From positions 1-40,623 of the IMG/VR virus record IMGVR_UViG_3300027712_000951: a stretch of DNA of 40,623 bases, one strand, 5' to 3'. The notes beneath the pieces are model-generated. The model saw only the letters and a program-made list of their open reading frames with translations. It was not told the origin of the DNA and made no database searches. The position numbers were made by a program, and so were the translations under genes. Below, in pieces: positions 1 to 40,623 of this stretch. This stretch comes from a virus. Positions within the stretch are counted from its first letter, which is position 1. The number at the start of each line of letters is the position of its first letter.

Positions 1-204
1 TTTGACGACCTAGATGCTTGGCTCAATCACTGCCGTTTCAATCTTCTTCCATTCAACAAAAGTGACCTATATCGGTCTACCAACTATCGTCGGTTCCAAC
101 AAGAGCAAGAGTATCTTGAACGCAAGGCACGTCGTGAAAGCGAAGGCCGTGCAGAACCAGTTAAGAACAATAACTGGAATCGTGATCGTCAACAACAACG
201 ATAA
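1..204 (+). CDS. 3' end of an unknown phage gene (partial)
   Basis: An open frame runs from the first base of the window to a TAA at 202-204, giving 67 codons with no start in view. The visible tail begins FDDLDAWLNHCRFNLLPF and becomes strongly charged, with many Arg, Glu, Gln and Lys, then ends in a Gln/Arg-rich run (DRQQQR). It is preferred over the overlapping 65-residue frame starting at base 14 because its stop overlaps the next start codon (TAATG), which is typical of translationally coupled phage genes, and because its composition looks protein-like. I do not recognise the family. The basic, probably disordered C-terminus would suit a nucleic-acid-binding or virion protein, but that is only a guess. 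Confidence 0.6.
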   Translation, partial: FDDLDAWLNHCRFNLLPFNKSDLYRSTNYRRFQQEQEYLERKARRESEGRAEPVKNNNWNRDRQQQR

Positions 205-1373
205 TGCGTAAACTATTTTATATGGGGCTTGAGCCATATAAGGCTCGCTATACTCTACAGTTACAAGACTGGAACGAATCTGTGTTTAAACGCAGGGGTA
301 TTGATTATATCATTGTACCCGGTGAGACACTTAGCAACGATCAAGCCATTGTAACTGGACAGGTGTTAGATGCACACGGGCGAACATACTTTGGTATGTC
401 GCAGCTGATGAATCTAGTTAAGATGATGAAGGCTGGAGAATGTTCCAATGAAGATGTTATCTACTTTGAAGATATGTTTCAGCCAGGCATTGAGTCTCTA
501 CCCTATATTCTTCAACAAATCGACGCATCTTCCCGGCCTAGGATTTATGTTCGCTGTCTTGCTCAGTCCATCGATCCTGACGATTTTGTTCATGTATGGG
601 GCATGTCTAAGTGGATGGGTCATTATGAAAAAATGCTTGACTCGTTTGTAGACGGTGTTCTGGCCACAAATGAGGAAATGGTAATGCACATGAAGATTGC
701 AGGTTGGCAGGCACCAATCTATAATATTTCAGGATTGGCATTTGGCAAGGCAGAAGTGCAGAGTCGTGTTACTCATATTAAACCGTTTGCAGATCGTAAA
801 TTTCGTGTAGTCTTTTCTGCACGTTGGGATCAAGAAAAGCAACCTGATTTCTACATGGATTTAGCAGAACGTGTTAAAGAAAAGAGTCCATTGATCGAGT
901 TTGCTGTATGTAGCGGCAGTAAATTAAAATCTAATAATGATAGTTATATGGCACGTACTAGAGATTTGCAAGATCGAGATATATTAACAATTTACGAAGA
1001 TTTAGAAAAAAATGATTACTACGATATCGTTAATGATAGTCGTGTTGTGTTTAATTGCGCCCTTCAAGATTGGGTTTCCAACACAGTCAGCGAAGCAGAT
1101 AGTCTTGGGTGTAATGTTCTATACCCTGCTTATAGGTCTTTCCCTGAAACTTTTTCTAATGACCATACACGTTTATATATTCCCTGGAGTATAGAAGATG
1201 CAGAAGCAAAATTGATTCCGTTATTGCATAACCCAAGTCCTAACTTGGGTAAGATTAGTGATTACAATGACGGGACAATTGATCGTGTAATTGATATTAT
1301 GCAAGGGCACGGCGAATCTATGTTGCGTATGAGTACAGACTATCGAAAGCATACTCGTGAGTCAAAGTATTAA
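204..1373 (+). CDS. GT-B fold glycosyltransferase (family 1/4-like)
   Basis: This 389-residue protein probably transfers a sugar from a nucleotide-sugar donor to a host surface glycan, a virion protein or modified DNA; the acceptor cannot be read from sequence. A C-terminal Rossmann-like half is visible around residues 195-345: FRVVFSARWDQEKQPDFYMDL resembles the first strand-helix of GT-B C-domains, and VSEADSLGCNVLYPAYRSFPE matches the E-x(n)-G-C-x-V/P segment that contacts the donor. The N-terminal half is less conserved. The ATG at 204 overlaps the upstream stop by one base and the gene overlaps the GTG start of the downstream epimerase by 17 bases, so these genes are very likely co-transcribed. 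Pairing with a GalE-type epimerase fits donor supply plus transfer. The family is confident; the donor and acceptor are unknown. Confidence 0.75.
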   Translation: MRKLFYMGLEPYKARYTLQLQDWNESVFKRRGIDYIIVPGETLSNDQAIVTGQVLDAHGRTYFGMSQLMNLVKMMKAGECSNEDVIYFEDMFQPGIESLPYILQQIDASSRPRIYVRCLAQSIDPDDFVHVWGMSKWMGHYEKMLDSFVDGVLATNEEMVMHMKIAGWQAPIYNISGLAFGKAEVQSRVTHIKPFADRKFRVVFSARWDQEKQPDFYMDLAERVKEKSPLIEFAVCSGSKLKSNNDSYMARTRDLQDRDILTIYEDLEKNDYYDIVNDSRVVFNCALQDWVSNTVSEADSLGCNVLYPAYRSFPETFSNDHTRLYIPWSIEDAEAKLIPLLHNPSPNLGKISDYNDGTIDRVIDIMQGHGESMLRMSTDYRKHTRESKY

Positions 1374-2355
1374 GACTGTTATTATTACAGGTGCGATGGG
1401 CTTTATCGGTAGTCATACCGCCAAGGCCTTTCGCCGTGCTGGATATCGTGTAATCGGTATTGACCGAGAAATGACTATTCCATCTGCTGCTCATTTCTTA
1501 GATGAATTGATCGTTGACGACTTTGTAAATATTACTGCAACAGTTGCCAAGATAAACAATGTAGATGCAATTATACATATTGCAGGTACAAGCCTTGTGG
1601 GTCCTAGTATTGCAGATCCTGGCGAATATTATAGAAACAATACAGCCAAGACGAATCAAATGTTAGATGATCTTGCTCTGGCAGGCTGGACTGGAACTTT
1701 GATTTTCAGCAGTAGTGCAGCCGTATATGGCAATGACTACGTGCGTCGTTGGGTAGAAACTGATCGTATAAATCCAATTAGCCCATATGGACATAGTAAG
1801 GCCATGTGTGAGCAGATCATACGAGATCATACTCATGCATATGGACATCGTAGTATTGCATTGAGGTATTTTAATGCATGTGGTTGTGATCCAGATGGAG
1901 AATTGGGCAATGTTTGGGACGATACCCATTTGGTTCCAAGGGTTGTTCAGAATATGCTCAAGGACCAAACAGTTGTGATCAACGGTGGAAACTTCAAAAC
2001 CGAGGACGGAACCTGTGTAAGAGACTATGTTCACGTATCTGATATTGCAGATGCTCACGTTCGAGCAGTGGAATTATGTAGTAAGTCGCTTGACAAAAGT
2101 GAATTTAGAGTGTATAATATTGGAACAGGGACGGGAATTAGTAATCTTGAAATAGTACTATCGCTTGAAATGGCAACTGATCAAACAGTTAAATATAGTA
2201 TTGGTCCAAGAAGATCTGGTGACCCTGATGAATTGGTAGCTGATCCTGCTAGATTTAAAGCAGACACAGGATGGGAACCAAAGCATAGTCATTTGGCAAA
2301 TATAGCATTTACTACATTTAATTGGTCTAAACAGTTTAAAGAAAGCACATCATGA
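1357..2355 (+). CDS. galE: NAD-dependent UDP-glucose 4-epimerase-like (GalE) protein
   Basis: A 332-residue extended SDR enzyme, close to the roughly 338 residues usual for GalE. It likely interconverts UDP-glucose and UDP-galactose, or the N-acetyl forms. The NAD-binding motif TGAMGFIGSH is at residues 11-20. The catalytic Ser-Tyr-Lys set is intact: FSSSAAVYG (Ser120) and SPYGHSK (Tyr144, Lys148). RYFNACG, GTCVRDYVHVSDIADAH and the YNIGTGTG segment are also characteristic of GalE. The start is a GTG inside the upstream gene; there is no clear Shine-Dalgarno sequence, so translation is probably coupled. The TGA stop overlaps the ATG of the protease gene (ATGA). It forms a surface-sugar module with the upstream glycosyltransferase. 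A related 4-epimerase with another substrate is possible. Confidence 0.88.
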   Translation: MSQSIKTVIITGAMGFIGSHTAKAFRRAGYRVIGIDREMTIPSAAHFLDELIVDDFVNITATVAKINNVDAIIHIAGTSLVGPSIADPGEYYRNNTAKTNQMLDDLALAGWTGTLIFSSSAAVYGNDYVRRWVETDRINPISPYGHSKAMCEQIIRDHTHAYGHRSIALRYFNACGCDPDGELGNVWDDTHLVPRVVQNMLKDQTVVINGGNFKTEDGTCVRDYVHVSDIADAHVRAVELCSKSLDKSEFRVYNIGTGTGISNLEIVLSLEMATDQTVKYSIGPRRSGDPDELVADPARFKADTGWEPKHSHLANIAFTTFNWSKQFKESTS

Positions 2356-4343
2356 AATTTAAATTACTTGCAACCTGCTTGGCAACACTGTCATTCTGTG
2401 CTGCTGCACAAAATGTCACACCGTGGCAAACTACGGAATATTACCGTAGTCGTACCTTGGATCCAATCAAGGCCGCTAGTGCATATTCAAGAGGGTACAC
2501 CGGTGTTGGTAGCACAATTGCCATCCTGGATACTGGTATTGACTTGAATTCCGTAGAATTTAAAGATCGTATCGTGCTCACAAAAGACTTTTCTGGAAGC
2601 GCATCTGTTCAGGACACATACGGACACGGTACTCACGTAGCAGGTATTGCTGCTGCTGCCAACAACGGAGTTGGCATGGAAGGTGTAGCATTTGGTGCCA
2701 ATTTGATGATTGGCAAAACTAGTGCCGGTTCCATTGTATTTTTCAACAACTATATCACTGCATTGGATTGGGCATCTACCAATGGTGCCACAGTTGCCAA
2801 CATTTCTGCAGGTATGACAATCCCAACTACTATTAATCCTACATTGATAGCCCCTGGAATTTATACCACAACGCTAACCAACACTGGAAAATTTAGTACC
2901 ACTATTACTCCAGAGCAGATTGCTAGTGCAATGAAAAATGACATAGTATTAGTTGTTGCTGCCGGAAATGACGGAAAACCTTTTCCAACTGCTCCGGGAC
3001 AATTTGCCACTGCGGTTGATAGCACCGGTAAATTGATTCTCGGTGGCCGTATGCTTATTGCAGGTAATTGGAATTCACAAAGCAATCAACTTGGTGCAGG
3101 TAACAACGGTGCTGGCACGTTATGCATGGTTGCAGTCAAAAATGTTTGCCAGGACAAATACAAGACTTCTGATTTCTACATCATGGCACCAGGTATGGGA
3201 ATTTACTCCACTGTGCCAAAGACTGTAAACTCATCTGGTTATACCAACATGAGTGGTACGTCAATGGCTGCTCCTGCTGTGTCTGGTGGTGTTGCAATTA
3301 TCCATCAAATGTGGCCACAAATGACCGGTGCAAACATTGTCCAGTTGCTGTTGGTCACTGCTAACAAAAACTTGCCTGGATATAAGGTTGAAATTATGGG
3401 CCAAGGTCTAATGGACTTGGACAAGGCAACTCAACCAGTTGGTGCAATTGGTATTCCTACTACAGGCAAACTGACCAGCTTGAGCAATGCTGCTCCAGTA
3501 TTGATTACTGGTGGGACCGCCAGCACATCCAAACTTGCCAGCTTCATGGTTGTGGATTCATTTGAACGTGACTTTTACTCAGAAGGTAAAAATCTTACCA
3601 CAGTAAATACTTCTGCACCGTTCAATCTTGGACAGACTGCAATGAATTACACTAGCAAGAATGGATACACTCAGTTCAATAACTATTCTGGTGTTAGTCA
3701 CGCAGCGGCAGGTAATATTGAAGTTAATGCATATCACGAAGATCAACAAAATTCCGGTCTTGGCTTGATTGAAGTATCTTACAACAAGAAAACGTCTGTT
3801 GGAGATGTAAAGTTTACCGTGGGTACTGTTACAGAGAACAATGCCTGGCTGGGTAACACTGTGGCCAATAGTGCGTCAAATCTAAGCACCACGTATATCG
3901 CAGGTGTTGGTTTTGGTAAAGAGTTTAACTCTGGTACTACTGTGTCAGCTAATGTTATGCATGGTATGACCTACACCAAATCTAGTGGGGATTTAATTAA
4001 GAGTATTGATGCTGTAATGAGCTACAGCTGGAATTTAAGTTTGGAACAAAAACTCAATGATAACCATACTGTTGGTGTTATGCTGTATCAACCAGTAAGC
4101 GTGTATGATGCACAGGCTAATGTAAACATTCCAATTGGGTTAGATGCTGATTACAATGTAGTTAACACTGATCGAATTAACTTGGCTGCTACTGTGAAAG
4201 AAATGCGTACAGGCATGTATTACAAGTTTACCAACCAAGGTGCAACCAATGCATTGGCTTTTGTTGAAACACGAATGAACTACCAAGGACAAGCAGGTGT
4301 CAATGACACTGTAATTGGTGTAACACTAGCACATCGCTTCTAA
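2352..4343 (+). CDS. Secreted S8 (subtilisin-like) serine protease with C-terminal barrel-like domain
   Basis: This 663-residue protein has three visible parts. (1) Residues 1-19 (MKFKLLATCLATLSFCAAA) are a classic Sec signal peptide with an Ala-rich cleavage site. (2) Residues about 40-360 are a peptidase S8 domain with the full triad: Asp60 in AILDTGIDL, His92 in GHGTHVAGIAAA and Ser304 in SGTSMAAPAVSG, with the oxyanion Asn206 in AAGNDG. (3) Residues about 380-663 are beta-strand-rich and end VIGVTLAHRF; the terminal Phe with alternating hydrophobic residues matches the outer-membrane beta-barrel C-terminal signature, and the roughly 280-residue length suits an autotransporter barrel. The layout matches S8 autotransporters of Gram-negative bacteria. 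The ATG overlaps the galE stop by four bases, so it belongs to that operon. A palindromic terminator follows. A protease is certain; surface display is inferred. Confidence 0.88.
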   Translation: MKFKLLATCLATLSFCAAAQNVTPWQTTEYYRSRTLDPIKAASAYSRGYTGVGSTIAILDTGIDLNSVEFKDRIVLTKDFSGSASVQDTYGHGTHVAGIAAAANNGVGMEGVAFGANLMIGKTSAGSIVFFNNYITALDWASTNGATVANISAGMTIPTTINPTLIAPGIYTTTLTNTGKFSTTITPEQIASAMKNDIVLVVAAGNDGKPFPTAPGQFATAVDSTGKLILGGRMLIAGNWNSQSNQLGAGNNGAGTLCMVAVKNVCQDKYKTSDFYIMAPGMGIYSTVPKTVNSSGYTNMSGTSMAAPAVSGGVAIIHQMWPQMTGANIVQLLLVTANKNLPGYKVEIMGQGLMDLDKATQPVGAIGIPTTGKLTSLSNAAPVLITGGTASTSKLASFMVVDSFERDFYSEGKNLTTVNTSAPFNLGQTAMNYTSKNGYTQFNNYSGVSHAAAGNIEVNAYHEDQQNSGLGLIEVSYNKKTSVGDVKFTVGTVTENNAWLGNTVANSASNLSTTYIAGVGFGKEFNSGTTVSANVMHGMTYTKSSGDLIKSIDAVMSYSWNLSLEQKLNDNHTVGVMLYQPVSVYDAQANVNIPIGLDADYNVVNTDRINLAATVKEMRTGMYYKFTNQGATNALAFVETRMNYQGQAGVNDTVIGVTLAHRF

Positions 4344-4356
4344 CAGCGTGAACAAA

Positions 4357-4382
4357 AATAACTGCCTGATCAGGCAGTTATT
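4357..4382. terminator. Perfect 26-bp palindrome, likely terminator of the subtilase operon
   Basis: A perfect palindrome centred between 4369 and 4370, containing ACTGCCTGATCAGGCAGT, starts 13 bases after the subtilase stop. It can form a GC-core hairpin with an AT-rich base. The T-tract on the plus strand is short (TTATTCAC), while A-rich sequence precedes the stem, so the element could act on both strands. It sits directly upstream of a new promoter, which supports a boundary between transcription units. Confidence 0.65.
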
Positions 4383-4394
4383 CACATACAAGCC

Positions 4395-4423
4395 TTGACA
4401 AACTGTCAGGCGGCATTTATAAT
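4395..4423 (+). promoter_or_regulatory. Perfect-consensus sigma70 promoter
   Basis: TTGACA at 4395-4400 and TATAAT at 4418-4423 are separated by exactly 17 bases, so both hexamers match the bacterial sigma70 consensus fully. The predicted start, near 4430, leaves a leader of about ten bases before the ATG at 4441, containing AAGG as the only ribosome-binding sequence. The -35 box lies inside a small inverted repeat, TGACA-AAC-TGTCA. Its -35 region shares CTTGACAAACTG with the promoter at 11758. This implies early transcription by host RNA polymerase. Confidence 0.85.
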
Positions 4424-4440
4424 ATTATATAAGGCCAATA

Positions 4441-4905
4441 ATGAAATCACTTTCTAAATTATTTCTAAATACACTGGACCGTCTTGGTCGCAAACGTGTA
4501 GTAATGGACAGACAAAATGACGAACCCTATCTTGAACGATACTATCTTTTTCTCAAAGATAGAAAAAATTTCCCCTTCAATATCTTTATTCATAAGTTTC
4601 TTAAATCAGATCCCGATGATGTGCATGATCACCCATGGCCTTATGCTACGTTGATTCTTAAGGGTGGATATTGGGAATGGGTTCCAGTATTTGCTGATGG
4701 TAAGAAGGTTAGCGAAGTTGCAAGATGGAGAGGTCCTGGACACTTCCGTATTAGTAAACCAACCAGTTATCATCGCATTGAATTACAAGAAGGTGTTACT
4801 CCCTGGACATTGTTCATGCCCGGTCCACAAAAGAGAGAGTGGGGATTTCTTGTCAAGAATCAGTGGATACATAATGACGAGTATTTAAAGAAAAGAGCAC
4901 AATGA
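4441..4905 (+). CDS. Cupin-fold protein, function unknown
   Basis: This 154-residue soluble protein has the features of a single-domain cupin. A metal-binding His pair lies in VHDHPWPYATLILKGGYWEW (His62, His64), matching cupin motif 1. A second-motif His is in KPTSYHRIEL (His111). No signal peptide or membrane segment is visible. Cupins include sugar isomerases and epimerases, dioxygenases and ligand-binding proteins, so the reaction cannot be assigned. The gene has its own strong promoter immediately upstream. It ends at 4905, directly abutting the stop codon of the opposite-strand homing endonuclease. Metal-binding cupin architecture is well supported; the substrate is unknown. Confidence 0.72.
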   Translation: MKSLSKLFLNTLDRLGRKRVVMDRQNDEPYLERYYLFLKDRKNFPFNIFIHKFLKSDPDDVHDHPWPYATLILKGGYWEWVPVFADGKKVSEVARWRGPGHFRISKPTSYHRIELQEGVTPWTLFMPGPQKREWGFLVKNQWIHNDEYLKKRAQ

Positions 4906-5652
4906 TTACGGTTTGTGTTTACAGTTATTACCGTGATATTTTGCAAAGTGAGGTTTTCCGGTCGAGACTTGACAATAAACACATGTCACACATATTTTAT
5001 TTGGATTAATCGTTCCGTTTTTACGCCTTGTTTCTATTCCTTGCTTAATACTTTCCAGAGTAGTTGCGTTTAATGTTCCATTTGCTCGTTTAGTTGCTAA
5101 TTGTTTTTCTATAACTTCAGTAGTTGTTATGTTCAATGTTCCGTTAAGTTTCTTGGTCGCTAACTGTTTAGCTATGCTTTCCGGCCTTGACAAATGATTA
5201 TTCCTGGATTTCTTTGTCAAAATTCCTTGCTTAATACTTTCCGGGGTAGTTGGGTTTAATGTTCCATTTGCTCGTTTAGTTGCTAATTGTTTTTCTATAA
5301 TAACAGGGTTACTTGCTTCATTATTATTTTTAATACGAGTTTTCTGAATTTGCTGTGCTATAATAGGTGGCATTGCTCCTCCGCTACCGTTTTCTATTCG
5401 TAAGTTAGCCCAATCATTGCTATTAACAATATCCCAAATGTTACTGTAATAAACTCCCCAATAACCAAGCTCTTCTTTAGTTTGGCATTCTCGTATAATT
5501 TCTGTAACAATATTAGGCCCGTGTTTGGCTAAATGTATTCTCCAATACTTGCCTGATCCTAAATACTTAAATGGATTCTTTCCTTTAGTTTGGCAAAGAT
5601 ACTTCAACCCTGTTGTGGTATGTGTCTTAACCATGAGATAATAAATAGACAT
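4906..5652 (-). CDS. Free-standing GIY-YIG-like homing endonuclease with repeated DNA-binding module
   Basis: A 248-residue protein if it starts at the ATG at 5652; an upstream in-frame start at 5712 would add 20 residues that do not look conserved. AGGA lies about ten bases before the chosen start. The N-terminus (MSIYYLMVKTHTTTGLKYL, then KYLGSGKYWRIHLAKHG and YYSNIWDIVNSNDWANL) matches phage GIY-YIG-like homing endonucleases. Five repeats of about 20 residues follow (pattern I-x-KQLATKRANGTLN-x-TT-x-ES), resembling nuclease-associated modular DNA-binding motifs. A C-terminal Cys/His cluster (CVTCVYC ... H ... H ... C) looks like a zinc finger. No intron is seen, so it is free-standing. It is on the minus strand among plus-strand genes, as expected for a mobile insertion. 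Its stop abuts the cupin stop. Confidence 0.8.
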   Translation of the reverse strand: MSIYYLMVKTHTTTGLKYLCQTKGKNPFKYLGSGKYWRIHLAKHGPNIVTEIIRECQTKEELGYWGVYYSNIWDIVNSNDWANLRIENGSGGAMPPIIAQQIQKTRIKNNNEASNPVIIEKQLATKRANGTLNPTTPESIKQGILTKKSRNNHLSRPESIAKQLATKKLNGTLNITTTEVIEKQLATKRANGTLNATTLESIKQGIETRRKNGTINPNKICVTCVYCQVSTGKPHFAKYHGNNCKHKP

Positions 5653-5731
5653 GCTGATAGTTCCTATAAAACTGTTAGAGCTGGTGGATATTTCGAGTAT
5701 CGCGACCGGCACTTTTATTTATCCTTATATG

Positions 5732-5760
5732 TTGACTTCTATTCAGAAGTGTTATATTAT
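5732..5760 (+). promoter_or_regulatory. Sigma70-type promoter before mazG, with inverted repeat in the spacer
   Basis: TTGACT (5732-5737) and TATTAT (5755-5760) with a 17-base spacer each match five of six consensus positions. An inverted repeat ACTTCT-ATTC-AGAAGT (5735-5750) fills most of the spacer. A 15-base palindrome, GTTATATTATATAAC (5751-5765), overlaps the -10 region. Either could be an operator. The downstream leader carries a good ribosome-binding site, AAGGAAAACT, before the ATG at 5783. Confidence 0.6.
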
Positions 5761-5782
5761 ATAACATCTATTAAGGAAAACT

Positions 5783-6058
5783 ATGAACAAAGACACTGAG
5801 ATTTTATTAATTTTATCCGAAGAATGCGCGGAAGTAATTCAAGCGGTTAGCAAAGTAAGTCGATTTGGCATTGACAATGTTAAACCTGGTAAACCAAAAA
5901 CCAATCGTGAACACCTAGAAGAAGAAATTGGTGATCTGTTGGCAATGGTTGACATCATGGTAGAGTTTAGTGTAATATCGTTAGATAACTTAGAAGTTGC
6001 AAAACGTGCTAAGATTGAAAAATTAAAGAAATGGTCAAACATATATGAGCAAGATTAA
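5783..6058 (+). CDS. mazG: MazG-like nucleotide pyrophosphohydrolase
   Basis: A 91-residue single-domain all-alpha NTP-PPase. The signature metal-binding pattern is present: EECAE at residues 13-17 and E48-I-G-D51 (EEx2E ... Ex2D). These enzymes hydrolyse NTPs or dNTPs to the monophosphate and pyrophosphate. In aquatic phages the short MazG is common and is thought to tune nucleotide or alarmone pools during infection, although the substrate varies. The gene has a strong ribosome-binding site and its own promoter candidate. Its last 14 bases overlap the start of queE, so the two are translationally linked. The length fits single-domain phage MazG rather than the two-domain bacterial enzyme. 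dUTPase-like or HisE-like relatives are less likely. Confidence 0.85.
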   Translation: MNKDTEILLILSEECAEVIQAVSKVSRFGIDNVKPGKPKTNREHLEEEIGDLLAMVDIMVEFSVISLDNLEVAKRAKIEKLKKWSNIYEQD

Positions 6059-6917
6059 AATCGCAGAATTGTTTTATTCGTTGCAAGGAGAGGGAAAATA
6101 TATGGGAGCACCTAGCGTGTTCCTTAGAACGTTCGGCTGCAACTTTAAATGTGGGGGCTTCGGTATGCCTCGTGGCGAACTCAGCAAGGAAGCAAATGAA
6201 GTAGCAGTTATGAATGCAATGCATCCATTTACCAAATACGAAGAACTGCCATTGGTCAGTACAGGTTGCGATAGTTATGCCAGCTGGCATCGAGACTTTA
6301 AAAATCTCAGCCCTATGATTACTAGTGATGCTATTGTAGAACGCATTATGGAAATTCTCCCGCAAGATCATTGGCGAGATGAACATCTTGTTATTACAGG
6401 AGGCGAGCCCTTGCTAGGTTGGCAACGTGCTTTTCCGGACCTGTTGGATCATCCCAAGATGGCAGCACTGAAAGAGATTACATTTGAAACAAATGGTACT
6501 CAAAAATTAGATCCAGAGTTTAAAACATATCTACGCAAGTGGGGTACTGGGCTCGATGAACACGGTTTTGGTTACCCACGTGAAGTTACATTTAGTGTTA
6601 GTGCCAAACTTCCTTGCTCAGGTGAAAAGTGGGATGATGCTATCAAACCAGAAATCGTTTGTGAGTATGAACAAGTTGGCACAACATATTTGAAGTTTGT
6701 CATTGCTACAGAGCAAGACTTTGCCGACGCAGAATGTGCCATTGCGGCATATCGTCGAGCAGGATTTAAGGGTCATGTTTATCTAATGCCAGTTGGCGGT
6801 GTAGAAAGTGTCTACGCAATGAACAATAAGAATGTGGCCGTGCTGGCAATGAAACATGGATTGAGATATAGTGATCGACTTCAAATACCTCTTTTTCGCA
6901 ACGCATGGGGCACTTAA
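6045..6917 (+). CDS. queE: 7-carboxy-7-deazaguanine synthase (QueE), radical SAM enzyme with unusual cysteine spacing
   Basis: A 290-residue radical SAM protein. QueE converts 6-carboxy-tetrahydropterin to 7-carboxy-7-deazaguanine, a step to preQ0 used for tRNA queuosine and, in several phages, for 7-deazaguanine DNA modification. Family marks: IAELFYSLQGEGKYMGAPSVFLR (residues 6-28), the Fe-S segment FGCNFKC (Cys32, Cys36), and the SAM-binding HLVITGGEPLLGW and ITFETNGTQ segments. The standard third Cys of CX3CX2C is absent: GGFGMPRG follows Cys36, and the segment STGCDSYASW, which resembles the usual C-D-T/S-x-Y, appears only at Cys75. The apparent motif is therefore C-x3-C-x38-C. It overlaps mazG by 14 bases and precedes metK, which makes its cofactor. 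queC, queD and folE are not in this window. Confidence 0.87.
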   Translation: MSKIKIAELFYSLQGEGKYMGAPSVFLRTFGCNFKCGGFGMPRGELSKEANEVAVMNAMHPFTKYEELPLVSTGCDSYASWHRDFKNLSPMITSDAIVERIMEILPQDHWRDEHLVITGGEPLLGWQRAFPDLLDHPKMAALKEITFETNGTQKLDPEFKTYLRKWGTGLDEHGFGYPREVTFSVSAKLPCSGEKWDDAIKPEIVCEYEQVGTTYLKFVIATEQDFADAECAIAAYRRAGFKGHVYLMPVGGVESVYAMNNKNVAVLAMKHGLRYSDRLQIPLFRNAWGT

Positions 6918-6947
6918 TGCCAACAAAAAATTTTAAAAAGGATTAAA

Positions 6948-8045
6948 ATGTACCTATTTACAAGTGAGAGTGTGTCCGAGGGACACCCAGACAAAGTAGC
7001 AGACGCCATTAGTGATGCAGTGTTAGATCTAGTTATGCGTGATGAAAATACTGCATTGCGATGTGCCTGCGAAACCTTGGTCACAACCAACCGTGTTGTA
7101 GTAGCAGGAGAATATAAAGGATTTCTTCATACTGAAGAAGTTGATTCTTCTATCCGTAAAGTTATTAAAAATATTGGATATGAACAAGCAGGGTTTGATT
7201 GGCGCACAGTAGAGATTACAAATTTATTGCACGGACAAAGTGCCGACATTGCACTTGGTACTGATAACTTTGGTGCTGGAGATCAAGGTTTGATGTTTGG
7301 TTACGCCTGTAATGAAACTGATAATTACATGCCCAGTGCTATCTACTGGAGTCACAAGATTGTAGAAATGCTGGCAGCTCGCCGCAAACTATCAGAACTA
7401 GATTGGCTAGGTCCAGATGCCAAGAGTCAAGTCACATTTGAATATGACGATAATAATGTTCCTAAAAGAATCTCTAAGGTAGTGTGTTCTACACAGCATC
7501 AAGAATATATTACAACTGCTGCCCTTAGAGTCAATGTTGAAAATCTTATTCGTGATATTCTACCTAAAGAGTTAGTAGATGATCGGACAGAATTTCACAT
7601 CAACCCAACTGGCCGTTTTGTTATTGGTGGTCCAGATGGTGATACCGGTCTTACTGGACGCAAGATTATTGTTGATACATACGGAGGCTATAGCCCACAT
7701 GGTGGTGGCGCATTCTCGGGTAAGGATCCCACAAAGGTAGATCGTAGTGCTGCCTACATGATGCGTTATCTGGCCAAAAATATTGTAGCAAGTGGACAGG
7801 CACCTTGGGCAACTGTACAAATCAGTTACGCCATTGGCCTTGCACAACCAATGAGTTTTTATGTGGAGACCGACAGTACTTCTCAAAGCCGTATGTTGAC
7901 AAAACAAATTCAAGAAATGGTTGATTTAACACCAAAGGGTATTATTGAACGATTTGAATTGTTCCGCCCAATCTATAGTAGCACAACAAATTATGGACAC
8001 TTTGGTAAAGATTACTTGCCATGGGAAGTTGTAAATTTATTCTAA
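6948..8045 (+). CDS. metK: S-adenosylmethionine synthetase (MetK)
   Basis: A 365-residue methionine adenosyltransferase making SAM from methionine and ATP, slightly shorter than the roughly 384-residue bacterial enzyme. Family signatures are intact: SEGHPDK (His13, Asp15, Lys16) at the N-terminus, GAGDQGLMFGYA at 109-120, TGRFVIGGPDGDTGLTGRKI at about 221-240, and GGGAFSGKDPTKVDRSAAY at 252-270. No truncation or missing catalytic block is visible, so it is likely active. A strong AAAAAGGATTAAA ribosome-binding region precedes the ATG. It follows queE, a SAM-consuming radical enzyme, by 30 bases. The simplest reading is SAM supply for QueE, for methyltransferases, or for replacing host SAM. 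metK in a phage is uncommon, and the pairing is notable. Confidence 0.95.
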   Translation: MYLFTSESVSEGHPDKVADAISDAVLDLVMRDENTALRCACETLVTTNRVVVAGEYKGFLHTEEVDSSIRKVIKNIGYEQAGFDWRTVEITNLLHGQSADIALGTDNFGAGDQGLMFGYACNETDNYMPSAIYWSHKIVEMLAARRKLSELDWLGPDAKSQVTFEYDDNNVPKRISKVVCSTQHQEYITTAALRVNVENLIRDILPKELVDDRTEFHINPTGRFVIGGPDGDTGLTGRKIIVDTYGGYSPHGGGAFSGKDPTKVDRSAAYMMRYLAKNIVASGQAPWATVQISYAIGLAQPMSFYVETDSTSQSRMLTKQIQEMVDLTPKGIIERFELFRPIYSSTTNYGHFGKDYLPWEVVNLF

Positions 8046-8054
8046 GGAAATATA

Positions 8055-8993
8055 ATGCGTATTGTTTTTAACCTAACTAGTAGAAATGTAAATTCTGGAG
8101 GATCCCAAATTCTATTAGAACAAATGAGATTTTTAAAAGAAGCTGGTTTTGAGGTTGGCGTATATTATTTCACAGACTTGGAATATAACATTTGGAATAA
8201 TAATTTAGGTGGTTATTATCAACCACTTACCCTAGATCAATTAGGGCATAATGACCTAGTTGTTATATCTGAGGAGTTTGCATTTATTGCAGGTGATTTA
8301 TTATATCCTAGAAACATAAAATATATTATGTTCAATCAGGGAATATCTGCTAGCTTTGCTTCAGAAATTAATTACAATGATCATAAATTTGTCTACCACC
8401 ATGCATTAGCAGTAATGGTAAATTCTGAGCATTCTAGTGTAGGGGTAGAAAAGATATTTGATATTCCAAAGACTAAAATAGTGCGATATAGAATTGGTAT
8501 TAATCAACAAGTTTATTATCCAGAACAAAAAGAAAAATCTATATGTTTCTTAACTTTTAAAAATTTTAAATTTGCAAGTTTTATGAATGCCTATATTCGA
8601 GGTAGATATCCAGACTGGAATATAATAGGGATTGATAACTTGACAAGAACCGAAACCGCAGCAATTTTTAGAAAGTCCAAATTATTGATGACATTTGGTG
8701 GTCCAGAAGGATTTGGACTACCACCTTTAGAATCAGCATTGTGTGGATGTAAAGTTATTGGATTTGATGGATACGGTGGCAAGGAATATTTTAAGGAACC
8801 TATTTTTACCACAGTAAATTTACTTGATCATTTAGATTTTATTGATAAAATTGATACAGTTATTGCCAACGTCGATCATTGGACCTTAGACGACGTTGAG
8901 TATCTTGATTACTTAAGAAGTTTTTACAATTTAGAAAAATCTAAAGCAGGGTTGTTATCTTTCTACACACAAATCAAGAATAACTATTTCTAG
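8055..8993 (+). CDS. Glycosyltransferase family 4-like protein
   Basis: A 312-residue GT-B protein. The N-terminus MRIVFNLTSRNVNSGGSQILL is the usual first strand plus glycine-rich loop. Near the C-terminus, LMTFGGPEGFGLPPLESALCGCKVIGFDGYGG (about residues 214-245) carries the E-x7-E motif that contacts the nucleotide-sugar donor. It differs in sequence from the glycosyltransferase at 204. A clear ribosome-binding site, AAGGAAATATA, lies between the metK stop and this ATG. The role is probably glycan modification of the host surface, phage structural proteins or DNA. Donor and acceptor cannot be told from sequence. Confidence 0.82.
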   Translation: MRIVFNLTSRNVNSGGSQILLEQMRFLKEAGFEVGVYYFTDLEYNIWNNNLGGYYQPLTLDQLGHNDLVVISEEFAFIAGDLLYPRNIKYIMFNQGISASFASEINYNDHKFVYHHALAVMVNSEHSSVGVEKIFDIPKTKIVRYRIGINQQVYYPEQKEKSICFLTFKNFKFASFMNAYIRGRYPDWNIIGIDNLTRTETAAIFRKSKLLMTFGGPEGFGLPPLESALCGCKVIGFDGYGGKEYFKEPIFTTVNLLDHLDFIDKIDTVIANVDHWTLDDVEYLDYLRSFYNLEKSKAGLLSFYTQIKNNYF

Positions 8994-9001
8994 AATATAT
9001 T

Positions 9002-9361
9002 ATGAAAAACTTTATTAAAAAACTACTTGATGCATTTGATTTTGCAAAAAAAAATCCAGTGACATTAACTGCAAAAGAAATTGCCACAGAAAAGAAAGAA
9101 CCCTGGGTAGCGGTGTTAGACACTCATGTCAACAAAGATAATATCCGGAATGGGTTTTTTGAACTTGACTGGAATGAATACTTTGTGCTACAATTGCGTA
9201 GTGCCGGTTATTCAGGCGAAACAGATGAACTAGTTGTTGATCAATGGTTTTCTGAATTGTGTAGAAATCTAGGCAACGAAGCAGGAGTAGACATGGACCG
9301 TAGAGGTAGTGGCTATGTTAAGAAATCTCTTAGAGATGACGGAAAAACAGAAGTTTATTAA
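9002..9361 (+). CDS. Conserved-looking phage protein of unknown function
   Basis: A 119-residue soluble protein with a basic, helix-forming start (MKNFIKKLLDAFDFAKKN), followed by PWVAVLDTHVNKDNIRNGFFELDWNEYFVLQLRSAGYSGETDELVVDQWFSELCRN. The aromatic and acidic centre looks like a folded domain. I recall similar small proteins in T4-like cyanophages but cannot assign a function. It sits between a glycosyltransferase and the 5'-3' exonuclease, with only eight bases before it. It has no signal peptide or membrane segment. Confidence 0.65.
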   Translation: MKNFIKKLLDAFDFAKKNPVTLTAKEIATEKKEPWVAVLDTHVNKDNIRNGFFELDWNEYFVLQLRSAGYSGETDELVVDQWFSELCRNLGNEAGVDMDRRGSGYVKKSLRDDGKTEVY

Positions 9362-9375
9362 CAGTTGATTAAATT

Positions 9376-10368
9376 ATGAATAAAACATACATTCTTGTAG
9401 ACACAGCAAATACATTCTTTCGTGCCAGGCATGTTATTCGCGGAGATCTTAATGACAAGATTGGTATGAGCCTAGCCACTGTACTAGGCAGTGTTCGTAA
9501 AGCCTGGCGCGAATTTAAAGGCGACCATGTTATCTTCTTTTTAGAAGGTCGTAGCTGGCGTAAGGACTACTACGCACCTTATAAGCGTCAGCGTACTGAG
9601 GCTCGTGCAGCACAGAGTCCACGTGAACAAGAAGAAGATAGAGTATTTTGGGAAACGTTTGATCAGTTCAAAGAGTTTATTACCGACAAGACCAATTGCA
9701 CAGTATTACAAAATCCTCAATTAGAAGCTGACGATCTTATTGCAGGTTGGATTAAAAATCATCCCGATGATACCCATGTTATTATTTCAACTGATGGAGA
9801 CTTTGCACAATTGATTGCACCTAACGTCAGACAATACAATGGTGTGATGCAAATTACAACCACACACGAAGGATACTTTGATGAAAAGGGTAAACGTATC
9901 AAGGATAAAAAGACCGGCGAAGTAAAGCCTGCTCCGGATCCAGAATGGCTATTATTTGAAAAGTGTATGCGTGGCGATACTAGCGATAATATCTTTAGTG
10001 CATATCCAGGTGTGCGTGAAAAAAGTACAAAGAATAAAGTAGGCCTGCGTGAAGCATTTGCCGACCGTGAAAGTCGCGGATATAATTGGAACAATCTCAT
10101 GCTTCAGCGTTGGACTGATCACGAGGGCGTTGAGCATCGTGTACTTGATGATTATAATCGTAATGTCAACTTATGCGACTTGACTGCGCAGCCTGAAAAT
10201 ATTAAAATTGTTATTAAAGAAACGATTGATACTGCAACTACTGCTGAAAAGCATATTCCCCAAGTTGGGTTTAGATTACTTAAATTCTGTGCTGCATATG
10301 ATCTAGTTAAGATCAGCGAACAAGTAGAAACTTATGCAGAGCCACTTAACGCAAGGTACATAGCATGA
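9376..10368 (+). CDS. rnh: 5'-3' exonuclease / RNase H of the FEN-PIN family
   Basis: A 330-residue homologue of T4 RNase H (about 305 residues), which removes RNA primers from lagging-strand fragments and has flap and 5'-3' exonuclease activity. Metal-binding acidic motifs of the FEN superfamily are in order: ILVDTANTFFRA (Asp9), LEADDLIAGW (Glu117, Asp119, Asp120), STDGDFAQL (Asp140, Asp142) and RGDTSDNI (Asp201, Asp204). The helical arch region has the basic DYYAPYKRQRTEAR segment. No Shine-Dalgarno sequence is obvious. The stop overlaps the next gene's ATG by four bases. Its presence marks this strand as carrying replication and metabolism genes. Confidence 0.88.
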   Translation: MNKTYILVDTANTFFRARHVIRGDLNDKIGMSLATVLGSVRKAWREFKGDHVIFFLEGRSWRKDYYAPYKRQRTEARAAQSPREQEEDRVFWETFDQFKEFITDKTNCTVLQNPQLEADDLIAGWIKNHPDDTHVIISTDGDFAQLIAPNVRQYNGVMQITTTHEGYFDEKGKRIKDKKTGEVKPAPDPEWLLFEKCMRGDTSDNIFSAYPGVREKSTKNKVGLREAFADRESRGYNWNNLMLQRWTDHEGVEHRVLDDYNRNVNLCDLTAQPENIKIVIKETIDTATTAEKHIPQVGFRLLKFCAAYDLVKISEQVETYAEPLNARYIA

Positions 10369-10838
10369 ATTCAGTTAAAACATTGATTCGTAATAAAGAA
10401 TGGTTGATTAGAGATAATCAACATAAAATCGGTTCTGTGGCCAAGGCTAAAAAGGGTTATGTATTTTTACGCAAAGGCAAACAAATTAATTTTCAAAATC
10501 TATCAGAAATTAAAATGCAATTTGGTATTTCTGCATTTGAAGAAAATACAAAGAAGATCAAAGATCCCGTTGATACTAATTATAGCATCTACAATTATCC
10601 TTGTAGATCAAAACCTTATGATCCTGTATACAGCATAAAAAAGAAACTTCCACTCTTTGCAAAAAGTCCCAAGAGTAAGAGTCAATATTGTGCCGGCTAC
10701 TATATTGTTTATAGAAAAAATGGGTGGGCTGCAAGTTTTTGCCCAAAGTTGATCACAATTGAACGATACCGGTATCAAGGACCTTTTAAAACTGAAGCAG
10801 AAATGAAATCAGTATTATCTGAAATGAACAAAGAATGA
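10365..10838 (+). CDS. Unknown basic phage protein
   Basis: A 157-residue, Lys-rich protein. The ATG overlaps the exonuclease stop (ATGA) and its own stop overlaps the next ATG in the same way, so it belongs to a coupled gene string. Features include a basic first third (WLIRDNQHKIGSVAKAKKGYVFLRKGKQINF) and a conserved-looking C-terminal segment (YCAGYYIVYRKNGWAASFCPKLITIERYRYQGPFKTEAEM). The aromatic, basic character could suit nucleic-acid binding. I do not recognise the family. Confidence 0.62.
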   Translation: MNSVKTLIRNKEWLIRDNQHKIGSVAKAKKGYVFLRKGKQINFQNLSEIKMQFGISAFEENTKKIKDPVDTNYSIYNYPCRSKPYDPVYSIKKKLPLFAKSPKSKSQYCAGYYIVYRKNGWAASFCPKLITIERYRYQGPFKTEAEMKSVLSEMNKE

Positions 10839-11059
10839 AACAATTGAACACATTACCCATTGAAGACTTTCTAGATAAAGCTCGTATTGCCATCAAGACC
10901 AACCAAAAAACACTGAATCTTAGCATCAAAGAGGTTGCTGATTTACAGAACAGTCTAAGTGTGGTAATGACTAGATTAACTGGTGAAATGGATCAAATAC
11001 TGTCATCTGCTACACAGGCTAGTAATATAGAAGTCAAAATGGACGGTGGCAAATTCTAA
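10835..11059 (+). CDS. Small helical protein, unknown
   Basis: A 74-residue protein predicted to be almost entirely helical, with heptad-like leucines and valines (LSIKEVADLQNSLSVVMTRLTGEMDQILSSATQ), consistent with a short coiled coil. It is coupled to the upstream gene by a four-base ATGA overlap. It could be an oligomerisation or adaptor protein. No family is recognised. Confidence 0.58.
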   Translation: MKQLNTLPIEDFLDKARIAIKTNQKTLNLSIKEVADLQNSLSVVMTRLTGEMDQILSSATQASNIEVKMDGGKF

Positions 11060-11072
11060 AAGAGCTGCTAAA

Positions 11073-11099
11073 TATATACGCACAATTGGAGCGTATATA
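11073..11099 (+). promoter_or_regulatory. Hairpin over the ribosome-binding site of a GTG-start gene
   Basis: TATATACGC (11073-11081) and GCGTATATA (11091-11099) form a perfect nine-pair stem around a nine-base loop, ACAATTGGA. The Shine-Dalgarno-like GGAG (11088-11091) lies at the loop-stem junction, and the GTG start codon follows at 11101. The arrangement suggests translational control or binding of a regulatory protein. It is not followed by a T-tract, so it is not a terminator. Confidence 0.5.
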
Positions 11100-11100
11100 A

Positions 11101-11400
11101 GTGAGTAGACCTAAACCAAAAGTACTTTTAGAAGTTACTAACAAGAAAACATATAAGACAGAACAAGTACTAGAAGCTGATGCTATTTGGGCCGTATTCT
11201 ATCAGGGTAAGCCTATTAATCTGAAAACTACCAGTCTAATTGCTCAACAATTAGGTCCAAAGTATAAAAAAGTTTCTTTCAGCAATGCCGGTCACGCCAT
11301 TAACCTTGCTGAAAAACTCAATAAACAGTTCGACACCAGTAAATTCACTGTCTTTAAACTAGTGACCGGAAACGAACTACCCAATGAATCACAAGATTGA
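11101..11400 (+). CDS. Small unknown phage protein, GTG start
   Basis: A 99-residue basic protein (MSRPKPKVLLEVTNKKTYKTEQVLEADAIWAVFYQGKPINL ...). A GTG start is chosen because GGAG lies nine bases upstream and there is no in-frame ATG nearby. The leader is a nine-pair hairpin exposing that site. The 3' end overlaps the next gene by 17 bases. Alternating hydrophobic segments suggest a small beta-containing fold. I do not recognise a function. Confidence 0.62.
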   Translation: MSRPKPKVLLEVTNKKTYKTEQVLEADAIWAVFYQGKPINLKTTSLIAQQLGPKYKKVSFSNAGHAINLAEKLNKQFDTSKFTVFKLVTGNELPNESQD

Positions 11401-11761
11401 AATTACAAAATACGTAGCAACCCAATCGGGCTTAGATATAACGGAAAAAAATCTTAGAAAATTAGTGTCGCTCTGGTGGCAGAACCCCCGTAAAAAAAAC
11501 AAAGGTGGACTACGGTTAACTGATGAGGGATTTGCTAGAATTTCTTCATATTTCAAATTTCATAAAGTTAAATTTGAAAGTCCAATTGAGTATACAAGCC
11601 AATTGGTTATCCAATTGGACAACTTTATTGACTGCCCGTGGTATGTGACCAACCGATTTATCTTTGTTTTTAGTGATAAGATGGCTGTACAATTGGTGTT
11701 GTTTTCAGGCGACATTGCAAAATTTAGCCGGGCAAAGGCAAAAAGTGCAGATTCTGCTTGA
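11384..11761 (+). CDS. Unknown phage protein
   Basis: A 125-residue protein that begins inside the preceding gene. The middle segment LWWQNPRKKNKGGLRLTDEGFARISSYFKFHKVKFE looks like a basic nucleic-acid-contacting or helix-turn element. The C-terminal half is beta-rich (NRFIFVFSDKMAVQLVLFSGD). I recall similar proteins in aquatic T4-like phages without known function. The -35 hexamer of the next promoter lies in its last codons, so the stop is within a transcription boundary. Confidence 0.62.
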   Translation: MNHKIEITKYVATQSGLDITEKNLRKLVSLWWQNPRKKNKGGLRLTDEGFARISSYFKFHKVKFESPIEYTSQLVIQLDNFIDCPWYVTNRFIFVFSDKMAVQLVLFSGDIAKFSRAKAKSADSA

Positions 11762-11786
11762 CAAACTGAGTGATTTGCCGTATAAT
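11758..11786 (+). promoter_or_regulatory. Perfect-consensus sigma70 promoter for the MoxR gene
   Basis: TTGACA (11758-11763), a 17-base spacer and TATAAT (11781-11786) match the sigma70 consensus at every position. The stretch CTTGACAAACTG is identical to that of the promoter at 4395. The predicted start is near 11793, exactly where a hairpin begins. Confidence 0.85.
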
Positions 11787-11792
11787 TAATAC

Positions 11793-11815
11793 ATACTGTA
11801 GCAGACATGCAGTAT
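11793..11815 (+). promoter_or_regulatory. Stem-loop at the predicted 5' end of the MoxR mRNA
   Basis: ATACTGTA (11793-11800) pairs with TGCAGTAT (11808-11815) with one G-T wobble around a seven-base loop. Its left arm begins at about the expected transcription start, so the mRNA would start with a hairpin. This is a known way of protecting 5' ends, but that role here is inferred. About 30 unpaired bases separate it from the ATG at 11846. Confidence 0.4.
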
Positions 11816-11845
11816 TCAATTTAACTCAAACACTGAAAGTATTGT

Positions 11846-12928
11846 ATGGCAGAACAAATTTCCGCAAATCGCACAGTTACTCCTAACGAAGCAAAACGAA
11901 GCATTCGTAAATGCGTAAAAATTAAGCGTCCCGTATTCATGTGGGGCCCTCCCGGTATTGGCAAATCTGATATCATCAAGCAAATTGGTAATGAACAAAA
12001 GCGTGAAGTCGTTGATGTGCGACTGAGCCTTTGGGAACCTACTGACATTAAAGGTATTCCTTATTACAACTCCACTTCAAACACCATGACTTGGGCACCT
12101 CCTGCAGAATTGCCTACTGATCCTAATTCTACTGCTATCCTGTTTTTGGATGAGTTGAACTCTGCTGCTCCTGCTACTCAAGCGGCTGCATTCCAGCTGG
12201 TGTTGAATCGTCGTGTTGGTACTTACATTCTCCCAGAAGGTGTTAGTATCGTTGCTGCTGGCAATCGAGAAGGTGATAAAGGTGTCACTTATCGTATGCC
12301 TGCTCCGTTGGCAAACCGGTTTGTTCATATTGAACTGAAATCAGACTTTGAAGATTGGCAAGAATGGGCTGTTACTAACAAGGTTCACGAACAGGTTGTT
12401 GGTTATGTTGGCTTTGCCAAACAAGATCTGTATGATTTTGATCCAAAGTCTTCTAGCAAGGCATTTGCTACACCACGTAGCTGGTCATTTGTGAGCGAAT
12501 TGCTGCAAGATGACGACTTGGATGAACGAACCCTGACTGACTTGGTTGCAGGTGCTATTGGTGAAGGTCTTGCTGTTAAGTTCATGGCACATCGACGTGT
12601 GGCCAAACAGATGCCTAACCCAACTGATATCTTGTCCGGTAAGGTGCTGGCTTGCAACATCAAAGAAATATCTGCAATGTATTCTTTGTCAATTAGCCTG
12701 TGCTACGAATTGCAAGATGCTAGCATCAAGAAAGTTAAAAATTGGGACGAAATGGCAGATAACTTCTTCAAGTTCCTAATGGATAACTTCCCAACCGAGC
12801 TTACTGTTATGGCTGCAAGAGTTGCGTTGACTAGTTACGATCTCCCGTTTGATTCTAGCAAGCTCAAGCACTTTGATACTTTCCATAAGAAGTTTGGTAA
12901 GTTTATTATCCAGGCTATGCAAGGTTAA
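11846..12928 (+). CDS. MoxR-type AAA+ ATPase
   Basis: A 360-residue AAA+ protein, probably a chaperone that remodels or inserts cofactors into a partner, with the downstream VWA protein the obvious candidate. Motifs: Walker A GPPGIGKS (34-41), Walker B ILFLDE (98-103), sensor 1 AAGN (137-140) and an arginine-finger segment PLANRF (Arg158). MoxR family members typically sit next to genes for VWA-domain proteins, as here. The gene is bracketed by a consensus promoter and a strong terminator, so it can be expressed independently of its neighbours. The start has only a weak GAAAG upstream. The C-terminal third (about 240-360) is helical and lacks recognisable motifs. The ATPase call is firm; the physiological role is unknown. 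Confidence 0.88.
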   Translation: MAEQISANRTVTPNEAKRSIRKCVKIKRPVFMWGPPGIGKSDIIKQIGNEQKREVVDVRLSLWEPTDIKGIPYYNSTSNTMTWAPPAELPTDPNSTAILFLDELNSAAPATQAAAFQLVLNRRVGTYILPEGVSIVAAGNREGDKGVTYRMPAPLANRFVHIELKSDFEDWQEWAVTNKVHEQVVGYVGFAKQDLYDFDPKSSSKAFATPRSWSFVSELLQDDDLDERTLTDLVAGAIGEGLAVKFMAHRRVAKQMPNPTDILSGKVLACNIKEISAMYSLSISLCYELQDASIKKVKNWDEMADNFFKFLMDNFPTELTVMAARVALTSYDLPFDSSKLKHFDTFHKKFGKFIIQAMQG

Positions 12929-12951
12929 AAAAGGCCCGAAAGGGCCTTTTT
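12928..12951 (+). terminator. Strong rho-independent terminator after the MoxR gene
   Basis: GGCCC-GAAA-GGGCC (12933-12946) forms a five-pair GC stem closed by a GAAA (GNRA) tetraloop. It is extended by A5/T5 pairing and followed by a run of five T. It overlaps the end of the MoxR stop codon and separates this gene from the promoter at 12955. Confidence 0.9.
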
Positions 12952-12954
12952 CAC

Positions 12955-12983
12955 TTGCTCTTTTGATAAATTTAATGTATAAT
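12955..12983 (+). promoter_or_regulatory. Sigma70-like promoter for the metallopeptidase/VWA gene
   Basis: A perfect -10 box, TATAAT (12978-12983), lies 17 bases from TTGCTC (12955-12960), which matches only three -35 positions. It follows the terminator immediately and precedes a good ribosome-binding site, AAAAGGATAGG, before the ATG at 13011. The weak -35 box may indicate activator dependence. Confidence 0.6.
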
Positions 12984-13010
12984 ATATACTTACACTGAAA
13001 AGGATAGGCA

Positions 13011-14288
13011 ATGTCAACAGTAATGAAAACTGAAAAAGTTAAAAAAGCAGCATCTACAAAAGTCTACTCAAATGATGAAAAGAACAAGATTATAGAAAAA
13101 CTTATTACAGCTCGTATTGGGTTGCTTCTTCGTCAACCATTCTTTGGTAATCTGGCTACCCGAATGAAATTGATTGATGCTAGCGACTGGTGTGCTACAT
13201 TGGCCACAGATGGTCGTAATTTCTATTACAACAACGATTTTGTTAATAGACTCACTCCCAAAGAAGCAGAGTTTGGATTTGCACACGAAGTGCTACATAA
13301 TGTATTTGATCACATGGGTCGTCGTGATTTCCGCGATCCAGTGCTGTCAAATATTGCAGCTGACTATGCTGTTAATCAAATCCTCAAAGATGAACGAATT
13401 GGTGCGGTGCCTAGCTGGATCAAGATTTATCAAGATGACAAATATCGTGGCAAGAGCTACGAAGAAATCTATGCCGAACTTTACGAAAAAGCAGACAAGA
13501 TTGATATCAGCTCGCTTGGTGAATTACTAGACGAACATTTGGATGACGATGATGGCGGCGGTGATGGCGACAGTGATGAAGACGGTGAAGAAATAGATGG
13601 CAGCGGAAAAGGCAAGGCCAAACGTCCTAAACTGACCGAAGAAGAAAAGAAACAGATCCGCGACGAGATCAAAGAAGCAATGGTTGCGGCTGCACAGGCA
13701 GCAGGTGCTGGCAAAGTTCCTGCAGGTGTCAAGCGTTTGATCAGCGACTTTACTGAGCCTAAAATGGATTGGCGTCAGATCCTGCGTATGAATATACAAA
13801 GTATTCTAAAAAGCAATTTCAGCTTCAGCCGGCCTAATCGTAAATCACAACAGTGTGGTGCTATTTTGCCGGGAATGATGAATGAAGAAACTATCGATGT
13901 ATCAGTTGCCATTGATATGAGCGGTAGTATCTCTGACAAAATGGCCAAGGACTTCCTAAGCGAAGTCAAGGGCATTATGGACGAATACCAAGACTTTAAA
14001 TTGGATCTTTGGTGCTTTGATACCCGAGTATATAACTATGCCAAGTTCACGGGCGACTCCGCTGACGAAATCATAAGCTACCAAGTCAAGGGCGGCGGAG
14101 GCACTGATTTTGATGCTAACTATGAATTCATGAAGAACGAAGATATTGTTCCAAAGAAATTCATTATGTTTACTGACGGATATCCTTGCGGCAGTTGGGG
14201 TGATGAAGATTACTGCGATGCATTGTTTGTGATTCACGGCAATGATTCCATAATTGCACCCTTTGGTCAGACTGCCTATTATAAATAA
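13011..14288 (+). CDS. Metallopeptidase-like plus VWA-domain protein (MoxR partner)
   Basis: A 425-residue two-domain protein. Residues about 25-160 resemble the putative metallopeptidase domain found with VWA-like domains, with an intact HEVLHNVFDH (His92, Glu93, His96, His101), a zincin-type HExxHx4H site. Residues about 172-215 are a very acidic Asp/Gly/Glu linker. Residues about 295-425 are a VWA fold with MIDAS residues DMSGS (302-306), Thr365 in GGGGTDFD and Asp389 in FTDG. Both the peptidase and metal-binding sites therefore appear competent. It lies directly downstream of the MoxR ATPase but has its own promoter. The likely function is a MoxR-operated protein-remodelling or proteolytic complex acting in the cytoplasm (no signal peptide). 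The target is unknown. Confidence 0.85.
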   Translation: MSTVMKTEKVKKAASTKVYSNDEKNKIIEKLITARIGLLLRQPFFGNLATRMKLIDASDWCATLATDGRNFYYNNDFVNRLTPKEAEFGFAHEVLHNVFDHMGRRDFRDPVLSNIAADYAVNQILKDERIGAVPSWIKIYQDDKYRGKSYEEIYAELYEKADKIDISSLGELLDEHLDDDDGGGDGDSDEDGEEIDGSGKGKAKRPKLTEEEKKQIRDEIKEAMVAAAQAAGAGKVPAGVKRLISDFTEPKMDWRQILRMNIQSILKSNFSFSRPNRKSQQCGAILPGMMNEETIDVSVAIDMSGSISDKMAKDFLSEVKGIMDEYQDFKLDLWCFDTRVYNYAKFTGDSADEIISYQVKGGGGTDFDANYEFMKNEDIVPKKFIMFTDGYPCGSWGDEDYCDALFVIHGNDSIIAPFGQTAYYK

Positions 14289-14299
14289 GTAGGTATATA

Positions 14300-14596
14300 A
14301 TGTCACTAAATAGAAGTGAGATCAATCCGTTAGGTGTTCTAAAATTAAGGAAATTATCCTTTAGTCCAGATCACTTTACCAAGGTCTTAGTAGATCAATA
14401 CATTGATACCAAATTATTGGATCACTGGATTGTCTATAATTTAAATAGTAGATATGCAATAAAGAAAAAAATGACATTGGACCATAATAAAAAAATGGTC
14501 GGAATGTTAGAAATTGGCATAGAGGATCCTAGGGAGGTTACTATGTTCATGTTAGGCTGTCCCTATTTACATAAAAAAGAAAAGGAAATATTTTAA
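14300..14596 (+). CDS. Small unknown phage protein
   Basis: A 98-residue basic protein (MSLNRSEINPLGVLKLRKLSFSPDHFTKVLVDQY ...), 11 bases after the VWA gene and probably on the same transcript. AGTAGG lies before the start. The C-terminus ends HKKEKEIF. There is no membrane segment. I do not recognise a family. Its stop directly abuts the next ATG. Confidence 0.6.
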   Translation: MSLNRSEINPLGVLKLRKLSFSPDHFTKVLVDQYIDTKLLDHWIVYNLNSRYAIKKKMTLDHNKKMVGMLEIGIEDPREVTMFMLGCPYLHKKEKEIF

Positions 14597-14866
14597 ATGG
14601 AAACTCAAGAAACTACCCAAGCTACTGCACAACCAGAATTAACTATCAGCGATCTTCAAAATCTACGTGCAATCGTAGAAGTTGCAGTTCAACGTGGTGC
14701 ATTCCGTGCAGCAGAATTGTCTGCTGTTGGTGCAACATATGATCGTCTTTCAACGTTCTTGACCGCAGTTGCACCAGCTGCACCTGCTACTGAAGAAGCA
14801 CCTGCTACTGAAGAAGCACCTGCTACTAAAGAAGCACCTGCTACTGAAGAAGCGCCCGCTGCCTAA
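14597..14866 (+). CDS. Small acidic protein with a PATEEA repeat tail
   Basis: An 89-residue protein. The first 60 residues form a helical segment (LTISDLQNLRAIVEVAVQRGAFRAAELSAVGATYDRLSTFL), similar to small conserved T4-like phage proteins. The tail is four tandem APATEE-type hexapeptides with one Glu-to-Lys change, ending APAA. Such Pro/Ala/Glu tails are flexible tethers. AAAAGGAAA inside the upstream gene serves as the ribosome-binding site. The function is unknown. Confidence 0.66.
   Translation: METQETTQATAQPELTISDLQNLRAIVEVAVQRGAFRAAELSAVGATYDRLSTFLTAVAPAAPATEEAPATEEAPATKEAPATEEAPAA
14780..14851 (+). repeat. Four tandem 18-bp repeats within a coding region
   Basis: The unit GCACCTGCTACTGAAGAA occurs four times in a row (14780, 14798, 14816, 14834) with a single G-to-A change in the third copy. 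It encodes the APATEE hexapeptides of the small acidic protein. The near-identity at DNA level suggests recent slippage expansion, so copy number may vary between relatives. Confidence 0.92.
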
Positions 14867-14878
14867 AAGGAGAAGCAC

Positions 14879-15475
14879 ATGAAACATGTGGGGAAAATGA
14901 AAAATAACGGCGCAAAGGTCGTTATTGTATATCGCACATTACCTGGCGATCCGTATAGTGCATTAGTGGTTGGCACTAATGGACTCGGAGATACCTATCA
15001 CGATGCACTAATGAATTTAGTTCAAGATAGTAGCGGTCAACAGGCTAACGAAATGGCAGATATTTTATCTGTTCGGAGATTTCCGGACGGTAGTAATATG
15101 CTAGAAGCGTTACACAATCGTGGGAATCTTAAAAAAGTCTCCACAAGTGGAGTATTGGTAACTCCTGATACACAAACTACTATTCCGCTTGACGAATTGA
15201 ACGTTATCATTGCAGAACAAAAAGGAGTAAGTATCAACGAATTGGCCATTACTGATGGTAAATCTCCTAATAAGAAGTCTGCCAATGTTACAAAAACTTC
15301 CGAAGTTGTTGTACCTGTTGAAGAAATTGTATTAACTGATGATATGAGTGCTACTGCACTTAGATCAAAAGCCGATGCATTAGTTAAACAAGCTCAGCAA
15401 TTACGTAAACAGGCTGATGCATTGGATCCTCCAAAAAGCAAAGCCAAGAAAAAAGTTTCAGTAGAAGTTGAGTAA
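14879..15475 (+). CDS. Conserved T4-like phage protein of unknown function
   Basis: A 198-residue protein with a strong ribosome-binding site (AAAAGGAG, six bases before the ATG). The N-terminal half (MKHVGKMKNNGAKVVIVYRTLPGDPYSALVVGTNGLGDTYHDALMNLVQ) looks like a compact domain and I recall it as widespread in aquatic T4-like phages, without function. The C-terminal half has a predicted coiled coil (ATALRSKADALVKQAQQLRKQADAL) and a Lys-rich tail (KSKAKKKVSVEVE). A hairpin terminator follows 27 bases after the stop. An oligomeric role, for example scaffold or adaptor, is possible but unproven. Confidence 0.68.
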   Translation: MKHVGKMKNNGAKVVIVYRTLPGDPYSALVVGTNGLGDTYHDALMNLVQDSSGQQANEMADILSVRRFPDGSNMLEALHNRGNLKKVSTSGVLVTPDTQTTIPLDELNVIIAEQKGVSINELAITDGKSPNKKSANVTKTSEVVVPVEEIVLTDDMSATALRSKADALVKQAQQLRKQADALDPPKSKAKKKVSVEVE

Positions 15476-15501
15476 TCCCCTGTTATTACACAGTAGGTTA
15501 G

Positions 15502-15524
15502 AATCGGGGCAGCTTGCCCCGATT
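15502..15524 (+). terminator. Hairpin terminator before thymidylate synthase
   Basis: AATCGGGGCA and TGCCCCGATT (15502-15511 and 15515-15524) form a perfect ten-pair stem around a three-base GCT loop, followed by TTCAC. The T-tract is short, so termination may be partial and allow read-through into the thymidylate synthase gene, which has no clear promoter of its own. Confidence 0.72.
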
Positions 15525-15547
15525 TCACATGTAAAGAAAGAATAATT

Positions 15548-16423
15548 ATGAAACACCTAGAATATGCATACCTTGACGCTCTAAAAGATATTTTAGAAAC
15601 AGGAGATCACAGACCTGATCGAACTGGTACTGGTACAATTAGTAAGTTTGGTGTACAGATGAGATTTGATCTCAGTCAGGGGTTTCCTGCTGTTACTACA
15701 AAAAAACTAGCATGGAAATCTGTTGTTAGCGAACTACTATGGTTTATTGAAGGTAGTGGTGATGAGAATCGCTTAAAAGAAATACTACACGGTGATCGCA
15801 ATAGCACAGAAAAAACTATCTGGAGCGATAATGCCACTGCACCCTATTGGAAAAATAAAGCACGATTCAAAGGTGATCTGGGTCGTGTATATGGTGTCCA
15901 ATGGAGAGCATGGCGTGCGCCAGTATTTGGTGTCAATCGTATGGCCGTTAAACATGTTGATCAATTGCAGGAATTGATTAATGGTCTTAAAAAAGATCCA
16001 TATGGACGTAGACACATTATTTCAGCATGGAATCCAGGCGAGCTTGACTCAATGGCATTGCCACCGTGTCATATGATGAGTCAATTCTATGTTAACAATG
16101 GAAAGTTGAGTTGCCAGATGTATCAGCGTAGTGCAGATTTGTTTTTGGGAGTGCCTTTTAACATTGCAAGTTATGCATTATTCACACATATGATTGCACA
16201 GGTGTGTGGACTCAAAGTTGGCGAACTTATTATTTGTTTAGGTGATGCTCATATATATGAGAATCACGTTGAACAGGTAAAGGAACAATTATCCAGAAAG
16301 CCATTACCGTTGCCCAAGCTGGAATTAAATCAAACTGAAGGAATCACTACATTTAAAATGAGTGATATACAATTAGTTGATTATAAGTTTCATGCCGCCA
16401 TCAAAGCACCAATGGCAGTTTAA
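15548..16423 (+). CDS. thyA: Thymidylate synthase (ThyA type)
   Basis: A 291-residue folate-dependent thymidylate synthase that methylates dUMP to dTMP, slightly longer than the 264-residue E. coli enzyme. Key segments: RPDRTGTGTISKFG near residues 22-35 (phosphate-binding Arg), the active-site MALPPCHMMSQFYV with Cys174, QRSADLFLGVPFNIASYALF, and the terminal IKAPMAV tail needed for closure. It has no intron, unlike T4 td. AAAGAAAG precedes the ATG as a weak ribosome-binding site. The stop codon overlaps the stop of the convergent tail-fibre gene by four bases. It supplies dTMP for phage DNA synthesis. Confidence 0.96.
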   Translation: MKHLEYAYLDALKDILETGDHRPDRTGTGTISKFGVQMRFDLSQGFPAVTTKKLAWKSVVSELLWFIEGSGDENRLKEILHGDRNSTEKTIWSDNATAPYWKNKARFKGDLGRVYGVQWRAWRAPVFGVNRMAVKHVDQLQELINGLKKDPYGRRHIISAWNPGELDSMALPPCHMMSQFYVNNGKLSCQMYQRSADLFLGVPFNIASYALFTHMIAQVCGLKVGELIICLGDAHIYENHVEQVKEQLSRKPLPLPKLELNQTEGITTFKMSDIQLVDYKFHAAIKAPMAV

Positions 16424-17610
16424 ACTACTAGAACTTCAATAACCCCAAAGCCGTTGGATTGAGTTCCAAGGGCTTTTCCTATGACTGCATTTGGGCTATC
16501 ACCATGAACCCAAGATGATGCATATCCTGGATATACACTAGTTACTAATAAATCACCTCGGTTAACGCCGCCGACAACTTGGCACGGAACACGGCCTTTT
16601 AAGGCAATATAGGGGTGAGTTTCGTCAGTTCCGGCGTCAGAATTCATCATATATGCAGGGTTTTTACTTACTATACCAATTACTGCTGTATTGGCACGTT
16701 GATCAGTAATTGTGACTTCTTTCTTACCACCAATTACTAGAACTGTACCAACTTTGTATATAGCATCTGCTTCATATCGTTCTGCCAAATCAGCATAACG
16801 AGCAGAGCTAGCAATAGTGGTCAAAACATTAGTAGATGGATTATATGTTACGCCTGAATCTGTTAAAAGAGCAGCACCGCCAGTAGAGGTTGATGCAAAC
16901 GGTACATAGAAATTGGCATTAGTGGCCGTTGGTGTTACTGTTACAGATGTAGCCGTGGTTGCAATCAATGATTCAACTGCTGTTCCCCAAAAGTAAACCC
17001 CACTAGCCTTGGTAGATCCAGATCCGTCAAGAGCACCGGCTAAAGTTATTCCTCGTTTTACGCCATTACTAAAATTCTTGTATAAAATAGAATCTACACC
17101 AGGAACAAAATCAATCTTTGATAGAACTGCCATTGTATTCTTTTCTATGTCTCCACGAAGCACAGATATATTAGATATTTCAATAGTTTGTTCTAGACCA
17201 GGTATCCAAGCAGCAGTAGCAGATTCTTGAGGTCCAATAATTTTGTAATCGGCGCCATCATAGGTCTTTAATTGACTAGTAGACTTATCCCACCATAGAT
17301 CTCCAATTACTGAAAATTGGGGTTGTGTACTGGCTACACGAAGATTAGCAATTCCTTTAAAAGATTTGCCATCATAACAAACTGATAATTGTTTGCTTGC
17401 ATTATCAAACCAAAGCTGACCCTGTATTGGTCTAGGTGGCTGTGTGCTGTTAGAAAAATTCTCGAGTAATTTTATAAAATTTTCATTTACAGCTTCACCG
17501 TAACCAGCGTAATTTCTACCAACCAATGTTAAACTTGTGGTAATATCTATAGAAGCATCACCCAATGTTGTAAGTTTGGCTCCATTAGTTTTATTTAAAA
17601 TGTAGGGCAT
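16420..17610 (-). CDS. Tail-fibre protein with paralogous N-terminal module and C-terminal G2-peptidase-like domain
   Basis: A 396-residue virion protein. Residues 1-130 share a module with the next two genes: LVGRNYAGYGEAVNENFIKLLENF followed by two GQLW/GDLW repeats (PIQGQLWFDNASKQL, VIGDLWWDKSTSQL). The C-terminal part (YADLAERYEADAIYKVGTVLVIGG ... RVPCQVVGGVNRGDLLVTS) resembles the conserved tail-fibre end domain of aquatic myophages, akin to the Peptidase_G2 autoprocessing fold. It is last in the minus-strand late operon, and its stop overlaps the thyA stop. AAGAG precedes the ATG. Host binding is likely but inferred. Confidence 0.78.
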   Translation of the reverse strand: MPYILNKTNGAKLTTLGDASIDITTSLTLVGRNYAGYGEAVNENFIKLLENFSNSTQPPRPIQGQLWFDNASKQLSVCYDGKSFKGIANLRVASTQPQFSVIGDLWWDKSTSQLKTYDGADYKIIGPQESATAAWIPGLEQTIEISNISVLRGDIEKNTMAVLSKIDFVPGVDSILYKNFSNGVKRGITLAGALDGSGSTKASGVYFWGTAVESLIATTATSVTVTPTATNANFYVPFASTSTGGAALLTDSGVTYNPSTNVLTTIASSARYADLAERYEADAIYKVGTVLVIGGKKEVTITDQRANTAVIGIVSKNPAYMMNSDAGTDETHPYIALKGRVPCQVVGGVNRGDLLVTSVYPGYASSWVHGDSPNAVIGKALGTQSNGFGVIEVLVV

Positions 17611-17621
17611 ATTTTTCTCTT

Positions 17622-17637
17622 ATTATAAATTTATAAT
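17622..17637 (-). promoter_or_regulatory. AT-rich palindrome upstream of the last tail-fibre gene, late-promoter-like
   Basis: A 16-base perfect palindrome ATTATAAATTTATAAT lies in the only gap between two fibre genes, 11 bases before the ATG. It contains TATAAATT, one base from the T4 late promoter box TATAAATA. A nearly identical element is at 18580-18594, before the neighbouring paralogue. It could alternatively be a protein-binding site. Confidence 0.4.
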
Positions 17638-18578
17638 CAAACTGTATTATTGGTGCTAGGATATGCTCTCCACCAACGTGTTCCATTTTTAGGATCATCT
17701 GGAGCTTCTATGCGAAATCTTCGAATTTGTATATTGTCATCTAATATAAATGTATTGCCAAGGAGTGAGGCGCCTGTACATAATACCCTTGCTTCTGTAC
17801 CTATCGGAAGTCCCGGAGTCTCAGAGGATGCATCAACGGGAAACATTCTAGTTAAATAATTTTCTGCAATAATTTGATTTTGTATTCCAAAGTTTTGATT
17901 AGCGGCAGAACTTTTAGCAAGATCAATACTCATTGACAAATACTTATTAGTAATCTGCCCTGTATATTTAATATCTCCAAAAATTGTAAGACCCGATACT
18001 ACAGTTGATGTAGTGGAAGTATTAAAATAAGATAGCGAGTCACTTTGTGACATAGTGAACTCTGTCCTAGATGCTATACCAATAAAATTTCCATATGATT
18101 TTAATAGAACAACTTTTCTTGCAGCAAGAGTAGTGTCCTTAATAGATGTTTGTGGTAAAACCCATCCTGTTTCGCCAGTGTCTGCAGGATAGGCAGGTCC
18201 AATTAGATATGTTACCTGTCCACTACGCATTTTTAACTGATTATTTTTAGAATCAAACCATAAATCCCCAGTGTAAAAATCAGCTGGTTCAGATCCTGAA
18301 ATGATAGCACCACTTAATGGTTTAAATATTCCATCATATATTTTCAATTTTTTAAAAGTAGTGTCATACCAAAGTTGTCCTTTTAATGGATTTCTTGGGG
18401 GATTACTTTGAGTATTTGCAGAATTAGATAATATCTGTATTAGATTATTGTTAAAATATTCACCATAAGATCTAATATTTTTTCCTACCAAAGAAAGACT
18501 AGTGGTAGTTCTATCAACTGTATTATCTGCTAATGACAATAATATTGTGCCGTCGGCGTTACGAATTGTATATGACAT
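17637..18578 (-). CDS. Tail-fibre paralogue (middle copy)
   Basis: A 313-residue virion protein with the same N-terminal module as its two neighbours: TTSLSLVGKNIRSYGEYFNNNLIQILSN, then PLKGQLWYDTTFKKLKIYDG and YTGDLWFDSKNNQLKMRSG. The C-terminal two-thirds differs from both paralogues and lacks the collar and G2-like domains, ending in a beta-rich segment (RRFRIEAPDDPKNGTRWWRAYPS). This pattern of shared base and variable tip fits fibres that attach to the same baseplate site. The ATG follows the upstream stop by one base. Confidence 0.74.
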   Translation of the reverse strand: MSYTIRNADGTILLSLADNTVDRTTTSLSLVGKNIRSYGEYFNNNLIQILSNSANTQSNPPRNPLKGQLWYDTTFKKLKIYDGIFKPLSGAIISGSEPADFYTGDLWFDSKNNQLKMRSGQVTYLIGPAYPADTGETGWVLPQTSIKDTTLAARKVVLLKSYGNFIGIASRTEFTMSQSDSLSYFNTSTTSTVVSGLTIFGDIKYTGQITNKYLSMSIDLAKSSAANQNFGIQNQIIAENYLTRMFPVDASSETPGLPIGTEARVLCTGASLLGNTFILDDNIQIRRFRIEAPDDPKNGTRWWRAYPSTNNTV

Positions 18579-18579
18579 T

Positions 18580-18594
18580 TTATAACTTTATAAT
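18580..18594 (-). promoter_or_regulatory. Second copy of the AT-rich fibre-gene element
   Basis: Read on the minus strand the sequence is ATTATAAAGTTATAA, matching 14 of 15 bases with the element at 17622-17637. It overlaps the stop codon of the preceding gene and lies immediately before the ATG at 18578. Its position before two adjacent paralogues suggests a duplicated promoter or regulatory site, or simply duplication with the gene. Confidence 0.35.
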
Positions 18595-20118
18595 ATATGT
18601 TAAATAAGTTCCTGTACCTGTTCCAGTAGAAACATAAGTAGAGGTAGACATATTTGGTACTCGAAAAGCAGAGCCTTCGCTACCATATGAATAACCAATT
18701 ACAGAAAATAAACCAGGATATGTTGTTGTTGTAGAAGTTGAACCATCACATATTAACCATCCCGGAGGAGCAATTTTTCCACCAAATACTGTGATCATTC
18801 CCGGAAACGAAATTGCAGATCCATTAACTTTAGAAGTATGAATTTCTGATGCATATATTGATCTAAATACTTTTGATTGAGAACCAATGTCGTATGTATT
18901 ATTGTTGTTAGGCAATATGCTGGTTCCCGAACCTGTTGCAGAGCCCACTGTTAACAATCCAGTGCTGGTAGTAATCCCTTGCACAGATATGTTTCCGGCC
19001 ACTGCAATATTTTTATCAACTGTAATTCCGCCTGATACTGCAATTGCATTGCTAGCAGTAGAAGTAATTGAAATCCCACCTGATACTCTAGCAGTGCCAA
19101 ATACATCTAAGTTAGGAGAATTAATAGTAGTAGCAGTATTAATTCCAACAATTCCACGTTGGATAGTAACTGTGTTGTCTAGAGCTGTGCCAGATGACAA
19201 TCTAGTTTTAAAGATTATTTTACCACCAACAGTATTGTTCAATAGTACCGCATCGTTACCTGATTTATATAATTGTAAATAATCTAAATTGTTAGAAGAA
19301 TTATTAACTATGACACCATCCCTACCCTGAGCAGCAAGTGCATTTGAACTAGTTTTGTATACAACTTTACCAGTAATTTCTTGTCCGTAATAACTTGAAT
19401 CATCTTTTTGTAAAAAACTTTCACTATTAAATTTAGTTCCGGCAATTTCTAATCCAAGAGCAGCATTTGAGGTACCGTTAAATATCGCGGTTTGAGAGGA
19501 GTTTAATGTAATACCAGATCGTAAAGAAGAAAATCCCGAGATAACTGGATTAGGAGTAAAACTACTATCGGCAATGATTGCAATAATTTTTCCAGAAACA
19601 TATTGCATAATCACTGGATGAGATACATCGGTAGTATCTGTTATTACTGTGGATTCTGCACCAGTTTTAGATCCGCCAGTTCCTACAGCTGGTCCAACTA
19701 CAGTCCAACCAGTCGTAGTATAGATTTTGAGTTGATTCAATAATGTATCAACCCAGATGTCACCAGATTTTAAAATTACACTAGGAGAATTTTTTGGATC
19801 AGTAGGTTGTTGATAAATTCCAGTAGCAGTTGGCCATCGTGCAGATGTTGCTGTGCCATCCATAATCCTTAAAACTTTATTGGTAGGATTACTAGTATCA
19901 TACCACAGTTGTCCTTCTATGGGATTTTGTGGGCTTGTTGGACCAGCAAAATTTTCTAACAGATGTAAAAAGTTTTCAGCAGTTTTTTGACTGTAATTGG
20001 GATAACCTCGCCCCACTAAATTTATACTGGTATCAACTGCATTAATGCCCGGTGGCATATCTGGTACAGTGATCTCAGAAGTTTTAGTAGGATCAGAAAA
20101 TTTTAATGTAAAAGGCAT
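18580..20118 (-). CDS. Tail-fibre protein with phage tail collar domain
   Basis: A 512-residue virion protein. The N-terminal module is shared with the two downstream paralogues: SINLVGRGYPNYSQKTAENFLHLLENF, PIEGQLWYDTSN and KSGDIWVDTLLNQL. A long, repetitive beta-rich shaft rich in Ser, Thr and Gly follows (about residues 150-420). The C-terminal ITVFGGKIAPPGWLICDGSTSTTTTYPGLFSVIGY and FRVPNM segments are the phage tail collar domain. It starts two bases after the upstream gene. The role is probably a short or long tail fibre in host recognition. Confidence 0.83.
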   Translation of the reverse strand: MPFTLKFSDPTKTSEITVPDMPPGINAVDTSINLVGRGYPNYSQKTAENFLHLLENFAGPTSPQNPIEGQLWYDTSNPTNKVLRIMDGTATSARWPTATGIYQQPTDPKNSPSVILKSGDIWVDTLLNQLKIYTTTGWTVVGPAVGTGGSKTGAESTVITDTTDVSHPVIMQYVSGKIIAIIADSSFTPNPVISGFSSLRSGITLNSSQTAIFNGTSNAALGLEIAGTKFNSESFLQKDDSSYYGQEITGKVVYKTSSNALAAQGRDGVIVNNSSNNLDYLQLYKSGNDAVLLNNTVGGKIIFKTRLSSGTALDNTVTIQRGIVGINTATTINSPNLDVFGTARVSGGISITSTASNAIAVSGGITVDKNIAVAGNISVQGITTSTGLLTVGSATGSGTSILPNNNNTYDIGSQSKVFRSIYASEIHTSKVNGSAISFPGMITVFGGKIAPPGWLICDGSTSTTTTYPGLFSVIGYSYGSEGSAFRVPNMSTSTYVSTGTGTGTYLTYIIKL

Positions 20119-20120
20119 GA

Positions 20121-20786
20121 TTATACTCCGCCAGTAAGACTCTGGATTCTCACAGTGTAGTCAATTTGAATCATACGATTCATTGATTTCTGCACAGGAT
20201 GAAATATAACGTGAGTTAATAAATCTCCCAAACCGGCACCATCGGGACTAAATGCTTTAAGTCCTAACTCATCAAAGACAAATGTACTATCAGAGTTTGT
20301 AGCATTATCAAATGCTGCCTGACCATTAGGTTCACCAAAGTCTAGTAAACAACTTACTAGAATGTCAGTATAAGCGGTGCCCATAACGTGACGTGTTTCC
20401 ATAAAGTTCCTAGCAGGATCTAAATCACTAGCTTGTTTAGCATCAACGGTCTTGAAATATGTTTGATTATACAAACTAGCATTAGTTCCTATAACATTGG
20501 GTGTAAGATAAGTGATAATGCCGGTTTGATCAACTCTAGTGCCACCATTACCAAAAGCCATTTCTACAATGGTCCCGTATCCCTGATTGCTTAAACTTCT
20601 TGCCAAAGCAACCGAAAAGTTTTCATAATGGATGGCATTACGTTTATCAATGAATACTTCCTTAGTTTCAGGATCAAATATCTTGATATGCCCTTGTATT
20701 CTTATATTTCCCTGCTCGTTAGGCTTAGATACAGGTGGGATTTCCTGTTGAGTTAGTTGTCTGTTCATAGTTTGATTCTGTTCCAT
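20121..20786 (-). CDS. Unknown structural-region protein
   Basis: A 221-residue protein. The N-terminus is Gln/Pro-rich and probably disordered (MEQNQTMNRQLTQQEIPPVSKPNEQG). The remainder is beta-rich: IRIQGHIKIFDPETKEVFIDKRNAIHYENFSVALARSLSNQGYGTIVEMAFGNGG. I recall related proteins in tail-fibre neighbourhoods of aquatic T4-like phages but no assigned function. The position between the collagen-like protein and the collar fibre suggests a fibre connector or chaperone. An ATAAATA box lies five bases before the ATG on the minus strand. Confidence 0.65.
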   Translation of the reverse strand: MEQNQTMNRQLTQQEIPPVSKPNEQGNIRIQGHIKIFDPETKEVFIDKRNAIHYENFSVALARSLSNQGYGTIVEMAFGNGGTRVDQTGIITYLTPNVIGTNASLYNQTYFKTVDAKQASDLDPARNFMETRHVMGTAYTDILVSCLLDFGEPNGQAAFDNATNSDSTFVFDELGLKAFSPDGAGLGDLLTHVIFHPVQKSMNRMIQIDYTVRIQSLTGGV

Positions 20787-20804
20787 TATGGTATTTATGT
20801 TAGA

Positions 20805-21716
20805 TTAAAAGGTACTTGCTAACATTCTTCTCCATGTATTTGTATCCACACATATATAAACATAGGTAGCATCAAATGCAAGTTGTCCAATAGTGCCCGG
20901 ACTAGAAGTTCTAGATGGAATAGTTGATTGGAATAATTTTCCTATATCACCCTGAAATCCACGTGGACCAGCACTTCCCGCTGACCCAGTATATCCCGGG
21001 AATCCACGTGGGCCAGCACTTCCTGCATAACCTACAGATCCAAAATATCCAATAGTACCATTATTGCCAATTGATCCAGTATATCCAATTGCCCCAATTG
21101 ATCCAGTATATCCTTTACTACCAGTATAACCAGCGCTGCCAGTAAATCCAATTGCTGCATATTCTCCAGAGCTTCCAGTATATCCTACACTACCAGTATA
21201 TCCTTTACTACCAGTATAACCAGCGCTGCCAGTAAATCCAATTGCTGCATATTCTCCAGAGCTTCCAGTATATCCTACACTACCAGTATATCCTACACTA
21301 CCAGTATATCCTACGCTACCAGTGTATCCGCGAGCAGCATAGGCTCCGGTTGCTCCTTGATATCCCACAGATCCCTGAGCACCTTGGGTGCCTTGGAATC
21401 CTTGATTGCCCTGAGATCCCCGAGCTCCTTGGAATCCTTGATATCCCACAGATCCCTGAGCACCTTGGGTGCCTTGGAATCCTTGATTGCCCTGAGATCC
21501 TCGAGCTCCTTGAAAACCTTGATATCCTACAGATCCTTGCGCACCTTGATATCCTTGAGCGCCCTGCGCACCTTGATATCCTCGAGGTAGCAATGGTATC
21601 ATTTGGTCAGCTAGAGAAGAATATTTGAATCGGTTAGTCAGATTATTGTCAACAACAATAAAATAAGTAGCAGTTGTTGCTGTGTTTAAAATTGGTAATT
21701 GAGTAATATTTGGCAT
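20805..21716 (-). CDS. Collagen-like tail-fibre protein
   Basis: A 303-residue protein. The ATG at 21716 is chosen because AAGGA precedes it and it follows the upstream stop by one base; a longer frame from 21773 would overlap the giant gene by 56 bases and add an unlikely leader. Residues 1-45 form an attachment domain (MPNITQLPILNTATTATYFIVVD ... LPRG). Residues about 46-260 are Gly-X-Y collagen-type repeats: GYQGFQGARGSQG and GYTGSVGYTGSAG types. The C-terminal knob (GTIGQLAFDATYVYICVDTNTWRRML) is typical of fibre ends. It likely forms a trimeric triple-helical fibre. Confidence 0.85.
   Translation of the reverse strand: MPNITQLPILNTATTATYFIVVDNNLTNRFKYSSLADQMIPLLPRGYQGAQGAQGYQGAQGSVGYQGFQGARGSQGNQGFQGTQGAQGSVGYQGFQGARGSQGNQGFQGTQGAQGSVGYQGATGAYAARGYTGSVGYTGSVGYTGSVGYTGSSGEYAAIGFTGSAGYTGSKGYTGSVGYTGSSGEYAAIGFTGSAGYTGSKGYTGSIGAIGYTGSIGNNGTIGYFGSVGYAGSAGPRGFPGYTGSAGSAGPRGFQGDIGKLFQSTIPSRTSSPGTIGQLAFDATYVYICVDTNTWRRMLASTF
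21103..21282 (-). repeat. Two exact 90-bp tandem repeats in the collagen-like gene
   Basis: Bases 21103-21192 and 21193-21282 appear identical throughout. They encode a 30-residue block with GYTGS, GEYAAIGFTGS and KGYTGS segments. The exact identity suggests recent duplication and points to variable fibre length among relatives. Confidence 0.9.
21359..21520 (-). repeat. Two near-identical 81-bp tandem repeats in the collagen-like gene
   Basis: Copies begin at 21359 and 21440, a period of 81 bases (27 residues, nine Gly-X-Y triplets). They differ at only a few positions near the 3' end of the unit. Partial copies continue toward 21590. Confidence 0.88.
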
Positions 21717-21717
21717 T

Positions 21718-24700
21718 TTAAAATCCTTGTAATGGTTGTCCGGTACTATCTGTAAATGAAGTACCTGAGACATCAGTTAATAATAAATTACCACCGTAAT
21801 AGTAATTATCTGGTAATTCTGCAGGTTTTTGCTGTAAAAATCTAGCAGGCAATGTAGTACTATCCATTAGTGATTGTACTCCACCATCATTCCATACTTT
21901 AGATTTTTTAACTTCTTTCTTAATAATAACTAGTTTAACGTTATCTTGTATACCTTGTGCAATATTTAATGTCAGCGCCTGGGTAGCAATATCAATAGTA
22001 AATTCAGGTGGAGAATATGTAAGTCCTCGATATACATAGCCATTTATAGCATCTGCTTCTATGGATTTGGTATAGACCCACACTTGATTTGTAGAGGTAA
22101 CTACATACGCTGTCCCAATGGTAGTAGTATAAGGCAATAATTTTACAGTAGCGATATTTCCAACTATATTACATTCTAGGCTATCGTAAGATATAGTAGT
22201 ATCTTGTTGGTATATTCCAGTTTTTCTTAACAGGCGGCCACCATAATATACCAATACTTGATCAACAGCTGGTATTGTTATATCAGATATTAATTTATTT
22301 TCCACGAAGTAATCAACCGGTGCAGCAACTGCTGCAATACTTAAAGTTATTCCATTGTTAGTAATCTGATGCTGGGTTCCGGTATTTAAAATATTTGGAG
22401 TTTTATTAATTATATAAGTGTTGGTAGTTGATTTTGTTATATGAGTTTGACGATAGATATTTTCTTTAAAAGGTATAGTCTGTTCTGGACTCTGATCAAT
22501 TACTCGCGTATTGATATCTGAATAAAAACTAGGTGCAGTGCCCAATGTACTTCTGCGTAATTGGCTTAGTATATTCCCTGTTACCTTAAAGAATTCAATA
22601 CGTTCGCCATCAATGATTACAACTCCTGGAATTTTCTTAGAAATTAGCGGAGGAGTGAGTGCCCTAGCATCAGCAACTTGTATTTCTGTATCTGTAAAAT
22701 GTAAAGGAGTAGTTAGATATGTAGTATCTTGTTTAGATAGACGTTTAAAATGTGTCCTATCAAATATATCATTGAATATTCTGTATCCAAGAATAGTAGA
22801 TGCTAACTTTTCACTGCTAATACTTGTTATCACAATAACATCGTCCGATGTATGATGATACTGATCACTAAATTCTACCGTTACTTGATCATCAAGTATA
22901 TTGTAATCTATCTTTCCAGTCAATGGGATCCTATTAACAGTTACCCACACATAGTTGTCATTTAATACAGGTCGACTAATTTTATATCTCTTACTTGGAT
23001 TTCCATCAAATTTTTCAGTTCTCATCATCATACCATCATGATCAGTATATGTAATGACTTTATATGTATCCCCGGCGTTTGGATCTATAATTATTAATGG
23101 CGTTGCTGAAGAACTATTGATGTCGTAATCAAATCCTATGCTTCCATTTGTTTCCGGATTTATTGGGCGGCCGACAATTGCAATTGCATTTTTATTTGAT
23201 AACATATTATCAACAATTGTAACCGTGCCTTGTTCCGAATTAACTGTATAATCATAATCTGATACCAACTGATATCCATTGATATATACTCTAACTTGGC
23301 TAGAATTAAATGTGCCTGCTGGGTGAGATTTATGAGTATCTATTGCAAATGTCTGAATAGCAGGCCCAACTGTGTCATAATAAGTTATAATTGGTGGAAT
23401 TAGTCGAGTACGAATTCCATTGGATGTGACTTCAACAATAGATTGTGCTACCCATGGTTCTTTCTTACCTGGAAATTTTGATAATGTATAATATTGATTG
23501 CTACTATCTATTGAAATAATTTCTTCCGTAATTTCATTAAAATACTTATAATCATTATTGAAGAACCAAGCCTGTACAGTGTTGGTTCCAGGTAAAAGAT
23601 TGTATACATTCACAGCTGCTCTATGATTTTTACTATTGGCATAGGTTAGCATATAACCATAATCAGTAGAAGTTGTTACTGGAGAAATAGTAATACCATT
23701 TACAGTAACGTATGCACTCTTGATACTACGGTAATCTGATAAACTTTCTACTTGAGCAAAATTTGTACCATTGACTGTGATTATTGCAAAATCAACAACT
23801 CCAGCTTCTGTATCTGGGCGGCCACCACCTATACTTAAAATAGTATATCCCAATTTACCTGTTATTGGTTGAGGCGGAATAATAATTTCATTGGTTTCCC
23901 AATTTATTGCAAATTGATTAACTGCTGTAAAATTAGTAGTGGTACTATAATTAAACTGCAAATTGTTAAAAGTTACAACAATATTGTTAGAACTTGGCGG
24001 GACAATACTTAACTTACCAGTAGATGTAGTTCCGGCAATTATATTAGTATACCCGGCAAATACTATAGGAGCACCTTGAGAATTTTTAGTATAAACATTG
24101 ATGCCCACACTTTCTGTCACATAGCCAGGTACTAATTCTTCCGGAGCGTAACTTGATGCAGCAGATAAGAATATATCACCATCTATAGTAACGTCTTCGG
24201 GATTAATTCCTAATGCATTTACTCGTGTAGATGTATTCCAAGTACCGCCTTCAATAACGCTGTCAATTGCATTGTTGTCAGCATTATAGTTCCAAAATTC
24301 AATACTGTATCCAGGATACACTGTACTAGATAGAGTAGAACTAAATGTCACATTACGAGTTTCTGTATTAATTTCAGTAATAACAACATCCGATGAGGTG
24401 CTAAATTTATTAATAGTTGATCCAGTGATGTTAGCATACTGCCCTACAGTTAATCCCGTAGTAGTTGTTAACATGACAGTAGAAATACCAGCAGTGGCAG
24501 TATTGGCAATTTTAGCAGTTGTATAATAACTAACTGCATCAGTCCAGGCAAAACTACCAGTTGGGATATATCCTACATCTAATGAATTATTATATCCAAG
24601 TGGCAATCCATTAATTACAGTGTTGGGATATTCAATACCAGTCATTAATTGTGCAAGATCTTTTCCTGGCATTCCTGATGTTGGAGAATAATAACTTAAT

Positions 24701-27700
24701 ATCCGTTCAGTGGCATTTAACAACTCTGTGCTTTTTATATAAGTAACTTCTAATACTTGATCCACTGCTGGATCAAAATTTAAGAAGTATATTCTGTTAA
24801 ATTTCTTATTGTAACCGTTGTACATCCCGGTATAATACTCTATGGTATAATCTGAACGCAATACTGCACTCTTATCAAGGAAAACTTGAATCTTAAATTT
24901 ATCAGGTTCAGCTAACCAATTTAATACAAACTTATTGTCTGCACCATTGCAAATAAATGTATCAGTCACTGACCTATCACCAATTTGGTCATTGCGGGTA
25001 GTTCTATCAAACTTCATACCAATCTTATTGGTACGAACTTTTCCGTTAAATAACTGTGCATAGGCAGTGGCTACAGTAGTTGCACCGCCACCAGTAATAG
25101 TGACAGTTGGTGCAGTTTTATATCCAGAGCCAGCTTTGGTTACTTCAATAGAAACTACTTTTCCTGAATTAATATATGCAATAGCAGTAGCGCCTGCTCC
25201 TAAATCTCCCTGTGCAGCAGTTATAGTCACAGCAGGAATTGAAGTATAGCCGGCGCCAGCTTGCCCAACTGAGATGCTACCAATTATGGATGAATTATTA
25301 TCTGCCCAAGATTTCCAAGGATGTCTATCTAATAATGCACCATTTGTTTCAACAGTATCAAATATTCCAGTAGATTTATTATAGACCGATGGCAAATCAA
25401 AATCAGTAGTATAAGATCTACTTGATTCCAATGTTGAATAATCCGTAGTAAAAGTTCTAATGCTGGTATGATAAGGTTTAACCTCATTAACATAGTTCTC
25501 AAAATATTCACTATTTTGTAATTTGTAAATAGCTCGTTGATCCAAATTTCCTGCTAGGTTCTTTACATTAATAAAAGAAGTCTTGAACGCCCAATCTAAT
25601 AATTTTTGTTCTGATAAGGCATACTTTACTGCTTTGAAGAAAAATAGATTCCAGTTGATTTTTAATTCATTTATAAACAAATCTTTCTTTAGAGCAGAAA
25701 GAATATATTGAAGTTCAAGATCTGGAGTTTGATCAAATAAAGTTTGATCGTAACTGTTAAGATAATCAAATCCATAATCATTGGCAGGGAAATTCCAGAT
25801 TGAATCTAAAATTTGTATTGTGCCGCGCTCACTATAAACAATATCGTATTGATTGCCAAAAGTTCCTGTAATACCATTAGCTGCTCTTTCTAATACAATA
25901 TATCTACCATCGCCACCGTTTTTAACTTTTACATATTGTCCAGTAGTTAATTCCAATGTATTAAGTTGATAAACATCATCAATTGTAGCAGCATAATCAA
26001 CATATTGATTATATGTACTGCTGCTCCAATCTTGATACTTCCAATACATTGTTGTATTAAATTTTTGTGTACGATATCTCATCCAAGATTTATTAACAGT
26101 ATCATAGACAAATATAGTCCACTTATTGTTATAAAGATTATCAGCTAATACAATAACAGTATAAGGTCTAACTTGTAGTTCAGGAGATTGATTATCGGGA
26201 AAATTGTCTCCAGCATCATCAATCGTTGCAGAAATAATTCTACCTTGCTCATCTATTTTGGTAGAAATTTTAGCGGTAGAAACCACATCGCTAACAACTG
26301 CAACGGTAGGAGCTATCTTATATCCAAATCCTGGGTTATCAATACTAACGCTGTGAATTTTTCCATTCTGTACTTTGCAAGATAGTGCCGGTAAAACAAA
26401 CTGTCGAGCATCAATAATTGCAAGCCCTTCGTTATCTTCTACAATTTGATCATAGGCGTGACTATATTGATCAGGAATAAGTTCCTGCTTGTTTAAGTTA
26501 GCAAAATTATAATTACCAGTAATTTGATTTTTAATCAACACACCGTTGGTAAATTCTACAAGAGTTCGTAACGCTTCTAATCTATTCTTGAATAGAGTTT
26601 GTTGCGGTCTAATTCCAATGCCGTATCGTGTTCTTGAAGTTAATGATACATCTGGAACAAGATTGCCAAAACTATCGTGACCAATTAAACTGTCAATTAG
26701 TTTTTTCTCAAGCAAGGTATTAGGTCTGCTTTCTGCGGATCCTTCCTGCATCAATAACCATTCAGTATGCTTAGGAATAACATTATTAATTTCATCAGTA
26801 GCAATGTTAATATGTAGTCTATCAGCTACCAACATTGATTTAATATTAGATAAAAGAATTGCATCTTTAGATATTACAGATATATATTTTAATCCGTAGC
26901 TAGTAGGATTTGCAATTATAGAAGCCACTTGGTAGCTGCTAATTCTTCTATTTTTAACAGAAGGTACTGTTACTTTATTTTTTACCCAATAGTAATAATA
27001 ATTGGTAAATGCACCTGTTATAGAACTATAAACTTGTTTAACAGATACTACAGTGTCGTTACCAAATTTTGGTTGACCACTAATGCCTTCAGTCAGCCCA
27101 GCGGCAGTATCAGCCCTAGAGCTCCATTCGCTAGGTAAGTATTCTGATCCTACCCATTCATAGACGTCAATAGTTGCACCCGGGAATAATTGTCCCCAAT
27201 TGTTCTTTCTAAAAGATAATTCGCCCTGCTCATACCATTGGTATTTTACAGAACTTAGATCCCACCATAATTCACCTAAGTGATCATCCATCCAACTTGT
27301 GGATGTATCATTAACTGTAGATGCAATACCAATTGAATATACCGCAGGATCAAATGCTGTCTTATATTTTAATTCTTGTTCAGCAATACCTGCAATTTTT
27401 CCTTTTAATGGATCAATAACATCTAGATACTCTACAATTTCTTCATTGAAAGAATCTATCAACATTACTTTTTGTACAGTATCAACAGCTACTACACTAT
27501 CTTGTTGACGTAATGTGGTAAAACTGCTAGTGGTATTTGTTGTAAATTTATAGAATCCACTGGTTATTGCTGAATTTGCAATTGCAGGTGCACCTACAAA
27601 AATAGTATTAGAATTAATGGCTGTACTATTACCGTAGGTTGTGCCAGATACAGTCAATGGTGGAGTTAGTTCTTCAGATAATACAAATCTATCAAACTTT

Positions 27701-30700
27701 CTACTATACACATATACCGTGCCGCTGCCGGTAACTTCACCATAGAAATTCGTAGCGTCTGCATCAAAGTATGCTGCCCCATCTGTTTGATCAAATGTAG
27801 TAGGTATTCTGCTATTGGTTCCTAATGCAGATATTGCCAATACGTCTGCTGCTGTGTTAATAGAAATTGAAGAACCAAATTTCATTGCTGAATTTGGCAT
27901 TGGATTTGCAATGTCTAAAACAAAAGTAATAACAGAATTTACAATTTTGTATATTGCTACTCTGCCATAAGATTGATCATTATTTCGAATATTAGGAGCA
28001 GAAATAAACAAGTAATCTCTATTTGGAGAGACTGTTACTGCTTCACCAAAACGGCTATTTCTACCGTATGGCGATGTAATAGTCTTGAGCCAGGTAGTTC
28101 TAGAATATACTTGTACCAGACCAGTATTATTAGAATATCCAGGAGCACCAATGGCAATTATGTCTGCATCATCGGACCCACTGATAGCGTATCCCCATTG
28201 ACTTCCTTGAGTCAATGACACCTGCGATGTAAGAGTATTAACTGAAGTTACATTGACTACATTATCTATACTAGTAGGTGAGATTGGATAATAGACATTG
28301 GTTGTAGCACGAGAATCAACTGTGTAATAGTATACAGCACCAGTTCCAGTTGTAAGTGTTTGAGGTGCTCCAACCAATAAAAGTTTTTCGTCAACGTTGC
28401 GCTCCACAAATATAGAAGAGCCAAATCTTTCATAACTAGATGGATTTGGACTTAGTAAGACAAACGTATGAAAATCTTCATCATTAGCAACTGCATCAAT
28501 ACCACTAATTTTAACCAATCCTTCTTCTACCAACATAGAAGGCATTTCTGCCCCAATAGAGTATCTAACTGATCCAATGTCACCAGATCCTTTAACATTG
28601 CTGGCGGCCGGAGCACCGGCAAATATTAAACCAAATCCACTATTGGCAAATTGATGGTCATCGTATACTACAGAGTATCCAAACTCAGTTGGTGTTCCAG
28701 GAGTTTGATAATTTACATTGTGATTCAATGTATATTTGAATTTAAATCTGTTATCTGTATTATTGTATACAAATACACCACCGTAGTTATTGTATTCGTA
28801 ATTGCCGGGCGCACCTACTACAACAATATTGGCACCAGAACGATTACTAATGCTCCATCCTAATTTTTGATCTGTAGTAGAAATTGAACTGGTTCTAGTA
28901 TTGCTAGAATAATTTTTAGTCTTTTTGTAAACTACCCATTTTCCAGATCCATCATTGTTAACCCAAAATTTAGTGCCAATTGGCTGTTGCAACAAATTGC
29001 TATCTGGCGGTAATGTATCAAAACTGTCATATCTTGCACTTTCAAACTTAAACATCTGTGCAGGGCTAACTGGCGCCGTTGTAGGAACTGCCTGTAAAGT
29101 TGATGCTACAGTAAATGAATTAAGAGATGGTATATATTTAACGACATAAATTCCATCAACTGTACTATCAAACTGTGTAATAGAAACAATTTCGCCATCA
29201 TACAAATTGTGAGCTGTGTCTGTCGTAAAAGTTAGTTCAACTCCAGGATTAGATACCACAACTTGTATAACTTTTGCTGAAGAATTTACATATCTTAAAA
29301 CGTCCCAATCTCCATCCTGTTTGAATCCTAACCAGATTACATCACCTTGATTAATACTGCCATTGTTGGCAATATCTAGCAAGCTGTTTTGATTATAGGC
29401 AGTGGCAGTAACATCGTCTAATCTTACATAGCCAGCTGTAGTAAATGCAAAGTTGTCGTCGGTAGTGGCAAATGTTGCTGTTGGAACATAATCAGTAGGT
29501 GTAATAATGCGTTCAGTTGCATCACTATAATAGATCAAATCATTTGGTGCAGGTACTCCTCTAACGTCAACAAACTTAACAATTTGAGGATTGTCAACAA
29601 ATGTACCTTCAATCAACGGAACTTCTAATTCTTGGTATGTTTGATAAGATCCATACTGTCCAATCCTAAATGCCCATTCTTCGGTAAAAGTCAATTCACC
29701 TTGTAAGTTATATAGGCTAGCCTTGGCTAACTTAGTTATAGAATTTTTAGTGCCTTTTTCTTTAATAAATCCTTGATAGAATTTATACTGTGCAATTGGA
29801 TTAGTAAAGATATTATTTAGATAAACACGCGGTGTGTATCCAATCAAATGTTGCGCCATTTTTTGCTGTGCGCTGTCAAAGTTATCAATATCTAAACTAT
29901 AGAAATCTTCAAACTGATTGATCTTGTAATCAAAGTTAGGTAGTAGACCTGCTACTGGTTTTTTGCCAAGAACATCCCATTGTGTAAAATCAAATTTACT
30001 AGCTGCTGTAATTCTTTGATTGGCAGAATAATAGTTGCCACTAAAGCGAACAACCTCGCCAATACGATAATCACTGTATTTTTTCCATTCTGAAATTTGG
30101 GCAGTATCATAAACAAATCCAGGGCTGAAGTAATCCCCATCCCAGTTAGATGTTCTAAAACCTACCAATTTCATTCTGTACTGACGATATCCAGTTTCAA
30201 TATCATAGATAGTATCATTAAACATAGTGGTATTTTTAAATACCATAGCGTGTTCTTTTTGCACAGAATGCAACATGGCAAAATATATACCATCAGTGGA
30301 ATTAACAGTTTCAATTGTGCAAACTCCATCTTGCCTATTCACATTTAAATTGGTGTGAGGCATTGGAGTACCGTTGGCCTGTAATATATTGTATTCGTAA
30401 AAACTGTCAAAGATACTATCTACTACTGAATTGGCCAGTTGATATTTGATTTGACCGGCAAATGGACTTAGAGTAATAATACTGTTAGGTGCCCAGTTCT
30501 GTGTAGTCCAATATAAAAATTCTTTGCCTGTAAAATTCCAATCAATTGCTGCGCTTAGATCAGAATTATATTCATCAAAAATAAATCCTTGACTTTCCAA
30601 CCACTTGCCATAGCCAATAATTAAGTCATAAACTTCTTGTACAGTTGTATATTCAGTTCCATACGGAATTTGTTTTTCAATGGCATTAAACTTAATGGCA

Positions 30701-33700
30701 GTCTGTACTGTTGCACCACCTACTGTGGGCAGGCCTGGTAGCAATTGGAAATAAACCAAGTTAAATGTTGAACCACTTTGATGGCTAGTTTTAACTCTAT
30801 AGAAATTATTTCCGTTGGCTACAATTTGACCTGCTTGATAAAATTTTCCAGTTGATGCTGAACTGGCAGTTGTAGTATCAGCACTAGATAATCCAGTTGC
30901 GCCGCCAGTGGTACCACTGGTCCAGGTCACATAAGATTCAGAAATACCACCAACTGTGATTGCAGCAGTATTGGTATTACGTATAGGTTCATATACTGTA
31001 AAATAAGGGTGTAATCTATCATATCCTTTAACTACAAATTTTCCATTATCTTTTTGTACAATGATACCAGAGATAGCCGACGACTTAATAGGATTACTTG
31101 TATTCAATATTAAATCATAATCTTCCTGTGGCAACAAAGATCCAGGACTTGTAGATGTAGGATCAATAGCATCAATGACAATTTGTAATTTATCTTTGCT
31201 GACAAATCCACCCACCTTGTGGAATAAATTAAAATCTAGATAGGTAAGATCTTGTGATAATTCTTGTATGTAATTTGAAGTACGCTGACGACCAATCTCA
31301 GAAACATAAACACTATAACCACTGGTCAGTGCATTGTTGTTGCCATGTATAACTGAATCTTTTGGATTTAAGAAAACATGGTTAGAACCATATGCCCATT
31401 GCCCTACAATGTTCTTAGAAATTCGACTAGGATCATACATCAATGCTGCATACTCGGCAGGCTTGGCCAAGGCCAATAATCTCTGTACAGCAAATGGCCA
31501 ATAACTACTACGTCTCCAAGCAGTTTCAGCTGGACCATGGTCTCCAAACTTCCACGGTTGACGACGACCAAATGTTGTATAGTTTGTTATTAAAGTTGTA
31601 ATATCAACTAATTCGCCAGTATCAGTCACTGGTATGATTTCAAATAGGCCAGGGCGAGCATACAATGGATCAATCTTGCCAGTACTGCGATTTAATCCCC
31701 GTTCAAGATCTCCCCATAGCAATCCATTACCCGCAGTGTATGGGGCAACTCCGTATGTTTTTTCCCACCAGGTTGGCTTATTTGTAATTCCAAGCATTTC
31801 CCAAGGATGTGTGTCAGGACGATCAGTGTCGTAAAAACGTTTAAAAATTGCACGCCAAGATCCAGTAGCACTCTCTGCTAATGCTGCACTAAATCCATTT
31901 TGATAATTCCAAGTACGGGCATTATTTTCATCTAGAAAATTATTTAAGGTATAATCTATACCATAAAATCCTGCCCATTTAAGAAAATCACCACTTAATA
32001 TTTTGTTAATCTCATCTTCTGAATATTCACTAGCACGAAATGCTCCAGAAAAAATAGAATTAACATTAAATAAATCTGATTGATATTGTGCTTTAATGTT
32101 ATTGTAAACACGCTTTTCAAATTCAAGAATAATATCATCTCTAAAATCGTTATAGGCAATAGTAATACTGCCATCGTGGCCTTGAATCACATTAACTGGA
32201 TTAATATAAGTGTTATCCAAATAAATGCTAGGCTGGTACTTTGGATACAATCCTAATTTACTAGGTGTAGGAGGAACAAAAGAACCTAGAGTAGAATAAT
32301 AATCATTTACCACCAACTTGTCACCAGGTGTCAACTGTACTAGAATTTTTACAGCAGCGTCAACTACGTCAAATTCATAATCGCGATTCAATACCAATTG
32401 ATTACCATTTAGATAAACCAAGACTGACCTTGTGCTTAATACAGTAGAATCAAATTCACTAACAAGAGGATATACAACATTACGAGAATCAGTAACTATC
32501 CAATCCCTAGAAGTTTTATCTGATCCATAAGCAATCATATCTGATAGATAATAAGGTGACAACAAATCTTTGTTGACATTTAACTCAGTTAATACTATAT
32601 CAAGATCTGTTGCAGGATCTGTTTGATCATTTATTTCTGAAATTCTTTTCAGGAATGCCATCTTGAATTGATTATATTGATCACCAGCTTTGACAATTGC
32701 ATCAATTACACTATGTTCTTTTTTACCCACAAACACGCTGGCAAAAGACATTGGTATAGCATTGGCTATTAATCTATTCCCTAGAGATCCAGCATTAGAC
32801 AAATCTCTTAAATTACTCGAGCCTGGAAATTTGCCTGTAAATCTCGTAGTTTTATCAACAATAGAGTGTAATTGATCAGTTAGTTCAGATAACGTTAATG
32901 ATGTAATTGGTCCATTTAAAGGATTGTTAGTTAATCCCAATGGTGATTCATAATACCCGTTAGCGTTAGGAGTAGCGGTAGTGCGTATTTTTAATAGTAC
33001 ATTTGACGCATTGGCCAAAGGAGTAGCAAAATTAATTAAAAATTTGCCACTAGTTTTGGTAATTGTATAATCAAAGATTGCAGAATTATTAACAAATACA
33101 TCCAGCAACACATCAGCCGTAGTTGGATTATCAATTGCTATCAACTCTACAGTAGAAGTTGATCCCACGGTTGTCTGGAATTGCAGAATTGGTATTTGAT
33201 AATTTCTAGCAGTTTCCCATACATTAGCAAAGGTACCATTGTTGAACTTGCAATATGTGATAGCTGTAGATATCTTTGTTTCTTGATTATTAATAACCAA
33301 AGAAATAGTTTCAGATGAAAAATAATTCTTAAACAAGTAACTACCGACACCAACACTATTCTTATATTTTAAAGGAAAGCCAAGTACTGCATCATTTACA
33401 CCTGTGCCAATATCATATCCAAAAATCTTATTTCCAGTAAAATTACTAAGATGCTGAGATTTATCACTATAACTGTATCCATGATTGTCAAATAAATCAA
33501 ATAGTGGTGCTTGATTTATAGTGGTTCGTTGTTGGGCGAATTGCCATGTGTCACCGTTAAACCACCAGTTGGTACCTGCATGTGTCTTTCCTAGATTCAC
33601 ACCAGTTGAAGATAATTCTACGGGTGTATCAACTAGAACCAAAGTTAGTTTAAGAGAGTTATCAATATTAACATAATCAACTTGATAAATTTTTCCACGA

Positions 33701-34797
33701 ACTGCGCGATTGATATCTGCATTAAAAACAACTCGATTACCTTGCTCTAATAATACTCCATCAACATAATAGCCTGCTGAATTTTCTACAATACTAAATG
33801 CATCAAGTGTAGTATTATCAATAAGATCAATATTTTCTATACCCTTAGAACCAAAGTTGAATAATTTTAAATCAGCTTTAAATTCAATGATGGGACGCTT
33901 GGCTCTGTTATCTGCAGGATAATATGGTTGCTGTCCATTAGCTAATGCAGTAGCCTTAATAACATCAGCATGAACCCAACGATTATACTGTGACCATGGA
34001 TTTACATCTTGGCTAGCACGATTAATTGTGATATAATCAGGATCAATTGGTAGACGTTCAGAATTATCAAATGGATACGAATCAAACGGTTGCGTATCAA
34101 AATAATCATTAAAAACAGAAGAAATATTTGATGTACCAGTTAAAACATTATAACTTACTAATTTAATAGCAGTGCCAACACCTTCAACAAAATATTCATT
34201 ACCTAAATATGATTCTGGAACTGTTGATCCACCAAAACGTATTTTCATTCCGTTAGATAGATGTACTCCAGAAACTGAAGTATAAGTGGGATAACCTAAA
34301 ATATCATTAACATCGACAACATCATATGTATCAGTAGCAGTATCCAATTTACCTGTTATTAAAATTGTATCAGGACCATTAACAAGCCAATAGTATTCTT
34401 GATAATTTACTAACTTATCCCAATCAATATGCGGGTTGTAAGAATAAAATTTAGTACGGAATAGTCTATCAAGATTATTGCCGATGCCGCCTTGGGCAGT
34501 AATTTCATTGGTTAAGTCGTCGAGCGCAATAACATCATTAACTGCACCTAGGGTATCTTTAATTACTAATGCAGGATTTAACTGATATGCGCGACGCAAA
34601 GGTAAAGATTCTGGAATATAAAAATCATCGGCAGCAACATAGGTAGGAGTTAACTTAGATCCAATATATCCGTCAATTCGTTCCAATTGAGGTGGTTGTA
34701 TTAACTGATCAAGAGTGCTTGATAAAAATTTTGAATTTTTATCAGTTCTTAAAAACTCAGGTAATAAATTAACTGACTTAATAACTTTATTTGCCAT
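21718..34797 (-). CDS. Giant baseplate-region structural protein with seven FG-GAP repeats
   Basis: A single uninterrupted 4359-residue frame, about one third of the window. It lies just downstream of gp6 and a 416-residue wedge-region protein, where T4 has gp7 and gp8, so it is probably a baseplate or tail-tip protein of the giant kind seen in aquatic T4-like phages. The N-terminus (NLLPEFLRTDKNSKFLSSTLDQ) begins a region containing DKLVNYQEYYWLVNGPD. Residues about 1975-2420 hold seven FG-GAP-type units, for example GWSIS..VVVGAPG, FGYSV..FAGAPA, FGSSI..LLVGAP and GYAIS..IAIGAPG, each ending in a G-x-V-x-V/I-Y strand: an apparent seven-bladed propeller. GxGYxxxPxVxI units occur near residues 2822, 3180 and 3225. 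Start: GCGGAAAATAAA precedes the ATG. No frameshift is seen. Confidence 0.85.
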   Translation of the reverse strand: MANKVIKSVNLLPEFLRTDKNSKFLSSTLDQLIQPPQLERIDGYIGSKLTPTYVAADDFYIPESLPLRRAYQLNPALVIKDTLGAVNDVIALDDLTNEITAQGGIGNNLDRLFRTKFYSYNPHIDWDKLVNYQEYYWLVNGPDTILITGKLDTATDTYDVVDVNDILGYPTYTSVSGVHLSNGMKIRFGGSTVPESYLGNEYFVEGVGTAIKLVSYNVLTGTSNISSVFNDYFDTQPFDSYPFDNSERLPIDPDYITINRASQDVNPWSQYNRWVHADVIKATALANGQQPYYPADNRAKRPIIEFKADLKLFNFGSKGIENIDLIDNTTLDAFSIVENSAGYYVDGVLLEQGNRVVFNADINRAVRGKIYQVDYVNIDNSLKLTLVLVDTPVELSSTGVNLGKTHAGTNWWFNGDTWQFAQQRTTINQAPLFDLFDNHGYSYSDKSQHLSNFTGNKIFGYDIGTGVNDAVLGFPLKYKNSVGVGSYLFKNYFSSETISLVINNQETKISTAITYCKFNNGTFANVWETARNYQIPILQFQTTVGSTSTVELIAIDNPTTADVLLDVFVNNSAIFDYTITKTSGKFLINFATPLANASNVLLKIRTTATPNANGYYESPLGLTNNPLNGPITSLTLSELTDQLHSIVDKTTRFTGKFPGSSNLRDLSNAGSLGNRLIANAIPMSFASVFVGKKEHSVIDAIVKAGDQYNQFKMAFLKRISEINDQTDPATDLDIVLTELNVNKDLLSPYYLSDMIAYGSDKTSRDWIVTDSRNVVYPLVSEFDSTVLSTRSVLVYLNGNQLVLNRDYEFDVVDAAVKILVQLTPGDKLVVNDYYSTLGSFVPPTPSKLGLYPKYQPSIYLDNTYINPVNVIQGHDGSITIAYNDFRDDIILEFEKRVYNNIKAQYQSDLFNVNSIFSGAFRASEYSEDEINKILSGDFLKWAGFYGIDYTLNNFLDENNARTWNYQNGFSAALAESATGSWRAIFKRFYDTDRPDTHPWEMLGITNKPTWWEKTYGVAPYTAGNGLLWGDLERGLNRSTGKIDPLYARPGLFEIIPVTDTGELVDITTLITNYTTFGRRQPWKFGDHGPAETAWRRSSYWPFAVQRLLALAKPAEYAALMYDPSRISKNIVGQWAYGSNHVFLNPKDSVIHGNNNALTSGYSVYVSEIGRQRTSNYIQELSQDLTYLDFNLFHKVGGFVSKDKLQIVIDAIDPTSTSPGSLLPQEDYDLILNTSNPIKSSAISGIIVQKDNGKFVVKGYDRLHPYFTVYEPIRNTNTAAITVGGISESYVTWTSGTTGGATGLSSADTTTASSASTGKFYQAGQIVANGNNFYRVKTSHQSGSTFNLVYFQLLPGLPTVGGATVQTAIKFNAIEKQIPYGTEYTTVQEVYDLIIGYGKWLESQGFIFDEYNSDLSAAIDWNFTGKEFLYWTTQNWAPNSIITLSPFAGQIKYQLANSVVDSIFDSFYEYNILQANGTPMPHTNLNVNRQDGVCTIETVNSTDGIYFAMLHSVQKEHAMVFKNTTMFNDTIYDIETGYRQYRMKLVGFRTSNWDGDYFSPGFVYDTAQISEWKKYSDYRIGEVVRFSGNYYSANQRITAASKFDFTQWDVLGKKPVAGLLPNFDYKINQFEDFYSLDIDNFDSAQQKMAQHLIGYTPRVYLNNIFTNPIAQYKFYQGFIKEKGTKNSITKLAKASLYNLQGELTFTEEWAFRIGQYGSYQTYQELEVPLIEGTFVDNPQIVKFVDVRGVPAPNDLIYYSDATERIITPTDYVPTATFATTDDNFAFTTAGYVRLDDVTATAYNQNSLLDIANNGSINQGDVIWLGFKQDGDWDVLRYVNSSAKVIQVVVSNPGVELTFTTDTAHNLYDGEIVSITQFDSTVDGIYVVKYIPSLNSFTVASTLQAVPTTAPVSPAQMFKFESARYDSFDTLPPDSNLLQQPIGTKFWVNNDGSGKWVVYKKTKNYSSNTRTSSISTTDQKLGWSISNRSGANIVVVGAPGNYEYNNYGGVFVYNNTDNRFKFKYTLNHNVNYQTPGTPTEFGYSVVYDDHQFANSGFGLIFAGAPAASNVKGSGDIGSVRYSIGAEMPSMLVEEGLVKISGIDAVANDEDFHTFVLLSPNPSSYERFGSSIFVERNVDEKLLLVGAPQTLTTGTGAVYYYTVDSRATTNVYYPISPTSIDNVVNVTSVNTLTSQVSLTQGSQWGYAISGSDDADIIAIGAPGYSNNTGLVQVYSRTTWLKTITSPYGRNSRFGEAVTVSPNRDYLFISAPNIRNNDQSYGRVAIYKIVNSVITFVLDIANPMPNSAMKFGSSISINTAADVLAISALGTNSRIPTTFDQTDGAAYFDADATNFYGEVTGSGTVYVYSRKFDRFVLSEELTPPLTVSGTTYGNSTAINSNTIFVGAPAIANSAITSGFYKFTTNTTSSFTTLRQQDSVVAVDTVQKVMLIDSFNEEIVEYLDVIDPLKGKIAGIAEQELKYKTAFDPAVYSIGIASTVNDTSTSWMDDHLGELWWDLSSVKYQWYEQGELSFRKNNWGQLFPGATIDVYEWVGSEYLPSEWSSRADTAAGLTEGISGQPKFGNDTVVSVKQVYSSITGAFTNYYYYWVKNKVTVPSVKNRRISSYQVASIIANPTSYGLKYISVISKDAILLSNIKSMLVADRLHINIATDEINNVIPKHTEWLLMQEGSAESRPNTLLEKKLIDSLIGHDSFGNLVPDVSLTSRTRYGIGIRPQQTLFKNRLEALRTLVEFTNGVLIKNQITGNYNFANLNKQELIPDQYSHAYDQIVEDNEGLAIIDARQFVLPALSCKVQNGKIHSVSIDNPGFGYKIAPTVAVVSDVVSTAKISTKIDEQGRIISATIDDAGDNFPDNQSPELQVRPYTVIVLADNLYNNKWTIFVYDTVNKSWMRYRTQKFNTTMYWKYQDWSSSTYNQYVDYAATIDDVYQLNTLELTTGQYVKVKNGGDGRYIVLERAANGITGTFGNQYDIVYSERGTIQILDSIWNFPANDYGFDYLNSYDQTLFDQTPDLELQYILSALKKDLFINELKINWNLFFFKAVKYALSEQKLLDWAFKTSFINVKNLAGNLDQRAIYKLQNSEYFENYVNEVKPYHTSIRTFTTDYSTLESSRSYTTDFDLPSVYNKSTGIFDTVETNGALLDRHPWKSWADNNSSIIGSISVGQAGAGYTSIPAVTITAAQGDLGAGATAIAYINSGKVVSIEVTKAGSGYKTAPTVTITGGGATTVATAYAQLFNGKVRTNKIGMKFDRTTRNDQIGDRSVTDTFICNGADNKFVLNWLAEPDKFKIQVFLDKSAVLRSDYTIEYYTGMYNGYNKKFNRIYFLNFDPAVDQVLEVTYIKSTELLNATERILSYYSPTSGMPGKDLAQLMTGIEYPNTVINGLPLGYNNSLDVGYIPTGSFAWTDAVSYYTTAKIANTATAGISTVMLTTTTGLTVGQYANITGSTINKFSTSSDVVITEINTETRNVTFSSTLSSTVYPGYSIEFWNYNADNNAIDSVIEGGTWNTSTRVNALGINPEDVTIDGDIFLSAASSYAPEELVPGYVTESVGINVYTKNSQGAPIVFAGYTNIIAGTTSTGKLSIVPPSSNNIVVTFNNLQFNYSTTTNFTAVNQFAINWETNEIIIPPQPITGKLGYTILSIGGGRPDTEAGVVDFAIITVNGTNFAQVESLSDYRSIKSAYVTVNGITISPVTTSTDYGYMLTYANSKNHRAAVNVYNLLPGTNTVQAWFFNNDYKYFNEITEEIISIDSSNQYYTLSKFPGKKEPWVAQSIVEVTSNGIRTRLIPPIITYYDTVGPAIQTFAIDTHKSHPAGTFNSSQVRVYINGYQLVSDYDYTVNSEQGTVTIVDNMLSNKNAIAIVGRPINPETNGSIGFDYDINSSSATPLIIIDPNAGDTYKVITYTDHDGMMMRTEKFDGNPSKRYKISRPVLNDNYVWVTVNRIPLTGKIDYNILDDQVTVEFSDQYHHTSDDVIVITSISSEKLASTILGYRIFNDIFDRTHFKRLSKQDTTYLTTPLHFTDTEIQVADARALTPPLISKKIPGVVIIDGERIEFFKVTGNILSQLRRSTLGTAPSFYSDINTRVIDQSPEQTIPFKENIYRQTHITKSTTNTYIINKTPNILNTGTQHQITNNGITLSIAAVAAPVDYFVENKLISDITIPAVDQVLVYYGGRLLRKTGIYQQDTTISYDSLECNIVGNIATVKLLPYTTTIGTAYVVTSTNQVWVYTKSIEADAINGYVYRGLTYSPPEFTIDIATQALTLNIAQGIQDNVKLVIIKKEVKKSKVWNDGGVQSLMDSTTLPARFLQQKPAELPDNYYYGGNLLLTDVSGTSFTDSTGQPLQGF

Positions 34798-34798
34798 T

Positions 34799-36049
34799 TT
34801 ATTTTCCGCTGGTGTTCACTATTGAGTTTGTGTTTAATTGAGAAGCAGTTATTGCATCAATTATTTCTATATCTGATGTTGTTGTGCCGTTGATAAAAAT
34901 TTCGTTGCTCATACATGCAATCTCATACAAACTTCCAAAATTATTTGCTGTTTTAGGAACTATAACAAAGTTTGTTATATCCGGAGTCATTGTGTTCATT
35001 ACATAGGTTGACAATTCGCTAAAATAAAAAGATTGTCCAAATGACCAATTTTCTAAAGAAAAGAATTGCTGTATGGAATTTAATATTCTTGTTTTTAATT
35101 CATTATCGCTAACAGGTCTGGTAGAATTTTTTACAGCCTTAAATGTTGCTTGTAAATTAATATTTGCCTTGCTGCCAAATAATGCTTTGTATTTAACCGG
35201 TTGAAAAACCATCTCATCGCTTATTGTTTTGATGGATTCTAGTACACTGGAAAAATTTTGTTCTAGACTTTGACTAGTTGGAGCAAGCGGTTCTGCGCCA
35301 GCGCCCGATAATAACCAAGTCCTATATTCAGTATCGTAAGATGCTGTTAGCAAGTATATATCAATGATATTGCTCTTGCTTGGATCAATTCTTCTATCTT
35401 CACTACTGTTATGTATGTAATGAAATTTTAATCCACTTCTACCCGGGTAGGCAAAATAATTAGGTTCATAAATCCAAGGTTCAGTTGAATTGGCCACAGC
35501 GGTAGAATAACTCTTTATTACATTATAAGAAGAGTCATAAAAATAATATAAATCACCATTTTTGGGAGTTTCTATTACATCAGCTGGGGTCGGAGCAGTA
35601 TAAAATTCAGCACTATCAACTAGTTTATATCTTAAACCATCGGATAACTTTTCAAAATATACAAATTTATCTTTAAAATCAGTATTAGGATTCTTGCTAC
35701 TTGGTACCACAATATTGTTAAATGCATCTGGATCATCAATCTGTCCAGAATTATTGTAATCGTAAAAACTTACCTTGACTTTTTTAGGTTCAGAATAGCC
35801 GTCAGATTCAACAACTGGACTATCAATTTGCCAACGATAATCTTTGCCTAGACTAACGGATGTTGATGTATTTGAGGTGTTTATAGATAGAACTGCAATT
35901 TGATCTTTGACAACTGTATCAGTAACAAAGTCGTAGTTGATAGAATTTGCATCAATAAAAAATGAAGTTTCTTTATCACTTTCAAAAATGTAGTCAGTGA
36001 TCCTATATCGCACTTTATATCCTGTACCAGTCCAAATAAAAGCTACCAA
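34799..36049 (-). CDS. Baseplate-region protein of unknown identity
   Basis: A 416-residue protein between gp6 and the giant structural protein. It overlaps the gp6 stop by seven bases and ends one base before the next start, so it belongs to the baseplate operon. The sequence begins MVAFIWTGTGYKVRYRITDYIFESDKETSFFIDANSINYDFVTDT; the C-terminus (NELKTRILNSIQQFFSLENWSFGQSFYFSELSTYVMNTMTPDITNFVIVP) looks like the terminal domain of baseplate J/gp6-type wedge proteins. Position alone would make it a gp7 or gp8 counterpart, but I see no direct similarity to T4 gp8, so the symbol is left empty. Confidence 0.68.
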   Translation of the reverse strand: MVAFIWTGTGYKVRYRITDYIFESDKETSFFIDANSINYDFVTDTVVKDQIAVLSINTSNTSTSVSLGKDYRWQIDSPVVESDGYSEPKKVKVSFYDYNNSGQIDDPDAFNNIVVPSSKNPNTDFKDKFVYFEKLSDGLRYKLVDSAEFYTAPTPADVIETPKNGDLYYFYDSSYNVIKSYSTAVANSTEPWIYEPNYFAYPGRSGLKFHYIHNSSEDRRIDPSKSNIIDIYLLTASYDTEYRTWLLSGAGAEPLAPTSQSLEQNFSSVLESIKTISDEMVFQPVKYKALFGSKANINLQATFKAVKNSTRPVSDNELKTRILNSIQQFFSLENWSFGQSFYFSELSTYVMNTMTPDITNFVIVPKTANNFGSLYEIACMSNEIFINGTTTSDIEIIDAITASQLNTNSIVNTSGK

Positions 36050-38220
36050 CCAGCTGGCATCCTTATGGCATTGACCACATCACTTTGATTTCCTAAACTA
36101 AAAGGACTGAGTAAATCAATGTTGGTGTTGGAAATAATAGTCCAATTGCGTGTTCTAACATTAACCGTTAGGCCAAAAGTTTGTTGCGTTAGGCAAAGAT
36201 TGGCTAATTCATTTTCAAAAGAATATACAAAGGTATCTACAAACTTAGGAATAATTTCTACAGGTTTTGCATCCGTTGGCACTATATTACTTAGAATGAC
36301 CGGGCCAGTACCATCATCCAATGTGCCCTTGCCCGAATTGGAACCGTCACCAATAACTTTTATTACCTTGATCCAAATATAGTCTACTGTATTGGTACTT
36401 TTTTTAGAAACAATTTTGCCAGTAGAAGTAAAATATTGCCCAGTAGGAGGCACAAACTTAATTAACGATCCTGGTAACACATATTTTAATCCAGTAGTAT
36501 CGGCAGTACCAACTGTGGTAGGAATTTCAGATTCGAGACCAATTGCTGGAATTTTAAAATAACCTCTGCATTGGCCGGATGTTATATTCACATTGGTCCA
36601 AGTTACTCCGGTAGTTGAAAGATCCGGTCTAGGATATTGATCAAGATAAAAAGATCTCAATTCAGGAGAAGCAATGATAGGAGATAATTGTTGTTTGATT
36701 GCTGCAAAAATTTCATTACGATTTGCAAATTCAAAATCAAAACTTTGCTCGTGTAAATTTTTATATAGGAATCCGTCAGCAGCAAAGATATTGGTCTTAC
36801 TGTATTTTCCACTAACATCACTTAGATCAAAATATTTGCTAAGTCCACTAGAAACTCTATTCACGCTTTTAACTTTGAGAATATCATTGCCAATGGTCAA
36901 TGGTGCAATATTATAATCCTCACCAGTGACCATTCTATTCTGCACATAAAATGCCTGCGGTGCTTTGTTTTGTATACTGGCGTTGGACTCAGGTCCTGAA
37001 CTGTTATTTACGGTATATTGTAATCCCATGGTCAGAGTCAAGGTATGACTTTGACCTGACTTATTGTAATATGGAATTTCAACAACAATACCGCTCATTT
37101 GTGAAGGTTTGATTGTATACGTCAATCCATTACTCTGTCTATAGAACAACTTGAATTGCCCTTTAGGCAAGTTTCCAAAAGATCCATCAGCAAAATTTAA
37201 ATCAATTTGATCTCTATCTCTAGATGTTATGCTGTATATATTTCGATCACTATTGGTAATACTGTTATAGATAATATTATTACCAACAAGATCAGATACC
37301 TTGGTCCACTCTGTAGTATATGTCCCGTCAACAGCCAGTTGCCATAACCAAACATCAGTATCATTAATACTATCAGTGTTAACACCAATAATTTCATTGG
37401 GTACTGGAGCATCTACTGTGAAACTGGAAACTCCCAATGTTCCTTGACGGAAGTGTGTAAAGAATCCAGTGTTGGCGCTGCCTGATCCTTGATTATCATT
37501 TTTATAAATTAAACTAAATGTGCTAGTAGGTCTAGGTGTTTCCTCATAAACTACAGTTTTACCAGAAAATGTTGCAGGAACAATTTCAAAAGACATTGCT
37601 GTGCCGCCAATGTTTTTAGAGAAACTATAAATTGGCACATCTTTATTGGCGCTGTTGATTCTATATTGTTCTGTAAGTATCCCATCAATGTTTTTTCGAT
37701 CGTAGGGTTTGCCAAATGCGTAACTGCCAGACATGGAAGAATTCATTACTGTAATAAATTGTTGATACCAATTTGAATTTGTAGGATCATTCCAGGCAAT
37801 TGATGTACCAGAAAGATTTATTCCATTGCTGTCAATTACTGAATCTGTAGTGGATACTGCTGTAACTTTTAAGAAGCCAGCAGCAGGTGTATTTCTCTTT
37901 GGTGAATAACTGATCAACTGAGCTAGACGTAAAATACTATCACGGCGTTGAGCAGTTTCCAAGAAGTTTTCACGGGCATTCAAGTCAATACGGAAACTTA
38001 GATTTTGACCCAAATAGGCAATTAAGTCAATTAGGGCAATGTATTCACTGCTTTCAATAAAATCATTAAAATCTTCAGGATAGTTTTCTTGAAGATATGT
38101 GATCATTGTACGACGAAGAGTTTCAAAATCGTAGCTTTTGAAATCTGCGTTTCTAAAAGATTGGTATACTTTTTTCCAGTCTTCGGATACTAGTAATTTG
38201 TTATTAGTTGATGGAATCAT
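36043..38220 (-). CDS. 6: Baseplate wedge protein gp6 (baseplate J family)
   Basis: A 725-residue wedge protein, near the size of T4 gp6 (660). The start DWKKVYQSFRNADFKSYDFETLRRTMITYLQENYPEDFNDFIESSEYIALIDLIAYLGQNLSFRIDLNARENFLETAQRRDSILRLA is highly characteristic of T4-type gp6. The C-terminal half has a baseplate-J-like region (YNIAPLTIGNDILKVKSVNRVSSG). gp6 joins wedges into the inner ring that changes shape on sheath contraction. It lies downstream of gp25, as in T4. The 48-base gap upstream carries a late-promoter-like box. Confidence 0.9.
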   Translation of the reverse strand: MIPSTNNKLLVSEDWKKVYQSFRNADFKSYDFETLRRTMITYLQENYPEDFNDFIESSEYIALIDLIAYLGQNLSFRIDLNARENFLETAQRRDSILRLAQLISYSPKRNTPAAGFLKVTAVSTTDSVIDSNGINLSGTSIAWNDPTNSNWYQQFITVMNSSMSGSYAFGKPYDRKNIDGILTEQYRINSANKDVPIYSFSKNIGGTAMSFEIVPATFSGKTVVYEETPRPTSTFSLIYKNDNQGSGSANTGFFTHFRQGTLGVSSFTVDAPVPNEIIGVNTDSINDTDVWLWQLAVDGTYTTEWTKVSDLVGNNIIYNSITNSDRNIYSITSRDRDQIDLNFADGSFGNLPKGQFKLFYRQSNGLTYTIKPSQMSGIVVEIPYYNKSGQSHTLTLTMGLQYTVNNSSGPESNASIQNKAPQAFYVQNRMVTGEDYNIAPLTIGNDILKVKSVNRVSSGLSKYFDLSDVSGKYSKTNIFAADGFLYKNLHEQSFDFEFANRNEIFAAIKQQLSPIIASPELRSFYLDQYPRPDLSTTGVTWTNVNITSGQCRGYFKIPAIGLESEIPTTVGTADTTGLKYVLPGSLIKFVPPTGQYFTSTGKIVSKKSTNTVDYIWIKVIKVIGDGSNSGKGTLDDGTGPVILSNIVPTDAKPVEIIPKFVDTFVYSFENELANLCLTQQTFGLTVNVRTRNWTIISNTNIDLLSPFSLGNQSDVVNAIRMPAGW

Positions 38221-38240
38221 GATTTTATTGTTCTATACCG

Positions 38241-38248
38241 TATTTATT
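38241..38248 (-). promoter_or_regulatory. T4-late-type promoter box before gp6
   Basis: On the minus strand AATAAATA lies 20 bases before the gp6 ATG, one base from the T4 late consensus TATAAATA. The 48-base gap is the largest in the minus-strand operon, which makes it the best place for an internal late promoter. No Shine-Dalgarno sequence is evident before gp6. Confidence 0.45.
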
Positions 38249-38268
38249 GTATTAATAAAGTGCGTATA

Positions 38269-38706
38269 TTATTGTATGCTTAGGCCAGTTTTTTGATCAA
38301 ACGCCAACCTCATTGACGAGGATTGATCTGTACCTTTTATTTGTAACGTTAATTCCAGCAGATATCCGCTAGGATATTCATTTAAATTCATTTGAATTGG
38401 AACCACCCTGGGATCAAAGTTGCAAATTTTAGTAATATCTGCAACTAATAATTCTTTAACTTGTTCAGTCATTGGTTCCATTATTAGGTCCCAAATGATA
38501 CTGCCAAACTCAGGATTCATTACCCGTTGACCTTTTTTAGTATTGAAGTGATTTAAGATATCTTGTTTGATAAGATCAAAGTCATACAATTGAGTTCCAG
38601 TGTTGGTATTATCAACTGTGCTAAATCCTTTGTAAAAGTGACTTTGCTGAGCAGCCTGCTTGTATACTGTGTTGGCATTGTCAATTTCAATATTCTTATA
38701 TGGCAT
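38269..38706 (-). CDS. 25: Baseplate wedge protein gp25 (lysozyme-like fold)
   Basis: A 145-residue protein, close to T4 gp25 (132). The hallmark segment KKGQRVMNPEFGSIIWDLIMEPMTEQVKELLVADI (about residues 57-91) belongs to the gp25/TssE family, which starts sheath assembly on the baseplate in phages and type VI secretion systems. The order gp5-gp25-gp6 on one strand is close to T4-like aquatic phages. AGAAATTT precedes the start and it lies 11 bases after the upstream gene. Confidence 0.93.
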   Translation of the reverse strand: MPYKNIEIDNANTVYKQAAQQSHFYKGFSTVDNTNTGTQLYDFDLIKQDILNHFNTKKGQRVMNPEFGSIIWDLIMEPMTEQVKELLVADITKICNFDPRVVPIQMNLNEYPSGYLLELTLQIKGTDQSSSMRLAFDQKTGLSIQ

Positions 38707-38717
38707 AAATTTCTCAA

Positions 38718-40163
38718 TTATTTAGGTGTATTAAACTGTTTTGGATTTATGCTTTCGTGATGATCCCAAGGTTCATGTGTAGGAACACGCTGCATAATAC
38801 TATTTATAGCATCAGTTTTATAGAAATTTCCGTTGCTCCAGCCTGCATTTTTATTACGATTGGGCAATGAGAATGTGGGTAATGGATCAGCTTCCACTGC
38901 TGCTGCGGCTCGGGCTGCACTGGGACCATTCATATGTATTTGTCCCGCAGTTTCATAATGATTTCCTGCGCTCTTTATGTTAGTAGATCCGCCAGCTGTA
39001 AATTTATTACTGCCGGTGGTATTGAGATTAAAGTCGGCAAGAGTAGCAATTTTAATATCAGATCCCACTTTGTGATCGTATTTGCCGTTAAAAGAAACTT
39101 TTCCATCTTTGCCAACAATGAGATTATAATTGTCCGTTATGTTGACATTCATAGTTGCCCCAGATTTTATGTTTATATTACGGCCAGCTTCTAAATTTAT
39201 ATCTTGGTCAGCACGAAAATTGAAATCACGTTCAGTATGTATACTGACAGAATCTTCTGCGTAGATATCTATTTTGCCATTGCTGGTTAATTCAATCCAA
39301 GCAGATCCTTTGCTGTTGGCAATGTAGATCAAGTCTTGACTATTATGCATCAGAATTTGATGACCAGTTCTTGTCCTGATTCTAATCAATTCATTTTCGC
39401 CATTAATATCACCATCATCCATTACAAATGAACTACCACCTAATCTACTTACAGGAACACGACGCTTACTATGATCAGGACCAATATATCCAATTTCTTT
39501 GCGAGGTGCGTTGACACTGGTATCTAAAGGGCCCGGTGTGCTTATACCAAAAACTCCACTGGGCACTTCTCGCCTGGCCGAACTAGATGTTACACCTCGA
39601 ACAGTATCTAATAATAATCCCTGAGATAATAATCTATCAGCAAATGGGTGTATTGGTTTGGTAAAAGAATTTATATTGGTATTATTTCCTGTTTGACTTT
39701 TCTTATGAAATTCTGCTACGGGCAATAATTCTGTTCCATATTTTTGTCTTTGTTCACTAGTCAATGATGTATGTTTGCTGGCAGCAATACCTGGCATCAT
39801 GTGATTTTGAAACTTGTCTTGAACGCAGCCAAACCAATATCCTTGATTGGGATCACCATCAACAAATATGACCATAACGGTGGTACCGATGTCAGGCGGA
39901 ACCATCCACATGCCATAAGACTTTTGCACATCATTAAAATCATTACTGTTGTTACCTTCATGTCTTACAGAAGTGGCTCCGTAGAATGGACTAAGATATT
40001 TTACAGGATAGGTATCAGATTTTCTATGTACTGAGTTAGGAATGCCGCGTACCAATGCAACTTCTACACCGCCCATATAAGTAGTATCCAAGTGATTGGT
40101 TATTTCTGCAAGATAAGGTCCGGGGGAAGGTAATCGACCAGGCGTTCTTTGTTCAATAGGCAT
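38718..40163 (-). CDS. 5: Central spike / baseplate hub protein gp5-like (VgrG-type OB fold and beta-helix)
   Basis: A 481-residue protein. Residues about 14-130 form an OB-like domain (GPYLAEITNHLDTTYMGGVEVALVRG ... YGMWMVPPDIGTTVMVIFVDGDPNQGYWFGCV), as in gp5 and VgrG. Residues about 255-425 are a regular beta-helix: GHQILMHNSQDLIYIANSKGSAWIEL, SVSIHTERDFNFRADQDINLEAGRNINIKSG, which makes the membrane-piercing needle. There is no clear lysozyme domain between them, unlike T4 gp5, so cell-wall digestion must come from elsewhere. The stop of the upstream gene directly abuts its ATG. Confidence 0.87.
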   Translation of the reverse strand: MPIEQRTPGRLPSPGPYLAEITNHLDTTYMGGVEVALVRGIPNSVHRKSDTYPVKYLSPFYGATSVRHEGNNSNDFNDVQKSYGMWMVPPDIGTTVMVIFVDGDPNQGYWFGCVQDKFQNHMMPGIAASKHTSLTSEQRQKYGTELLPVAEFHKKSQTGNNTNINSFTKPIHPFADRLLSQGLLLDTVRGVTSSSARREVPSGVFGISTPGPLDTSVNAPRKEIGYIGPDHSKRRVPVSRLGGSSFVMDDGDINGENELIRIRTRTGHQILMHNSQDLIYIANSKGSAWIELTSNGKIDIYAEDSVSIHTERDFNFRADQDINLEAGRNINIKSGATMNVNITDNYNLIVGKDGKVSFNGKYDHKVGSDIKIATLADFNLNTTGSNKFTAGGSTNIKSAGNHYETAGQIHMNGPSAARAAAAVEADPLPTFSLPNRNKNAGWSNGNFYKTDAINSIMQRVPTHEPWDHHESINPKQFNTPK

Positions 40164-40623
40164 TTATTTTTTTCCCGATGTTAGACTATATAAATTACTT
40201 AGTGGGCTTGTTACTGACGGTGCTGGAATTCCAGATAGTGGATTAATTTTGGCAAATGATGCAGCAACATCTGATGTAATATTAGTTGATCCAAATTTAG
40301 GTAATTCTGGTAATGGGGGAACTGCATACTGGGCAATTGCAGGAATATTGGCCAATTTATCTTTTGGTATTAAATCAAGTGCCATTCCTTGAGCAGCAGC
40401 AGCACCAAGATCAACATTAGCTGGCACATCTTTGGCAAAACTGCCCAATTGACCTAACAGCTTAGATTTAAGAGATGACCCAAGTCCAGAAATTTGACTG
40501 GTATCAATTCCTAACTTACTGGCCATTCCAGTAGGATCCAACGATGTTCCAGCAGTTAAAGCATTTATTTTGTCCTGTATACCACCAGTGCTAGCAAGAC
40601 CTGCTGCATTGAATCTAATACCA
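40164..40623 (-). CDS. C-terminal part of an Ala/Gly/Ser-rich structural-region protein (partial)
   Basis: The frame is open from the right edge of the window to a stop at 40164-40166, giving about 152 codons without a stop. The TTG at 40541 could be read as a start, but the frame upstream continues with similar composition (RFNAAGLASTGGIQDKINALTAGTS), so the gene most likely starts outside the window. The visible part is rich in Ala, Gly, Ser and Leu with helical segments (LGSSLKSKLLGQLGSFAKD) and a Pro-rich hinge (VPPLPELPKFG). It abuts the gp5-like gene, so it is probably a baseplate or tail-hub component. I do not recognise the family. Confidence 0.62.
   Translation of the reverse strand, partial: GIRFNAAGLASTGGIQDKINALTAGTSLDPTGMASKLGIDTSQISGLGSSLKSKLLGQLGSFAKDVPANVDLGAAAAQGMALDLIPKDKLANIPAIAQYAVPPLPELPKFGSTNITSDVAASFAKINPLSGIPAPSVTSPLSNLYSLTSGKK

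What the first reader, a model, noticed from the sequence alone, without database searches (positions are those of the whole stretch)
2352..4343. Phage-borne subtilase with autotransporter-like C-terminus
The protein has a Sec signal peptide, an intact Asp60/His92/Ser304 triad, and a roughly 280-residue beta-rich C-terminus ending in Phe with alternating hydrophobic residues, the outer-membrane barrel signature. Phages rarely encode a protein apparently destined for the host outer membrane. In an operon with a glycosyltransferase and GalE it could shave or remodel the host surface during infection, for example receptor removal, superinfection exclusion or release. Acquisition from a bacterial host autotransporter is the simplest origin.
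Basis: partly seen in the sequence, partly recalled or inferred. Interest (0 to 1): 0.85.

Follow-up and report, generated by a model that had tools for sequence, protein, structure and literature searches.

The report
Phage-encoded outer-membrane-anchored subtilisin protease
Large uncultured phages of Gram-negative bacteria carry, as an optional extra gene, a secreted subtilisin-like protease fused to a barrel that probably anchors it in the infected cell's outer membrane, a combination known from bacteria but for which I found no described phage example.

Summary
Observation confirmed. The ORF at 2352-4343 (663 aa) encodes a Sec signal peptide, a subtilase domain (PF00082, 5.5e-34) with Asp60/His92/Asn206/Ser304, and a C-terminus modelled as 12 strands (pLDDT 87, pTM 0.82). 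The top solved-structure hits of that C-terminus are almost all outer-membrane barrels, led by the EspP and Hbp autotransporter domains. It is not a one-off: 166 IMG/VR viral stretches encode relatives. In 57 distinct full-length copies the triad, Asn206 and two cysteines are invariant and the barrel's last column is Phe or Trp. dN/dS is about 0.07 for both domains. Bacterial homologues with the same two-domain order exist, mainly in Alphaproteobacteria. Phage copies group with one alphaproteobacterial lipoprotein clade (support 100).

The gene is accessory: close relatives carry the glycosyltransferase-GalE pair directly before QueE without it, so the operon argument is weak. Phage outer-membrane barrels are not that rare.

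Best reading: an autotransporter-like subtilase displayed on the infected cell, cutting host surface proteins. The anatomy is well supported; surface topology and purpose are inferred.

The parts
2352..4343 (+). Subtilase-barrel gene, 663 aa
2352..2411 (+). Sec signal peptide, residues 1-20 (cleavage after about Ala19 or Gln20, by rule)
   Evidence: sequence; rule-based check, 55/55 relatives
2466..3431 (+). S8 subtilase domain, about residues 39-360; D60 at 2529-2531, H92 at 2625-2627, N206 at 2967-2969, S304 at 3261-3263, C258 at 3123-3125, C266 at 3147-3149
   Evidence: PF00082 5.5e-34; invariance
3540..3584 (+). Linker hairpin with the conserved VVDSFERDFY motif (residues 397-411)
   Evidence: similar motif in bacterial homologues
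3627..3674 (+). Helix pair before strand 1 (residues 426-441), candidate pore segment
   Evidence: prediction; placement in the pore inferred
3690..4340 (+). Predicted 12-strand outer-membrane barrel (residues 447-663), ending VIGVTLAHRF
204..1373 (+). Glycosyltransferase upstream; neighbour, also present without the protease
1357..2355 (+). GalE-like epimerase, overlapping the protease start; neighbour, also present without the protease
4441..6058 (.). Rest of the variable stretch: cupin-like gene (+), minus-strand ORF 4906-5712, MazG (+)
6045..6917 (+). QueE-like gene, right border of the variable stretch

Best explanation
An accessory phage gene whose product is made in the infected Gram-negative cell, exported by Sec, and inserted in the outer membrane by its C-terminal 12-strand barrel. 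As in bacterial subtilase autotransporters, the N-terminal subtilisin domain is carried to the cell surface, where it stays tethered or is self-released and cuts host surface proteins. The likeliest benefit is removal of receptors or other surface proteins, which would block superinfection or stop progeny sticking to host debris. Shown by sequence or prediction: intact triad, signal peptide, barrel-type C-terminus, purifying selection, bacterial homologues, accessory status. Inferred: surface topology, activity, target and benefit.
For: S8 domain with intact triad in 57/57 relatives. Signal peptide in 55/55. Barrel model pLDDT 87, 12 strands; almost all of its best PDB hits are OM barrels, EspP and Hbp first. 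Strand amphipathy far above shuffles. HMM and HHalign homology of the barrel to bacterial S8-barrel proteins of the same domain order: 99.5%, 2e-23 over 196 columns. Phage copies group with alphaproteobacterial lipobox-bearing S8-barrel proteins, support 100. dN/dS about 0.07 in both domains. Not in the tail gene cluster: it lies with nucleotide and deazaguanine genes on the other strand. Characterised subtilase autotransporters SphB1 and NalP are lipidated and cut surface proteins (PMC9977779).
Against: No profile homology to PF03797, and TM-scores to solved barrels are only 0.3-0.4, so strand closure and a pore helix are not proven. An even-stranded barrel has its N-terminus in the periplasm unless the passenger is threaded out. 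No target, timing or host is known. The adjacent GT and GalE are not linked to it.
Confidence: 0.6

Rival explanations
1. The barrel sits in the outer membrane but the protease domain faces the periplasm, where it degrades envelope proteins or helps lysis or release.
For: Barrels with an even strand number have both ends in the periplasm by default; N-terminal periplasmic domains on barrels are known (BamA, general knowledge). No PF03797 homology. Two invariant cysteines suit an oxidising periplasm or surface alike.
Against: A confident helix pair and conserved linker just before strand 1 resemble the pore plug of autotransporters; the characterised bacterial subtilase autotransporters act at the surface (PMC9977779).
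Confidence: 0.17
2. A metabolic accessory: a surface or released protease that feeds peptides to the infected cell.
For: Accessory position among metabolic genes; homologues are bacterial proteins of aquatic and other Alphaproteobacteria whose role is unknown.
Against: An infection lasts hours at most and the gain is small; no peptide transporter or other uptake gene was seen beside it.
Confidence: 0.13
3. A virion protein, for instance a tail protease with a beta-rich fibre C-terminus.
For: Phage subtilases exist; the C-terminus is beta-rich.
Against: Signal peptide in 55/55, outer-membrane-type barrel fold, location far from tail genes and on the other strand, homology to cellular S8-barrel proteins.
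Confidence: 0.04

Closest known systems
Alphaproteobacterial S8-barrel lipoproteins (L185/L203, L236-L238, in one unnamed family)
   Same: Same order of S8 domain, DSFERDF-like motif and barrel; about 36% identity over roughly 600 residues; one clade with phage copies, support 100
   Different: Carry a lipobox and Gly-rich N-terminus; L203 is chromosomal beside panBC; the phage copies have a plain Sec signal or a long Ala/Lys-rich spacer
Subtilase autotransporters SphB1 and NalP
   Same: Signal peptide, S8 passenger, C-terminal barrel; known to cleave surface proteins (PMC9977779)
   Different: Bacterial, lipidated; no sequence match of this barrel profile to any solved autotransporter barrel
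Ssp of Serratia marcescens (PDB 8e7f)
   Same: Subtilase passenger; appears in the fold search of the whole protein
   Different: Has a 248-residue beta-helix with the subtilase domain (PMC9977779); the phage protein has only about 85 residues between S8 and barrel
A0A6J5TBB6, 'Peptidase S8/S53 domain containing protein', uncultured Caudovirales phage
   Same: Best fold match of the barrel, TMq 0.69, E 3.7e-14; 689 aa
   Different: Database entry only; no description found
PHROG 3677 'protease'; Bacillus phage subtilases (SP-15, Goe3)
   Same: S8 domain
   Different: In the Bacillus phages only the S8 region aligns, at about 30% identity or less; Gram-positive hosts; no barrel match in 50,697 phage records

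Membership tests
Peptidase family S8 (subtilase, PF00082) | Profile match above curated cut-off | tested here: met
   118.2 bits against cut-off 21.8
Peptidase family S8 (subtilase, PF00082) | Asp, His, Ser triad and oxyanion Asn | tested here: met
   57/57
Type Va (classical) autotransporter | N-terminal Sec signal peptide | tested here: met
   rule-based, 55/55; no dedicated predictor available
Type Va (classical) autotransporter | C-terminal 12-strand barrel ending in an aromatic residue | tested here: met
   AlphaFold2 model, 12 strands; final column F or W in 57/57; prediction only, closure not inspected
Type Va (classical) autotransporter | Homology to the PF03797 barrel family | tested here: not met
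   HHalign 2% probability; no PF03797 hit in the window protein; 2/57 members, best E 0.0028
Type Va (classical) autotransporter | Helix spanning the barrel pore before strand 1 | tested here: inconclusive
   Confident helices at 426-441 just before strand 1; coordinates not available to place them
Type Va (classical) autotransporter | Passenger exposed at the cell surface, BAM-dependent | not testable with these tools
   needs experiment
Bacterial S8-barrel family of Pseudomonadota | Homologous barrel and same domain order | tested here: met
   hmmsearch down to 5.8e-44, HHalign 99.5%, tree
Phage tail fibre or tail protease | Encoded in the structural gene cluster | tested here: not met

The most novel reading that the evidence does not exclude
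A phage lineage has kept and diversified its own class of surface-displayed protease, with a barrel outside known autotransporter families, used to strip receptors from infected cells: a proteolytic form of superinfection exclusion or release.
Probability: 0.3. Interest if true: 0.85.

Novelty: new variant of a known kind. Interest (0 to 1): 0.62.

Why it matters
If active at the surface, this is a protease route by which phages edit the outer face of an infected Gram-negative cell; the phage surface editing that I know of works by lipoproteins, membrane proteins or sugar changes. It gives a testable accessory gene with a clean present/absent pair of neighbourhoods, and points to a bacterial S8-barrel family whose barrel Pfam and NCBIfam do not model.

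Tried and rejected
Searching PDB sequences with the barrel profile found nothing useful. Pfam and NCBIfam have no model that matches the barrel. The T4-type late promoter TATAAATA is not enriched and says nothing on timing (2 found, 6.8 expected). Cultured phages: only S8-domain hits, mostly in phages of Gram-positive hosts. Literature: 'phage-encoded autotransporter' gave 0 papers; other searches gave no description; the cyanophage paper concerns YadA-type tail proteins. The full-length structure model was poor (pLDDT 62), so the barrel was remodelled alone with 57 sequences. The GT-GalE-protease operon was rejected as a functional unit.

Full report
What is there. The ORF at 2352-4343 is open, 663 aa, and starts four bases inside the end of a GalE-like gene. 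It has a typical Sec signal (MKFKLLATCLATLSFCAAAQ), an S8 subtilase domain (PF00082, 5.5e-34, residues 53-350), a linker with a conserved VVDSFERDFY motif, and a C-terminal part ending in Phe. The window is itself a virus record with T4-like baseplate genes on the other strand and nucleotide-metabolism genes beside the protease.

It is a family. A first scan of IMG/VR gave 27 loci; a profile scan gave 166 encoding stretches, 80 kept, several on contigs over 100 kb, up to 335 and 353 kb. Of 57 distinct full-length proteins, all keep D60, H92, N206, S304, C258, C266, D402 and R406, and all have F or W in the last barrel column. In four of the 57 one residue follows that aromatic. Some relatives have N-terminal spacers of up to about 440 residues, rich in Ala, Lys and Glu, between signal peptide and protease. 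In 45 pairs of moderate divergence median dN/dS is 0.075 for the S8 part and 0.069 for the barrel, so both parts are under selection.

The C-terminus. AlphaFold2 on the barrel alone with 57 sequences (A2) gave pLDDT 87, pTM 0.82 and 12 long strands preceded by a short helix pair. The top PDB matches are almost all outer-membrane barrels, first EspP and Hbp, then OmpG and porins, at E about 2e-3, probability 0.99, TM 0.3-0.4. Column-averaged hydropathy alternates along the strands at 2.15 against 1.16 +/- 0.24 in shuffles. I take a membrane barrel as well supported; closure and a helix in the pore are not shown, because coordinates could not be inspected.

Bacterial kin. A scan of bacterial genomes by short patterns gave only S8-level matches at first, but the barrel profile finds bacterial proteins of the same order: 14 of 398 genomes across the phylum of L103, 2 of 399 in its order, 32 of 385 in the alphaproteobacterial class of L035 at a stricter limit. 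HHalign of phage barrels with bacterial ones: 99.5%, 2e-23, 196 columns. One bacterial protein, L185, on a 2.75-Mb chromosomal contig beside panBC and gcvP (L203), is about 36% identical over most of its length to phage copies. It has relatives in its family: 6 of 61 genomes including itself match, the three other full-length ones at 47-49% identity. Most of these carry a lipobox followed by Gly. In the tree, phage copies and four of these form one group with full support; whether the phage copies alone are one clade is unsettled (support 42). Direction of transfer is therefore inferred, not shown; the wider bacterial spread favours bacteria to phage.

Is it an autotransporter? By build, yes: signal, passenger, 12-strand C-terminal barrel, terminal aromatic. 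By family, the classical PF03797 barrel is not matched: HHalign with about 30 such barrels fetched from Alphaproteobacteria gives 2%, and Pfam hits in 2 of 57 members are weak. The bacterial homologues tested also lack PF03797. So I file it as working like a subtilase autotransporter, with a barrel from a family that the libraries do not model.

Accessory status. 34 of 35 loci with the nearest QueE and upstream sequence lack the protease; the one that has it, L241, is the same sequence as the window gene. In L308 and L320 the glycosyltransferase (80-84% identical) and GalE (66-70%) run straight into QueE with nothing of the sort between; in the window the protease, a cupin-like gene, a minus-strand ORF and MazG fill that gap. 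In other phages the protease lies after FolE, or in a T4-like helicase neighbourhood. The S8 gene is thus cargo in a variable stretch. Of 16 further large contigs carrying related baseplate or QueE genes, none had a full match and two had a weak S8-only match.

Function. The best reading is a protease shown on the surface of the infected cell. Known bacterial parallels SphB1 and NalP cut surface proteins (PMC9977779). For a phage, removing receptors would limit superinfection or prevent progeny from binding debris. No result here identifies the target. Position away from tail genes, the signal peptide and the barrel argue against a virion part. Hosts are unnamed; the related baseplate genes of cultured phages come from Gram-negative hosts, which fits a protein with an outer-membrane barrel.

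Noticed in passing
34799-38220 (-): A baseplate wedge (gp6-like) gene that is one open frame of about 1127-1174 aa in five related large contigs is split into two overlapping ORFs here, by frameshift or assembly error.
   Followed up: partly
21718-34797 (-): A 4359-aa ORF lies between tail-fibre and baseplate genes; its last 1260 residues have no Pfam match and one weak PHROG match.
   Followed up: no
L308, L320 against window 2352-6044: Variable stretch between GalE and QueE: empty in close relatives, filled with four genes in the window.
   Followed up: yes
L147:6666-10013: A relative of 1115 aa with about 440 residues of Ala/Lys/Glu-rich spacer between signal peptide and protease.
   Followed up: no
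L157:8001-9962: A 353-kb phage contig carries a version whose last 240 residues or so diverge from the family barrel, a possible swapped barrel.
   Followed up: no
L203:12124-13953: Resolvase-like and integrase-like genes lie beside the closest bacterial homologue (by sequence appearance).
   Followed up: no
L002, L025, L153 neighbourhoods: The protease often sits near FolE, QueE and a TGT-like gene, suggesting deazaguanine DNA modification in these phages (the TGT call is by appearance only).
   Followed up: partly

Follow-up and report, generated by a model that had tools for sequence, protein, structure and literature searches.

Organization of the locus

The window analysed here is the whole 40,623-nucleotide stretch of IMG/VR record IMGVR_UViG_3300027712_000951, from a large freshwater phage, in which a gene for a MoxR-type AAA+ ATPase (A, 11846..12928; 360 aa, 40.4 kDa) is followed by a gene for a metallopeptidase-VWA fusion (V, 13011..14288; 425 aa, 47.9 kDa, acidic). 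Both genes have Pfam and PHROG matches, and A carries the motifs of its family as well; every feature for which coordinates are given lies on the + strand of the window. The original prediction placed a two-gene unit at 11758-14288, and both of its ORFs are real, but position 11758 is the start of a promoter and not of a gene. An exonuclease gene lies upstream in 62/62 relatives and a thymidylate synthase gene downstream in 46 of 55. The gene thyA is also found near the pair in 121Q, 2.275.O and S-TIM5, and in N4 a putative thymidylate synthase, gp30, lies a few genes beyond gp24/gp25.

The ATPase

Against Pfam, A scores above the curated cut-off for both PF07726 (31 bits, cut-off 27) and PF07728 (29.5 bits, cut-off 22); among PHROGs it matches phrog_1297 (E 5e-101), and its best match among solved structures is midasin. 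The Walker A motif (GPPGIGKS, residues 34-41; 11945..11968) and the Walker B motif (AILFLDEL with its LDE core, residues 97-104; 12134..12157) are conserved in the alignment, sensor 1 is GN140 and sensor 2 is PR211. Arg158 (12317..12319), the putative arginine finger, is near-invariant in 72 aligned sequences that include 12 divergent phages, as are G34..K40-S41, D102-E103, N140 and R211 of the Walker motifs and sensors. Judged by domain match and motifs, A is a MoxR-type AAA+ ATPase. In the S-CREM1 paper, a phage MoxR is assigned to the CGN subfamily.

The metallopeptidase-VWA partner

V matches PF13203 (E 1e-41), PF09967 (E 7e-16) and phrog_1314, and the metallopeptidase and VWA parts are fused in 17/17 diverse family members tested. 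A fold search with the whole protein returned the VWA domain only, so the N-terminal domain was modelled separately from the rest of the protein with AlphaFold2. The resulting zincin-like metallopeptidase domain (residues 18-165; 13062..13505) is predicted with a pLDDT of 94 and a pTM of 0.88. Its best structural matches are mostly zincins (selecase, jannalysin, abylysin, SprT-type, M48), with Z only up to 6.7, and no known peptidase by itself is more than moderately similar to it. The zinc-site motif, HEVLHNVFDH (residues 92-101; 13284..13313), follows the HExxHx4H pattern as H92-E93-xx-H96-x4-H101. An acidic linker between the domains, recognised by composition (approximately residues 177-211; 13539..13643), is modelled at low confidence (pLDDT ~30).

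The C-terminal part of V is a VWA domain (residues 293-425; 13887..14285) by both its MIDAS motif, DxSGS/T/D, and its fold. The MIDAS residues are DMSGS (302-306), T365 and D389; VIA-align matched residues 291-425 to VWA/I domains with Z up to 13.1, and the Foldseek matches of V include the MIDAS domain of midasin. PHROGs (phrog_1314) and RefSeq label V as an 'HNH endonuclease', which is wrong for all 17 diverse members tested, none of which (0/17) matches any Pfam HNH model.

The key residues had been predicted to be intact in both proteins, and the Walker A and B motifs, arginine finger, HExxHx4H and MIDAS are indeed present and near-invariant. Far from HExxH or MIDAS being lost in most homologues, HExxHx4H, catalytic Glu included, is found in 96 of 97 distinct V sequences. 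In Atu_ph07 the motif is HQxxH (HQILH) with all zinc ligands kept, and catalysis is thus not always kept.

Promoters, hairpin and terminator

The promoters and terminators reported here are sequence predictions. A is preceded by a strong sigma-70-type promoter, TTGACA-17-TATAAT (11758..11786; -35 at 11758-11763, -10 at 11781-11786), which matches at 12/12 positions and whose -35 box overlaps the 3' end of the preceding ORF. Three perfect copies of this sequence occur in the window vs 0.06 expected from shuffles, and 109 perfect sites of the TTGACA class were counted across 13 related contigs vs 2 in the control. The promoter matches at 11-12 of 12 positions in 58/61 distinct sequences from relatives. 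A 5' hairpin with an 8-bp stem, ATACTGTA-GCAGACA-TGCAGTAT (11793..11815; MFE -7.6, z -2.7), is located at the likely transcript start. Its stems vary among relatives with pairing kept (ATATTG/CAATAT, ATGCGTT/AACGCAT, ATACGTT/AACGTAT), although the hairpin is weak or absent in about one third of them and stands out in only some two thirds. After A there is a putative intrinsic terminator hairpin, AAAAAGGCCC-GAAA-GGGCCTTTTT (~12928..12952), which recurs in 77/79 relatives, again with varying stem letters and conserved pairing.

V has a weak promoter of its own, TTGCTC-17-TATAAT (12955..12983), that also recurs: the -10 box is TATAAT in 55/55 distinct relatives, while the -35 box reaches only 3/6 in 45 of the 55 and is TTGCTC in 31. 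Both promoters resemble those read by host sigma-70, and the recurrence of all four control elements among relatives shows that they are not chance occurrences. The elements first proposed for A (a perfect promoter, a 5' hairpin and a terminator) and for V (its own promoter with a poor -35 box) were thus all recovered, and the -35 box of V is kept weak in relatives. The idea that this -35 (TTGCWY) marks a class of middle promoters was rejected, as none of the 13 contigs holds more than 3 such sites, and these are for the most part either the V promoter or isolated occurrences. The T4-type late promoter TATAAATA occurs in the window less often than expected by chance.

Co-occurrence and gene order

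A and V occur together in 79/80 loci of relatives, and the contig of the single exception ends just upstream of V. Both are present in 28/28 further contigs, in 12/12 divergent isolates and in 14/14 isolates, most of them taken from among the weakest ATPase matches; in 2 of these 14 the genes are tens to hundreds of kb apart. For the phage hits (716/802) co-occurrence was judged from a sample of the records. Conservation of only one partner, which would have spoken against a joint function, was not seen: the two genes are co-retained in every locus long enough to be adequate. The phages that bear the pair infect hosts from E. coli to Thermus, Synechococcus and Bacillus. Scans of genome collections for bacterial homologues turned up no more than 4 metagenome-assembled contigs, themselves perhaps of phage origin, and PF13203 matches were found in 2/14 control genomes. 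We also considered the pair as a servant of the giant N4-type virion RNA polymerase and rejected this, as phrog_2206 is found only in N4 and LUZ7 among 18 records.

A terminator lies directly 3' of A in 7/7 divergent jumbo phages, with a chance probability of ~1e-5 from local terminator density by statistics that are post hoc, and this observation is new to the present analysis. The recurrence makes unequal dosage look selected, and a predicted transcript of its own for A in the largest phages suggests that A and V are made in unequal amounts. The organization in separate units is not universal, however. In S-TIM5 the two genes overlap, in L061 they are separated by 8 bp, in EdH4 (rV5-like) they are on opposite strands, and no terminator is present between them in N4, LUZ7 or L061.

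Discussion

We propose that A and V are probably two halves of one ATP-driven, dosage-controlled MoxR-VWA machine that remodels or processes a client. By analogy with NorQ-NorD and RavA-ViaA, a ring of A would dock on the MIDAS face of the VWA domain of V, and ATP hydrolysis by A would push or twist a client presented by V; the zincin domain, with zinc site and catalytic Glu intact, may then clip or process it. A would be expressed from a strong host-type promoter and stopped by its terminator, and V from a conserved weak promoter, so that this unequal wiring predicts motor subunits in excess over the client-recognising VWA partner. The earlier suggestion of a stoichiometry-controlled or timed pair stands as to separate control, but timing is unproven, since both promoters are sigma-70-like and the -35 box of V forms no separate genome-wide class.

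The pair itself was already published in 2021 by Iyer et al. (PMC7824862), who describe a chaperone-cochaperone pair of MoxR and metallopeptidase-vWA proteins in group 2.2 jumbo phages (for example ASV44729.1 / ASV44728.2) that agrees with ours in both families and in the domain fusion of the partner. They propose, without experiment, that the pair takes part in virion assembly and processes peptides there; separate transcription units, dosage asymmetry and N4-like counterparts are not discussed in the available part of that paper. They also cite p618/p892 of Acidianus two-tailed virus, a MoxR-VWA pair of viral origin to which a part in the development of the tails is ascribed; this pair differs in having no peptidase domain and in belonging to an archaeal virus. 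We found no report in the literature of a functional test of the pair.

Several cellular machines are built along similar lines. Midasin (Mdn1/Rea1) provides the best solved match to A through its AAA modules and one of the fold matches to V through its MIDAS domain; it is likewise a MoxR-clade/MIDAS machine, but is a single giant protein acting on pre-ribosomes. In the Paracoccus pair NorQ-NorD a MoxR ATPase is described as remodelling its target, nitric oxide reductase, through a VWA partner, and RavA-ViaA of E. coli, encoded in a bacterial operon, likewise combines a MoxR ATPase, reported to be in excess, with a VWA partner. ViaA is not known to have a zincin domain, nor NorD a metallopeptidase domain. 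The copy numbers given for RavA (~350) and ViaA (~90) in the abstract of PMC3893208 are unequal in the same direction as proposed here for A and V.

The client of the machine would most likely be a phage protein that needs maturation, in line with the virion-assembly proposal of Iyer et al., although this is a guess held with somewhat less than even confidence. The N4 proteins gp24/gp25 are homologous to A and V and are encoded by adjacent genes with the ATPase first, but they are only ~25-30% identical to them. Their genes are middle-expressed core genes transcribed by a phage RNA polymerase, and the list of RPP1 virion proteins does not include their homologues; middle rather than late expression and absence from that list fit poorly with a purely virion-assembly role. 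A fuller version of our proposal, more tentative and doubtful as a whole, pictures a chaperone-protease under dosage control that many phages have retained, with its proteolytic part on the VWA adaptor, the limiting subunit, instead of on the ATPase ring. It would be made ahead of virion assembly in lytic phages whose hosts are unrelated, and its target would be one that large phages of very different morphology all need to have handled. If this is true, the conserved ATPase-excess wiring would be part of the chaperone-protease mechanism.

The middle timing in N4 would also suit a pair that is made early or midway in infection and remodels a complex of the host or degrades it, such as a respiratory, ribosomal or membrane assembly. 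The strong A promoter belongs to a phage-wide, host-type class and bacterial MoxR-VWA pairs work on host enzyme complexes, but with hosts so diverse the pair would need a target present in all of them, and we consider this reading rather unlikely. A host-directed role in counter-defence, as raised in the original prediction, is very improbable: against PADLOC models V has no match and A has only trace P-loop matches (E 0.002-0.007), and an accessory anti-defence gene would be expected to show a patchy pattern, which agrees poorly with a core gene of N4-like phages that is present in every adequate relative.

The nucleotide and DNA metabolism genes around the pair, the exonuclease and thymidylate synthase of the relatives and the thyA or gp30 of other phages, raise the thought of cofactor or metal insertion that activates a phage nucleotide-metabolism enzyme, in the way that NorQD serves nitric oxide reductase. 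Proximity is weak evidence, A and V are themselves unlinked in some phages and, to our knowledge, the known MoxR-VWA cofactor pairs carry no zincin domain, and we regard insertion as improbable. It is also conceivable, though unlikely, that V is no active protease and that its zincin fold binds metal or client in a pair that is a chaperone only, as the HQILH motif of Atu_ph07, with its full set of zinc ligands, and the middling likeness to known peptidases would allow; the catalytic Glu, kept in all but one of the 97 distinct sequences, argues against it.

The phages that carry the two-part machine proposed here are lytic and extend from N4 up to the largest jumbo phages, with both genes in every isolate checked, and its link to gp24/gp25 moves the question to a classic phage of E. 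coli that is open to genetics. Mass spectrometry favours a client among the phage proteins: A is flagged by ESI-MS/MS in PA5oct and V is not. In phAPEC6 virions A was detected by mass spectrometry, and the mass stated for that virion protein matches A of 121Q.

Results

Gene A (11846-12928, plus strand, 360 aa), encoding the MoxR-type AAA+ ATPase, is separated by 82 bp in the window from V (13011-14288, plus strand, 425 aa), encoding the metallopeptidase-VWA fusion protein. A matches the MoxR/dynein-type AAA models PF07726 and PF07728, both above cut-off, and PHROG 1297 (E 5e-101), and its closest solved structures are the AAA modules of midasin. V joins PF13203 (putative metallopeptidase) to PF09967 (VWA-like). 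Predicted alone, its N domain folds confidently (pLDDT 94), with leading structural matches that are mostly zincins (Z up to 6.7), and its C domain matches VWA/I domains (Z up to 13.1). All key residues named for both proteins in the original prediction were found. Of 97 distinct V sequences, 96 carry HExxHx4H and 96 carry DxSGS (MIDAS); loss in most homologues was not seen. The sole HExxHx4H exception is Agrobacterium phage Atu_ph07 (L085, 7998-9287), which has HQILHLCLDH, with Glu replaced and the zinc ligands retained. This HQILH variant is a natural clue as to whether proteolysis is required.

PHROG 1314 is labelled HNH endonuclease, and V is so named in many RefSeq phage records (for example NC_008720 gp25, NC_071039 gp144 and NC_042013 gp263). 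We reject this assignment: no HNH model in Pfam matches any of 17 diverse members, whereas PF13203 and PF09967 both occur in 17/17. An annotated intron divides the ATPase gene of Klebsiella phage Pylas (L134, 1504-3373) and contains a true HNH homing endonuclease; such an intron in the neighbouring gene is a possible source of the mislabel.

Scanning IMG/VR with V gave 80 relatives, in 79 of which A lies upstream of V in the same orientation; the contig of the 80th stops just before V. Nearly all keep the same gene order, in which the exonuclease gene is followed by A, V and then three small genes, and thyA comes next in 46/55. Since some of the relatives' contigs reach 354 kb, the window is probably a piece of a jumbo phage genome. 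Both genes are present in 12/12 divergent isolates, from N4-like to jumbo phages, and in 28/28 further contigs. A more stringent test covered 12 phage records, most of them chosen among the weakest ATPase hits, plus two already-known controls. All 14 encode V, which lies about 45 kb from A in phiKT1024 and about 350 kb away in uncultured phage LR756504. INPHARED counts (V 716 records, A 802; near-identical per host genus) agree with this co-retention. The expected co-occurrence of the pair is thus borne out, and conservation of one partner only was not seen. In Listeria phage LPJP1 (L128, MZ422438.1, about 7180-9620) A and V are each broken into several ORFs, V with an in-frame TAG, which may reflect sequencing errors or stop-codon reassignment.

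The control elements proposed for both genes are present on the plus strand of the window and recur in relatives. A has a perfect TTGACA-17-TATAAT promoter by sequence match (11758-11786), an 8-bp 5' hairpin (11793-11815) where its transcript probably starts, and a terminator starting at its stop codon (about 12928-12952), after which V has its own promoter, TTGCTC-17-TATAAT (12955-12983). Three perfect TTGACA-17-TATAAT sites of the sigma-70 type occur in the window, against 0.06 expected. The others lie at 2090-2118, upstream of a subtilase (Peptidase_S8, 2352-4343) with an apparent signal peptide and an autotransporter-like-looking C-terminal region, unusual in phage, and at 4395-4423, just upstream of an ORF at 4441. 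Among relatives, the A promoter scores 11-12/12 in 58/61 distinct upstream sequences, and the A-type promoter gave 109 sites in 13 contigs versus 2 for the reversed pattern. The V -10 box is TATAAT in 55/55 distinct intergenic sequences; its weakness is conserved, because the -35 box matches at only 3/6 positions in 45 of these (TTGCTC alone in 31). The contig scan did not bear out the V-type promoter as a genome-wide class. A terminator follows A in 77/79 relatives, with stems that vary while retaining pairing (GGACCC/GGGTCC, GGGTCC/GGACCC, AGGCTC/GAGCCT and others), and the 5' hairpin, clear in about two thirds, likewise differs in stem and retains pairing.

The comparison was extended to seven divergent jumbo phages: Phosso, PA5oct, Atu_ph07, 121Q, SCTP-2, Vibrio 2.275.O and phage G. 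In 7/7 the end of A is followed by a predicted intrinsic terminator no more than about 20 bases away, and one lies close behind V in 6/7; the surrounding stretches of 18-29 genes contain 3-12 terminators each. Random placement among genes would give 7/7 after A with a chance of about 1e-5, by a post hoc test. In PA5oct, SCTP-2, 2.275.O and phage G, A again appears to form a unit of its own, since other genes separate it from V. The same survey found no terminator after A in N4 or LUZ7; the two genes overlap in S-TIM5, lie on opposite strands in EdH4 and are 8 bp apart at a further locus (L061). These five are exceptions to the arrangement seen in the window, its relatives and the seven jumbo phages, and separate, probably unequal expression, as read from sequence, would be a repeated jumbo-phage solution rather than a family law.

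Discussion

The MoxR/metallopeptidase-VWA pair itself is already known, since Iyer et al. 2021 (PMC7824862) describe exactly such a pair from group 2.2 jumbo phages, and N4 gp24/gp25 are documented as N4-like core genes on middle transcripts, in a source that assigns them no function. Within the limited literature accessible, we found no paper joining the jumbo pair to gp24/gp25 or describing its wiring. In NorQD and RavA-ViaA, as reported (RavA-ViaA, PMC3893208), a MoxR ring works on a client via a VWA partner, and by analogy ring A would act on its client through V, which, compared with these precedents, carries an apparently intact protease domain. The promoter and terminator wiring predicts more motor A than adaptor V, the same direction as the about 350 RavA versus about 90 ViaA copies given there (PMC3893208).

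That client might belong to virion assembly, a reading to which we lean weakly. Iyer et al. 2021 propose virion assembly with proteolytic processing, and A was detected in virion preparations of PA5oct and of phAPEC6 (6 peptides; its stated mass of 49.52 kDa agrees with 49.5 kDa computed for 121Q A). V is unreported in both preparations, and co-purification of an abundant ring would also explain the A signal. A purely late role is opposed by the host-type promoter of A in the window, by the middle expression of gp24/gp25 in N4 and by the absence of A/V homologues from the listed RPP1 virion proteins. Given this mixed evidence, on balance we favour a dosage-controlled remodelling or processing machine formed by A and V, and only weakly favour phage-protein maturation as its job.

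Elsewhere in the window, a QueE-like radical-SAM protein, recognised by eye, adjoins an S-adenosylmethionine synthetase-like gene (6045-8045), and the two may act in a DNA-modification pathway. A collagen-like protein with long GYTGS/GYQGAQG repeats (20805-21773) adjoins the tail genes, and within the tail/baseplate block one minus-strand ORF (21718-34797) alone encodes 4359 aa.
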